From Gibbula magus (taxonomy: Eukaryota > Mollusca > Gastropoda > Trochida > Trochidae): a stretch of 64,000 nt of DNA. The stretch's first letter is position 1. Every line of letters begins with the position of its first letter. The stretch covers positions 54,812,959 to 54,876,958 of the forward strand of contig OW388302.1 in the NCBI GenBank assembly GCA_936450465.1, in the 5' to 3' direction. A program made the translations under genes and the position numbers. Below are positions 1 through 64,000 of this stretch, in pieces. Under the pieces are notes generated by a model. It was given only the letters and a program-made list of their open reading frames with translations. It searched no databases and was not told the origin of the DNA.

Positions 1-865
1 ATTCATTCCCAACCGCCAAATATATCATAATTACTAGTTTCCAATTGAAATCGAGTAAACATCATTATGCATGTGTAGAAACCGAAACTGCACGACCCAT
101 TTACATGCACAGTAATTATATGACCTATTAAACATATCAACACAAATTTGTCTTTTTGCCTGTTTTAAATAAGTTTCGAAAATTACGTTTGACTGATTGA
201 CGCGCGCCACAAGCGGTGCATTGTCCAGTTTTTTTTATCAGAAATTGATACTTATACCTTTATATCACCTGTTTACTGAGTCGACTATCATCAAAACTGC
301 AATTTTCGGCAAAAGTCATTACTTCTTGATAAAATAACACAATTTATAACGTTTGGCATATGTGACCTCAAACAACACAATGCCTTGATCTTTGAAGTCA
401 CTCGGTCAAAATGGTAGCTGAAAGATGAGTTTTCATTGGTTAAGAACCAGGGATACAGTATGATACTCCGCTTCCCACCGCTAGGGGATATTGTTTCTGC
501 TCTTGATTTCAAGCGAAGAAGAACCGAGGTTAGGAACGGAAATCTGAAGGAAGTAACCTCTGTGCGAAAAGATCTGAACTAATGAGTGATTTAGAATTTA
601 TTAAACAATAAAGTTCCATAATCATTGTTCGCTATTTTTGAAACTTTCCCACTTGGCAGGGGAAATAGTATAGTCTGTCTGCTTGTTCTTGTTCTGGTAA
701 GTCTATCCTTAAAAGTGAACCTAACGTTCGGATTGATTTGATATATAAAGAGACAGTAAATACCACTACTTCTTAACCAATAGGAAATCCCCATTATTCG
801 ACAGGCCACAATAATAGCACAACGCGTTAGCACTGGGTATATTCGTGAGATGAATCAAGCTAACA
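1..865. other. No recognisable gene or repeat
   Basis: AT-rich sequence with only short open frames that show no family resemblance. I see no exon-like segment, RNA gene or clear repeat. Confidence 0.5.
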
Positions 866-1095
866 CTGGAGGAGAAATCAGGAATAGGGCTGTGAGTCTA
901 CTGGAGGAGAAATCAGGAACAGGGCTGTGAGTCTACTGGAGGAGAAATCAGGAACAGGGCTGTGAGTCTACTGGAGGAGAAATCAGGAACAGGGCTGTGA
1001 GTCTACTGGAGGAGAAATCAGGAACAGGGCTGTGAGTCTACTTGAGGAGAAATCAGGAATAGGGCTGTGAGTCTACTGGAGGAGAAATCAGGAAT
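866..1095. repeat. 35-bp minisatellite, about 6.6 copies
   Basis: A 35-bp unit beginning CTGGAGGAGAAATCAGGAA is repeated head to tail about six and a half times. Units differ at a few bases (GGAATAGGG versus GGAACAGGG; one CTTGAGG variant). It is non-coding and lies outside the host gene. Confidence 0.9.
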
Positions 1096-1137
1096 ATTTC
1101 CAGCCTATAAGTGCTATGCATCTCACAGGATACAGAA

Positions 1138-1260
1138 CCAGGGCCTCCATTCACAAAGCACTAAGGTGATCGTAAGTCACTAAGGTTACCTCAGTGCATT
1201 GTTAAAGAATGGGAGTTAAGGTTATCTTTAGTAAAGGTTGCTTTGTGAAAGGAGGCCCAG
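1138..1260. repeat. Short imperfect inverted repeat (MITE-like)
   Basis: The left end reads GGGCCTCCATTCACAAAGCA and the right end reads TGCTTTGTGAAAGGAGGCCC, so the termini are inverted copies about 20 bp long around an imperfectly complementary core. A related half-element with GGCCTCCTTTCACAAAGCA is at about 3010. This suggests a small dispersed foldback family. No coding capacity. Confidence 0.7.
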
Positions 1261-1904
1261 AACTGTCCCCCCTTGTATGAGGGATCCGCGATAAGTATAG
1301 AAGCGAGACAGGTTCTGCAGATAAAGATATTATTCTAAAAGTATCAGCTTCTTATGTCACCTGGTTTCACAGGAGATGTCGTGTAAACTTGTCAGGGATA
1401 AAGACTTTGAACCCTGAGGTGCAAAAGCCTCCCTGCATCAATTTGAGCTATAGAGGTGTGGCACTTCTTGAGGAGTAGTCGACAATGTCAAATCTAGATG
1501 GAAGACAGATGGACGCCAGACAATGACCCATGCTATAATCCCTTCTGGTCTTTCAGGTCCGATGAGCTAAAATGACTGACTTCTAGATCTAATGAAGTGA
1601 CAATAGTTTTATTGATTTCATATAGTATGCTCAGTACAAGTAAGATAACGCTTATTAATTGGAGATTTGTGTAATTTATGACATATTTTAAGAATGATAC
1701 GAAATGATATCTTTTGTAAATATACAAAATTTTAACATTAAATAAATACGTTAACCCTTAAAAATATATTTCAGTTGATTGACAAGTTTTGAGTAAATGA
1801 CAAAACATCACATTTATTCATTATGGAAAACCCACATATTTCTCTCCTTGTTCTCAGAGATATTTTATGTGCAACTTAAGAACCACAGGTTCACCAAAGA
1901 CTTG

Positions 1905-2890
1905 CACAATTAAAAAATAGAGCCATGTGCTCTGTAGCTCATCAGGGTTTATATAGGTTGATGATGAAGACTGAAATAGATTGTTCTCAATATAATGCAC
2001 AATCTCAGCCCTGAAAAATATCAGTCTTGAAATTATCAGTGCATAACAAAAACATAATCTTTATAAAATTAGTTGTCCAACTATCAGAACTCCTGCAAAG
2101 ATATTGAAGAAAAGATTCTAATTACAATCCCTTGAAATGACAAAGGAAGGGAGGGAGGGAGGGAGGGAGGGAGGCGCCATCAGCTGTCACACTGAACAGA
2201 CCTTGTCTTTGGCTAAACCCCACCCCTCTGCATACTATCCCCCCTCAAGCGAGACTCTGAACCACTGTTACATAACATTATGTCATAGTTTCTGCTCTCC
2301 CAGGAGAAGGCTTGTAGCTTGTAGCTTGTGTGGCCTGTCAGCCAGGTAAGAAAACCCTTAATTTGATAATAGCTCAAACTCTGTATTTTTCATAGTAGAA
2401 AAATGAAACTTGTAGGTCTTTGTCTCTATAATACAAAGAAAATATTCTCAAAATGTGTGTCCTAGCATTACTAGTTCCAGGAGAGAAATTTAAAGATTAT
2501 TATTCTGAAAATTGTAACTTTCTGGAGAAGAAGTTGTTTAAAGATTTAAGGGTGGACCCCCCTGCCACACCCACATTTAAGGGGAGGTCAAGTTGAAACG
2601 AACAAACTTGAATCTTCATTATTAGATTATTTTGCAAATTTCAGCTTTCTATGTCAAGTGCTTTTATAGAAGTAGTTGTTTAAGGTTTCACTAACAATGC
2701 TTGCCATGCTCACATTTGAGGAGGGAACCTTTGGATATGTAAAAACTTTAATACCTATAAAACCGCCCCACAAAATTTTAGCTTTGAGAGTTCAACAGTT
2801 CTGAAGGAGAAGTTGAAAATGTGAAAAGTTTATGGACCTGTGCCATAAGCCCATCTGGACTTTCTGGCCTGATTAGCTAAAAGTCCTACA
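1905..2890. repeat. Dispersed repeat family member, about 1 kb
   Basis: Starts with AATAGAGCCATGTGCTCTGT followed by AGCTCATCAGG and ends near GTGAAAAGTTTATGGA and GATTAGCTAAAA. The same start and end motifs bracket 18030-19350, where the interior is a 145-bp tandem array. It includes TCTGGAGAAGAAGTTGTTTA and a GGGTGGACCCCCCTGC block, also present at 5698-5742. Class unknown; no open frame resembles a transposase. Confidence 0.55.
2146..2174. repeat. (GGGA)n microsatellite
   Basis: About seven GGGA repeats. They create a short spurious open frame running to about 2349. Confidence 0.9.
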
Positions 2891-3197
2891 CACTTGGAAA
2901 TTAACTAGTCCGAATAGGTTAATTTTGATCCTTACTCCTTGATAATTTCTCAGAACAGGTAAACCAGACCGGTTTGTTTAGCCGATAACATTTACATAAC
3001 AACATCAATGGCCTCCTTTCACAAAGCAATGAGGTGACTGTATTTCCCTAAGATAACCTTGATAAACAGTGCATAAAATTATTTTAGCTTTGAAAATCTT
3101 GGGCACAGTTTGAGCATCCTATAATCAATTTTGAGTATTTTCAAACTGACAAAATTACATTTACAGGATGGCTACTTGCCAACCTTTTTCATAGAGA

Positions 3198-3354
3198 CTT
3201 AGACAATAACTAACGAGTGACGGGGAATGACAGATTATCTTTCCCGAGTTATATCATTTGAGTAATTCTCGAGCCTTGGCGAGAGAATTACACACAATTG
3301 ATATAACGAGGGAAAGATAATCTGCCATTCCCCGTCACGAGTTGGTTATTGTTT
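3198..3354. repeat. Long hairpin (foldback element)
   Basis: The left arm (about 3198-3265) and right arm (about 3285-3354) are reverse complements with few mismatches. For example, GACGGGGAATGACAGATTAT on the left pairs with ATAATCTGCCATTCCCCGTC on the right. The loop is around GAGCCTTGGCGAG. This is typical of a small foldback MITE. Confidence 0.85.
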
Positions 3355-3355
3355 A

Positions 3356-4091
3356 TATTACCCATATGACAAATAAAAGTAAAAACGCGAATATTAAAAG
3401 CCAATAGCTTCTCTAAAAGGACCCGAGAAGGAGATGAATCTCCATATCCATACGCGTGTGACGTGGATTCACTTCTAACCTATCCTTGTTTATTCCGCAC
3501 GATTAAAATGTCCCCTGCGAAAATGTCTTTCACAATAAAAGAAAGATGTGGCTTTAGTTGAAAGTTTTGTATTCCTGCCAATTACTATCAATCCATGATT
3601 ATACATATAAGTTAGTGCAACATCCATATCAAGAGGTGTGCGAAGCTCAAAAACAAGTCGGCTCAAACCGAAAAGCCCTGTGACGTTACAATCGACACTG
3701 TGACGTCATAACCGCTCGCGCCTATGACGTCATTACATTCGAACGATCGCCGTCGCTCTTGAAGCTTTCCGTGGTTATACAGTCAAGCAGTAATCGCTAG
3801 TTTCTTTAAATTTCGGACAATTTAACTGCTTCCTCCGACATTTGATGCGTCGGCACATGTACGAAAACGTTAATTTCAACCTCGGGAAACAAATAAATCA
3901 TGTTAAAATGCAGAAGACAGTTTCTAAAGTTACTAGTCGGGAAAAGTAAGAAAGATGAATGAAGTAGTTCCGGCAACCAATGAAATTCTTATTTTTCTGT
4001 AACAGCCAATCAAAAGCCAGAAAAAGGTGTAACTCCCGTGTGACTTACAGAAAATATATTACCCTGTGTCCGTCTTCCCATATGGGTAATA
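3356..4091. repeat. Possible MITE containing CRE-like palindromes
   Basis: TATTACCCATATG at 3356 is repeated in inverted form as CATATGGGTAATA at 4079-4091, so the 736-bp interval may be a non-autonomous element adjoining the upstream hairpin. Inside are two perfect TGACGTCA palindromes (3701 and 3725) and a near match (3681). The inverted ends are only 13 bp, so the call is tentative. Confidence 0.35.
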
Positions 4092-4094
4092 TAT

Positions 4095-4320
4095 ATTGGA
4101 TCATACACCGAGATCCTGAATCATACACCGAGATACTGGATCATAAACCGAGATCTTGGATCATACACCGAGGTACTGGATCATTAAACGCAGTACTGAA
4201 TCATTAAATGCGGTATTAGATCATACACCGAGATACTGGATCATAAACCGAGATCCTGGATCATTAAACGCAGTAATGAATCATTAAATGCGGTACTAGA
4301 TCATACACCGAGGTAGTGGA
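4095..4320. repeat. 20-21-bp degenerate tandem repeat, about 11 copies
   Basis: Units of the form GGATCATACACCGAGATACT alternate with GATCATTAAACGCAGTACTG variants. The array ends about 200 bp beyond the GTF2E2 stop codon (the gene is on the minus strand), so it could lie near the 3' end of the transcript. Confidence 0.85.
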
Positions 4321-4518
4321 TCCCCATGCAGAAAGCCCTAGGGTAACTTTACCTCACTGCCTTTTTGTACAACACCCCCATTGACACAGATCTTTAAAGT
4401 TCATATTGCTAAGATAGTCATAAGTGATGTACATGACCACTATCCTAGCATGAAGAAATCTGCAGTGGTGCAGGTTTTGGCAGTTGGAATTCAAATCTTA
4501 TGTTAACCAGAATGTTCA

Positions 4519-4638
4519 TCATGTTTTCTTGTTAGCGATGCCGTGGTTGTAATCCTCGAGGACATTGTCAAGATGGTCGTTGTGTTTCTTGAACTGGCGG
4601 GACTTCTTACCTCCTCCTTTCTTCCTCTTTACTGCCGA
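4519..4638 (-). CDS. GTF2E2: GTF2E2 coding exon 7 with stop codon
   Basis: 39 codons plus TGA at 4519-4521. The acceptor is ATATTTCAG. Encodes a Lys/Arg-rich stretch ([20 protein letters not shown]) followed by [19 protein letters not shown]. This matches the basic C-terminal region of TFIIE beta. The polyadenylation site is not obvious. Confidence 0.92.
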   Translation of the reverse strand, partial: SAVKRKKGGGKKSRQFKKHNDHLDNVLEDYNHGIANKKT

Positions 4639-7600
4639 CTGAAATATTATTGTGAAATCTCGATTTAAAACGAGCAGATTTATTATTGTAACATTCATGT
4701 AACACCATTACTGCCGGCAAGCGTATTGTTTGTGATAATATCAATGCCCTGATGACAGAGAAGGAGAATTCCATGATTTAAATTTTTTTACAATATACTG
4801 CTTGCCTGACATAATCGTCTCTTATAAACAAGTGTTGATTTAGTTGAAATCAGAGGACAGAAGTAAGATATAAGTTATCATCCAAAATCATTCTAAATTA
4901 GTTTTCAAAGAAAATTTTACATCTCTGAATACAACACTGCGATTAGAGAAGCAGAGCAGCATTGTGACATCATCATGTTTATGACATCACAGTGTTCTAT
5001 ATCATTTTACGTCAGCATTGTGAGTCATGTACTTGATGATGTCAAAGCAGTGGAAAACAGTTTTGGAAGATAAATTCTTTCTCCACCGGAAATATGGAGA
5101 AGACACTCACGACAGGTTTGGGTCCCATGTCTTGCATGGAGGTGATGCCGTGTTTGTCGAGATAATCCTCTATCTTCTTCTCGTCGAGACCTTCAACTGC
5201 CACACTACGCCACATCTTCTGAAACTCTGGTCAGAAATGATACAAAAGTTATTTAACAATACATACACCTCAGGATTTATACAGTACGTCAGGGTATTCC
5301 GGATCACTATTGAAAGAGCGACTGCACACGTAAGCAAAGATATTTTAAGAAAATCTAAAGACAATTTCTGTATAAGTTAACTTATATCAAAATAAGATAT
5401 CCTGGACCCATATTTTTGAAGCTCTCTTAGTGCTAAGATAGTCGTAAGTGCCAATCATTAACATTGACTTACGACTATCTTAGCACTAAGACAGCTTTGT
5501 AAATATGGGTCCAGGTGATCATGATTTAATAGTGAAAATTGACAAATAGAATCCTCCGCCGTTCAGCAGTTCTGGATCTTTTCAGGATATTCTGGATCAC
5601 GTGATAAAATGAGGTCTTGTCTAGCTATTAAGCCTGTTACGACAAAAAGGCGGAATTGTCAAACAGAATTAAAGATTGAATATTGAAATCGAATTTTCTG
5701 GAGAAGAAGTTGTTTAACGATTTAAGGGTGGACCCCCCTGCTAGTTTAATTGCACACATGTGTGAGAAATATTAATTATGATGTATATATTACAAATAAT
5801 AAGCATTGCAATTCAAAACAATATATTTCTTGTAAACAAATTTAACATTTACTACTTAGTAGACTGAATAGCGTTCTCGGACCAGAAAGACATGATTATT
5901 TGTAGATATTTGAAAATTACACAACATTGTTACCGGTAATATATTTTGTCAATTCAACAGTTATTAATTTTTTTCGGCCATTCGAAGTTATAATAACAGT
6001 CCCTAAGTTATGGTGATCCGGAACTAACTGAATTACGTTGTCCGATAAATTGTTTCTTAAAATATATGGCAGATATAAAAATCATTCGCATTGTAATTTA
6101 CAGGTGAAATGTTATGGTTAGCAAAGAAATGTTAACATTCAACAAGTTGACTTCTTAAAATGGGCTGTCCTGAATGAGTGACCTATTTCTGACACGCAAA
6201 CGACAGCTGACCACAATGATAGGTAGGGTGTGCTAGTAAACTCCTGTCTCCCATAAAGTGAAACAAATATCTCATCTTGAAGAACATTGACACAGCTTTA
6301 AAGGAATACCCTTACGCACTGTAGGTTGAAATTTACATAGGTTCTCATAATATAACCTTAGAAACCAGCTAGCCTTATTTTCACGGAAGCAAATGAAGAC
6401 ACATCACCCGAACAAAAATGCAACATGTTTATTAATTGTAAAAGTATTATTGCTCAGAAGGAAAGAGATATTCATGCGAATCATCAAGTTGAAACATCTT
6501 AATGTAAGGGGAGATAACTCTTCCCACCAAGAGCTCATTATCTCCCTTACACTGACAGCTTCAGTGCATAGGGGCGTGTATAGCTTAGAAACAGTGTTTG
6601 AAAGACATACCTATATAAATCCTACCCTATTACTATATAAAAGGAAAGGGATGTAACGACGAAACCACCCCATGCTCATTCAAACTCATATTTCGCATCA
6701 AAAAATATTTTTATGGCACCACATGTCCCACATCCAGGTTCTAGGGCCAATTAGCGAGAACGAAGGCCCTGAAACCTTGATATGGGACATTCCGGGTCAA
6801 CTGAATGTCAAGGTCATGAATGGCTGCTAGCGAACCGAGTGGCCAATGCATGACGATGATTTGAGACAAAATGCCGCAGTACAGTCGGAGAAATGATATG
6901 TAGGTGTTGTAATATTTATTTACATCTGTAGTTTCACTCTGCGGTTCGATTCTGCCGATACATAGGTGCTGTCAACATTGCTGGAATTAATAGACGATTT
7001 TAAAAGGTGAGTTTTCGCTGATTTTCGTGAGCGTCAAAATTGGCTTGAAAATGTGGCGGTAGCGATATACGGACTGTTTTGTAGCATAGCTTTTGAATTA
7101 ATGATCCGATTGTGACCATTTATAGCTCATTTTGTAGGGAAATCATTTAGCTGTCGTACCGTAGTCATCGGCTGTGCCATAAAAATAGTTTTGCATGCGA
7201 AATATGACTTTGAATGAGCATGGAGTGGTTTCGTCGTTACATCCCTTTCCTTTTATATAGTAATAGGGTAGGTTCTATAAAGGTATATGTCTTTCAAACA
7301 CTGTTTCTAAGCGATACACGCCCCTGTGCATAGACACTAAGCAAGTGGCACCAGTGCGGAGTAAACTCATGTTTCCTCCAGTGTGAGGGACCTTGGGGTA
7401 ATACTGGACTCCAATCTAGATCTCAATAAACATGTCAGCCAGCTGTCCAGATCATGTCATTTTCAGCTTCATAACATTGGGAAAATCAGGACATATTTGA
7501 CAAAGGAAGCCACTAAAGTACTGACACTATCTCTTATTATTTCAAGAATTGATTATTGCAACAACCTCCTCGCCAATTCTCCCAAAACTGTTATCAACCG

Positions 7601-10600
7601 AATTCAATCCATCCAGAATAAGGCAGCCAGACTGGTTACACTCTCTCCAAAATCTGACCACATCGACCCCATCCTTAAAGAACTCCATTGGCTCCCTGTT
7701 ACACAACGGATTAACTTCAAACTTCTGTGCTTTGCCTGTCAATGTCACTCTCAGACTGCTCCATCCTACCTCTGTGACCTTCTCCAGCCCTATGTTCCAT
7801 CCAGATCCCTCCGCTCTGAATCTCAACCAAAAATGTGCAGTTATGGACAACGAGCGTTCTCCCATGCAGCTGCCTATCAATGGAACAATCTCCCCCAAGA
7901 AATTCATACCTGCCCAACCTATACTTCTTTCAGATATTATCTAAAGACTCATTTATTCCGCCAATCCTTTGCCTGAACACTCTCGATTCTTCTCAGCGCT
8001 TTGAGCATGATATTTATCCTGGAAAGGCGCTATATAAGTGGACTATTATTATTATTATTGTGAATTGTTATACAGACAGGAAGAAGTCAGCATCCTTCAG
8101 ACTAGTTTCAATAAACATTTAGTAGTCTAACCATGGTCTGACACGGAGGAATGTTTCCCAGCTCTGTTAGTATAGGTCCACACAGCCTATAGTCAACAAG
8201 CAATCAGTACTTTTCAAGGACTCTTTGAAGCCATATGTTTTCAAGCTTGTCAAGGATGAGGAAAGTCACATTCAAGCCTTATTCTTTGGACATGGGTGAA
8301 TTCAGCCATCTTTTTTATCTCTAAGAACCTTGACACTACATTATGTACAATTTTGTCTGATTTTTTAATATAAAATGTTACAATGTTTTAAACACAATGC
8401 CAGCGTTACTGTGTATTTGAATCCCATCAATTTGTACATTTGAGCCCTATGGCTAATAACATGAATGTACAGATTCAAGTACTCATTAACAAAAGCATTT
8501 CACCAACACTGATGTTTATCTCCTCTATGATTATGGAGCAGACAGAATTGACAATATTAGAAGCCCAGCCTATTTTATAATGGCTGCCATAACTAGTGGA
8601 TAGAGTGAATACATGTTTTGATTTGAGTTTATGATGAACCATACCTTCATCTATAGAAAACTGGCAATACTTGTCATTGTAGAATAATACTTTCTTTTTG
8701 TCAATGGGCCGCACCACGTAGATGATGTTTTCTCCCAATTGCTGAAAAATAAAAGAGATTCAGTGTTTAATTTTTACTTAAAACACCAAAAATATTATAG
8801 ATTCACTGATCTCAAGTTACCCAAGTTACAAACCCTGAAGAACCTTAATTATAGGATTAAGGATTATTTTAAGGATTACTCTCAACAAGGCCTAAGAACG
8901 CTCTAAAAATAAATCACATTCTTTGGTGAGATATCAATCCCAAATTTATTTCTTATATTCCACCAGAAAGCAACTAAACCTTGAAATCCTAAGGGGCATC
9001 AGGCAGACTCTCCTCAATGTCCTCCATCAGTATTCCTTCCCGTCCATACAGATCTAACTACACCAGAAAGCAGCTACAAACCTTGAAGACCTTAGGAGCA
9101 TCAGGCAGACTCTCCTCAATTGTCCTCCATCAGTATTCCTCCCCGTCCGTACAGATCTAACCACACCAGAAAGCAGCTACAAACCGTGAAGACCTTAGGA
9201 GCATCAGGCAGACTCTCCTCAATGTCCTCCATCAGTATTCCTCCCCGTCCGTACAGATCTAACTACACCAGAAAGCAGCTACAAACCTTGAAGACCTTAG
9301 GAGCATCAGGCAGACTCTCCTCAATGTCCTCCATCAGTATACCTCCCCGTCCGTGCAAATCTAACCACACCAGAAAGCAGTTACAAACCTTGAAGACCTT
9401 AGGAGCATCAGGCAGACTCTCCTCAATGTCCTCCATCAGTATTCCTCCCCTTCCGTGCAAATCTAACTACACCAGAAAGCAGCTACAAACCTTGAAGACC
9501 TTAGGAGCATCAGGCAGACTCTCCTCAATGTCCTCCATCAGTATTCCTCCCCGTCCGTGCAGATCTAACTACACCAGAAAGCAGCTACAAACCTTGAAGA
9601 CCTTAGGAGCATCAGGCAGACTCTCCTCAATGTCCTCCATCAATATTCCTCCCCGTCCGTACAGATCTAACTACACCAGAAAGCAGCTACAAACCTTGAA
9701 GACCTTAGGAGCATCAGGCAGACTCTCCTCAATGTCCTCCATCAGTATTCCTCCCCGTCCGTACAGATCTAACTACACCAGAAAGCAGCTACAAACCTTG
9801 AAGACCTTAGGAGCATCAGGCAGACTCTCCTCAATGTCCTCCATCAGTATACCTCCCCGTCCGTGCAAATCTAACCACACCAGAAAGCAGTTACAAACCT
9901 TGAAGACCTTAGGAGCATCAGGCAGACTCTCCTCAATGTCCTCCATCAGTATTCCTCCCCTTCCGTGCAAATCTAACTACACCAGAAAGCAGCTACAAAC
10001 CTTGAAGACCTTAGGAGCATCAGGCAGACTCTCCTCAATGTCCTCCATCAGTATTCCTCCCCGTCCGTACAGATCTAACTACACCAGAAAGCAGCTACAA
10101 ACCTTGAAGACCTTAGGAGCATCAGGCAGACTCTCCTCAATGTCCTCCATCAGTATACCTCCCCGTCTGTGTAAATCTAACCACACCAGAAAGCAGTTAC
10201 AAACCTTGAAGACCTTAGGAGCATCAGGCAGACTCTCCTCAATGTCCTCCATCAGTATTCCTCCCCGTCCGTACAGATCTAACTACACCAGAAAGCAGCT
10301 ACAAACCTTGAAGACCTTAGGAGCATCAGGCAGACTCTCCTCAATGTCCTCCATCAGTATTCCTCCCCGTCTGTGCAGATCTAACTACACCAGAAAGCAG
10401 CTACAAACCTTGAAGACCTTAGGAGCATCAGGCAGACTCTCCTCAATGTCCTCCATCAGTATTCCTCCCCGCCCGTACAGATCTAACGACACCAGAAAGC
10501 AGCTACAAACCTTGAAAACCTTAGAAGCATCAGGCAGACTCTCCTCAATGTCCTCCATCAGTATTCCTCCCCGTCCGTAAAAGATCTAACCACACCAGAA

Positions 10601-13600
10601 AGCAGCTACAAACCTTGAAGACCTTAGGAGCATCAGGCAGACTCTCCTCAATGTCCTCCATCAGTATTCCTCCCCGTCCGTACAGATCTAACTACACCAG
10701 AAAGCAGCTACAAACCTTGAAGACCTTAGGAGCATCAGGCAGACTCTCCTCAATGTCCTCCATCAGTATACCTCCCCGTCCGTGCAAATCTAACCACACC
10801 AGAAAGCAGTTACAAACCTTGAAGACCTTAGGAGCATCAGGCAGACTCTCCTCAATGTCCTCCATCAGTATTCCTCCCCTTCCGTGCAAATCTAACTACA
10901 CCAGAAAGCAGCTACAAACCTTGAAGACCTTAGGAGCATCAGGCAGACTCTCCTCAATGTCCTCCATCAGTATTCCTCCCCGTCCGTGCAGATCTAACTA
11001 CACCAGAAAGCAGCTACAAACCTTGAAGACCTTAGGAGCATCAGGCAGACTCTCCTCAATGTCCTCCATCAGTATTCCTCCCCGTCCGTACAGATCTAAC
11101 TACACCAGAAAGCAGCTACAAACCTTGAAGACCTTAGGAGCATCAGGCAGACTCTCCTCAATGTCCTCCATCAGTATACCTCCCCGTCCGTGTAAATCTA
11201 ACCACACCAGAAAGCAGTTACAAACCTTGAAGACCTTAGGAGCATCAGGCAGACTCTCCTCAATGTCCTCCATCAGTATTCCTCCCCTTCCGTGCAAATC
11301 TAACTACACCAGAAAGCAGCTACAAACCTTGAAGACCTTAGGAGCATCAGGCAGACTCTCCTCAATGTCCTCCATCAGTATTCCTCCCCGTCCGTGCAGA
11401 TCTAACTACACCAGAAAGCAGCTACGAACCTTGAAGACCTTAGGAGCATCAGGCAGACTCTCCTCAATGTCCTCCATCAGTATTCCTCCCCGTCCGTACA
11501 GATCTAACTACACCAGAAAGCAGCTACAAACCTTGAAGACCTTAGGAGCATCAGGCAGACTCTCCTCAATGTCCTCCATCAGTATACCTCCCCGTCCGTG
11601 TAAATCTAACCACACCAGAAAGCAGTTACAAACCTTGAAGACCTTAGGAGCATCAGGCAGACTCTCCTCAATGTCCTCCATCAGTATACCTCCCCGTCCG
11701 TGCAAATCTAACTACACCAGAAAGCAGCTACAAACCTTGAAGACCTTAGGAGCATCAGGCAGACTCTCCTCAATGTCCTCCATCAGTATTCCTCCCCGTC
11801 CGTACAGATCTAACTACACCAGAAAGCAGCTACAAACCTTGAAGACCTTAGGAGCATCAGGCAGACTCTCCTCAATGTCCTCCATCAGTATTCCTCCCCG
11901 TCTGTGCAGATCTAACTACACCAGAAAGCAGCTACAAACCTTGAAGACCTTAGAAGCATCAGGCAGACTCTCCTCAATGTCCTCCATCAGTATTCCTCCC
12001 CGTCTGTGCAAATCTAACCACACCAGAAAGCAGCTACAAACCTTGAAGACCTTAGGAGCATCAGGCAGACTCTCCTCAATGTCCTCCATCAGTATTCCTC
12101 CCCGTCCGTGCAGATCTAACTACACCAGAAAGCAGCTACAAACCTTGAAGACCTTAGGAGCATCAGGCAGACTCTCCTCAATGTCCTCCATCAGTATTCC
12201 TCCCCGTCCGTACAGATCTAACTACACCAGAAAGCAGCTACAAACCTTGAAGACCTTAGGAGCATCAGGCAGACTCTCCTCAATGTCCTCCATCAGTATA
12301 CCTCCCCGTCCGTGTAAATCTAACCACACCAGAAAGCAGTTACAAACCTTGAAGACCTTAGGAGCATCAGGCAGACTCTCCTCAATGTCCTCCATCAGTA
12401 TACCTCCCCGTCCGTGCAAATCTAACTACACCAGAAAGCAGCTACAAACCTTGAAGACCTTAGGAGCATCAGGCAGACTCTCCTCAATGTCCTCCATCAG
12501 TATTCCTCCCCGTCCGTACAGATCTAACTACACCAGAAAGCAGCTACAAACCTTGAAGACCTTAGGAGCATCAGGCAGACTCTCCTCAATGTCCTCCATC
12601 AGTATTCCTCCCCGTCTGTGCAAATCTAACCACACCAGAAAGCAGCTACAAACCTTGAAGACCTTAGGAGCATCAGGCAGACTCTCCTCAATGTCCTCCA
12701 TCAGTATTCCTCCCCGTCCGTAAAAGATCTAACCACACCAGAAAGCAGCTACAAACCTTGAAGACCTTAGGAGCATCAGGCAGACTCTCCTCAATGTCCT
12801 CCATCAGTATTCCTCCCCGTCCGTACAGATCTAACTACACCAGAAAGCAGCTACAAACCTTGAAGACCTTAGGAGCATCAGGCAGACTCTCCTCAATGTC
12901 CTCCATCAGTATACCTCCCCGTCCGTGCAAATCTAACCACACCAGAAAGCAGTTACAAACCTTGAAGACCTTAGGAGCATCAGGCAGACTCTCCTCAATG
13001 TCCTCCATCAGTATTCCTCCCCTTCCGTGCAAATCTAACTACACCAGAAAGCAGCTACAAACCTTGAAGACCTTAGGAGCATCAGGCAGACTCTCCTCAA
13101 TGTCCTCCATCAGTATTCCTCCCCGTCCGTGCAGATCTAACTACACCAGAAAGCAGCTACAAACCTTGAAGACCTTAGGAGCATCAGGCAGACTCTCCTC
13201 AATGTCCTCCATCAGTATTCCTCCCCGTCCGTACAGATCTAACTACACCAGAAAGCAGCTACAAACCTTGAAGACCTTAGGAGCATCAGGCAGACTCTCC
13301 TCAATGTCCTCCATCAGTATACCTCCCCGTCCGTGTAAATCTAACCACACCAGAAAGCAGTTACAAACCTTGAAGACCTTAGGAGCATCAGGCAGACTCT
13401 CCTCAATGTCCTCCATCAGTATTCCTCCCCTTCCGTGCAAATCTAACTACACCAGAAAGCAGCTACAAACCTTGAAGACCTTAGGAGCATCAGGCAGACT
13501 CTCCTCAATGTCCTCCATCAGTATTCCTCCCCGTCCGTGCAGATCTAACTACACCAGAAAGCAGCTACGAACCTTGAAGACCTTAGGAGCATCAGGCAGA

Positions 13601-16600
13601 CTCTCCTCAATGTCCTCCATCAGTATTCCTCCCCGTCCGTACAGATCTAACTACACCAGAAAGCAGCTACAAACCTTGAAGACCTTAGGAGCATCAGGCA
13701 GACTCTCCTCAATGTCCTCCATCAGTATACCTCCCCGTCCGTGTAAATCTAACCACACCAGAAAGCAGTTACAAACCTTGAAGACCTTAGGAGCATCAGG
13801 CAGACTCTCCTCAATGTCCTCCATCAGTATACCTCCCCGTCCGTGCAAATCTAACTACACCAGAAAGCAGCTACAAACCTTGAAGACCTTAGAAGCATCA
13901 GGCAGACTCTCCTCAATGTCCTCCATCAGTATTCCTCCCCGTCCGTACAGATCTAACTACACCAGAAAGCAGCTACAAACCTTGAAGACCTTAGGAGCAT
14001 CAGGCAGACTCTCCTCAATGTCCTCCATCAGTATTCCTCCCCGTCTGTGCAGATCTAACTACACCAGAAAGCAGCTACAAACCTTGAAGACCTTAGAAGC
14101 ATCAGGCAGACTCTCCTCAATGTCCTCCATCAGTATTCCTCCCCGTCTGTGCAAATCTAACCACACCAGAAAGCAGCTACAAACCTTGAAGACCTTAGGA
14201 GCATCAGGCAGACTCTCCTCAATGTCCTCCATCAGTATTCCTCCCCGTCCGTGCAGATCTAACTACACCAGAAAGCAGCTACAAACCTTGAAGACCTTAG
14301 GAGCATCAGGCAGACTCTCCTCAATGTCCTCCATCAGTATTCCTCCCCGTCCGTACAGATCTAACTACACCAGAAAGCAGCTACAAACCTTGAAGACCTT
14401 AGGAGCATCAGGCAGACTCTCCTCAATGTCCTCCATCAGTATACCTCCCCGTCCGTGCAAATCTAACCACACCAGAAAGCAGCTACAAACCTTGAAGACC
14501 TTAGGAGCATCAGGCAGACTCTCCTCAATGTCCTCCATCAGTATACCTCCCCGTCCGTGCAAATCTAACTACACCAGAAAGCAGCTACAAACCTTGAAGA
14601 CCTTAGGAGCATCAGGCAGACTCTCCTCAATGTCCTCCATCAGTATTCCTCCCCGTCCGTACAGATCTAACTACACCAGAAAGCAGCTACAAACCTTGAA
14701 GACCTTAGGAGCATCAGGCAGACTCTCCTCAATGTCCTCCATCAGTATTCCTCCCCGTCTGTGCAGATCTAACTACACCAGAAAGCAGCTACAAACCTTG
14801 AAGACCTTAGAAGCATCAGGCAGACTCTCCTCAATGTCCTCCATCAGTATTCCTCCCCGTCTGTGCAAATCTAACCACACCAGAAAGCAGCTACAAACCT
14901 TGAAGACCTTAGGAGCATCAGGCAGACTCTCCTCAATGTCCTCCATCAGTATTCCTCCCCGTCCGTACAGATCTAACTACACCAGAAAGCAGCTACAAAC
15001 CTTGAAGACCTTAGGAGCATCAGGCAGACTCTCCTCAATGTCCTCCATCAGTATTCCTCCCCGTCCGTGCAAATCTAACCACACCAGAAAGCAGCTACAA
15101 ACCTTGAAGACCTTAGGAGCATCAGGCAGACTCTCCTCAATGTCCTCCATCAGTATTCCTCCCCGCCCGTACAGATCTAACTACACCAGAAAGCAGCTAC
15201 AAACCTTGAAGACCTTAGGAGCATCAGGCAGACTCTCCTCAATGTCCTCCATCAGTATTCCTCCCCGTCCGTAAAAGATCTAACCACACCAGAAAGCAGC
15301 TACAAACCTTGAAGACCTTAGGAGCATCAGGCAGACTCTCCTCAATGTCCTCCATCAGTATTCCTCCCGGTCCGTAAAAGATCTAACCACACCAGAAAGC
15401 AGCTACAAACCTTGAAGACCTTAGGAGCATCAGGCAGACTCTCCTCAATGTCCTCCATCAGTATTCCTCCCCGTCCGTGCAGATCGTAACTCTTGAGTAG
15501 CTTCATCAGAGACTTGCGGTCTCGAACTTCATACTTTGGCTTGAAGAGAAACTTCTTGATATTCCCACACTCTACCACTTTCACTTTAGGGTTGCTCAGT
15601 AACGCCTGTAAACCGAAGAAAATTATACAGTCTTAGCAGAAGGAACTACAAAGTATACACTCACTTAAAAACCAAAACAAGGATAAGGTTGACTAGGGGA
15701 CATGTTGGACGAGTTATTCAAGGCATCAGGCGGGCAGACTACGAATGTGGGTTGGAAGCTTGTGAATGAAGTGTCACTGCTGTCCCATGTAACTTTTAAC
15801 TTTTAACCCAAATTTTCATTTTAGTTAAATATTTATATTGTTTGTTGTGTGATTGAACGGGATTTGCGCTAAATCAATCAATGAATGTGCACTGCTCAAG
15901 TGACGGACCTCTGTCTGGAGCCAGTATCTCATACGACTTCCGATGTCCAATTGGTTTGTCTCGTCCAGAACTTCCTCGATGTCGAGTGGGTCAGTCTCTC
16001 CGTTCTGGTGTCGGATCTGAAGCATGCAACATAATACATCCACAGTTATTTTCCATTTTGATATTGCTAAACCTCCTTTGGATACCAATAAGCATGTTCA
16101 TCCAAATTCCTTTGACAGTTGTAACATAACTTTAATATAATATTTTAAATCCAAAAATCTTAACTTTGACTCGCAACAACTATCTTATGGAGGAAATAAG
16201 TACCCCACTGAGGACTTTCTGTGAGAAAGAAAGCACTTTGTACATGGATATTACAATGTAAAAGCTCAATGTACTGAAATCCATTACCCAAATTGCATGC
16301 TCATCTTGTGGCACTTTTTTTTGGATGACAATGATCATCATTTGATTACAGCAAGAATAGACTTAACCAAAGAATTTAATATCACCTTCATATGTTTAAC
16401 AATCTTGGCAAGGACTCCGAACTTGAACTGTGAGCTTCCCTGTGCTGTCTTGTAATTAAGCGGTGCCGAAGCTGAAGAGAAGAATTTACAGGAATATTAA
16501 TAATCATTTTAATAAACATTTAATATAAATGTTTCAGATAATATGTAACAGAAATAAGAACATCATTGCAATTGAGAATTTCTTAAATTTGAGACTTAAG

Positions 16601-19600
16601 GATGTCCGCTCCTTCCGGTTGAACTTCAAAAATGAAATATGATGAAGCAAAGCTTTTTTGTCATTTTTATTTACTTCATGATATTCCACATCGCCTAGAT
16701 ACTTTTAAAAAGCAAATAATGAAAATGTGACTTTAGAACCCCTAAAAAGTGCTTAAACAGCATAAATGGCCTAAATTTGACTAAAAAGGGAGGTTTTCAG
16801 GTACATTTTGTGTCAAAGCTTAAAAAAACCCACACTACCATATATATTTTTTCATCGATTTCGATAGGGGAACATGAACTTTGTAACATATCAAAAAAGG
16901 AAAAAAAGTTTAATACTAGAAATGTAGTATTTTAAAGTTTTTAGCACTTTATTTCTCATTTTCCCATAGACTCCCATGTTAAAATAGTACTTCTTACAGG
17001 CGTCATATCTCGAAAAAACCTACACTACCCCCTATTTTTTAATGCTGATTTTTCAATCATATACTTTGATCTTTTAAAAAATATAAGTTAGAAAAAAGTT
17101 TAATTCTATAAATTTGAGGAGTGAACATCCTTAAAAATGCCTACCTCGGTTCAGCATTCAGTGCGGGTAACGAAACACACCACCACAAAACTCAATATAC
17201 GCTATACGGGATTGTGGATTCGAACAGCTTAACCACCCACCCTACAGCCCAGACCTAGCCCCCAGTGACTACTTCCTGTTCAGAAACCTGAAATCCGCCC
17301 TACTTCGAAGGCACTTCCGGGAAAACAGCATAAATGGCCTAAATTTGACTAAAAAGGGAGGTTTTCAGGTACATTTTGTGTCAAAGCTTAAAAAAACCCA
17401 CACTACCATATATATTTTTTCATCGATTTCGATAGGGGAACATGAACTTTGTAACATATCAAAAAAGGAAAAAAAGTTTAATACTAGAAATGTAGTATTT
17501 TAAAGTTTTTAGCACTTTATTTCTCATTTTCCCATAGACTCCCATGTTAAAATTGTACTTCTTACAGGCGTCATATCTCGAAAAAACCTACACTACCCCC
17601 TATTTTTTAATGCTGATTTTTCAATCATATACTTTGATCTTTTAAAAAATATAAGTTAGAAAAAAAGTTTAATTCTATAAATTTGAGGAGCAAACATCCT
17701 TAAAAATGCCTACCTCGGTTCAGCATTCAGTGCGGGTAACGAAACACACCACCACAAAACTCAATATACGCTATACGGGATTGTGGATTCGAACAGCTTA
17801 ACCACCCACCCTACAGCCCAGACCTAGCCCCCAGTGACTACTTCCTGTTCAGAAACCTGAAATCCGCCCTACTTGGAAGGCACTTCCGGGATGACGAAGA
17901 CGTCAAAGCTGCCACAGAGGCGTGGTTAGGGGGGCAAACGGAAGACTTCTACAAAAGCGGCATCAAAAGTCTTAAAGAGAAATGGAATAAGTGTATTGAG
18001 GTGAAGGGTAACTATATTGAAAAATAAAAGTAAAAAATAGAGCCATGGGCTCTGTAGCTCATCAGGATTTGATTTATTATCTAAGGTTGAATATCTAAGT
18101 TATCTCAAGTAATACATTGTTAACAAGCAAAAAATAGGTTTTTAGATCATGACCCCTGTGACCCCATTTGGAGTCACGGGGTCATGAAATCTACAATTTA
18201 GAATCCCCATTGGCCAAGGAGTCTGCACACAACTTTTCAGCTCTCTAGAGCTTTTGGAACTTGAGAAGAAGATATGATAATAGGTTTTTAAAGATGTGAC
18301 CCCATTGACCCCATTTGGGGTCACGGAGTCACAAAATCTACAATTTAGAATCCCCATGGGCCAAGGAGTCTGCACACAACTTTTCAGCTCTCTAGACCTT
18401 TTGGAACTGGAGAAGAAGATGAAAATAGGTTTTTAAGGATGTGACCCCATTGACCCCATTTGGGGTCACGGGGTCACGAAATCTACAATTTAGAATCCCC
18501 ATTGGCCAAGGAGTATGCACACAACTTTTCACTCTCTAGACCTTTGGAACTGGAGAAGAAGATGAAAATAGGTTTTTAAGGATGTGACCCGTGACCCCAT
18601 TTAGGGTCACAGGGTCACGAAATCTACAATTTAGAATCCCAATGGGCCAAGGAGTCTGCACACAACTTTTCAGCTCTCTAGAACTTTTGGAACTGGAGAA
18701 GAAGATGAAAATAGGTATCTAAGGATGTGACCCCTGTGACCCCATTTGGGGTCATGGGGTCAAGAGATCTACAATTTAGAATCCCCATGGGCCAAGGAGT
18801 CTGCACAAAATTTTTCAGCTCTCTAGACCTTTTGGAACTGGAGAAGAAGATGAAAATAGGTTTTTAAGGATGTGACCCCTGAGACCCCATTTGGGGTCAC
18901 GGGGTCACGAAATCTACAATTTAGAATCCCCATGGGCCAAGGAGTATGCACACAACTTTTCAGCTCTCTAGAACTTTTGGAACTGGAGAAGAAGATGAAA
19001 ATAGGTTTCTAAGGATGTGACCCCTGTGACCCCATTTGGGGTCATGGGGTCACGAGATCTACAATTTAGAATCCCCATGGGCCAAGGAGTCTTTACACAA
19101 CTTTTCAGCTCTCTAGACCTTTTGGAACTGGAGAAGAAGATGAAAATAGGTTTTTAAGGATGTGACCCCTGTGACCCCATTTGGGGTCATGGGGTCACGA
19201 AATCTACAATTTAGAATCCCCATTGGCCAAGGAGTCTGCACATAAAATTTCAGCTCTGTAGAGTCATTGGTTCTGGAGAAGAAGTCGAAAAAGTGAAAAG
19301 TTTACGGATGGACGGACGGATGGACGGACGGACGGATGGACGGATGAGCTAAAAATTGACTACGCGAGTTGGTTTTATATTGAAGTTGCAACACTTATTG
19401 AACGCCCCTCGTACATCAACTGAATCAGTTGAACGAGTAATCTCCTAAACTGTATATATAATAGTACGGTAGTGAGAATAATCAATACATCCCGTCCGTT
19501 ACATATTGTGAAATACTGAAGATGATACTGAGCACTACATTTTCTGCAACTTCGATGCTGAAACACTTACACTTTGGTTTTGGCTCCGAAGATTTGATCT

Positions 19601-19721
19601 TTTGTTTCTTTGATTTGTGTTCGTTCTCATCTTTCGACTTGTGCTTCCTCTTCTCCACTGACGGTTGAGCTTTAGCTCTCTGTAAAAACTTGTTCCGCTC
19701 TTTCAAAAGTTCAGGATCCAT
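4519..19721 (-). CDS. GTF2E2: Transcription initiation factor IIE subunit beta (complete gene, 7 coding exons)
   Basis: TFIIE beta pairs with TFIIE alpha, binds promoter DNA in the RNA polymerase II pre-initiation complex and helps recruit and regulate TFIIH. I joined seven minus-strand exons at GT-AG sites: 19571-19721, 16386-16471, 15909-16016, 15411-15605, 8645-8741, 5111-5226 and 4519-4638. They total 873 bp: 290 codons plus TGA. Phases agree at every junction, and the length is close to the roughly 291-residue animal protein. Recognisable segments are the start [12 protein letters not shown], then [81 protein letters not shown] and the basic C-terminus [15 protein letters not shown]. These cover the Lys/Ser-rich N-tail, the tandem winged helices and the C-terminal basic region. 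A possible 5'UTR acceptor (TTCTAATAG) lies 4 bp upstream of the ATG. Introns are heavily loaded with repeats, most unusually at the exon 4/intron 4 boundary. The gene looks intact. Confidence 0.95.
5111..5226 (-). CDS. GTF2E2: GTF2E2 coding exon 6
   Basis: 116 bp, residues 213 (split Glu) to 251. The acceptor is TGACCAG and the donor GTGAGT. Encodes [20 protein letters not shown] then [18 protein letters not shown]. The FQK.WRSV and GI.SMQ..GPK motifs are characteristic of TFIIE beta. Confidence 0.94.
5401..5515. repeat. Near-perfect 50-bp-arm hairpin in intron 5
   Basis: CCTGGACCCATATTT begins the left arm and AAATATGGGTCCAGG ends the right arm. The inner arms (TTAGTGCTAAGATAGTCGTA and its reverse complement) match exactly. 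The loop is about 16 bp. It is a compact foldback element; related inner sequence (GCTAAGATAGTC) occurs near 4409. Confidence 0.9.
6505..6553. repeat. Short hairpin with GGGAGATAA motif
   Basis: GTAAGGGGAGATAACTCTT on the left faces AAGAGCTCATTATCTCCCTT on the right in inverted orientation. I recognise this motif as common in molluscan repeats; that is weak support for the taxonomic call. Confidence 0.55.
6563..7333. mobile_element. MITE with about 150-bp terminal inverted repeats (intron 5)
   Basis: Left TIR 6565-6715 starts TGCATAGGGGCGTGTATAGC; right TIR about 7185-7333 ends CGATACACGCCCCTGTGCAT. The arms match over about 150 bp with small differences, including AAGGGATGTAACGACGAAAC inverted on the right. 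The roughly 470-bp centre encodes nothing. Its right end abuts the truncated LINE, so one may have inserted beside the other. No clear target-site duplication could be defined. Confidence 0.85.
7340..8062 (+). mobile_element. 5'-truncated LINE (L2/CR1-like), C-terminal RT part
   Basis: An open frame over 7383-7976 encodes the C-terminal part of a non-LTR retrotransposon reverse transcriptase: [20 protein letters not shown], then the [10 protein letters not shown] segment, LKELHWLPV and a final WNNLPQEI...[10 protein letters not shown]. These motifs are typical of the region after the RT fingers and palm in L2/CR1/jockey-type elements. The 3' tail ends GGCGCTATATAAGTGGAC followed by (ATT)n, as in L2-like elements. 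The catalytic RT core, endonuclease and 5' half are absent. It is inserted in intron 5 opposite to GTF2E2. The frame is open, which suggests a fairly recent insertion. Confidence 0.85.
8645..8741 (-). CDS. GTF2E2: GTF2E2 coding exon 5
   Basis: 97 bp, residues 181-212 plus one base. The acceptor is ATTTTTCAG and the donor GTATGG. Encodes [20 protein letters not shown] and [12 protein letters not shown] in the second winged helix. It lies beyond the minisatellite, about 6.7 kb from exon 4. Confidence 0.94.
8962..15486. repeat. 102-bp minisatellite derived from the GTF2E2 exon 4/intron 4 junction, about 64 copies
   Basis: Head-to-tail 102-bp units. Read on the minus strand, each unit holds 72 bp of exon 4 (24 codons, [20 protein letters not shown]) and 30 bp of intron 4 starting with the donor GTTTGT. 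Unit variants (TAACTAC/TAACCAC, CCGTAC/CCGTGC/CTGTGC, TATTCCT/TATACCT, TTAGGAG/TTAGAAG) recur in fixed order, giving higher-order repeats. A few units carry an extra base (CCGTAAAAGATC at about 10577, 12719, 15271 and 15374). The leftmost unit (8962) is divergent, and a decayed trace (GTTACAAACCCTGAAG) is at about 8826. The right end runs directly into exon 4. Confidence 0.97.
15411..15605 (-). CDS. GTF2E2: GTF2E2 coding exon 4 (parent of the 102-bp array)
   Basis: 195 bp, residues 116-180, phase 0 on both sides. The acceptor is GGTTTACAG and the donor GTTTGT. Encodes the end of the first winged helix and the start of the second, including [20 protein letters not shown] and [20 protein letters not shown]. 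The last 72 bp (residues 157-180) together with the first 30 bp of intron 4 form the unit that is tandemly amplified downstream. Splicing at this first donor gives a normal-length protein. Reading past it gives a frameshift and a stop at 15342, because the next unit carries one extra base. Confidence 0.93.
15606..15908 (-). other. GTF2E2 intron 3
   Basis: A 303-bp intron with GTCCGT donor and TTTACAG acceptor. I see no repeats or other features in it. Confidence 0.85.
15909..16016 (-). CDS. GTF2E2: GTF2E2 coding exon 3
   Basis: 108 bp, residues 80-115, phase 0 on both sides. Encodes [20 protein letters not shown] then [16 protein letters not shown]. This is the core of the first winged helix and is strongly recognisable against animal TFIIE beta. 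The acceptor is GCTTCAG and the donor GTCCGT. Confidence 0.95.
16386..16471 (-). CDS. GTF2E2: GTF2E2 coding exon 2
   Basis: 86 bp, residues 51-79. The acceptor is TCTTCTCTTCAG and the donor GTGATA. Encodes [18 protein letters not shown] and [10 protein letters not shown], the start of the first winged helix. The T/CT split serine codon joins it in phase to exon 1. Confidence 0.93.
16756..17891. repeat. Tandem duplication, about 568-bp period, two copies
   Basis: The sequence from AACAGCATAAATGGCCTAAA (16756) through a mariner fragment to CACTTCCGGGA (about 17321) is repeated immediately at 17324-17891. The copies are nearly identical (TCGAAGG versus TGGAAGG; GTGAACATCC versus CAAACATCC). The first copy is cut inside the transposase, and only the second continues to its stop codon. 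It lies in GTF2E2 intron 1. Confidence 0.9.
17172..17323 (+). pseudogene. Mariner transposase fragment, duplicated copy
   Basis: Encodes [20 protein letters not shown] and [18 protein letters not shown], a piece of mariner transposase around the third catalytic Asp (SPDLAPSD). It stops at the 568-bp duplication breakpoint. Confidence 0.85.
17745..18027 (+). pseudogene. Mariner transposase C-terminal fragment
   Basis: Open to a TAA at 18025-18027. Encodes [20 protein letters not shown], then [16 protein letters not shown] and a tail ending [12 protein letters not shown]. These are the hallmarks of the C-terminal third of a mariner (DDD-type) transposase, including the SPDLAPSD catalytic Asp. 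The first two catalytic Asps and the helix-turn-helix domain are missing, so it is dead. It lies in intron 1, opposite in orientation to GTF2E2. Confidence 0.9.
18028..19350. repeat. Dispersed repeat containing a 145-bp tandem array (8 copies)
   Basis: Starts with AATAGAGCCATGGGCTCTGT, as at 1905. From about 18135 to 19290 a unit of about 145 bp is repeated eight times: the conserved TACAATTTAGAATCC occurs at about 18192, 18339, 18487, 18627, 18772, 18917, 19062 and 19206. Each unit carries a GACCCCATTTGGGGTC palindrome and GGAGAAGAAGATGAAAATAG. The end is GTGAAAAGTTTACGGATGGA plus a (GGAC)n stretch and GAGCTAAAAATTGA. Confidence 0.88.
19306..19346. repeat. (GGAC)n/(GGAT)n microsatellite
   Basis: About ten tetranucleotide repeats at the end of the dispersed repeat, about 220 bp from exon 1 of GTF2E2. 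Confidence 0.9.
19571..19721 (-). CDS. GTF2E2: GTF2E2 coding exon 1
   Basis: Encodes residues 1-50 plus one base. Begins [20 protein letters not shown] and continues as a Lys/Ser-rich tail, as in other animal TFIIE beta proteins. The donor is a consensus GTAAGT at 19570. The start is fixed by the conserved MDP..L.ER N-terminus. Confidence 0.93.
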
Positions 19722-19729
19722 CACGCTAT

Positions 19730-22445
19730 TAGAATATAAAAACCATAAAGGGTCAGAAAAAAAAGAAATATTATCATGATTTATTGAATATTGGAAAACA
19801 CAAGGAACATGTTGCTGTTTCAAAATGGGTCTATGGAAACATGGGAAAGTTGCACACATCTCAGCCAGAATGAAAATCTATTGAACCATGTTCACTCGTC
19901 AATCAGGTGGAGAATCACATCATTTAATTACAAGAAGGAGTTGGCATATGCAGTGGGAAGCATTTTAACAGCAGATTTAACAGGAAAATCCATCTTCCAG
20001 CCGATTTTATCAAAACATCTCTGACCCAATATAATGGATATTCAGTTTCTTGATTCAGACAGTAAATATTGGTTAAATCAACTCGGATATAATGATTCAC
20101 CGGCACGGTCCCACCCACATTGCCAGACAATGACTTAAATCACTAAAGTGAGCCACAAAAAACTTGCAGGTTCTTAAACCTTGGATGTTAACTGCTAATC
20201 AACATTAGTGGTAGTGATTATGTTGTATTTGGCAATGAGTGTAACATTGAGCTCTACTGTTAAGTTGTTAATAGAGTGGAAGCAATAAAAATGAAGCATG
20301 TTTAAATGGGAGACAGTTGTGATGCATTGTTAATACTTTCTTATTTTTATTGACTGTCATTTGAAATTAGCCACGTCAAGCTACTAAATGCAAGTGTTAT
20401 GCAGTGATGGCCAGGGAAAAAGAAATCCCAAAGAAACTTTTGAGACATTATATTCGCATGTCAACGATCAAATAATTGTACTTTCAAATGTATGATTGAT
20501 TTGAATTGGTTGATGTTTGATTTCAACATGAAGATGATTTCAATAAATGTTGGGGGAAAAAAAAGAGTTTGTGTCTTATTAAATGCACCTGAAATATATA
20601 GTAATAAACTAGTTAGCTGGACAATTTCAGAAGAAAGAAAAAATGTGTCTGGCTAAAAGGGTTCTCACTGTACTTCAAAATGTTGTGTTTCTTCAAAATA
20701 TAGAAATTGTTTTCAGAAAAATCTTGTTTTCTGTTGAATTTGTTGAGAAACAGTGAGTGGTCCTCACCATAAATTCACCTTTTTTTTTAGAAGGAACTGA
20801 AATTATATCATGTCCGAAATTGCCATTTTTATTGAAATCAAACTATTTGTCATAATCTTCTTTAGATTATCATGATTATTGGAATCTGTGATATATCATT
20901 AATAGAAATTCTAAACAAATAATTTGGACCTTTATTTGACAGGCCATTTTTTCATGTGACAAAGTTTTGTTTTATAATATGAGAGGTAAAAATGAGAACC
21001 TTTGTGTATATCGCAATTTTATTCTCTTTACTTTCATTATGAGTAAATGCATCATGTCCATTAAAGACGCTGTAGCAAGTTTTTTGCATATTAGGTTTTC
21101 TCAAATTTGCCATTTATTATTAAAGTTTATATAATATTTTGGTACATTACTGGGTAAAATATCTTGATACCCAATTCCGATAAGCATCATAGAAAACAGT
21201 TATCCGTATTCAAAGAATATGCAACGTCTAAAGCGACAGTGATGTGGAACTCTTCAGTGCGAGAGATAGATTTGTCGATCTTATGAGAATTTGAGAGTTC
21301 ATTCAGCAAGATGGTTGACCATTCCATCACTCTACCATATTTAAAACTCTACTCTGAATGTTTAGGTATTGCCACATCAGTCAGATCACTTGAACTACCT
21401 TTGAGTGGCCATTTAAATGTGAACACATTAAAATGGCCGCTTGATGAGAAATGGACTCCCAAGGCTTTTCTGAACCGTGCACATTTGTTTGAGAACTCTT
21501 TTTTTATTGATTTAGGAGTATTATCTAGCCTAAGCCATTGGTAACATTTATTTATATTTTTGTTTTAGTAAGAAAATCATGCTTCAGTGCCTTTAAAACC
21601 AGAAAATCTATCTGTTATTATATCATTAAATCATGAAATATCCCAAACGGGATATTGTTTCAGTGATAAATCTCAGTATTTCATTGCTCATAATATAATA
21701 AATTGAAATATCACAAACTGGATATTGTAGGTCGATCGGGATATGATATCCTATTTACCGATCATTCAGTTTCCCCTATCTGAAAAAGGCTACATAATGT
21801 TTCTAAATTAGTTGAAGAGAGGGGAATGTAGGTGAATCGACACAGAAATACTCTCAATGTTCAGTGTTGTTTTTGAAAATAGTGAGTTACATGTTCATAA
21901 AAAGGTCACAGATTTTTTAATTTCTAAATGGCAAAATAGTGACAATCTACCCAAAATTGACAAAACTCCACATACCGGTAATAAATATCACCAACAGCAA
22001 ATGCCAATGGTAACCAAAATATGGGAGTAATTATCAACTACATTTCACTACCAACCCTTACGCTAGACAAACTAACCCTAAAATATTGTTGAAAGGTATC
22101 CAAGGGTTAACAAAGACCGAAACCTCTGTTGCCCGAATGCTCTCCCTCACACAGCGAGCCACATGCTATCCAATGTGGATGCAGGTAGAATCTCTCTACC
22201 TACAGATATGCAAGAACTAAAGAAAAAAGTCTAACTGGGGTCCAAGGGCTAAAAAGATTTACAAGATTGATGTGCACCACGTAAAATGCAGTCTATACAA
22301 AATTATTGTTGTAAAGCTAATAAGCATGCACTAGTCCTTCCTTCAATTTCTGAAAAAAGTCTTCAGCTTACAACCGCAGACTTTTGGAAATATGAGAGAA
22401 GATCTAGTTATCTGATCTGCTAATGTTCTGTACCACTGTCAGTCT
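19730..22445. other. No gene recognised; probable GTF2E2 5' flank
   Basis: AT-rich with only short open frames of no recognised family. The GTF2E2 promoter or a 5'UTR exon should lie here, but I cannot identify it. Around 21620-21780 there are motifs (GAAATATCCCAAACGGGATA, TGATAAATCTCAGTATTTCA) shared with the MITE at 22446-23243, so part is a related MITE fragment. Confidence 0.5.
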
Positions 22446-23243
22446 GTCACGTTGGTTAGGGAAACCCACTAAACGGGATATCATATCCCAATCGGCGTAC
22501 AATACCTCATATATTATAATAGATTTCATGTTTTTAAACGGACATGGTGCATTTCTGCATAAGGACTGTCATTGGAATAAAGTTGTGATATTCTAAGGTT
22601 CTCATTTATTTACTTTATAAAACAATTGTCACTTGACAAAAATGTTTGCACATAAACTGTCAGTTGAATAAAAGTTAAAAACATTTCTTCCAAATTCTTA
22701 TAAAAAATATATGACATTGTCATCAGATTCCAAACATCTAGTGAAGATTAAAACAAATAGTCTAATTTGAATAAAAGTTTCTATTCATTGACATGATATA
22801 TTTTTCAATAACCTCTAAAAAGGTTATTTTTATCAAGCTTCCTCATTATGTTTAAATAAAGCATTTTTACTACCTCACTCAATGAGATAAATGGTATTAG
22901 TCAAGAAAAGACAGATATCCTCTATATATCACAATCGGGATATATAGAGGATATCTGTCTTTTCTTGACTAATTACGTCCGAAAAGAGTCATTTTCTCGC
23001 TGTACAGCCGCTAGAAACAGCCCGTCACCACAGCAACACTGTGACGCGTGAGTTTTATGACGTCAAATTGTATCAGTCACTGGTCGCAGTGAAAATATAA
23101 GTTATTTTCACTGTAGCTTGATAGATAGTTTATTTCACTGATAAATCCCGGTATTTCATTGCTCGTCATATAATAAAATGAAATATCTCGAAAAAGATAT
23201 AACATAAATAATATCCTGTTCAGTGGGTTTCCCCAACCAGCCT
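22446..23243. mobile_element. MITE with inverted ends and central palindrome
   Basis: The left end reads GTTGGTTAGGGAAACCCACT and the right end AGTGGGTTTCCCCAACCAGC. The inverted ends then continue into GATATCATAT/ATATCCTG. No coding capacity. Contains the 22897-22972 hairpin and a TGACGTCA. Confidence 0.75.
22897..22972. repeat. Near-perfect 34-bp-arm palindrome
   Basis: TTAGTCAAGAAAAGACAGAT on the left is exactly inverted on the right (ATCTGTCTTTTCTTGACTAA). Loop of about 8 bases around CACAATCG. It could extrude as a cruciform and sits in the middle of the MITE. Confidence 0.92.
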
Positions 23244-23544
23244 CAAGCATTTCAACCGGAATTTTCAAAATTAATTTGATCAATAGATGTCTAAACTTTA
23301 ACTGTGACATAAGTTTTGGGCCTTATCTGGTATTAGCCCGGAGCCCGGGTTATTAGTTTTGATTGAATATGCCAACCTGTGAAATGGGGTGTTATGATTG
23401 GTAGCCGGTTGGGTTTAAAAGTAGGAATGGTTTTTTATACGGAAACGGATTTCAAAATTTATTATGGCTCCAGGTCCATTTAATTAGTATGAGTAATAAA
23501 TTAATGGAAATATGGCAATGCTACTTTATAGGTATTTATACATT

Positions 23545-25612
23545 ATACTCCATCCTATTTATCATACTGAAAACACACACCTCCTGGGAAAGGGATTTCC
23601 TTTGGGGACTAATATAAAGCAAAAAGGGGTTTGGATTGTTTTGGATTGTTTTGGGGGGAAAGATACTAAAAATGCTCATTTTATAGAAATTAGGAATCTG
23701 ATTCACTCGTTACTTTCTATCATACATAGGGAATAAGAAGAAATGCATATATAGTACATTTTAACTGTCTACATCGCTGGGAACTAATAGCCCGGAAAAC
23801 GTCATTTTACATGATGGCTATAAGGCAAATTCGGGGTTTTCCGGGCTATTACCAGAGTATATATAGAGAGACGAATCCTATTTATCATACTGAAAACACA
23901 CACCTCCTGGGAAAGGGATTTCCTTTGGGGACTAATATAAAGCAAAAAGGGGCTTGGATTGTTTTGGGGGGAAAGATACTAAAAATGCTCATTTTATAGA
24001 AATTAGGAATCTGATTCACTCGTTACTTTCTATCATACATAGGGAATAAGAAGAAATGCATATATAGTACATTTTAACTGTCTACATCGCTGGGAACTAA
24101 TAGCCCGGAAAACGTCATTTTACATGATGGCTATAAGGCAAATTCGGGGTTTTCCGGGCTATTACCAGAGTATATATAGAGAGACGAATCCTATTTATCA
24201 TACTGAAAACACACACCTCCTGGGAAAGGGATTTCCTTTGGGGACTAATATAAAGCAAAAAGGGGCTTGGATTGTTTTGGGGGGAAAGATACTGAAAATG
24301 CTCATTTTATAGAAATTAGGAATCTGATTCACTCGTTACTTTCTATCATACATAGGGAATAAGAAGAAATGCATATATAGTACATTTTAACTTTCTAATT
24401 CGCTGGGAACTAATAGGCCGGAAAACGTCATTTTACATGATGGCTATAAGGCAAATTCGGGGTTTTCCGGGCTATTACCAGAGTATATATAGAGAGACGA
24501 ATCCTATTTATCATACTGAAAACACACACCTCCTGGGAAAGGGATTTCCTTTGGGGACTATTATAAAGCAAAAAGGGGCTTGGATTGTTTTGGGGGGAAA
24601 GATACTGAAAATGCTCATTTTATTGTAATTAGGAATCTGATTCACTCGTTACTTTCTATCATACATAGGGAATAAGAAGAAATGCATATATAGTACATTT
24701 TAACTGTCTACATCGCTGGGAACTAATAGCCCGGAAAACGTCATTTTACATGATGGCTATAAGGCAAATTCGGGGTTTTCCGGGCTATTACCAGAGTATA
24801 TATAGAGAGACGAATCCTATTTATCATACTGAAAACACACACCTCCTGGGAAAGGGATTTCCTTTGGGGACTATTATAAAGCAAAAAGGGGCTTGGATTG
24901 TTTTGGGGGGAAAGATACTGAAAATGCTCATTTTATTGTAATTAGGAATCTGATTCACTCGTTACTTTCTATCATACATAGGGAATAAGAAGAAATGCAT
25001 ATATAGTACATTTTAACTGTCTAATTCGCTGGGAACTAATAGGCCGGAAAACGTCATTTTACATGATGGCTATAAGGCAAATTCGGGGTTTTCCGGGCTA
25101 TTACCAGAGTATATATAGAGAGACGAATCCTATTTATCATACTGAAAACACACACCTCCTGGGAAAGGGATTTCCTTTGGGGACTATTATAAAGCAAAAA
25201 GGGGCTTGGATTGTTTTGGGGGGAAAGATACTAAAAATGCTCATTTTATTGAAATTAGGATTCTGATTCACTCGTTACTTTCTATCATACATAGGGAATA
25301 AGAAGAAATGCATATATAGTACATTTTAACTGTCTAATTCGCTGGGAACTAATAGGCCGGAAAACGTCCTTTTACATGATGGCTATAAGGCAAATTCGGG
25401 GTTTTCCGGGCTATTACCAGAGTATATATAGAGAGACGAATCCTATTTATCATACTGAAAACACACACCTCCTGGGAAAGGGATTTCCTTTGGGGACTAT
25501 TATAAAGCAAAAAGGGGCTTGGATTGTTTTGGGGGGAAAGATACTGAAAATGCTCATTTTATTGTAATTAGGAATCTGATTCACTCGTTACTTTCTATCA
25601 TACATAGGGAAT
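23545..25612 (+). repeat. 313-bp direct tandem repeat, about 6-7 copies
   Basis: Units start at 313-bp intervals (for example at 23811, 24124, 24437, 24750, 25063 and 25376). Each contains TACATGATGGCTATAAGGCA, TATATATAGAGAGACGAATC and CACACACCTCCTGGGAAAGG. The 62-67-codon open frame in each unit is a by-product of the repeat and matches no family I know. Confidence 0.93.
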
Positions 25613-26129
25613 AAGAAAAAATGCATATATATGTATATATGTGTGTTTTCAGTATGATAAATAGGATTCGTCTCTCTATATATACTCTGGTAATAGCCCG
25701 GAAAACCCCGAATTTGCCTTATAGCAATCATGTAAAATGACGTTTTCCGGCCTATTAGTTCCCAGCGAATTAGACAGTTAAAATGCATATATAGTACATT
25801 TTAACTGTCTAATTCCCTCAGAACTAATAACCCGGAAAATGTCATTTTACATGATGGCTATACGGCTATTACCAGAGTATATAAAATGTACTATATATGC
25901 ATTTCTTCTTATTCCCTATGTATGAGTCACTCATTACATTTTATCATACCTCGGGAATAAGAAAAAATGCATATAGACAGTTAAAATGTACTATATATGC
26001 ATTTCTTCTTATTCCCTATGTATGAGTCACTCATTACATTTTATCAGACCTCGGGAATAAGAAAAAATGCATATATATTATATTTTAACTGTCTAATTCG
26101 CTATGTATGAGTCATGCACTCATTACATT

Positions 26130-26880
26130 TTATTCGTCTCCCTATATATACTCTGGTAATAGCCCGGAAAACCCCGAATTTGCCTTATAGCCATCATGTA
26201 AAATGACGTTTTCCGGCCTATTAGTTCTGAGGGAATTAGACAGTTAAAATGTACTATATATGCATTTCTTCTTATTCCCTATGTATGATAGAAAGTAACG
26301 AGTGAATCAGAATCCTAATTTCAATAAAATGAGCATTTTTAGTATCTTTCCCCCCAAAACAATCCAAGCCCCTTTTTGCTTTATCATAGTCCCCAAAGGA
26401 AATCCCTTTCCCAGGAGGTGTGTGTTTTCAGTATGATAAATAGGATTCGTCTCCCTATATATACTCTGGTAATAGCCCGGAAAACCCCGAATTTGCCTTA
26501 TAGCCATCATGTAAAATGACGTTTTCCGGCCTATTAGTTCTGAGGGAATTAGACAGTTAAAATGTACTATATATGCATTTCTTCTTATTCCCTATGTATG
26601 ATAGAAAGTAACGAGTGAATCAGAATCCTAATTTCAATAAAATGAGCATTTTTAGTATCTTTCCCCCCAAAACAATCCAAGCCCCTTTTTGCTTTATCAT
26701 AGTCCCCAAAGGAAATCCCTTTCCCAGGAGGTGTGTGTTTTCAGTATGATAAATAGGATTCGTCTCCCTATATATACTCTGGTAATAGCCCGGAAAACCC
26801 CGAATTTGCCTTATAGCCATCATGTAAAATGACGTTTTCCGGGCTATTAGTTCCCAGCGAATTAGACAGTTAAAATATAA
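26130..26880 (-). repeat. Inverted copies of the 313-bp unit
   Basis: Two full copies of the same 313-bp unit in reverse orientation (offset 313 bp between 26307 and 26620) plus partial copies at about 25640-25780 and 26130-26230. With the plus-strand array they form a large imperfect inverted repeat. Confidence 0.9.
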
Positions 26881-27334
26881 TATATATGCATTTTTTCTTA
26901 TTCCCGAGGTCTGATAAAATGTAATGAGTGACTCATACATAGGGAATAAGAAGAAATGCATATATACTACATTTTAACTGTCTATATGCATTTTTTCTTA
27001 TTCCCGAGGTCTGATAAAATGTAATGAGTGACTCATACATAGGGAATAAGAAGAAATGCATATATAGTACATTTTAACTGTCTATATGCATTTTTTCTTA
27101 TTCCCGGGGTCTGATAAAATGTAATGAGTGACTCATACATAGGGAATAAGAAAAAATGCATATATAGTACATTTTAACTGTCTAAATCGCTGGGAACTAA
27201 TGTTTCGTAATCATATTTCGGTTCAGTTCCGATCCTACTTTTCGAATTTTATATTCCTCCAATGAAATGTATGACATGCGAAGTTACCTAAAATACCAAA
27301 AAGTAATAGCCCGGGCTCCGGCCTATTACCAGAT

Positions 27335-29037
27335 ATTGCCAAGTTTTGCATATACATGTAATATTTTAGTGGTATAAATGCTCCTTAATTGTTTGTGAGA
27401 TTCAGTACAGCTCTCAGCTGTGTTACCGTGCTTCGGCAATATCGCAGCCATTAGCGGCGAGTTTTGAATAGAACAAAGAAAACAAATTGTTTCATTAACA
27501 AAACATGTGTAACAAAGGTACAGACCAGTGATATAGATAAAGTTGCCCGATTTACAAAGTAAACTAACACGATTGTTTGGCGATGTAGGTTTTCGTCCTT
27601 ATTTTCACCGGATGTTGACAAGAGTTAAAATCCGGAAAAAGTTTGAAATACGAAAATGCGAAATGAGTATTGATTTAAACGAACAAGGATTCAACAAAAT
27701 ATAAGAAAACATTAACAGATGTGTTTAGTTTTGTCTTTTATAAAGGCGTGATTATTCTCGACAATAAATATTTGAAACTGTATTTACGGACTGGATGAAT
27801 GAATACAAACACAACAAAAACGAAACGAAATAAAGTATAGGCCTATATCGTATCCCATATCAAATCAAACGATTTTGTAAGATGACAATTCGACAAAAAC
27901 CGTCAACAGAGAACTTCAGGACGAAATTAAGATTGTTTGATGTTGATTGTTGTTCATTTTCTATCAGATTTTACTACCTTTCAACATGCTGTACTGCAGT
28001 AATGGTTTATTCTTATTATTAACTATATCATACACAATGTATCTCTGATTTACCTATGGTTGTAAAAAGCTTAGTGCATTGATAAATTACGAAATGACTG
28101 AGGTTTTTCAAGGTAACGTATCTGTTGCATTTGCTGACATATCTGTTGCTTACTTGCTGTGGTACACATTCTCTCAGAGTTTACTAACATTTCATTAGTT
28201 TAGCATTATATAATGTTAATATGCTACAAGTTCATGTTTTTGCGTTAAAGTACAAGTGGAGAAATAGCAAATGCTCAAGGTCACTATTCATAAAAAGACA
28301 TCATGTAGTTACATATTTTACCAAAAAACTAATCGAAATTGGCACGTTACGTTGTTTATATAACATTTCATTCCTGTAACTATTAGGGGGTGTCAACCAT
28401 TTTTACCATGAGTATATGATGGGAACCAAATTGAGACTTTCATTGGCCGATTCATAAATTTCCTGATCTGCTTCCGGTAATAGGTCTAACTACTCACTTC
28501 TGTGTTGTTGTATGACGTGTATCACCATGTTCACAATAAAGAAGTTGTTTTCTTATATACAATCTCGTACTTGATAGCACAGATATGTACCAATTTATTC
28601 CATATTATAGACCTTAAATATGCAATAAATTGCGTCTGTGATATCAAAAGTATGCGTACGACCTGTCAAGGTTGAAATATGATAGTTTACTTTCTGATGA
28701 TATATTTCAGACATTGCATGTTCCTGATATTCATTGAAAGTAAAAAAAAATAACTTTCTGAAAAGTTTTTTTCTCGTGATTCTGTTCACATTATGTCACT
28801 AAATATTCATATAATTTATCATATTCCAGTCGTCGAAGATGAAGTTCATATACTATTATAGTGTCTTGTTTTAGAGGAACTACGTGAACAATTTTAATAT
28901 ATTCTATAATCCAATTTTAAGAATATAACGGGTGTCAAACTGCTCCTTAATGATAAGAACAATATCACTCAGTTGTCAATTGCCAAATATATTTTCAATA
29001 TTTTCAAGATCCGTGGAGATGATTTCTAATTATTATT
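27335..29037. other. No gene recognised
   Basis: AT-rich intergenic sequence. Only very short open frames, none with recognisable similarity; no tandem repeats or RNA genes seen. Confidence 0.5.
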
Positions 29038-29040
29038 GTC

Positions 29041-29400
29041 TCTGTATAATAGTACGTTTTTGATTAAACGTAATTATTTATACTTACTTGTTGACCAGAC
29101 CTACTATGCCTTACCTCCTATAGGTAATGCTATTTCAAACTTAACATTGACGAACTTGAAAGTGGAGTCAGGGATGCGTAAAATCCCTATCCAAGGGCAG
29201 GTAAGTCTGCCTGGTCTCGTGACGTCACTACCGGAATAAGCCACTCTCCGAAAGTCCCAAAGGGCAAGACAGACCAAGAGGGGAGGATGGGAGGGCCTAG
29301 AGCGTAGGTCTGGTCAACAGGTAAGTATAAATAATTACGTTTAATCAAAAACGTACTATTATTTAAATACCTATCTGTTGACCAGACCTACTATGCCTAG
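29041..29400. repeat. DIRS terminal repeat with internal inverted arms
   Basis: TAGTACGTTTTTGATTAAAC at 29050 is inverted at about 29338 (GTTTAATCAAAAACGTACTA). GTTGACCAGACCTACTATGC occurs both at 29089 and at 29382. The section containing CTTACCTCCTATAGGTAATG and GTCTCGTGACGTCACTACC is shared with 51550-51705. The 60-bp inverted arms make a stem around a roughly 200-bp loop. Confidence 0.8.
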
Positions 29401-29699
29401 AATCCCACCGCAAGGAGGCGGGTCAGTAGATATTTGGTAGAGACGGGACCAGCAGTCAGCCCTGAGTGTGAGCTAACCTACGAGTCCTCCATCCAGTGAT
29501 GAGGACAAGGTACAGCCCGGGAGATACTATCTCTACCGCTGAACGGATCGAAGAGACCACCCAGCCACTCAACTTCAGATCAACACATTACCCCCCAACC
29601 TCAACCGAGAGGGGACGTAAGCGAAGCTAAGGAAAAAACCAACAACAGACAAGGAGCTAGGAACATAAACAAGTTTATTTACAATGAACCTTAAGGCTT

Positions 29700-31010
29700 C
29701 TAAGAGGGTTGAACCCTTCTTGGTCTGGTTGGGGGGACCACCTTCGCCCGAGCGAACACTTGTGGCCCCAGCCTAGAGATGCCCTCCAGATCAGCTGTGA
29801 AGACATCCCGTAGGTAATGGTTGGCGAAGACCTCTGACGAACGACAAAAACACCCCGCCATGACATCCGAAACCGCGATGTTGCAGTGGTAAGCCATCGT
29901 GGCTGACACTGCCCTGATCTCATGAGGGTTGGACTGCGAAGGGGAAGGCAGGTCCGCGGCCTTGTACGCATCGATGACCGCCGACCTCAGGTACACCCCC
30001 AACGCTCGCTTATCTAGCTCCTTAGTACTTCTCGGCGAATGAGGTAAAACAGACGACGCCTGCCATCTCTCAACCTGTTGAACGTACACCCTCAGGGCCC
30101 TCACCGGACACAGAGAGAGATCCACCTCATCTGAGTCAGAACCCAAAGGCGGAATAGAGAAAGTACGGCCCGCTTCATCAGCCGCCTGGTTTTTGCAGAC
30201 AAAGTCGGGAGCTAAACCAAGAAAAGCTGAACCTCCCTCCCTGACCTCAAAGCGTAGAAGCTCCGCTTGCAAGGCATGGATCTCAGAAATCCGCGCTGCG
30301 GAGGCCATGGCCACCAGAAATATGACCTTGATGGTGAGAGGGAGGAGGGGTACGTCAGAAAGCGGTTCATACGTATCAGAGCGCAGAAGGTTGAGCACAA
30401 CTGCTAAGTCCCACTCAGGAGGACGAAGCTTCGTCCTGCCGTCCACAGAACGGAAGGTTTTGACAAGGTCCTTGAGTACCGACACATCCAACCCTGGTGA
30501 CCTCTTCCTGAGTACGGAGAGGACAGCAGACATGTTGGTGTTAATCGATGACGCCTTAAGATGCCTGGAGTTGCGTAGGTATACGAAGTACTCCGCCACC
30601 TGAGGAACTGAGGCCTCTGCTGGATTGAAATCCCTCTGAACACAGAAAGAGGCGAAGGCCTGCCACTGGAAATCATAGAGTTTCCTAGTGGTCTTCCTAT
30701 GAGAGGTAGCTATGGCATTGGATACGCACCTTGAGTATCCACTGCTCCTTAGCCCTCTTTTAATACAAGCCAAGCGTGAAGGCAGAACACCTGAGGGTTC
30801 TCGTGTAGCCTTCCGCTTGGCCTGCTGAGGAGCAGATCCCTCCGCGACTGAATCGGAACAGGTTCCTGAAAACAGTCGCCGGAGAGGAACGAACCACGGT
30901 CGGGCTGGCCACCACGGGGCGACCAGAAGACGACGAAGAACCCGAGTTGTCCCTCTCTTGGCTACAACTTGGGAGAGGATGGCCGGCGGCGGAAAAGCAT
31001 AGGCGTCCAT
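29700..31010 (-). CDS. DIRS tyrosine recombinase ORF (intact frame, fused to the end of the pol frame)
   Basis: A 436-codon open frame. The first about 50 residues (AFPPPAILSQVV, LLVAPWWPARPWFVPLRRL) belong to the end of the RT/RH/MT polyprotein. An indel relative to the plus-strand copies fuses them to the recombinase frame (AEGSAPQQAKRK onward). The recombinase has an N-terminal DNA-binding part (RKTTRKLYDFQWQAFASFC), the box I arginine (SAARISEIHAL), the HxxR motif in HEIRAVSATMAYH and the tyrosine nucleophile in FANHYLRD. The R-H-R-Y catalytic set is therefore present. In DIRS elements this enzyme integrates a circular DNA intermediate instead of a DDE integrase. This is the only copy of the recombinase in the window without nonsense codons. 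Confidence 0.85.
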   Translation of the reverse strand: MDAYAFPPPAILSQVVAKRGTTRVLRRLLVAPWWPARPWFVPLRRLFSGTCSDSVAEGSAPQQAKRKATREPSGVLPSRLACIKRGLRSSGYSRCVSNAIATSHRKTTRKLYDFQWQAFASFCVQRDFNPAEASVPQVAEYFVYLRNSRHLKASSINTNMSAVLSVLRKRSPGLDVSVLKDLVKTFRSVDGRTKLRPPEWDLAVVLNLLRSDTYEPLSDVPLLPLTIKVIFLVAMASAARISEIHALQAELLRFEVREGGSAFLGLAPDFVCKNQAADEAGRTFSIPPLGSDSDEVDLSLCPVRALRVYVQQVERWQASSVLPHSPRSTKELDKRALGVYLRSAVIDAYKAADLPSPSQSNPHEIRAVSATMAYHCNIAVSDVMAGCFCRSSEVFANHYLRDVFTADLEGISRLGPQVFARAKVVPPTRPRRVQPS

Positions 31011-32471
31011 CCCATCCCACTCTTACGAGAGCGCGTCTAAGCCCATCGCTAGGGGGGCCGGTACTGGAGAGACATAGGTCGGTAACTGGTGATTTAGACA
31101 TGTCGCGAACAGGTCTATTAGAGGAGTGCCGAATTGAAGACACAACCACTTGAAAACCACCGGATTCAGTTGCCACTCCGTCAGGGGAGCGACAGTGCAT
31201 CCGCCAAGATGTTTTTGGCACCTGGAATGTGGACTGCTCGAATGTCCAGGTCCACCTCGTCCACCAGCTCGAACAGCTGGAGCGACACGCGTAGCAGAGA
31301 CTCTGTCCTTGATGGACCCCTGCCTGTTGATCGACCAAGCAGCTGCTGAACTGTCCGTGTGGACTAGCAGACACTGACCTCACAAACGTGTCCAACTCGA
31401 GGACGTTGATGTGCTGGTTCTGGTCCGACTGAAACCAGACCCCCGCGACCTGATCGTGACCCATATGCGCCCCCCACCCCTGGGTGGAGGCGTCCACAAA
31501 CAGGTGAGCTGAGGGGGGACGAGGGCGAAGTGGAACTCCGGAGAACACACTCTCGTCCACCCGCCACCAAGCCAGGAAACGATGGAGATCTGGGGTTAAA
31601 GCTATGGCATGACGGCAACGCGTCTCCCTGATGTGGGGGTTCAGGAACACCTGTAACGGGCGAAGGATCAGCCTCCCCCTGCGGGTCAGGTCCTGAGCAG
31701 ATGTTAGTAACCCCAACACTCTTTGCCACTGACGAAGGGAGAGCTACGCGTCGAGCGTGCGATCCATCAGACGATCGTAACGAGCCATCCGCTCCCTCGT
31801 GACGAACCTGCGGAACAGCTGAGTGTCTAGGATGGCCCCTAGGAACTTCAGGCGAGTCGCCGGAACCAAGTCCGACTTCCCTAACTTCACTAACCACCCC
31901 AGACGACGGAACAGGTTTATCGTGAACCTGAGCACGACAGGAGAACGGTCGTGAGCGAGCCCATCGTCCAAATACATTAGGAACTGAATGTCGCACTGGT
32001 GCAGGAGTTGGACGATAGATTGAGTCACCCGTGTAAATAGCCAGGGGGCGGACGAGATCCCAAACAGTAGAACGTTCCACTGAAAGTGTCTCCCGTCCAG
32101 AATGAAACGGAGGTACCTGCGATCCTGATAGTGAATCGGAACGTGCAGGAACGCATCCTGGAGATCGAGAGACACCATGCAGTCTGAGCGCTCCAGAGAT
32201 CGCATCACAGAGGGAAGCATTAATAGTCGAAAATATGGCGGCTGAACGAGGTAGGAGCGGTTGAATACCTTCAAATCAGCCATTTTTTCGAATTCCTTTT
32301 GAGTATGACGAATACCGGGGAGTAAAACCCAGGCGTAAGATGCGGGGTCAGGACCTCCTGCACCGCCCCTTTGGAGATGAAAATCTCCACCTGTTCCAAT
32401 GTCAATTGGAGCCGGTCCCTTGCTAAGGGACGCTCCGTTGGAGCACAGGTAAGAGGTGGAGGCACAGGCAA
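31011..32471 (-). pseudogene. DIRS reverse transcriptase/RNase H, degraded
   Basis: Recognisable blocks are RPLARDRLQLTLEQVEIFIS, SDCMVSLDLQDAFLHVPIHY, the catalytic MYLDDGLAHDRSP, LKFLGAILDTQLF and the RNase H motif HLFVDASTQGWGAHMGH. Relative to the plus-strand copies there is a small deletion after KRNSKKW that shifts frame (near 32280), an in-frame TAG after RTLDA (near 31744) and a deletion in RNase H after HINVLELD (near 31385). The RT active-site Asp pair is present, but no continuous polyprotein is possible. Confidence 0.85.
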
Positions 32472-33687
32472 GCATCGCCTGACAGGTGAACGCCACGTTG
32501 TTGCCCAACCCTAACACTGTGCGAGCCTCTCTGTCGAAATGTGTAATTTGCCCATCAGTAATGCGATGAGGCGCATCAGGGTCAATCAACCGAGACGCAC
32601 CCTGATCAAGAGCAGGAGGAACAAGTTGGCAAGGAGTCGGGTTCAAAGGCAAAAACTGCCAGCGCTTATCCGACACCACTAAAGCTGGAAGAAGACGGCC
32701 GGGAAGCGCGGAGGAGACTACTTGCTCCATATCCTCGACGGCATCCAACAGGAGCCTATGCGGCGGAAGAGCGAGACGCGCGGCAGCTAAGTCCCCTTCA
32801 GGACAAAAGGAAGCCTTCCTGGCTGCCGACGAACGAGGTCCCGACACGCTGACCTGACTGAGTGGTATCTCCGCGAATGAGGCCACCTCCGACAGCATAG
32901 CGACTGAGTCGATAACCGGCGGATCCTCCGACCAATCCCGGCTGGGTGACACCACAGTGACCCGACGCGAATGGTTGTGAGGTACACGCGCGGAGGTAGC
33001 GGACCCAGAGGCCCTTAAGGACGTTGGACGCGAACCATGAGACCCGCAGTCCGCATAGGGTTCACGAACCAGCGTAGCAGCGGGGGTGACGAGACTAGGC
33101 AAAGCCAGCGGACCCAACCGAGCATCCAGCAAAGAAGAGACCATGTCCTTAACGGACGCGAGAAGGAGGTCAGGGTTGACCTTGTCAAACCTATCCTTCT
33201 TGGAGTTCTTCTTCTTGCTCTTTGGTGTGGAGGGTCCGCCGACCTTCAGTCTCAAAGGCGACATGCGTCTGTCTGACGAAGGTGGAGACGAAGTACGAGT
33301 CTGCGGACGAGAACGCGAACGCGAAAGGGAGGAGAGCGACTCTCTCGACCCCCTAACGGAATCAGATAGAACCGGCGATTCCCTGTCGAACTCATCCACC
33401 CGTTCCGTAAGGACAATGTCTACCCTCTCCTCTGGAAACGGGTGACAAAAAGGAGACACCTCCCGACTCTTACTCGTTGAAGCGGAACGTTTCTTAAACG
33501 CAGCCCTATCGGCGACGGACTTGCGGATAGCCGACACATACGCTTGGAAGTCAGCAGCGGAGAGAGGAGCACACTTGATGCAACGATAATCTTCCTCGCA
33601 AAGATTGTTGCACTTCCTACATAAAAGGTGCGGATCCTTGATCGCAGATTTCCTCCCCCCGCAATTAGTACAAAAAGCGGAGTACAT
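32466..33687 (-). pseudogene. DIRS gag-like ORF, C-terminus deleted
   Basis: Starts MYSAFCTNCGGRKSAIKDPH with two CxxC pairs (CTNC, CRKC), suggesting a zinc-binding head. It continues with Ser/Arg-rich and Lys-rich linkers and a conserved block ending in GLGNNVAFTCQAMLACA. About 100 residues and the RG-rich tail present in the plus-strand copy are missing: an internal deletion joins gag directly to RT sequence. The reading frame continues for a while into out-of-frame RT DNA, giving a misleading 647-codon ORF (31744-33687). Confidence 0.8.
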
Positions 33688-34135
33688 GACGGCGTAGGCG
33701 AATCACTAACCTGCGAGAAGGTGAGTGACCAAAAAATGTAGCGAAGGAAAAACAACCCTTCCAATAGCTTATTACCACAAGACTCACAAGAAAATGCAGA
33801 CGGCGAGCGCTTAAGTGAGTGTACTCAAGGCAACCCACAGAAAGCAGAGGCTCTGAACTCGAAGAGAACAAAGTCAATGTCAAAGAACAAGCGAGTCAAA
33901 TCATGGTCAATAGGGACCACACAGTTCCCAGTGTTGATGCACCAGTTCAGAGTGTAGATACACCTCATGAATAGGTTTAGTAAACGGATAGCATGCCCCC
34001 ATCCCCTCAGACATTTTCCAACAACTGGTTGCTAGCTTCACAAACATGCACCTGGACAAGGCTGGCCTCAGTGACCAAGAGGCCAAGAGAAGATACCATG
34101 CCAACGGACTTAGGACAATGTCATGCCACAGGACC

Positions 34136-37100
34136 ATCAATGAGAATGCCATGGATAAAGTCGATCATTGAGGATGCCATGGCAAAGGTCCACCATTGAG
34201 GATGCAATGGCAGACGTCGATCAAATGAGGATGCTATAGCAGAAGTCAGCCAATGTGGATGCCATGGCAGAGGTCGACCAATGAGAATGGCATGGATGGG
34301 GTCGACCATTGAGGATGCCATGACAGAGGTAGGCTATTGAGGATGCCATGGCAGAGGTTGATCATTGAGGATGCCATGGTAGAGGTCGGCCATTGAGGAT
34401 GCCATGGTAAAGGTCGATCATCTAGGATGCCATGGTAGAGGTCGATCATCTAGGATGCCATGGCAGAGGTTGATCATTGAGGATGCCATGGTAGAGGTCG
34501 GCAATTGAGGATGCCATGGCAGAGGTCGATCATCTAGGATGCCATGTCAGAGGTCGGCCATTGAGGATACCATGGCAGAGGTCGATCATTGAGGATGCCA
34601 TGGCAGAGGTCGACCATTGAGGATGCCATGGCAGAGGTCGATCATTGAGGATGCCATGGCAGAGGTCGGCTATTGAGGATACTATAATAGAGATTGATCA
34701 TTGAGAATGCCACAGTAGAGGTCGGCCAAAGTGGATGCCATGGTAGAGATCGGCCATTGAGGATGCCATGGTAGAGGTTGATCATTGAGGATGCCATGGT
34801 AGAGGTCCGCCAAAGTGGATGCCATGGTAGAGGTCGGCCATTGAGGATGCCATGGTAGAGGTTGATCATTAAGGATGCAATGGAAGAGGTCGTCTATTTA
34901 GGATGCCTTAGTAGAGGTTGATCATTGAGGATGCCATGGCAGAGGTCGATCATTGAGGATGCCATGGCAGAGGTCGGCTATTGAGGATAACATAGTAGAG
35001 ATTGATCATTGAGAATGCCATGGTAGAGGTTGATCATTGAGGATGCCATGGCAGAGGTCGACCGTTGAGGATGCCATGGCAGAGGTCGATCATTGAGGAT
35101 GCCATGGCAGAGGTCGGCTATTGAGGATACTATAATAGAGATTGATCATTGAGAATGCCACGGTAGAGGTCGGCCAAAGTGGATGCCATGGTAGAGATCG
35201 GCCATTGAGGATGCCATGGTAGAGGTTGATCATTGAGGATGCCATGGTAGAGGTCCGCCAAAGTGGATGCCATGGTAGAGGTCGGCCATTGAGGATGCCA
35301 TGGTAGAGGTTGATCATTAAGGATGCAATGGAAGAGGTCGTCTATTTAGGATGCCTTAGTAGAGGTTGATCATTGAGGATGCCATGGCAGAGGTCGATCA
35401 TTGAGGATGCCATGGCAGAGGTCGGCTATTGAGGATAACATAGTAGAGATTGATCATTGAGGATGCCATGGTAGAGGTTGATCATTGAGGATGCCATGGT
35501 AGAGGTCAGCCAAAGAGGATGCCATGGTAGAGGTTGATCATTGAGGATGCCATGGTAGAGGTTGATCATTGAGGATGCCATGGTAGAGGTCAGCCAAAGA
35601 GGACGCCATGGTAGAGGTTGATCATTGAGGATGCCATGGTAGAGATCGGCCAAAGAGGATGCCTTGGTAGAGGTCGGTCATTGAGGATGCCATAGTAGAG
35701 GTCGGTCATTGAGGATGCCATAGTAGAGGTCGATCATTGAGGATGCCATGGTAGAGGTCGGCCAAAGTGGATGCCATGGTAGAGGTTGATCATTGAGAAT
35801 GCCTTGGTAGAGGTCGGTCATTGAGGATGCCATAGTAGAGGTTGATAATTGAGGATGCCATAGTAGAGGTCGATCATTGAGGATGCCATAGTAGAGGTCG
35901 GCCAAAGAGGACGCCATGGTAGAGGCTGATCATTGAGGATGCCTTGGTAGAGGTCCGTCATTGAGGATGCCATAGTAGAGGTCGGTCATTGAGGATGCCA
36001 TAGTAGAGGTCGATCATTGAGGATGCCATAGTAGAGGTCGATCATTGAGGATGCCATGGTAGAGGTCGATCATTGAGGATGCCATGGTAGAGATTGATCA
36101 TTGAGGATGCCATGGTAGAGGTCGGTCATTGAGGATGCCATGGTAGAGGTTGATCATTGAGGATGCCATGGTAGAGGTCAGCCAAAGAGGATGCCATGGT
36201 AGAGGTTAATCATTGAGGATGCCATGGTAGAGGTTGATCATTGAGGATGCCATGGTAGAGGTCAGCCAAAGAGGACGCCATGGTAGAGGTTGATCATTGA
36301 GGATGCCATGGTAGAGATCGGCCAAAGAGGATGCCTTGGTAGAGGTCGGTCATTGAGGATGCCATAGTAGAGGTCGGTCATTGAGGATGCCATAGTAGAG
36401 GTCGATCATTGAGGATGCCATGGTAGAGGTCGGCCAAAGTGGATGCCATGGTAGAGGTTGATCATTGAGAATGCCTTGGTAGAGGTCGGTCATTGAGGAT
36501 GCCATAGTAGAGGTTGATAATTGAGGATGCCATAGTAGAGGTCGATCATTGAGGATGCCATAGTAGAGGTCGGCCAAAGAGGACGCCATGGTAGAGGCTG
36601 ATCATTGAGGATGCCTTGGTAGAGGTCGGTCATTGAGGATGCCATAGTAGAGGTCGGTCATTGAGGATGCCATAGTAGAGGTCGATCATTGAGGATGCCA
36701 TAGTAGAGGTCGATCATTGAGGATGCCATGGTAGAGGTCGGTCATTGAGGATGCCATAGTAGAGGTTGATCATTGAGGATGCCATGGTAGAGGTTGATCA
36801 TTGAGGATGCCTTGGTAGAGGTCGATCATTGAGGATGCCATAGTAGAGGTCGATCATTGAGGATGCCATAGTAGAGGTTGATCATTGAGGATGCCTTGGT
36901 AGAGGTTGATCATTGAGGATGCCTTGGTAGAGGTCGATCATTGAGGATGCCATAGTAGAGGTCGATCATTGAGGATGCCTTGGTAGAGGTCGATCATTGA
37001 GGATGCCATAGTAGAGGTCGATCATTGAGGATGCCATGGTAGAGGTTGATCATTGAGGATGCCATAGTAGAGGTCGATCATTGAGGATGCCATAGTAGAG

Positions 37101-38457
37101 GTTGATCATTGAGGATGCCATAGTAGAGGTCGATCATTGAGGATGCCATAGTAGAGGTCGATCATTGAGGATGCCATAGTAGAGGTTGATCATTGAGGAT
37201 GCCATAGTAGAGGTCGATCATTGAGGATGCCATAGTAGAGGTCGATCATTGAGGATGCCATAGTAGAGGTCGATCATTGAGGATGCCATGGTAGAGGTCG
37301 GTCATTGAGGATGCCTTGGTAGAGGTCGGTCATTGAGGATGCCTTGGTAGAGGTTGATCATTGAGGATGCCTTGGTAGAGGTCGGTCATTGAGGATGCCA
37401 TGGTAGAGGTCGGTCATTGAGGATGCCATAGTAGAGGTTGATCATTGAGGATGCCATGGTAGAGGTTGATCATTGAGGATGCCTTGGTAGAGGTCGATCA
37501 TTGAGGATGCCATAGTAGAGGTCGATCATTGAGGATGCCATAGTAGAGGTTGATCATTGAGGATGCCATGGTAGAGGTTGATCATTGAGGATGCCATAGT
37601 AGAGGTCGATCATTGAGGATGCCATAGTAGAGGTTGATCATTGAGGATGCCATAGTAGAGGTCGATCATTGAGGATGCCATAGTAGAGGTCGATCATTGA
37701 GGATGCCATAGTAGAGGTCGATCATTGAGGATGCCATAGTAGAGGTCGATCATTGAGGATGCCATGGTAGAGGTCGGTCATTGAGGATGCCATAGTAGAG
37801 GTTGATCATTGAGGATGCCATAGTAGAGGTTGATCATTGAGGATGCCATGGTAGAGGTTGATCATTGAGGATGCCATAGTAGAGGTCGATCATTGAGGAT
37901 GCCATAGTAGAGGTCGATCATTGAGGATGCCATGGTAGAGGTTGATCATTGAGGATGCCTTGGTAGAGGTCGATCATTGAGGATGCCATAGTAGAGGTTG
38001 ATCATTGAGGATGCCATAGTAGAGGTCGATCATTGAGGATGCCATAGTAGAGGTCGATCATTGAGGATGCCATAGTAGAGGTCGATCATTGAGGATGCCA
38101 TGGTAGAGGTCGGTCATTGAGGATGCCATAGTAGAGGTTGATCATTGAGGATGCCATAGTAGAGGTTGATCATTGAGGATGCCATGGTAGAGGTTGATCA
38201 TTGAGGATGCCATAGTAGAGGTCGATCATTGAGGATGCCATAGTAGAGGTCGATCATTGAGGATGCCATGGTAGAGGTTGATCATTGAGGATGCCATGGT
38301 AGAGGTCGGCCAAAGAGGACGCCATGGTAGAGGCTGATCATTGAGGATGCCTTGGTAGAGGTCGGTCATTGAGGATGCCTTGGTAGAGGTCGGTCATTGA
38401 GGATGCCTTGGTAGAGGTTGATCATTGAGGATGCCTTGGTAGAGGTCGGTCATTGAG
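34136..38457. repeat. 28-bp satellite, about 154 copies
   Basis: Unit ATTGAGGATGCCATGG followed by TAGAGGTCGATC (28 bp), head to tail for 4.3 kb. Variants include CCATAG/CCTTGG for CCATGG, GGCCAAAGTGG/GGTCATTG for GATCATTG, and GTTGATC for GTCGATC. Higher-order periods are visible: a 448-bp block (16 units) at 34642 recurs at 35090, and a 672-bp block (24 units) at 35678 recurs at 36350. Short minus-strand frames of 66-79 codons are artefacts of the repeat. Confidence 0.97.
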
Positions 38458-39260
38458 GAAGACCAATTAGGATACCATACGAAAGAAAGCTATGAAAACA
38501 GGAACACGAACTATATCAGCAACCATTTATCACATAATTTAAAATACTGTAGCTAGTAATACAAAATGGACGTACATGCGTTCATTATGATTTAACATTA
38601 TTAGTTGTTAAGGTTTTGCAGTAAATTTTTATTCACGAGGAATCAAGTGTGTTTAAACATTCTATTAACGTATTTTCGTTTTGGCTTTAAATTATGTTAC
38701 TTTTCTTAATTTTCAACACATTTTAATTTTGGTTCACTAGTGGGTTCCAAATGTAAAAAATGATCACCATATATTAGTCGAAGTTCACAAGAAATTGTGT
38801 GTTTGAACTCTTTCTAAATTATTAAGATGTCTTTTACGTTTGTCAAATTTCTAGCCCATCTTGGTTGTGGTAAAAAAATGATGACCCAATTGTGTTGACT
38901 AATCTCATTTCATATGTCACAATTCTCTTTACTACTTAGTGTCAAATACAGTTTAGACACATACTTATTATGATCAAAATAGACAAAATCTCATACTAAA
39001 TTAAAAAATCGTATATATTCAGTTTTCAGCATATATTAATTTTGGTCCAAAATGACCCAAGTTTGTTTAAACTCACAAATTTGCAAATTTATCGCTTTAT
39101 TTCAAAATGTTGTTTTTAAAACTAATTCCAAATTTTACAATACCATGTTTTGCTTCATTTCCAGTGTTGCCTTTCTTTAATTTCCAGCTCATTTAAATGT
39201 GGTCCAGAATGCCCCCAAAGTGTTAAATATTTTTCATATTTAATATATTTTATCATTAGT
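38458..39260. other. No gene recognised (AT-rich)
   Basis: AT-rich sequence between the satellite and the Gypsy remnant. No open frame, repeat or RNA gene identified. Confidence 0.5.
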
Positions 39261-39625
39261 TTAAAATATTGTACTGTACTGTCTGGTGAACTTGGTGACC
39301 GCTAACAGTTCCTTGCGGGTAGTGCAGTATCTCCTCTGTTTTGCTGATAACGATAAGCTACCGTAGCTCACCACTCGTTCCTGTCCTCCTTGCATCTGCA
39401 GGAGCTCGGCCCCAATAGCGTGGTCAGAGGCATCAGTATATAGGATGAAGAGACCCTCTTTATTCGGCAAAGCTAGTTGAAGTCAAAGGTGACTTCACTT
39501 TTCTGAAGGCTTCTTCCTGATCCGTCGTCTACTGGAATAGTTTCTTTCCCGTCGCACTGTACATTGGCCCTGTCAGCTCTGCAAAATTCTTGATAAAGGA
39601 ACGATGGTACTTTCTAAAGCCTTAA
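39261..39625 (-). pseudogene. Gypsy (Ty3-type) pol fragment: RT end and RNase H start
   Basis: Minus-strand remnants include GFRKYHRSFIKNFAELTGPM (end of RT) and, after a stop and frame changes, GLFILYTDASDHAIGAELLQ with SLSAKQRRYCTTRKELLAV (start of RNase H). The DAS block holds the first RNase H catalytic Asp. The fragment has stops and frameshifts and is cut at 39622 by a TTAA-flanked MITE. Its upstream part probably continues across two insertions to the gag remnant near 44.4-45.4 kb. Confidence 0.85.
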
Positions 39626-40322
39626 AGGATGGATGAAATGACATATGGTCCAAATCGGATTCATTAAAAGGGGATGTCAATTTGACAATTGCTCGATTTT
39701 AAATTTATGAAATCGGTCCATAAATTACTTATATACGGCTTTTTAAAAAACCGCCTGATTTAGCCCCGGCGACCAGAATGAAAGTCTGCGGGGGTGTGAC
39801 CCGTGAAGGGATGACTTCTGTGACGTATGTGGAGGAATTTGATTTTCAGCGATAGTCACAATTCAACGTAATTTCGCAAAATTTTGATTGTTAATTTCAC
39901 AAAGATATCTTCAATAAACCAACTTAAATTTCCCATATATCGAATGTTTAGATATCCAACTAGGTAATTCCGCAGATGACAATTACACAATTATTACATA
40001 AACATGTCTTTTTGGCGATGTAATACACCTCATAAATTCATTTAGCGGCAGTGATAATTATCATTAATTAATTAACGAGACATCGGCGGAGAAGCTATCT
40101 AGCCGCCCCGTCAATCGCTTATCACAGTCACGCATCAGTGAGCATTTTCAAAAGGTTTCGCCGAACAAATTGCGATAGTGTTAAAATGGGTGAATTAAAA
40201 TCGTCTTAATTATCAATTGCAAGTGTATATTGTCTCGATTTTATGCTCATTTGATTCTGATATACAATATACGTAGAGGTAATCATCTGTCATTCTTGAG
40301 AAAAATGCATTTCATCTATCCT
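39626..40322. mobile_element. TTAA-flanked MITE, about 0.7 kb
   Basis: Flanked by TTAA at 39622-39625 and 40323-40326. Ends AGGATGGATGAAATGACAT and the reverse complement of ATGCATTTCATCTATCCT, giving roughly 18-bp inverted ends with one mismatch. No coding capacity. TTAA target duplication points to piggyBac- or Kolobok-type mobilisation. It interrupts the Gypsy pol remnant. Confidence 0.85.
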
Positions 40323-40595
40323 TTAAGAATTTCTCGGCTTCTTTAGTATTTCACAGTCTTATGTACACTCACAGGAACCACGAAACTAGCTCCCCTATTA
40401 AGGGTATAGTCTAGGCACACATAATCACTTCTGCGCATGTCTGAATTGACGGCATTCAAACTGACAAGAAATTCACGTCATCAACACTAAACAACTATAA
40501 ATAAACAATATGTAACGACATTTATGTTTACAGATGATCTATGTATGTATTCATGTCAATGAAGCACTAAATATTAGCAAATAAGCACATTTAAC

Positions 40596-42925
40596 ATGAT
40601 ATTAACGACAACCGAACGAATTGTGGCATTGTTTGTCAACACCGGTGCGAGTTTCATTCAACACCGGTCACTCGCTCCGTTTGGCGATCAGCTGCTCATC
40701 AGACAAAATCATCAAAAGACAAGTGTCAACGGAAGACATGTTATTACTCAAGACGAAATAAGACATAAAAGAAGAAGATATCAGCGTTCACCGTTGCTGA
40801 ACACGCAGTCATAAAACCCGGCTTCTCAAACTTCATATTTCGATGACACCGACCCGAGCCTCCATGCCCGGCGTGAGAAGCGATGTAGTGACTTGTTACT
40901 GTCACTCAATCATCCTACGACTTTGACTGATCCATTTGAAAATTTCGGTAAGTTAAACAAATACAAGTATTTACAGTACATTAATAACATTGCTTTTGAA
41001 AATATGTTGACTACCGTAAATCCTTTAAAAGTTGAATAATCAGATTACAGTTACAGTCGGCTTTTTAGAAGTCTACTAATTTCAAAGCAAATCGAACCAA
41101 TTAATTATTATATTGGAACGCAAAAATTCAAACTAAAAAAAAACACCTTCAATATCGGATATATTTGTTTACATTGATACATTTAGCCCAGCAATTACTC
41201 AAGGCCTGTGAAGGCAGGCACTTATTTAAAGCATTTACGGTAATTTGATACTGTTGTTCATGATAAAATTGCTTTGTGATCATTGTGCAATTAATTCTAA
41301 AATATGCTACTGTTAGATAAATCAGTATATTTCTTAAAATATGCACAAATCTATTCTCCCACCAGATGTCTTTGCAGTGTAGGTGGAGCCTACATGGAGG
41401 TTGTTTTTCTGTACTTTGAGTTTGTACATTTCTTTTGAAATACACAAAAACAAAAATATGTGTGTGAAAAGATACTGATTAAACTAATCTGTATTTTCAG
41501 GTTCATATTGCTGGTGAGACACTGAGACACCAAACTGATGCCAAAAGATGTCAAACTGAGGTAGGATGACACACATACTCATTACTGAAACTGGAACATG
41601 CAGAACACACAAGCTGGTAGGTTAATGTGCATGTGTATTTGTGCAATACACATATTTTCCCTCTCGAATGACAGCCAGTCTTTGATAAACATAAAGTTTG
41701 TGTAATATTATTTTCAATCCCAATTCTACATGCCGCCATTGCCAGTCAGAAATAGAAGCAGGTTAAAAATAATAATTTAAATTTTAAAAAAAGAGTCAAA
41801 TTTACAATATTTAAAAGTATCAATGAAGTTGTCATGATTTGATAACATAAAATAATATTAATATTATGTTTTCTCATCACATTTTCCAAATTAATGGGAT
41901 TGTTGGACATATATCGTGTTACTGCCTATCATACTTCATGCCAAAAGGTTCACTGAAATCTGAAAGTTTTTTTTGTGGGTTGTAACTGATAAAATCAGGT
42001 TACAGGATAGCACAATAGTTTGAGCATTAATATGTTGTATCAAAAGGTAGTTACTTGCAGTAGAAAACTGTTTTACCTGTATTGATGTAGGTTCAATGAG
42101 TAAAATGATGCATTGTACTTCACACATGGTTCCTCCAATGATCACAGGTTTCATTGCAATATACATGTACATATATACTCTAACACTTAGAATCTGAAAA
42201 AATATGTGTTTATATCTGAAAAAAATATTGACAGAAATATAGAGAAAAGGAGACATTTGAAAATTCCATTTCTTACAGTCTACTTTTCAATTTTTAATAA
42301 AATAGTACTATTTTCAGAATAAATACTTTTGAGTCTGAGTGTAAGACTAATGTGTAAGACTATGATGCTGAGAGTTTTGTCCAAGCAATAATACTACAGG
42401 CATGAATTGATATAGGTGAATTATTTTTGAAAGCAAGTTCAAAACATAAATTATCCTTACCTTATCCCACCAGCTTAGCTTTATTATATACACTGGTAAT
42501 AATTTATTAATTGATATAAATATAGACTGTAGATTTTCCCTATATGCTCTGTATTGTTTTGTTTACATTTCAGATTTTGGACAATTGTTATGCTGGAATC
42601 AATTTCGCTTCTTACTTCTACCTGGACAGGATTACATCATGAACTGTATTGTATACAACCAACAGTGTCTCTAGAGTGAAGGGTCATCCAGTACATTGAA
42701 GCTCAGTTGATTGCAGAAAGAAGTCAGAAATACACAATTACTCTGATCATGTGGCTAACACTGTGTCAATGAAAACATTGGATTTTCAAATATTATTGTT
42801 ATGTAAACTGTGCATACTAAATATGAACTTTAATTTGTTGATTTGCTAAGGTTCCTTACTATTTCACTGTCAAATGATTAAATTATTCATTATTGTTAAT
42901 ATATTTTCCGGATTAATAAATAAAA
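40596..42925 (+). other. Possible spliced transcript inside the TTAA insertion
   Basis: A GC-richer segment ends in a consensus donor (TTTCG/GTAAGTT at about 40949). A short segment (41501-41560) is bracketed by TATTTTCAG and GTAGGA. A further acceptor (TTTACATTTCAG at about 42572) precedes sequence ending near AATAAATAAA (about 42917). Joined reading frames contain early stops, so if transcribed it is probably non-coding. This is inference from splice-like motifs only. Confidence 0.2.
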
Positions 42926-42963
42926 TGTATGTTTTAAAGAAATTGTTTGTTATAATTTGTCAA

Positions 42964-42990
42964 GATATATATATATATATATATATATGA
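42964..42990. repeat. (TA)n microsatellite
   Basis: About 12 TA dinucleotides in an AT-rich context. Confidence 0.9.
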
Positions 42991-44434
42991 TAACATAAGA
43001 AGGTATTACTGATTCATCTGACAATCTTAGTGTTGGATTCACTTTTCAAAACTACCGTATTTCCTCCAATAGACGCCATCCCCCAGATACAGTTTTTTTT
43101 TAAATATTAATATACTGTTTATTTTTTAATTTGGTCAATATATAAGTTTCAAAGGATTTAATTGCACAGATTAACGAGAAACAATATTTCTGGTAACACG
43201 TATTACTGCAGTTGAACTACATGCAAGTTTATTATGACAATCAGCTGTTTGCAACTCTATTGCAAACGGTAAACAAGTTAAAAATCCACCACTGACACAA
43301 CACGCTCTCAGTCGTGTGGATTGGAAATTTTCTACAATACCTTTGCCGATAGTAGTTTAGTCATCTTAATGATTACATTCCATAACTGGAGCTTACATAT
43401 TTGCATGGGGAAAAGTGTTTGTGTGGTGGCCCCAAGATTTCACGAACGGTACTCAACCCGGAAGTGCATGTCGTAAGTTACTCGTATGGAAATCAGTCTA
43501 CTGTACCTGACACGGGTTTACGCAAAGTTATATTTTTGATGATTATTAAACGTTCACCTAGTTCTAATTAACTTCCTCTAGGAATTCTATATATTTATTT
43601 CAAAGGGGGCTTTTATTCACATCGAAATTTACATGCTGCTTGCCGTCATGCTAGAAACAGTGTGCCGTGGCCCGAAATCTGAATAACAGAAATTCCGACA
43701 CACCGGGTTTGGACAACAATGTTTTGAGGCATATTTATAACTTAAGCGTTTCTTTCACGATCAATCATTTTATTTAAAATACAATAGTGTTAGATTTATA
43801 CATTGATGCACACTTTAATCAATGCGTGGATCACTACACTGCAGATACACCGGGCCGCCTCGTATTTCCCGGTAAGGCCCGCGCCATGGATGATAAAGGC
43901 GAAAATCGGACCAAATAATTTGCCGTGATCAATTTTCAAAACGTTATGGCGGATTAATTCATTCGGTGACCCCACCATATTTTTATTTAATTATGATCGA
44001 TATAAAGTAAAGTTTCATTTCCGAGATTTTTATAAAATCGTTGAATTTATAAAATTGTTTTATTCAGCATAATATGAAAAAAAAGTGTCATAAAAATCGA
44101 CAAATTGAAATTGAATCCCCCAAAATATAATTAATTTTATGTTTTTTAAACATATTATTGCAATAAATACAAAGGTTATCATTAATATATTTGATAAAAA
44201 CAACAATAGTTGAAATCCGGTGCCAATTAATAAAAATATGATTAAAACAAGTAATATACGTATTTTCCCGTTTTTTTCACTGGGGCCATATTTTAAATTG
44301 CTTATAACACTTTAATTAGGTCCGTGACCCCCAAATTTTATTTCAAATTTGAATTCAGCACATTGAAAAGTACTTACAAACGAAAAATCAGAAAAATCTT
44401 GAAACTTTTGTTTCTGGGTAGACTATACCCTTAA

Positions 44435-45360
44435 CTAGTTTCACAGACACCACGATATCTGGTACCTCATCTCTGACTTACATCCCATCTGTTGTGACAG
44501 ACTATCAGCCCTCTTTATGTCTGTGGAGACAGAAAGACACCTTCCTGCCATCTTCGCATCGGCCTTAACAGAACTACTTTCGCCCACCTTCACATCCATA
44601 AGGACGGAAGTGTGTCTCTCAGTACCTCAAAAATTTAACTGCTGGCTTTGATGTCCTGACCTGCCCATCCTTCCATGTCCCCGTAGGTCTTGAATTTGAG
44701 ATAGAAAGCTGCCCATTTTGTCTTCCCATCAAAATTTAGGGAACGGGGCCCCTGAGCTCTGTTTTTCCTAGCTTGGTGTGGCGGTCTAATAACCCGTACT
44801 ACCTGTTCATTCCTGTCTTCCCCTGAGAAGTCGCTCTCCACTTCGGCCTCTTCTTGTGCATACAGCACTGGCTGTGGACGTACCCGTCGGTCCCTGGCCA
44901 TTCATTGGTAGGTCTCCTCTTGTACCAGATGTGCACCCGGTACTCCTGACGAACCTGTCTGTCTGACCTGACTCAACAGGGATGACACCAGTCTGTCCTT
45001 CTCCCTCAGCATTCCCTCGGCCACTCAGTTTTCTTCTCTTAATCTCAGCAGCTCATCACTACATATCCATGGGTAATTGTTGTCACATGTCACATGAAGC
45101 CCGGGAAAGGGAAATGTTTGTCTTTCTTCACGGTTTCATCGGACCATCCATCAGTTTCTAGCGCATCCATTACATCCCTGGAGAAACTACCAATCTGGTG
45201 GCCTTATGGATTCCTAATTTCATGAATGCAGCCTCAGTTAGGGGTCCACATTGCTCCCTGTACTCCATCACAGAATTCACAGTGGAGGGTCCTACACCTG
45301 GAAGGGTTAGTAATTCCTTTGGGGTGATCAAAGTGATCAAAGCTATTAGAAACAATGTAT
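44435..45360 (-). pseudogene. Gypsy gag remnant
   Basis: The frame 44635-44901 encodes an acidic/basic linker followed by SLNFDGKTKWAAFYLKFKTY, the FDGK..W..F..KF pattern typical of the start of Gypsy gag capsid domains. Upstream (45170-45355) is a helix-hairpin-helix-like stretch, ELLTLPGVGPSTVNSVMEYR, in a different frame. Between them, intermittent open frames suggest one decayed gag ORF. It sits on the same strand as the pol fragment at 39.3-39.6 kb, so both likely belong to one element. Confidence 0.7.
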
Positions 45361-46087
45361 ATTCTGTTCAGTCGTTAATTAACTTTGGCTGTTATACACA
45401 TGTGTTTAGATTGTTTAATCTCCGATAATGCCGAGTGGATCCCAGCGTATCCCAGTGGATCCCATGTGTCATTTTGAAGTGTCAATTCTATAGCCTAACT
45501 TCATGTGTTTGTCTATCACTGACCATTTTCTGCTATGTCAGACTATGATTCTAGCAATAAGATTTCGCTTTGAACAAGTTAAGTCTTGTGATAACGAAGA
45601 TTTGTATGAAGAACACGCGGATGTAGGCCTACATTCGGGATCATCTTGCTAGCACCAACACATCTCGTTTCTATGTCTCACGTTTTTCTATTCCATTATT
45701 TAACATTTGAAATGAAACGGAACACATATGTATGATACTTTCTCAAAGTATTTTGATTCTAGAAAGTGAAACTATGGGAATTGTAACTCTCATCAAGTAC
45801 TGGATATAATGAAAATAACTTATTTTAAGAAAGAGAAATTAAAAAAACCTTATTTGTTAGGTTACTTTCTCATTCCTTAATCCATGGTCATGACGTCACT
45901 CTATTGTGTTATCAGTTGATTATTATTTAGGAATCTACTGGTCATTGACTGTCCCAGTCAGGAGGGGTGTTAGGTTTAGACATTTTCAGTAATGGTACAT
46001 TTTTCGAGACTGATGTATTTTGTCTTGACGTATAGGATAGAATCTCAAACTGTCTAGACAACTATAGACAAATTAATTTGTGTAATG

Positions 46088-46168
46088 CATGAACCTGGAA
46101 TCGAAAATGCAACCCTTCACTTGGTAGTCAGCGCTTCTAACCACGAGGCCACAAGTCGCTGTTAGAAA
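46088..46168 (-). repeat. tRNA-like (SINE-type) segment, unit 1
   Basis: On the minus strand TGGCCTCGTGGTTAGAAGCG resembles a pol III A box and TTTTCGATTCCAGG a B box, about 40 bp apart. This fits a tRNA-derived SINE head, not a functional tRNA, since B-box positions differ from consensus. The same segment is present in units 2 (46775-46855) and 3 (47462-47542). Confidence 0.5.
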
Positions 46169-46442
46169 CCTTAGGATTGTTTGTGGGTAAGAATCCCGCG
46201 TTCTATTCAATGCACGGAAGTCATGAAAAGGCAAATTTTTAGCTGTCAATCACATCGCTTCGCGTGAAAGTTTTGTGCTGCACGTGCGTGGAAGAATCCA
46301 TTTCATGAGGGTCGGAGCTACTTGTACCATATCCGATGAATGAGCACCGAAATTTGCAAAATAATTGATTTTGGTGTCCCATAATTGAAATTTATTGTTT
46401 CAAATGAAAAATGATCACATATGCATGTTTCGTGACGTCATA

Positions 46443-46573
46443 CATGGATTAAGATGGAGAATGCAATCGGAGCAGTGGATTCGTTAAAAATAATCAACTC
46501 GCCCCTTCGGGGCTCGTTGATTATTTTTAACGAATCCACAGCTCCTCATGCATTCTCCATTACTTAATCCATG
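46443..46573. repeat. Long hairpin at the unit 1/2 boundary
   Basis: GGATTCGTTAAAAATAATCA and its reverse complement flank a GCCCCTTCGGGGC core. The arms extend outward to CATGGATTAAG / CTTAATCCATG with small gaps. Equivalent hairpins are at 47130-47260 and 47818-47920. Confidence 0.92.
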
Positions 46574-47935
46574 GTCATGACGTCACTCTATTGTGTTATC
46601 AGTTGATTATTATTTAGGAATCTACTGGTCATTGACTGTCCCAGTCAGGAGGGGTGTTAGGTTTAGACATTTTCAGTAATGGTACATTTTTCGAGACTGA
46701 TGTATTTTGTCTTGACGTATAGGATAGAATCTCAAACTGTCTAGACAACTATAGACAAATTAATTTGTGTAATGCATGAACCTGGAATCGAAAATGCAAC
46801 CCTTCACTTGGTAGTCAGCGCTTCTAACCACGAGGCCACAAGTCGCTGTTAGAAACCTTAGGATTGTTTGTGGGTAAGAATCCCGCGTTCTATTCAATGC
46901 ACGGAAGTCATGAAAAGGCAAATTTTTAGCTGTCAATCACATCGCTTCGCGTGAAAGTTTTGCGCTGCACGTGCGTGGAAGAATCCATTTCATGAGGGTC
47001 GCAGCTACTTGTACCATATCCGATGAATGAGCACCGAAATTTGCAAAATAATTGATTTTGGTGTCCCATAATTGAAATTTATTGTTTCAAATGAAAAATG
47101 ATCACATATGCATGTTTCGTGACATCATACATGGATTAAGATGGAGAATGCATTCGGAGCAGTGGATTCGTTAAAAATAATCAACTCGACCCTTCGGGGC
47201 TCGTTGATTATTTTTAACGAATCCACAGCTCCTCATGCATTCTCCATTACTTAATCCATGGTCATGACGTCACTCTATTGTGTTATCAGTTGATTATTAT
47301 TTAGGAATCTACTGGTCATTGACTGTCCCAGTCAGGAGGGGTGTTAGGTTTAGACATTTTCAGTAATGGTACATTTTTCGAGACTGATGTATTTTGTCTT
47401 GACGTATAGGATAGAATCTCAAACTGTCTAGACAACTATAGACAAATTAATTTGTGTAATGCATGAACCTGGAATCGAAAATGCAACCCTTCACTTGGTA
47501 GTCAGCGCTTCTAACCACGAGGCCACAAGTCGCTGTTAGAAACCTTAGGATTGTTTGTGGGTAAGAATCCCGCGTTCTATTCAATGCACGGAAGTCATGA
47601 AAAGGCAAATTTTTAGCTGTCAATCACATCGCTTCGCGTGAAAGTTTTGCGCTGCACGTGCGTGGAAGAATCCATTTCATGAGGGTCGCAGCTACTTGTA
47701 CCATATCCGATGAATGAGCACCGAAATTTGCAAAATAATTGATTTTGGTGTCCCATAATTGAAATTTATTGTTTCAAATGAAAAATGATCACATATGCAT
47801 GTTTCGTGACGTCATACATGGATTAAGGAGCAGTGGATTCGTTAAAAATAATCAACTCGCCCCTTCGGGGCTCGTTGATTATTTTTAACGAATCCACAGC
47901 TCCTCATGCATTCTCCATTACATAGTAATCCGTAG

Positions 47936-49116
47936 TCACTAATCATTATGGACATATCTGTTATTTACTTCTATGGATTTTCTGCACTTTGGAAATTGCA
48001 TTGGCTGTTTGCTTTGACCAATACATTCTAAGCTCATGTTTGACATATAGCAAGCAATACACTACCAATTTACCATTTGACACAACAAAACATCAATCAT
48101 GTCACCGTGCTCATGACATCAAAGGATTGTCATTTCGTTAGGCCCCTTCTGACATCCTAGATCACACCCACCTGTCAACACGCCCCCTCTTGCACATTCG
48201 GAACTGTACCGATGTTAAAACGAACAGACGGCCATGGTGAGTTGATCAAATTTCTATAGTTCCATTTCTTTCATTTGAAAATGGGAAAGATACATATTCC
48301 ATGTTTGTTATCGATCTGATTTAAACAGTATTTTATTTCCAAAAAACACGTGAATAAATGTAAGGAAAATGGATCAACATTTTCTCCTAAAAACATTGAT
48401 ACATTTAATGATGAACTGATGCTTTCTTTTCCTAAGATTTTACGTAATAGATAGAGGACGAGTAGCAGTACATTATCGGGATGAATATATTTCAATTGAA
48501 TTGTCAACAGATTTGGGAAACATTCTCTCGAACACAACATGCAAAACATTGACATTTCTCATTTCAGTATGAAAATGTTAGGGTCAGTGACGTCATCAAC
48601 AGCACTGTGAGCAATGACTTTCTTAAATTGTCCGAGGAGCATGTGGCGTACATTTTATATAAAGCGTACGAGTCGTGCAACAGCATAAGCGTCGTGCTTG
48701 AATCACGAACATGCATGATTTAAGCACGTTTTTATTCAGCAACATTGAGCAGTAATACATTTCATTGTCTATAAAGACTGAGTGGTTATTAGAATGAATC
48801 AATTCACACAATGACTTCATCATGGACAGTCCAAAGACAAGTACTCTTTTTATTCAGGAAAGGTAACTACTTTTTTACTCCTTACTTTTTAAAATGTGTA
48901 CTTTTTTACTTCAAAATAATATTCATTAAATTTATTTTTTTTAAATAACCATTTTTTATTTTTTTTTGTATTGCAAATATTTTCCCATCACGTTCAGGTG
49001 TTTGGTGAACTGGATTTGTTAATATGCGAGTTGTATCATCTATTGTTGTATGCTATTGTGCATCCCGTCTATATTGCATATAAATTATTTCAGTTAACTG
49101 CAGCAACGAAATAGTA
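47936..49116. other. No gene recognised
   Basis: AT-rich. Two minus-strand open frames of 94 and 66 codons (48271-48555, 48623-48823) have no recognisable domain and I do not call them genes. Confidence 0.45.
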
Positions 49117-50643
49117 CACTGGCCCAAAAAAGAAACGCATAACAGAAAAATCAGAGTTTATTGTCATGTGTTTACAGCATAATTGCACACTAAATATGGA
49201 ATGTACAACAACCAAATTTTTCACAGCATTAAATGCATGTCTCCTCCACTAAATGCAGTCATTTAATCCTCCTGTGGACGTCTGTGATTGTGACATCACT
49301 GTGACGAAGTCAGTACCGTGTGCTACCACCACGAGCATGGATCACTGCTCTGCATCGCCTGGGCATGGATTGAATGAGTCGTCGAATCTGGCGTTGTGGA
49401 ATTCTTCCCCACTCATCCAGCAGTGCGTGGGTCAGTTCTTGAAGCGTCTGCGGTGGATGTTGTCGACGTCGTACCCGTCTATCCAACAAATCCCACAAAT
49501 GCTCGATTGGGTTCAAGTCTGGAGATTTGGAGGGCCATGGCAGTACATTCACATTGCTGTTGGCAAGATAATCCATGGTAACACGCGCAGTATGCGGTCT
49601 GGCATTGTCCTGTTGAAAAATTTCACGTCTGACGTCAATTGCGGGAAGAAGGTGACGTTGCAGGATTTCGTCTCGATAGCGTACAGCAGTTAAATTTCCT
49701 TGCACGTGAACCAAATTTGTCCTACCATTAAAGGATATGCTTGCCGACATCATTACACTCCCTCCACCGTATGCATCGATTGCACGGATACAGTGTTGAG
49801 CGTAACGTTCATTTCTCCGTCTATAGACCCTCTTCCTACCATCGTGGCGATAGAGCATGAACCGCGACTCATCGCTGAACCAGATTCTTCTCTAATGCAC
49901 TAGAGTCCATGGGCGAACGTTTCTGCTCCATCGCAGACGTGCACGACGATGATGGCGTTGCAAAGATGGCGCTGTATATGGTCGCATAGGACGTATCCCA
50001 TGTTGACGAAGGCGATTGATGATGGTCTGCGCTGATACTCTACGAAGTCCAGGAATGTTGTTGGCTGTGTAGGTGGCACTGACTGTCCTGTTGCGAAGAT
50101 GCATCACCCGGATGTATCGGTCCTGCGCCGGAGTTGTCACCCTTGGCCTGCCGGATCTCGGTCGATCTCTCGTGGAGTTGTGGACTGTGTAGCGGTGCCA
50201 GAGACGAGATATGGTACTCTGAGTAACGTTGAAGTGCCTGGCTACTGCTGACTGACTTTCGCCAGTTTCTAGACGTCCAATGGCCTGGTTTCTGCACTCT
50301 GCATTAAGTCTTGGCATCTTTAGAGTCGTGTATACGGAGCATCTGAGAGTGATTCGCAATGGGACTACCCAGGTTTTATACCCATCGGTATTAAGCCTAA
50401 GTACCCGTATTTGCACGTGCAACATGCTTTAGGATTTTTCTCCATGCACATTTTTTCAGGTTGGATTCAAGCTGCTGCGTTTTGGCGGCAATTCACAAAT
50501 TTTTGTGTCCAAGTGCAAGAAATTGTTGTAAAAACTATAGTCTAACTTTAGCAGTAACTTTTACAAAATTTCAAGCCTTAATTTTAAAAATATCATACTT
50601 TGAAAAACACATTTTCGCTATGCGTTTCTTTTTTGGGCCAGTA
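49117..50643 (-). mobile_element. Tc1-type DNA transposon, nearly complete
   Basis: About 1.53 kb, flanked by TA on both sides. Inverted ends are CACTGGCCCAAAAAAGAAAC on the left and GTTTCTTTTTTGGGCCAGTA on the right. It carries one transposase frame on the minus strand. Length, TA target and ends all fit the Tc1 family. Confidence 0.93.
49310..50317 (-). pseudogene. Tc1 transposase with one nonsense codon
   Basis: Start chosen at MPRLNAECRNQAIGRLETGE (ATG at 50317), giving 335 codons, normal for Tc1. The N-terminal paired-like DNA-binding region has a helix-turn-helix around SQSAVARHFNVTQSTISRLW and an RPRSGRPR hook. The DDE domain is present: WFSDESRF (first Asp), IFQQDNARPHTA (second Asp) and SPDLNPIEHLWDLL (Glu), with DD34E-like spacing. 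The frame is interrupted only by TAG at 49892-49894, where relatives usually have Trp just before RR. No frameshift is seen, so inactivation looks recent. Confidence 0.92.
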
Positions 50644-51544
50644 TACTTAAACTGTCTATGGGAAAGGATGTAACATCGTACTGAACATCGCTCGGACGCT
50701 GTGGGACGACCCTGCAGCTCCACCCTCTAACACTCAAAGAAGGTAATTTTGTATCACTTTCTTCTCAGTTTGTATATGTCGTTCTATGTAACTTCTGAAT
50801 ATTATTTTTATATCGTGGTTGAAAATATATAAAACATTGGTAACATGGTTTGATGCTTGTCATTGTTTCTCTTATTATTGATATAAATGAAATACACTTG
50901 AAAAATCCCAATTGACCTCACATTACTTGATTATTTAATGCTTTTCTTTTTCTTTTAGGAAAGTCAAGCTCCTTAGCATAGAAACCCCGATCGACGAAAG
51001 CGTTTATTTCCTTTCGGAAAGGGAACAAACTAGATCATTTGTCAATGTAATAAGTGTTTAATTGTGTATTATCCACATAAATAAAACAATCAGTTGACAT
51101 TGTTAGTAGTTTTTTTTATGGAAGTTGTGAACCAGTTTTATGAGCATGATACCCGAACGCAACCAGACTACCGTACATCTATTGGGATATAAATGTACTC
51201 CACGTGACCATTATACAATCATCTAGACAATTATACAATCTAGAGCACAGTCAAATGCTTTCGTCCAATCATATGATTGTTCCATTTTGTAAATTACCTA
51301 ATCTTAATCTGATTGAAGATGAATACTTGTTCTTCTTTTACTGTCAAGGCTACCTAGACTAAGTACAATTCTTGGTAAATATTGAATAAATATGAAATAT
51401 CCCATATCACAATACAGTTTTCTAAACCTAATATCCTCAATGTAAATGTGATAAATACGTTTTGCCTCCTTTTATATCATGCTTGGAAAATGAGAAAGTC
51501 TGATTTTTCAGTAAAGCTGTATCTATAAATGTATATTATTTAAA
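50644..51544. other. No gene recognised
   Basis: AT-rich interval between the Tc1 element and the DIRS element. Nothing identifiable. Confidence 0.5.
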
Positions 51545-51739
51545 TACCTATCTGTTGACTAGACCTACTTTGCCTTACCTCCTAAGGGTAATGCTATTTC
51601 AACCTTAATACAGACGAACTTGAAGAGTGGAGAAGGGGTGCGTAAAATCCCTTATCCAAGGGCCGGTAAGTCTAGATGGTCTCGTGACGTCACTACCTGT
51701 TCATATCACTCTCCTAAAAGTTGCAGAGCAAGGCAGACG

Positions 51740-53117
51740 TGTTTTGTTCTGTGACTGGGGTTTTAGCGGCTTGTGTTGCTAACTTGCTATTTTTCTCTTG
51801 TTAGTTCAAGAGATATCCTCAACTTTGTTCTTCGATAGTGCAGGTTGTGTTTGCAATCTGTTTTCAAGTAGGTGTTAGTTTTCAAGGGGCCTTGTTGACA
51901 TGTGCTAGCTAGCGACCACCCGGAGTAGGTGGATTGCATGCGCCGCACGTGCAGCTCGTGATTCTTTGTTTTCTCTCACCTGACTGTTGGGTGTTTTACT
52001 TGCGTAGGGTAAAGGAGCAGTGGTATCTCTCCTACGCGGGTGACTCGCTTCGCTTGTCATCCGCTTTCGCTTGTCATTCGCCATTCGTTCCGAGTGCTGA
52101 CTGTTAGATGTTTGTCTTGCGTATGGTAGAGGAGTAGTGGCATCTCTCCTAATCGTTTGACTTGCTTCGCTGGCCATTCGCTTTCGCTTGTCACGCGCTT
52201 TTCGGTCTGTACTCTAGTGCTAACTGTGGGTTGTTGACTTGCGTACGGTAAAGGAGCTAGTGGAATCACTCCTAATTCGCTTGTCATACGCCTGTCGGTC
52301 GTACTCTAGTGCTAACTGTTAGGTGTTTGTCTTGCGTATGGTAGAGGAGTAGTGGTATCTCTCCTATTTCGTTTGGCTTGCTTCGTTTGTCATTCGCTTT
52401 CGCTTGTCATACGCTTATCGGTCTGTACTTTAGGGAACTGTGGGTTTGACTTGCGTAGGGTAAAGGAGCAGTGGAATCTCTCCTACGCGGTTGGCTTGCT
52501 TCGCTTGTCATTCGCTTGTCGCTTGTCATACGCCTGCGGTCCGTACTCAAGTGCTTCGCGTCTCGCTTGGCTTCTCGCCTCGCCTGTCACTGGCTTCGCT
52601 AGTTGTTCGCCTTAGGTGAGTCACTAGCTTGGTTAAGGAGCAGTGGATACACTCCTCGTCAATGACACGCGTTGCCCGTTGCTAGCTTTCGCCTACCATT
52701 CGCCTTTGGCTTCGCCTTAGGTCGATTCTACGCGACTCATCCTTAGGGTGATTCGCTTTGGTTCAAGTGACTCGCTACGCCAGTCACTTAAGGTTTGGTT
52801 CACGCACGAATGTTATGTGAATAAAGATTGAATTATCTTGTAAGTGTTTAGCCTAGTTTTTGGTTTGGCTTGTTCGTCTTTGTTTACCTTGGCGGGTGGT
52901 TACTTGATTTTGACTTTTTGCTCTTCGAGTTCAGAGTTTTTGTTTCAACTCTCTTGATTGCATATCGTCAGAGTTGTTGTGCTTTTGCTCCGCCGTTTGG
53001 GTGTTTCACGTGTGTGACTCACCTCGTCTACGCTACTCGTGTTTGTGCTACGCCGTATAGGTGACTCGACTGTCTCTACCTTCGCTTACGTTACGCGTTT
53101 TATCGTTATCGTTCGCC
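51740..53117 (+). repeat. DIRS leader with degenerate roughly 100-bp repeats
   Basis: Several loose copies of a motif such as GGTAAAGGAGCAGTGG followed by ATCTCTCCTACGCG and CGCTTGTCATTCGCTT. The region contains no conserved ORF before the gag start, and could be an untranslated leader. Confidence 0.6.
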
Positions 53118-54785
53118 ATGTACTCCGCCTTCTGCACGAACTGCGGAGGCAGGAAGTCCGCCTCTAAGGATCCGCACTTGTTATGTAGAAAGTGCAAGGA
53201 CCTTTGCGAAGAGGATTACTGTTGCGACGAGTGCGCTCCTCTCTCCGAATCGGAGTTCCACGCGTACGTTTCCGCCATACGCAAGTCGGTGGCCGATAGG
53301 GCTGCATCTCAGAAGCGTACGTCGTCAGCTCAACGTAGGGAGACGTCTCCTATTCGTCATCCGTCTCCGGTGGAGGATGTAGATATTGTCCTCACGGAAC
53401 GGGCGGATGAATTCGACAGGGAATCGGACCTGTCCGAACCCGCTGGGGGGTCGAAGGATTTACGCTCCCCCCCTCCGCCGTCGTGTTCCGGTTCTCGTTC
53501 GCGGACTCACCCGTTGTCCCCTCCTTCGCCGGACAAACGGTTGTCTCCGCTTAGACTTAAGGTGGGCGGACCCACTACGCCCAAGAGCAAGAAGAAGAAG
53601 TCCAAGAAGGCTAGGTTTGACAAGGTCGATCCGTCCCTCCTTCTGGCATCCGTCAAGGATATGGTCTCTTCCTTGCTCGATGCGTGTTTGGGTCCGCGGA
53701 CCTTACCCACTCACACTACGACTACGCAACCGTGTGAGCCCTATGCGGATGACGTACCTCAGGGTGCGCGTTCCTCGTCCGCTAGGGCCTCCGCACCCGC
53801 GACTCCTTCGCGTACCCCTCGTACCCCTCGCACCCCTGCGCGGCGTGTCACGGTGATGTCACCCTTACGTGACTCCTCGCCGGACTCACCGGAACGTGAC
53901 ACCCGCTACGTGGACGTGTCGAACCCTCCGTTCATCAGTATAGAAACGGAGGCGGAGGGTACGGGGTTGTCGGAGGATCCTCCAGTGGTTGACGCAATAG
54001 CTATGCTATCCGAAGTGGCTTCGTTCGCGGACGTTCCACTTAGCCAAGTCAGCGTGACGGGTCCGCGCACGTCGGCGGCCAGGAGGGCTTCCTTTGGCCC
54101 TGATGGCGAGGTACCTCCCGCGCGTCTTGCCCTTCCACCTCATAGGCTCCTGTTGGAGGCCACCGAGGATATGGAGCAAGTCGTATCATCTGCGATGCCC
54201 AATCGTCTGCTTCCGCCTTTGGTGGTGCCGGACAAGCGCAGACGGCGTCATCTTGACAGGGAGGCGCGTTCGGTGTTAGGCTTGGGGAACAACGTGGCTT
54301 TCACATGTCAGGCGATGCTGGCTTGTGCTAAGCAGGCGGGCATGGAGGCGGGGGACCCGGTGTTGTTCAAAGCGTTTGGTGATGTGGCTGCGGACCTTGC
54401 GCAGATCATTATGTCAGTGTCGCGAATTTCATCGAGTATAACAGTGCTTCGCCGAGACAATTTCCTCTACCGGTCAGGTCTCAACCCCGATCATAAGAAC
54501 TTCCTTCGACATGCCCCTGCTCACGCTGAAACTCTGTTTGGTGGTCGTATCCCGGAGGTTTTGAGAGCACGACAGGAGGCCCTACAGCAAGACCTCACTA
54601 ATCGGCTCGTCACGCAGACCAGTTTTCGTCAGGGGCAAGGCCAGGGCAGTGGCCAACCTTCCCCCAAGAAAGCGAAAACGGACTTTCGGCGAGGAGGTCG
54701 TGGCCGTGGATCCACGGGTCAGTCCCCCAAGTCCCCCCGGCCTGGCGCCGGAGATCGTACCCCGCAAAAGAAGTGGAGGAAGTGA
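53118..54785 (+). CDS. DIRS gag-like protein (ORF1)
   Basis: 555 codons plus stop. Start chosen at MYSAFCTNCGGRKSASKDPH because the minus-strand copy starts there too; an in-frame ATG at 53061 would add 19 residues. The N-terminus has CTNC and CRKC pairs and a further CCDEC, probably zinc-binding. A long Ser/Pro/Arg-rich middle follows, then a Lys-rich stretch (KSKKKKSKKARFDK), a conserved block with GLGNNVAFTCQAMLACA and an RG-rich tail (RRGGRGRGSTG) likely to bind nucleic acid. By position it is the structural ORF of a DIRS element. No stops or frameshifts, so this copy looks intact. Confidence 0.85.
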   Translation: MYSAFCTNCGGRKSASKDPHLLCRKCKDLCEEDYCCDECAPLSESEFHAYVSAIRKSVADRAASQKRTSSAQRRETSPIRHPSPVEDVDIVLTERADEFDRESDLSEPAGGSKDLRSPPPPSCSGSRSRTHPLSPPSPDKRLSPLRLKVGGPTTPKSKKKKSKKARFDKVDPSLLLASVKDMVSSLLDACLGPRTLPTHTTTTQPCEPYADDVPQGARSSSARASAPATPSRTPRTPRTPARRVTVMSPLRDSSPDSPERDTRYVDVSNPPFISIETEAEGTGLSEDPPVVDAIAMLSEVASFADVPLSQVSVTGPRTSAARRASFGPDGEVPPARLALPPHRLLLEATEDMEQVVSSAMPNRLLPPLVVPDKRRRRHLDREARSVLGLGNNVAFTCQAMLACAKQAGMEAGDPVLFKAFGDVAADLAQIIMSVSRISSSITVLRRDNFLYRSGLNPDHKNFLRHAPAHAETLFGGRIPEVLRARQEALQQDLTNRLVTQTSFRQGQGQGSGQPSPKKAKTDFRRGGRGRGSTGQSPKSPRPGAGDRTPQKKWRK

Positions 54786-54788
54786 CTC

Positions 54789-56726
54789 GTGGTCACCCCC
54801 TCTGCTCCCTCCTCCACTCGTCCGGGATCGGAGGGCTTGGTGGGGGGTCGGCTCCAAGATTTTGTCAGCAACTGGGTACAGTTAGGGTTAGACCCTTACG
54901 TGTGTCGGATTCTGGGTCAGGGGTTCCGCATTCCCGTCTCGTCTCCGCCGCCCCTCACCTGTACGCCAATGGAGCGTCCCTTAGCAGGGGACCGGCTCAA
55001 ATTGACATTGGAACAGGTGGAGATATTAATCTCCAAACGGGCGGTGCAGGAGGTCCTGACCCCGCATCTAACGCCGGGGTTTTACTCCCCAGTGTTCGTA
55101 ATACCCAAAAGGAACTCGAAAAAATGGCGGCTAATTCACGATTTGAAGGTGTTCAACCGCTCCTTCCTCGTTCGGCCACCATATTTTCGACTCTTGACGC
55201 TTCCCTCAGTGATGCGGTCCTTGGAGCGCTCAGACTGCATTGTGTCTCTCGATCTACAGGATGCGTACCTGCACGTGCCGATTCACTATCGGGACCGCAG
55301 GTACCTCCGCTTCATCCTGGACGGCAGACATTTTCAGTGGTGCGTGCTCCCGTTCGGGATCTCGTCCGCCGCCTGGTTATTCACACGGGTGACTCAGCCC
55401 ATCGTCCAATTCCTTCACCAATGCGATATTCAGTTCCTAATTTACTTGGACAATGGCATCGCTCATGACCGCTCCCCTGTCGTTCTCGAGGCGCAGCTCA
55501 GGTTCACGATGGACCTGTTCCGTCGTCTGGGGTGGCTAGTGAACTTAGAGAAGTCGGACTTGGTTCCGGCAACTCGTCTGAACTTCCTAGGGGCTATCCT
55601 AGACACCCGGCTGTTCCGCGGGTTCGTCACGAGGAAGCGGATGGCTCGTTACGATCGCCTTATGGATCGCGCGCTCGACGCTTCGCTCTCCCTACGTCAG
55701 TGGCAAAGAGTGTTGGGGTTATTAACATCAGCTCAGGACCTGACCCGCAGGGGGAGGTTGTTCCTTCGCCCGTTACAGGTGTTCCTGAATCCCCACATCA
55801 GGGAGACGCGTTGTCGTCACGACATAGTCTTAACCCCAGACCTACATCGGTTCCTAGCTTGGTGGCGGGTAGACGAGAGTGTGTTCGCAGGCGTTCCACT
55901 TCGTCCTCGCCCCCCCTCAGCTCACCTGTTTGTAGACGCCTCCACCCAAGGGTGGGGGGCGCACATGAGTCACGAGCAGGTGGCGGGAGTTTGGTCCCCA
56001 TCAGAGCGGAACCTACACATCAACGTCCTCGAGTTGGACGCAGTACGTCTTGCCATTCAGCACTGGCAGGTCCCCTTGAGGGGCCAGTGCCTGCTAGTAC
56101 ACACGGACAGTTCGGCGGCTGCTTGGTCGATAAACAAGCAGGGGTCCACCAAGGCGCAGTCTCTGCTACGCGTGTCACTCCAGCTCTTCGAGTTGGTGGA
56201 CGAGGTGGAACTGGACATTCGAGCGGTCCACATTCCGGGTGCCAAGAACGTCTTGGCGGACGCGTTGTCACGTCCAGATGCCCCTCCCCCAACAGAGTGG
56301 CAACTGAATCCGGTGGTTTTCAGGGGGTTGTGTCTCCAGTTCGGCACCCCGCTGATAGATCTGTTCGCGACGTGTCTCAACCACCAATTGCCAACCTACA
56401 TCTCCCCAGTGCCAGACCCGCTAGCGATGGGCTTAGACGCGCTCTCGTTAGGGTGGGAGGGGATGGACGCCTATGCTTTTCCGCCGCTGGCCATCCTCTC
56501 CCAAGTTGTAGCCAAGATAGGGGAAACTCGGATTCTTCGTCTCCTGCTGGTCGCCCCTTGGTGGCCAGCCCGGCCGTGGTTCATTCCTCTCCGTCGGCTC
56601 TGTCAGCAGGAACCGTTTCCGATTCAGATACGGAGGGATCTGCTCATCAGCAGGCCAAGCGGAAGGTTACACGAGAACCCTCAGGTGTTCTCCCTTCACG
56701 CTTGGCTTGTATTAAAAGAGGGTTAA
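54789..56726 (+). CDS. DIRS RT/RNase H/methyltransferase-like polyprotein, copy A
   Basis: A 645-codon open frame beginning just after the gag stop. It has no ATG at its start, so it is either expressed by recoding or started internally. RT blocks are FYSPVFVIPKRNSKKWRLIH, DCIVSLDLQDAYLHVPIHYR and the catalytic segment. The catalytic segment reads YLDNG here, whereas copies B, C and the minus-strand copy read YLDDG, so the second active-site Asp is lost. RNase H follows (HLFVDASTQGWGAHMSH, INVLELDAVRLAI, LVHTDSSAAAWSINKQ). The C-terminal part (LIDLFATCLNHQLPTYISPV, YAFPPLAILSQV, LLVAPWWPARPWF) matches the region of DIRS elements usually assigned to a methyltransferase-like domain. Confidence 0.85.
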   Translation: MVTPSAPSSTRPGSEGLVGGRLQDFVSNWVQLGLDPYVCRILGQGFRIPVSSPPPLTCTPMERPLAGDRLKLTLEQVEILISKRAVQEVLTPHLTPGFYSPVFVIPKRNSKKWRLIHDLKVFNRSFLVRPPYFRLLTLPSVMRSLERSDCIVSLDLQDAYLHVPIHYRDRRYLRFILDGRHFQWCVLPFGISSAAWLFTRVTQPIVQFLHQCDIQFLIYLDNGIAHDRSPVVLEAQLRFTMDLFRRLGWLVNLEKSDLVPATRLNFLGAILDTRLFRGFVTRKRMARYDRLMDRALDASLSLRQWQRVLGLLTSAQDLTRRGRLFLRPLQVFLNPHIRETRCRHDIVLTPDLHRFLAWWRVDESVFAGVPLRPRPPSAHLFVDASTQGWGAHMSHEQVAGVWSPSERNLHINVLELDAVRLAIQHWQVPLRGQCLLVHTDSSAAAWSINKQGSTKAQSLLRVSLQLFELVDEVELDIRAVHIPGAKNVLADALSRPDAPPPTEWQLNPVVFRGLCLQFGTPLIDLFATCLNHQLPTYISPVPDPLAMGLDALSLGWEGMDAYAFPPLAILSQVVAKIGETRILRLLLVAPWWPARPWFIPLRRLCQQEPFPIQIRRDLLISRPSGRLHENPQVFSLHAWLVLKEG

Positions 56727-57784
56727 GGAGTAGTGGATACTCTAAGTGCGTCGCCAACGCAATAGCTACCTCGCATAGGAAAACCACTAGGAAGCTCTAT
56801 GATTTCCAGTGGCAGGCCTTCGCCTCTTTCTGTGCTCAGAGGGATTTCATTCCGGCAGAGGCTTCAGTGCCTCAGGTTGCGGAGTACTTGGTGTACCTTC
56901 GCAATACTTGACATCTTAAGGCGTCGTCAATTAACACCAACATGTCGGCCATCCTGTCGGTTCTCAGGAAGAGATCGCCAGGATTGGATGTGTCGGTCCT
57001 CAAGGGCCTAATTAAAACCTTCCGTTCGGTGGACGGCAGGTCCAGGCTTCGCCCACCTGAATGGGACTTAGCCATTGTGCTCAACCACCTGCGCTCCGAT
57101 AGGCATGAACCGCTCTCCGACGTGCCTCTCCTCCCTCTCACCATCAAGGTCATTTTTCTGGTGGCCATGGCCTCTGCAGCGCGGATTTCAGAGATCCATG
57201 CGTTGTAGGCGGACCTGCTACGTTTTGAGGTCAGGGAGGGGGGCTCCGCCTCGCTGGGGTTGGCTCCTGATTTTGTCTGTAAGAACCAGGCAGCGGATGA
57301 AGCGGGACGTTCGTTCTCTATCCCAGCTCTGGGTTCGGACTCAGATGAGGTGGATCTCTCTCTGTGTCCAGTAAGAGCCTTGAGGGTGTACACGCAGCGT
57401 ACCCGCAGGCTGAGGGATGGCAGGCGTCGTCTGTTCTTGCCTCACTCACCCAGGAGCACCAAGGAACTAGACAAGCGAGCGTTGGGGGTGTATCTAAGAT
57501 CGGCGGTAATTGATGCGTACAAGGCCACTGATTTGCCTCCGCCGTCGCGTTCCAATCCTCATGAGATCCGCGCAGTTTCAGCCACGATGGCGTATCACTG
57601 CAACATCGCGGTTTCGGATGTCATGGCAGGGTGTTTTTGGCGTTCATCAGAGGTTTTCGCCAACCATTACCTACGAGATGTCTCCACAGCTGATCTTGAA
57701 GGCATCTCTAGGCTGGGTCCACAGGTCTTCGCGCAGACGAAGGTGGTCCCCCCAACCAGACCAAGAAGGGGTCATCCTTCTTAG
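56594..57784 (+). pseudogene. DIRS tyrosine recombinase, copy A (two in-frame stops)
   Basis: The frame overlaps the end of the RT ORF in another frame. It is read through TGA at 56909-56911 and TAG at 57206-57208 with no frameshift. Catalytic motifs are SAARISEIHAL, HEIRAVSATMAYH and FANHYLRD. The intact minus-strand copy has sense codons at both stop positions. Ends RRGHPS before a TAG. Confidence 0.85.
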
Positions 57785-57867
57785 ACGCTTTTGGGACTTT
57801 TTGTAAATAAACAGGGTTTACATTGCTTACTCTCGTGTCTGTTGGTTTTTTCTTTAACTTCGTTTTG

Positions 57868-57868
<1 letters not shown>

Positions 57869-57898
<30 letters not shown>
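57869..57898. repeat. Poly-C tract at the A/B junction
   Basis: A run of 30 C after CTTCGTTTTGA, followed by TCATAGTCACTCGTCCGGG. It marks the tandem junction. Confidence 0.9.
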
Positions 57899-57900
<2 letters not shown>

Positions 57901-57906
57901 ATAGTC

Positions 57907-59817
57907 ACTCGTCCGGGATCGGAGGGCTTGGTGGGGGGTCGGCTCCAAGATTTTGTCAGCAACTGGGTACAGTTAGGGTTAGACCCTTACGTGTGTCGGA
58001 TTCTGGGTCAGGGGTTCCGCATTCCCGTCTCGTCTCCGCCGCCCCTCACCTGTACGCCAATGGAGCGTCCCTTAGCAGGGGACCGGCTCAAATTGACATT
58101 GGAACAGGTGGAGATATTAATCTCCAAACGGGCGGTGCAGGAGGTCCTGACCCCGCATCTAACGCTGGGGTTTTACTCCCCAGTGTTCGTAATACCCAAA
58201 AGGAACTCGAAAAAATGGCGGCTAATTCACGATTTGAAGGTGTTCAACCGCTCCTTCCTCGTTCGGCCGCCATATTTTCGACTCTTGACGCTTCCCTCAG
58301 TGATGCGGTCCTTGGAGCGCTCAGACTGCATTGTGTCTCTCGATCTACAGGATGCGTACCTGCACGTGCCGATTCACTATCGGGACCGCAGGTACCTCCG
58401 CTTCATCCTGGACGGCAGACATTTTCAGTGGTGCGTGCTCCCGTTCGGGATCTCGTCCGCCCCCTGGTTATTCACATGGGTGACTCAGCCCATCGTCCAA
58501 TTCCTTCACCAATGCGACATTCAGTTCCTAATTTACTTGGACGATGGCATCGCTCATGACCGCTCCCCTGTCGTTCTCGAGGCGCAGCTCAGGTTCACGA
58601 TGGACCTGTTCCGTCGTCTGGGGTGGCTAGTGAACTTAGAGAAGTCGGACTTGGTTCCGGCAACTCGTCTGAACTTCCTAGGGGCTATCCTAGACACCCG
58701 GCTGTTCCGCGGGTTCGTCACGAGGAAGCGGATGGCTCGTTACGATCGCCTTATGGATCGCGCGCTCGACGCTTCGCTCTCCCTACGTCAGTGGCAAAGA
58801 GTGTTGGGGTTATTAACATCAGCTCAGGACCTGACCCGCAGGGGGAGGTTGTTCCTTCGCCCGTTACAGGTGTTCCTGAATCCCCACATCAGGGAGACGC
58901 GTTGTCGTCACGACATAGTCTTAACCCCAGACCTACATCGGTTCCTAGCTTGGTGGCGGGTAGACGAGAGTGTGTTCGCAGGCGTTCCACTTCGTCCTCG
59001 CCCCCCCTCAGCTCACCTGTTTGTAGACGCCTCCACCCAAGGGTGGGGGGCGCACATGAGTCACGAGCAGGTGGCGGGAGTTTGGTCCCCATCAGAGCGG
59101 AACCTACACATCAACGTCCTCGAGTTGGACGCAGTACGTCTTGCCATTCAGCACTGGCAGGTCCCCTTGAGGGGCCAGTGCCTGCTAGTACACACGGACA
59201 GTTCGGCGGCTGCTTGGTCGATAAACAAGCAGGGGTCCACCAAGGCGCAGTCTCTGCTACGCGTGTCACTCCAGCTCTTCGAGTTGGTGGACGAGGTGGA
59301 CCTGGACATTCGAGCGGTCCACATTCCGGGTGCCAAGAACGTCTTGGCGGACGCGTTGTCACGTCCAGATGCCCCTCCCCCAACAGAGTGGCAACTGAAT
59401 CCGGTGGTTTTCAGGGGGTTGTGTCTCCAGTTCGGCACCCCGCTGATAGATCTGTTCGCGACGTGTCTCAACCACCAATTGCCAACCTACATCTCCCCAG
59501 TGCCAGACCCGCTAGCGATGGGCTTAGACGCGCTCTCGTTAGGGTGGGAGGGGATGGACGCCTATGCTTTTCCGCCGCTGGCCATCCTCTCCCAAGTTGT
59601 AGCCAAGATAGGGGAAACTCGGATTCTTCGTCTCCTGCTGGTCGCCCCTTGGTGGCCAGCCCGGCCGTGGTTCATTCCTCTCCGTCGGCTCTGTCAGCAG
59701 GAACCGTTTCCGATTCAGATACGGAGGGATCTGCTCATCAGCAGGCCAAGCGGAAGGTTACACAAGAACCCTCAGGTGTTCTCCCTTCACGCTTGGCTTG
59801 TATTAAAAGAGGGTTAA
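57907..59817 (+). CDS. DIRS RT/RNase H/methyltransferase-like polyprotein, copy B
   Basis: Same polyprotein as copy A without a gag ORF before it. The frame is open to 59817 and RT has the normal YLDDG. The open frame formally extends upstream through the poly-C tract, but that part is an artefact of the junction. It differs from A by a few substitutions, such as APWLFTWVTQ for AAWLFTRVTQ. With no promoter or gag, it is unlikely to be expressed as such. Confidence 0.75.
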   Translation, partial: TRPGSEGLVGGRLQDFVSNWVQLGLDPYVCRILGQGFRIPVSSPPPLTCTPMERPLAGDRLKLTLEQVEILISKRAVQEVLTPHLTLGFYSPVFVIPKRNSKKWRLIHDLKVFNRSFLVRPPYFRLLTLPSVMRSLERSDCIVSLDLQDAYLHVPIHYRDRRYLRFILDGRHFQWCVLPFGISSAPWLFTWVTQPIVQFLHQCDIQFLIYLDDGIAHDRSPVVLEAQLRFTMDLFRRLGWLVNLEKSDLVPATRLNFLGAILDTRLFRGFVTRKRMARYDRLMDRALDASLSLRQWQRVLGLLTSAQDLTRRGRLFLRPLQVFLNPHIRETRCRHDIVLTPDLHRFLAWWRVDESVFAGVPLRPRPPSAHLFVDASTQGWGAHMSHEQVAGVWSPSERNLHINVLELDAVRLAIQHWQVPLRGQCLLVHTDSSAAAWSINKQGSTKAQSLLRVSLQLFELVDEVDLDIRAVHIPGAKNVLADALSRPDAPPPTEWQLNPVVFRGLCLQFGTPLIDLFATCLNHQLPTYISPVPDPLAMGLDALSLGWEGMDAYAFPPLAILSQVVAKIGETRILRLLLVAPWWPARPWFIPLRRLCQQEPFPIQIRRDLLISRPSGRLHKNPQVFSLHAWLVLKEG

Positions 59818-60875
59818 GGAGTAGTGGATACTCTAAGTGCGTCGCCAACGCAATAGCTACCTCGCATAGGAAAACCACTAGGAAGCTCTATGATTTCCAG
59901 TGGCAGGCCTTCGCCTCTTTCTGTGCTCAGAGGGATTTCATTCCGGCAGAGGCTTCAGTGCCTCAGGTTGCGGAGTACTTGGTGTACCTTCGCAATACTT
60001 GACATCTTAAGGCGTCGTCAATTAACACCAACATGTCGGCCATCCTGTCGGTTCTCAGGAAGAGATCGCCAGGATTGGATGTGTCGGTCCTCAAGGGCCT
60101 AATTAAAACCTTCCGTTCGGTGGACGGCAGGTCCAGGCTTCGCCCACCTGAATGGGACTTAGCCATTGTACTCAACCACCTGCGCTCCGATAGGCATGAA
60201 CCGCTCTCCGACGTGCCTCTCCTCCCTCTCACCATCAAGGTCATTTTTCTGGTGGCCATGGCCTCTGCAGCGCGGATTTCAGAGATCCATGCGTTGTAGG
60301 CGGACCTGCTACGTTTTGAGGTCAGGGAGGGGGGCTCCGCCTCGCTGGGGTTGGCTCCTGATTTTGTCTGTAAGAACCAGGCAGCGGATGAAGCGGGACG
60401 TACGTTCTCTATCCCAGCTCTGGGTTCGGACTCAGATGAGGTGGATCTCTCTCTGTGTCCAGTAAGAGCCTTGAGGGTGTACACGCAGCGTACCCGCAGG
60501 CTGAGGGATGGCAGGCGTCGTCTGTTCTTGCCTCACTCACCCAGGAGCACCAAGGAACTAGACAAGCGAGCGTTGGGGGTGTATCTAAGATCGGCGGTAA
60601 TTGATGCGTACAAGGCCGCTGATTTGCCTCCGCCGTCGCGTTCCAATCCTCATGAGATCCGCGCAGTTTCAGCCACGATGGCGTATCACTGCAACATCGC
60701 GGTTTCGGATGTCATGGCAGGGTGTTTTTGGCGTTCATCAGAGGTTTTCGCCAACCATTACCTACGAGATGTCTCCACAGCTGATCTTGAAGGCATCTCT
60801 AGGCTGGGTCCACAGGTCTTCGCGCAGACGAAGGTGGTCCCCCCAACCAGACCAAGAAGGGGTCATCCTTCTTAG
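59685..60875 (+). pseudogene. DIRS tyrosine recombinase, copy B (two in-frame stops)
   Basis: Carries the same TGA (60000-60002) and TAG (60297-60299) as copy A, plus the same catalytic motifs. The shared stops show that A and B derive from one already broken template. Confidence 0.85.
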
Positions 60876-60959
60876 ACGCTTTTGGGACTTTTTGTAAATA
60901 AACAGGGTTTACATTGCTTACTCTCGTGTCTGTTGGTTTTTTCTTTAACTTCGTTTTGA

Positions 60960-60979
60960 CCCCCCCCCCCCCCCCCCCC
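60960..60979. repeat. Poly-C tract at the B/C junction
   Basis: A run of 20 C in the same sequence context as the A/B junction. It accounts for the 10-bp difference between the two repeat periods. Confidence 0.9.
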
Positions 60980-60987
60980 TCATAGTC

Positions 60988-62898
60988 ACTCGTCCGGGAT
61001 CGGAGGGCTTGGTGGGGGGTCGGCTCCAAGATTTTGTCAGCAACTGGGTACAGTTAGGGTTAGACCCTTACGTGTGTCGGATTCTGGGTCAGGGGTTCCG
61101 CATTCCCGTCTCGTCTCCGCCGCCCCTCACCTGTACGCCAATGGAGCGTCCCTTAGCAGGGGACCGGCTCAAATTGACATTGGAACAGGTGGAGATATTA
61201 ATCTCCAAACGGGCGGTGCAGGAGGTCCTGACCCCGCATCTAACGCTGGGGTTTTACTCCCCAGTGTTCGTTATACCCAAAAGGAACTCGAAAAAATGGC
61301 GGCTAATTCACGATTTGAAGGTGTTCAACCGCTCCTTCCTCGTTCGGCCGCCATATTTTTGACTCTTGACGCTTCCCTCAGTGATGCGGTCCTTGGAGCG
61401 CTCAGACTGCATTGTGTCTCTCGATCTACAGGATGCGTACCTGCACGTGCCGATTCACTATCGGGACCGCAGGTACCTCCGCTTCATCCTGGACGGCAGA
61501 CATTTTCAGTGGTGCGTGCTCCCGTTCGGGATCTCGTCCGCCCCCTGGTTATTCACATGGGTGACTCAGCCCATCGTCCAATTCCTTCACCAATGCGACA
61601 TTCAGTTCCTAATTTACTTGGACGATGGCATCGCTCATGACCGCTCCCCTGTCGTTCTCGAGGCGCAGCTCAGGTTCACGATGGACCTGTTCCGTCGTCT
61701 GGGGTGGCTAGTGAACTTAGAGAAGTCGGACTTGGTTCCGGCAACTCGTCTGAACTTCCTAGGGGCTATCCTAGACACCCGGCTGTTCCGCGGGTTCGTC
61801 ACGAGGAAGCGGATGGCTCGTTACGATCGCCTTATGGATCGCGCGCTCGACGCTTCGCTCTCCCTACGTCAGTGGCAAAGAGTGTTGGGGTTATTAACAT
61901 CAGCTCAGGACCTGACCCGCAGGGGGAGGTTGTTCCTTCGCCCGTTACAGGTGTTCCTGAATCCCCACATCAGGGAGACGCGTTGTCGTCACGACATAGT
62001 CTTAACCCCAGACCTACATCGGTTCCTAGCTTGGTGGCGGGTAGACGAGAGTGTGTTCGCAGGCGTTCCACTTCGTCCTCGCCCCCCCTCAGCTCACCTG
62101 TTTGTAGACGCCTCCACCCAAGGGTGGGGGGCGCACATGAGTCACGAGCAGGTGGCGGGAGTTTGGTCCCCATCAGAGCGGAACCTACACATCAACGTCC
62201 TCGAGTTGGACGCAGTACGTCTTGCCATTCAGCACTGGCAGGTCCCCTTGAGGGGCCAGTGCCTGCTAGTACACACGGACAGTTCGGCGGCTGCTTGGTC
62301 GATAAACAAGCAGGGGTCCACCAAGGCGCAGTCTCTGCTACGCGTGTCACTCCAGCTCTTCGAGTTGGTGGACGAGGTTGACCTGGACATTCGAGCGGTC
62401 CACATTCCGGGTGCCAAGAACGTCTTGGCGGACGCGTTGTCACGTCCAGATGCCCCTCCCCCAACAGAGTGGCAACTGAATCCGGTGGTTTTCAGGGGGT
62501 TGTGTCTCCAGTTCGGCACCCCGCTGATAGATCTGTTCGCGACGTGTCTCAACCACCAATTGCCAACCTACATCTCCCCAGTGCCAGACCCGCTAGCGAT
62601 GGGCTTAGACGCGCTCTCGTTAGGGTGGGAGGGGATGGACGCATATGCTTTTCCGCCGCTGGCCATCCTCTCCCAAGTTGTAGCCAAGATAGGGGAAACT
62701 CGGATTCTTCGTCTCCTGCTGGTCGCCCCTTGGTGGCCAGCCCGGCCGTGGTTCATTCCTCTCCGTCGGCTCTGTCAGCAGGAACCGTTTCCGATTCAGA
62801 TACGGAGGGATCTGCTCATCAGCAGGCCAAGCGGAAGGTTACACGAGAACCCTCAGGTGTTCTCCCTTCACGCTTGGCTTGTATTAAAAGAGGGTTAA
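60988..62898 (+). pseudogene. DIRS RT/RNase H polyprotein, copy C (nonsense codon)
   Basis: Same as copy B (YLDDG retained) but interrupted by TGA at 61360-61362, where A and B have CGA (PPYF then Arg). The frame is open on both sides. Confidence 0.85.
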
Positions 62899-63956
62899 GG
62901 AGTAGTGGATACTCTAAGTGCGTCGCCAACGCAATAGCTACCTCGCATAGGAAAACCACTAGGAAGCTCTATGATTTCCAGTGGCAGGCCTTCGCCTCTT
63001 TCTGTGCTCAGAGGGATTTCATTCCGGCAGAGGCTTCAGTGCCTCAGGTTGCGGAGTACTTGGTGTACCTTCGCAATACTTGACATCTTAAGGCGTCGTC
63101 AATTAACACCAACATGTCGGCCATCCTGTCGGTTCTCAGGAAGAGATCGCCAGGATTGGATGTGTCGGTCCTCAAGGGCCTAATTAAAACCTTCCGTTCG
63201 GTGGACGGCAGGTCCAGGCTTCGCCCACCTGAATGGGACTTAGCCATTGTGCTCAACCACCTGCGCTCCGATAGGCATGAACCGCTCTCCGACGTGCCTC
63301 TCCTCCCTCTCACCATCAAGGTCATTTTTCTGGTGGCCATGGCCTCTGCAGCGCGGATTTCAGAGATCCATGCGTTGCAGGCGGACCTGCTACGTTTTGA
63401 GGTCAGGGAGGGGGGCTCCGCCTCGCTGGGGTTGGCTCCTGATTTTGTCTGTAAGAACCAGGCAGCGGATGAAGCGGGACGTACGTTCTCTATCCCAGCT
63501 CTGGGTTCGGACTCAGATGAGGTGGATCTCTCTCTGTGTCCAGTAAGAGCCTTGAGGGTGTACACGCAGCGTACCCGCAGGCTGAGGGATGGCAGGCGTC
63601 GTCTGTTCTTGCCTCACTCACCCAGGAGCACCAAGGAACTAGACAAGCGAGCGTTGGGGGTGTATCTAAGATCGGCGGTAATTGATGCGTACAAGGCCGC
63701 TGATTTGCCTCCGCCGTCGCGTTCCAATCCTCATGAGATCCGCGCAGTTTCAGCCACGATGGCGTATCACTGCAACATCGCGGTTTCGGATGTCATGGCA
63801 GGGTGTTTTTGGCGTTCATCAGAGGTTTTCGCCAACCATTACCTACGAGATGTCTCCACAGCTGATCTTGAAGGCATCTCTAGGCTGGGTCCACAGGTCT
63901 TCGCGCAGACGCAGGTGGTCCCCCCAACCAGACCAAGAAGGGGTCATCCTTCTTAG
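62766..63956 (+). pseudogene. DIRS tyrosine recombinase, copy C (one in-frame stop)
   Basis: Retains the TGA (63081-63083) but has CAG instead of the TAG at the second site (HALQADLL), so the last 280 codons are open and include all catalytic motifs. The 3'UTR continues to the window edge. Confidence 0.85.
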
Positions 63957-64000
63957 ACGCTTTTGGGACTTTTTGTAAATAAACAGGGTTTACATTGCTT

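What the first reader, a model, noticed from the sequence alone, without database searches (positions are those of the whole stretch)
8962..15605. A conserved general transcription factor exon end and its splice donor amplified into a 64-copy minisatellite
The array unit is exactly the last 72 bp of GTF2E2 exon 4 plus the first 30 bp of intron 4. The array runs directly into exon 4. At the junction, exonic GATCGTAACT and intronic GATCTAACTAC share a short homology (GATC.TAACT), which could have seeded the first duplication. Birth of a large minisatellite from a splice junction of an essential gene is unusual.
Basis: partly seen in the sequence, partly recalled or inferred. Interest (0 to 1): 0.9.

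Follow-up and report, generated by a model that had tools for sequence, protein, structure and literature searches.

The report
Snail exon-end minisatellite with 64 donors
In an abalone-like snail, the end of one exon of a basic transcription gene, with its splice signal, has been copied in a row into 63 extra copies; it looks like a very large case of an oddity described before in lancelets, and of the 64 near-identical splice signals only the first gives the normal protein.

Summary
The minus strand carries an intact GTF2E2 (TFIIE-beta) gene (7 coding exons, 290 aa; nearest listed protein Haliotis rubra, 88%). Exon 4 runs into an array of 102/103-bp units at 8961-15491: the real exon end plus 63 copies, 64 donors. 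Two details need correction: the unit is about 80 exonic plus 22 intronic nt (not 72+30), and the "intronic GATCTAACTAC" supposed to have seeded the duplication is the copied exon with one base lost; native intron at the far edge lacks it. The array has 21-unit block structure, a homogenised middle and a decayed last copy. It is best read as a "mirage" minisatellite, the class of exon-intron-boundary arrays described in amphioxus, here in a mollusc and larger than the 2-7 copies given in the passages I read. Of the 64 donors only the first keeps the frame; donors 2-64 all stop at codon 203. Published human minigene work predicts use of the first of two equal donors under exon definition, so the array most likely sits passively in intron 4; a second, in-frame GT 18 nt downstream is a caveat. 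No RNA, reads or relatives' DNA could be examined. New member of a known kind.

The parts
15411..15605 (-). GTF2E2 exon 4 (195 nt, phase 0); its last ~80 nt are copy 1 of the repeat unit
   Evidence: gene model; homology
8961..15491 (-). tandem array of 102/103-bp units: exon 4 end + donor + start of intron 4; 64 donors in all
15405..15410 (-). first splice donor (AAG|GTTTGT), the only one of the 64 that keeps the normal reading frame
15391..15392 (-). in-frame GT (CTG|GTGTGG) 18 nt beyond donor 1; scores above donor 1 on a recalled matrix; its use would add 18 nt and leave the frame open (296 aa); 21 of 63 copies have this site
8980..15308 (-). donor-bearing ends of copies 2 to 64 (last exon-like base 15308 down to 8980); over all 64 donors 61 read GTTTGT, 2 GTTCGT, 1 (distal-most) GTTTAG
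8824..8847 (-). possible decayed relic of a further copy (21 of 24 aligned columns identical, two mismatches, one gap)
   Evidence: not significant with loose gap costs
8645..8741 (-). exon 5, acceptor TTTTTCAG
15909..16016 (-). exon 3
16386..16471 (-). exon 2
19571..19721 (-). exon 1, coding part from ATG
5111..5226 (-). exon 6
4519..4638 (-). exon 7, coding part to stop

Best explanation
It is a mirage-type minisatellite: a segment across the exon 4/intron 4 boundary of an intact GTF2E2 gene was tandemly duplicated, then expanded in single units and in multi-unit blocks (shown: block periodicity; inferred: unequal exchange or slippage as the cause). The copies lie inside intron 4 and leave with it (inferred). 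The upstream-most donor, the real exon 4 end, is used because exon definition from the exon 4 acceptor picks the nearest of equal donors (inferred from published human minigene work). The array is then mainly a passenger that lengthens intron 4 to 6,669 nt, with a latent cost: each of the other 63 copied donors gives a premature stop.
For: Array anatomy and contiguity with exon 4. Intact seven-exon gene, all six introns GT-AG, and a protein that runs across the exon 4-5 junction as in Haliotis rubra (...DAAKVFK|QLGEH..., no insert). Donor 1 alone keeps the frame; donors 2-64 stop at codon 203 in 63 of 63 cases. 60 of 64 donors, the real one included, have the same score on a recalled consensus matrix; the others score lower. 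Tandem turnover: 23 unit types among 63 copies; of nine lags tested, lag 21 has 19 of 42 identical pairs against at most 11 in 5,000 permutations; a 1,224-bp exact repeat at lag 2,143; copy 64 the most changed of the 102-bp copies (7 of 75 nt). Carranza et al. 2022 (PMC9225289, abstract, passages and one section): with two identical strong donors and 365-nt flanking introns the upstream donor was used exclusively in five minigenes. Amphioxus mirages in Adh3 and globin genes are said not to disturb regular splicing (PMC3087553, passages; likewise Adh and TnC in PMC3902484, passages).
Against: No RNA was available, so donor choice is inferred. The donor is middling: the gene's six real donors rank 2, 11, 14, 37 (exon 4), 103 and 121 of 1,009 GTs on the recalled matrix, and an in-frame GT 18 nt downstream in unit 2 scores higher (2.48 against 1.61; 21 of 63 copies have it). 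In Carranza et al. weakened donor pairs in the larger exons gave exon skipping, and without matching for strength about 60% of 4,171 human donor-competition events, and most in each architecture class, favoured the downstream donor. In lancelet PGBD5 two repeats were annotated as an extra exon and the splicing there is unsettled. Silent variants are over-represented in the copies (9 of 16, P 0.004-0.02; 8 of 15, P 0.011-0.041, without one doubly changed codon), which a purely non-coding passenger does not predict, though conversion with the real exon would.
Confidence: 0.78

Rival explanations
1. Splicing-neutral by construction: the unit begins at GT and ends at AAG, so each included copy is itself a GT...AG intron of exactly one unit; recursive or exon-internal splicing between any two copies restores the normal mRNA, and the array is tolerated whichever donor is used first.
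For: 62 of 63 units start GT and end AG; the CAAG|GT acceptor scores (-1.53 to -0.48) lie above that of the gene's weakest real acceptor, exon 7, -2.09; the AGGT-duplication model of intron gain is established (PMC4974935, abstract).
Against: In the one unit listed, this acceptor ranks only 283 of 1,142 AGs on a recalled matrix, and an AG 9 nt upstream (0.41, rank 125) and a TTAG in the junction (1.09, rank 52) score better; no RNA evidence.
Confidence: 0.12
2. Near-donor isoform: splicing uses the in-frame GT 18 nt beyond donor 1, alone or beside it, and makes a 296-aa TFIIE-beta with six extra residues at the exon 4-5 junction.
For: Site CTG|GTGTGG scores above donor 1 on a recalled matrix and the frame stays open to the normal stop.
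Against: The matrix is recalled and human-like; H. rubra and eight other molluscan proteins in the alignment have no insert there, though they need not share the array; no RNA.
Confidence: 0.05
3. Cassette-exon reservoir: copies act as optional 78-nt in-frame exons using the TAG of the junction as acceptor.
For: 41 of 63 copies have TAG there and in 40 of these 41 the 78-nt cassette is in frame and open; silent excess among variants.
Against: The TAG acceptor scores -0.23 while the nearby TTAG, in all 63 copies, scores 0.82-2.5 and would give an out-of-frame 74-nt cassette in 102-bp units; 21 copies read TGG and one neither; only about 24 nt lie between successive cassettes; H. rubra protein has no such insert.
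Confidence: 0.03
4. Assembly artefact: copy number inflated from one or a few units.
For: Tandem arrays are prone to assembly error; no reads could be examined.
Against: 23 distinct unit types in an ordered pattern, single-copy types near both ends and a changed distal copy are not made by repeating one unit. The exact copy number may still be off.
Confidence: 0.04

Closest known systems
Mirage minisatellites of amphioxus (Adh3, globins BflGb6/BflGb9, TnC, PGBD5)
   Same: Tandem copies of an exon-intron boundary at the real boundary, splice signals in many copies, interior homogenised and cluster edge excluded; unit size in the reported range (10-160 bp)
   Different: Mollusc, not cephalochordate; 63 extra copies against 6 and 3 repeat units in two BflGb6 haplotypes, a duplicate in BflGb9, and 2 or 7 and 3 or 6 repeats in PGBD5; multi-unit block pattern. 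Copy numbers in Adh3 and TnC were not seen
[quoted passage not shown] potato RdRp case PMC4974935, abstract seen)
   Same: Duplication across a boundary or an AGGT can supply new GT and AG
   Different: No new intron is evident: the protein is colinear with relatives here
Ordinary intronic VNTRs/minisatellites
   Same: Array anatomy and turnover
   Different: The unit contains coding sequence and the real donor, and the first copy is the exon itself

Membership tests
Mirage minisatellite | Tandem array whose unit spans an exon-intron boundary | tested here: met
Mirage minisatellite | Array abuts the real boundary, which is its first copy | tested here: met
   exon 4 end 15411 is copy 1
Mirage minisatellite | Copies carry AG/GT splice signals | tested here: met
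   donor GTTTGT in 61 of 64, GTTCGT in 2, GTTTAG in 1
Mirage minisatellite | Homogenised interior, divergent cluster edge | tested here: met
   102-bp units 4-61 differ from the exon at 0-4 of 75 nt, unit 62 at 2, unit 64 at 7 (the five 103-bp units were not aligned in that count)
Mirage minisatellite | Regular splicing of the mRNA is not disturbed | not testable with these tools
   no RNA; protein conservation only
Mirage minisatellite | Length instability between haplotypes or cells | not testable with these tools
   one assembly only
Intron gain by tandem duplication | A new intron absent from relatives | tested here: not met
   protein colinear with nine molluscan relatives across exon 4/5; relatives' gene structures not seen

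The most novel reading that the evidence does not exclude
The array is kept harmless by its own design and stays in genetic exchange with the coding exon: each unit is a removable GT...AG intron, so splicing can correct any donor choice, while conversion between the exon and its 63 copies passes exon-tested (mostly silent) variants into the array, making a coding exon part of a satellite in concerted evolution.
Probability: 0.13. Interest if true: 0.78.

Novelty: new member of a known kind. Interest (0 to 1): 0.46.

Why it matters
It would carry a phenomenon that, in the papers I could read, is tied to lancelets into molluscs, in a general transcription factor gene and at a size that makes it a natural experiment: 64 near-identical donors in one transcript, of which one keeps the frame. 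Its splicing would test directly whether nearness to the exon's own acceptor suffices to choose a donor, and whether boundary duplications feed intron gain. It also warns that gene predictors may stumble at such loci.

Tried and rejected
Seed microhomology (GATC.TAACT): rejected, the 'intronic' half is the copied exon. Antisense protein: the plus strand of the array has open frames of 494, 732 and 868 aa; searched with the 494-aa frame only, none of the 7,991 candidates scored; taken as a by-product of 102 = 3 x 34. Structured RNA: two units folded at z -1.54, 11 of 200 shuffles as good; no Rfam family at its gathering score in the window. Selection on copies as coding sequence: shared variants show no third-position excess (3 of 9), but silent against replacement is 9:7 over the 58 units of 102 bp, 6:3 in units 4-61 (56 units), 3:5 in units 62 and 64; one silent change shares a codon with a replacement in copy 64, without it 8:7; the five 103-bp units were left out, the grouping was chosen after looking; left open. 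Clustering of interior variable columns (9 of 12 in columns 22-51, P 0.0007) was chosen after the fact and is unexplained. Relic copy: score 31 against maxima of 29 in 2,000 and 30 in 1,000 shuffles and 19 in 265 windows of other introns with strict gap costs; with looser costs 11 of 1,000 and 220 of 1,000 shuffles were as good and other introns scored higher: possible only. Block lags: of nine lags tested 21 stands out; 4, 7, 14 and 25 were reached by 20-53 of 5,000 permutations, 3, 10, 11 and 17 by many. Species: GTF2E2 nearest Haliotis rubra 88% among the 120 listed of 652; a DIRS-like reverse transcriptase (label recalled) nearest Haliotis asinina, 72% over 82% of the query; abalone or close vetigastropod, species open. 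The host genome could not be searched.

Papers: PMC3087553, PMC3902484, PMC12783039, PMC6171432 and PMC3862624 by passages; PMC9225289 abstract, passages and section 5; PMC4974935 abstract; others from listings only. The original Adh3 mirage paper (Nucl Acids Res 2002, cited in PMC3087553) and two PNAS papers on intron creation were not held.
Full report
What is there. The minus strand of 4519-19721 holds the full coding part of a GTF2E2 gene: seven exons (19721-19571, 16471-16386, 16016-15909, 15605-15411, 8741-8645, 5226-5111, 4638-4519), all six introns GT-AG, 873 nt including the stop, 290 aa. The protein matches TFIIE_beta and TFA2_Winged_2 above cut-off, TFIIE subunit beta in the PDB over residues 1-283 and, best of the 120 listed of 652 matches, Haliotis rubra GTF2E2 at 88% over its whole length; the next named ones are Lottia, Patella, Lymnaea, Physella and Babylonia at 61-65%. 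The organism is thus an abalone or a close vetigastropod; a reverse transcriptase from the window again finds Haliotis first (H. asinina, 72% over 82% of the query). No near-identical GTF2E2 was among those listed.

The array. From 15491 down to 8961 the exon 4 end repeats with a period of 102 bp. Cut at the donor it has 64 members: the real exon end and 63 copies, 58 of 102 bp and 5 of 103 bp. A typical copy holds 75 exonic nt (GATCTGCACGG...GGTCTTCAAG), then GTTTGTAGCTGCTTTCTGGTG (21 nt of intron) and a six-base link, mostly TAGTTA or TGGTTA (41 and 21 of 63). The last bases of the link match the exon just upstream of GATC (AGTTACGATC) with the C missing, so the copied segment is about 80 exonic and 21-22 intronic nt. 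Native intron at the far edge continues CTGGTG|GAATATAAG. The 'intronic GATCTAACTAC' of the finding is hence the start of the next copy and cannot have seeded the duplication.

History. Seven copies (13, 20, 24, 34, 41, 45, 59) equal the real exon over its last 75 nt. The 63 copies fall into 23 types. At a distance of 21 units 19 of 42 pairs are identical, against at most 11 in 5,000 permutations; eight other lags tested were weaker or not distinct; 11 successive units (17-27 and 38-48) are the same in order, and the longest exact repeat is 1,224 bp. The array therefore grew or was homogenised in blocks. Copy 64 at the far edge has 7 changes in 75 nt, among them a stop, and the changed donor GTTTAG; copies 62 and 63 carry private changes. 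A 24-column match 113 nt beyond the array may be a relic; it stands out with strict gap costs but not with loose ones. Of the 58 copies of 102 bp, 54 keep the proline codon where H. rubra has alanine and 4 have serine, so the present copies postdate that change or were homogenised to it; this rests on one protein of the nearest relative.

What it does to the gene. Of the 64 donors only the first keeps the frame; for the other 63 it stops at codon 203, within the first extra unit. On a recalled human-like matrix 60 of 64 donors, the real one included, have the same score. Strength cannot single out the right copy; position can. In a human study, five minigenes with two identical strong donors in one exon and 365-nt flanking introns used the upstream one exclusively; weakened pairs kept that preference in the M and S exon constructs and the larger L and XL ones preferentially skipped the exon (PMC9225289, abstract and passages). 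Against that, across all 4,171 catalogued human donor-competition events about 60% favour the downstream donor, and only after matching for strength do 60% favour the upstream one. I did not see the length that separates short from long introns there; here intron 3 has 303 nt and intron 4 6,669. Exon 4 is 195 nt with donor 1, 298 with donor 2, 401 with donor 3. The main reading follows: exon definition chooses donor 1 and the array leaves with intron 4. That choice is inferred; the anatomy, the frame and the tandem structure are shown.

A caveat next to donor 1. In 21 of 63 copies, unit 2 among them, the junction holds CTG|GTGTGG, 18 nt beyond the donor, with a higher score (2.48 against 1.61) on the recalled matrix. 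From unit 2 it would add 18 nt in frame and leave a 296-aa protein. The nine molluscan relatives aligned have no such insert, but they need not have the array.

A second way out. Because the unit starts with GT and ends with AG (62 of 63), an included copy is a GT-AG intron of exactly one unit, and splicing between any two copies would restore the normal message. The AAG scores low as an acceptor, though above the gene's weakest real one, and two other AGs in the unit score better. This is the AGGT logic of intron gain by tandem duplication (PMC4974935, abstract). It is a rival, or an addition, that nascent RNA could settle.

Signs for and against neutrality. Distinct variants in the 58 copies of 102 bp, against the real exon, are 9 silent and 7 replacement, with 23-29% silent expected under the five mutation models tried (P 0.004-0.02); units 4-61: 6 and 3 (P 0.007-0.02); units 62 and 64: 3 and 5 (P 0.28-0.42). 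One silent change shares a codon with a replacement in copy 64; without it 8 and 7 (P 0.011-0.041). Numbers are small and the split was made after looking. If real, exchange between the exon under selection and the array is the simplest cause. By codon position there is no third-base excess among shared variants (3 of 9).

Known kind. Tandem repeats across exon-intron boundaries were named 'mirages' in the amphioxus Adh3 gene and found in amphioxus globin genes (units about 150-160 bp; 6 and 3 repeats in two haplotypes of BflGb6), with regular splicing suggested by RT-PCR and cluster edges left out of homogenisation (PMC3087553, passages). PGBD5 and troponin C are further lancelet cases, PGBD5 with 2 or 7 copies of 60 bp and 3 or 6 of 108 bp depending on the assembly and with unsettled splicing (PMC3902484, passages). 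The present array meets the four defining features that sequence can test; two need RNA or several individuals. I found no mollusc case in the listings nor in the passages of two mollusc papers from them; these cover open-licence papers only and few were opened, so this is no proof of absence. An earthworm paper mentions fourth-exon duplications that do not appear in the transcript (PMC12783039, passages), which may be akin.

Context. Tandem arrays with units of 20 bp or more make up about 26% of the window (eight intervals merged by hand, summed), including one of 145-bp units in intron 1 of the same gene and one of 28-bp units over 4.3 kb. In such a genome an array at an exon edge is less surprising; that it is tolerated in a general transcription factor gene is the interesting part.

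Verdict. A large mirage-type minisatellite in a molluscan GTF2E2 gene; a new member of a known kind. RNA and population data are the missing evidence.

Noticed in passing
window 18131-19291: Array of 8 x 145 bp in intron 1 of the same gene, with GGGGTCAC-type motifs inside the unit.
   Followed up: no
window 34136-38459: About 154 copies of a 28-bp unit beside minus-strand, interrupted DIRS-like frames at 29700-33824 (label recalled).
   Followed up: no
window 53061-63956: DIRS-like frames (label recalled) repeated about every 3.09 kb: one longer copy and two partial ones, with a run of 30 C at 57869; nearest named relative of the reverse transcriptase frame is from Haliotis asinina, 72% over 82% of the query.
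   Followed up: partly
window 23552-27184: Arrays with 313-bp and 100-bp units; the 100-bp consensus units at 25882 and 26883 read by eye as reverse complements of each other.
   Followed up: no
window 49310-50428: Two adjoining minus-strand frames that look like a Tc1/mariner transposase (label from memory).
   Followed up: no
window 9096-15274, plus strand: Antisense frames of 494, 732 and 868 aa run open through the array; the 494-aa frame found no homologs.
   Followed up: partly
window 7365-7976, plus strand: End of a LINE-like reverse transcriptase followed by ATT repeats, inside intron 5 of GTF2E2 (label from memory).
   Followed up: no
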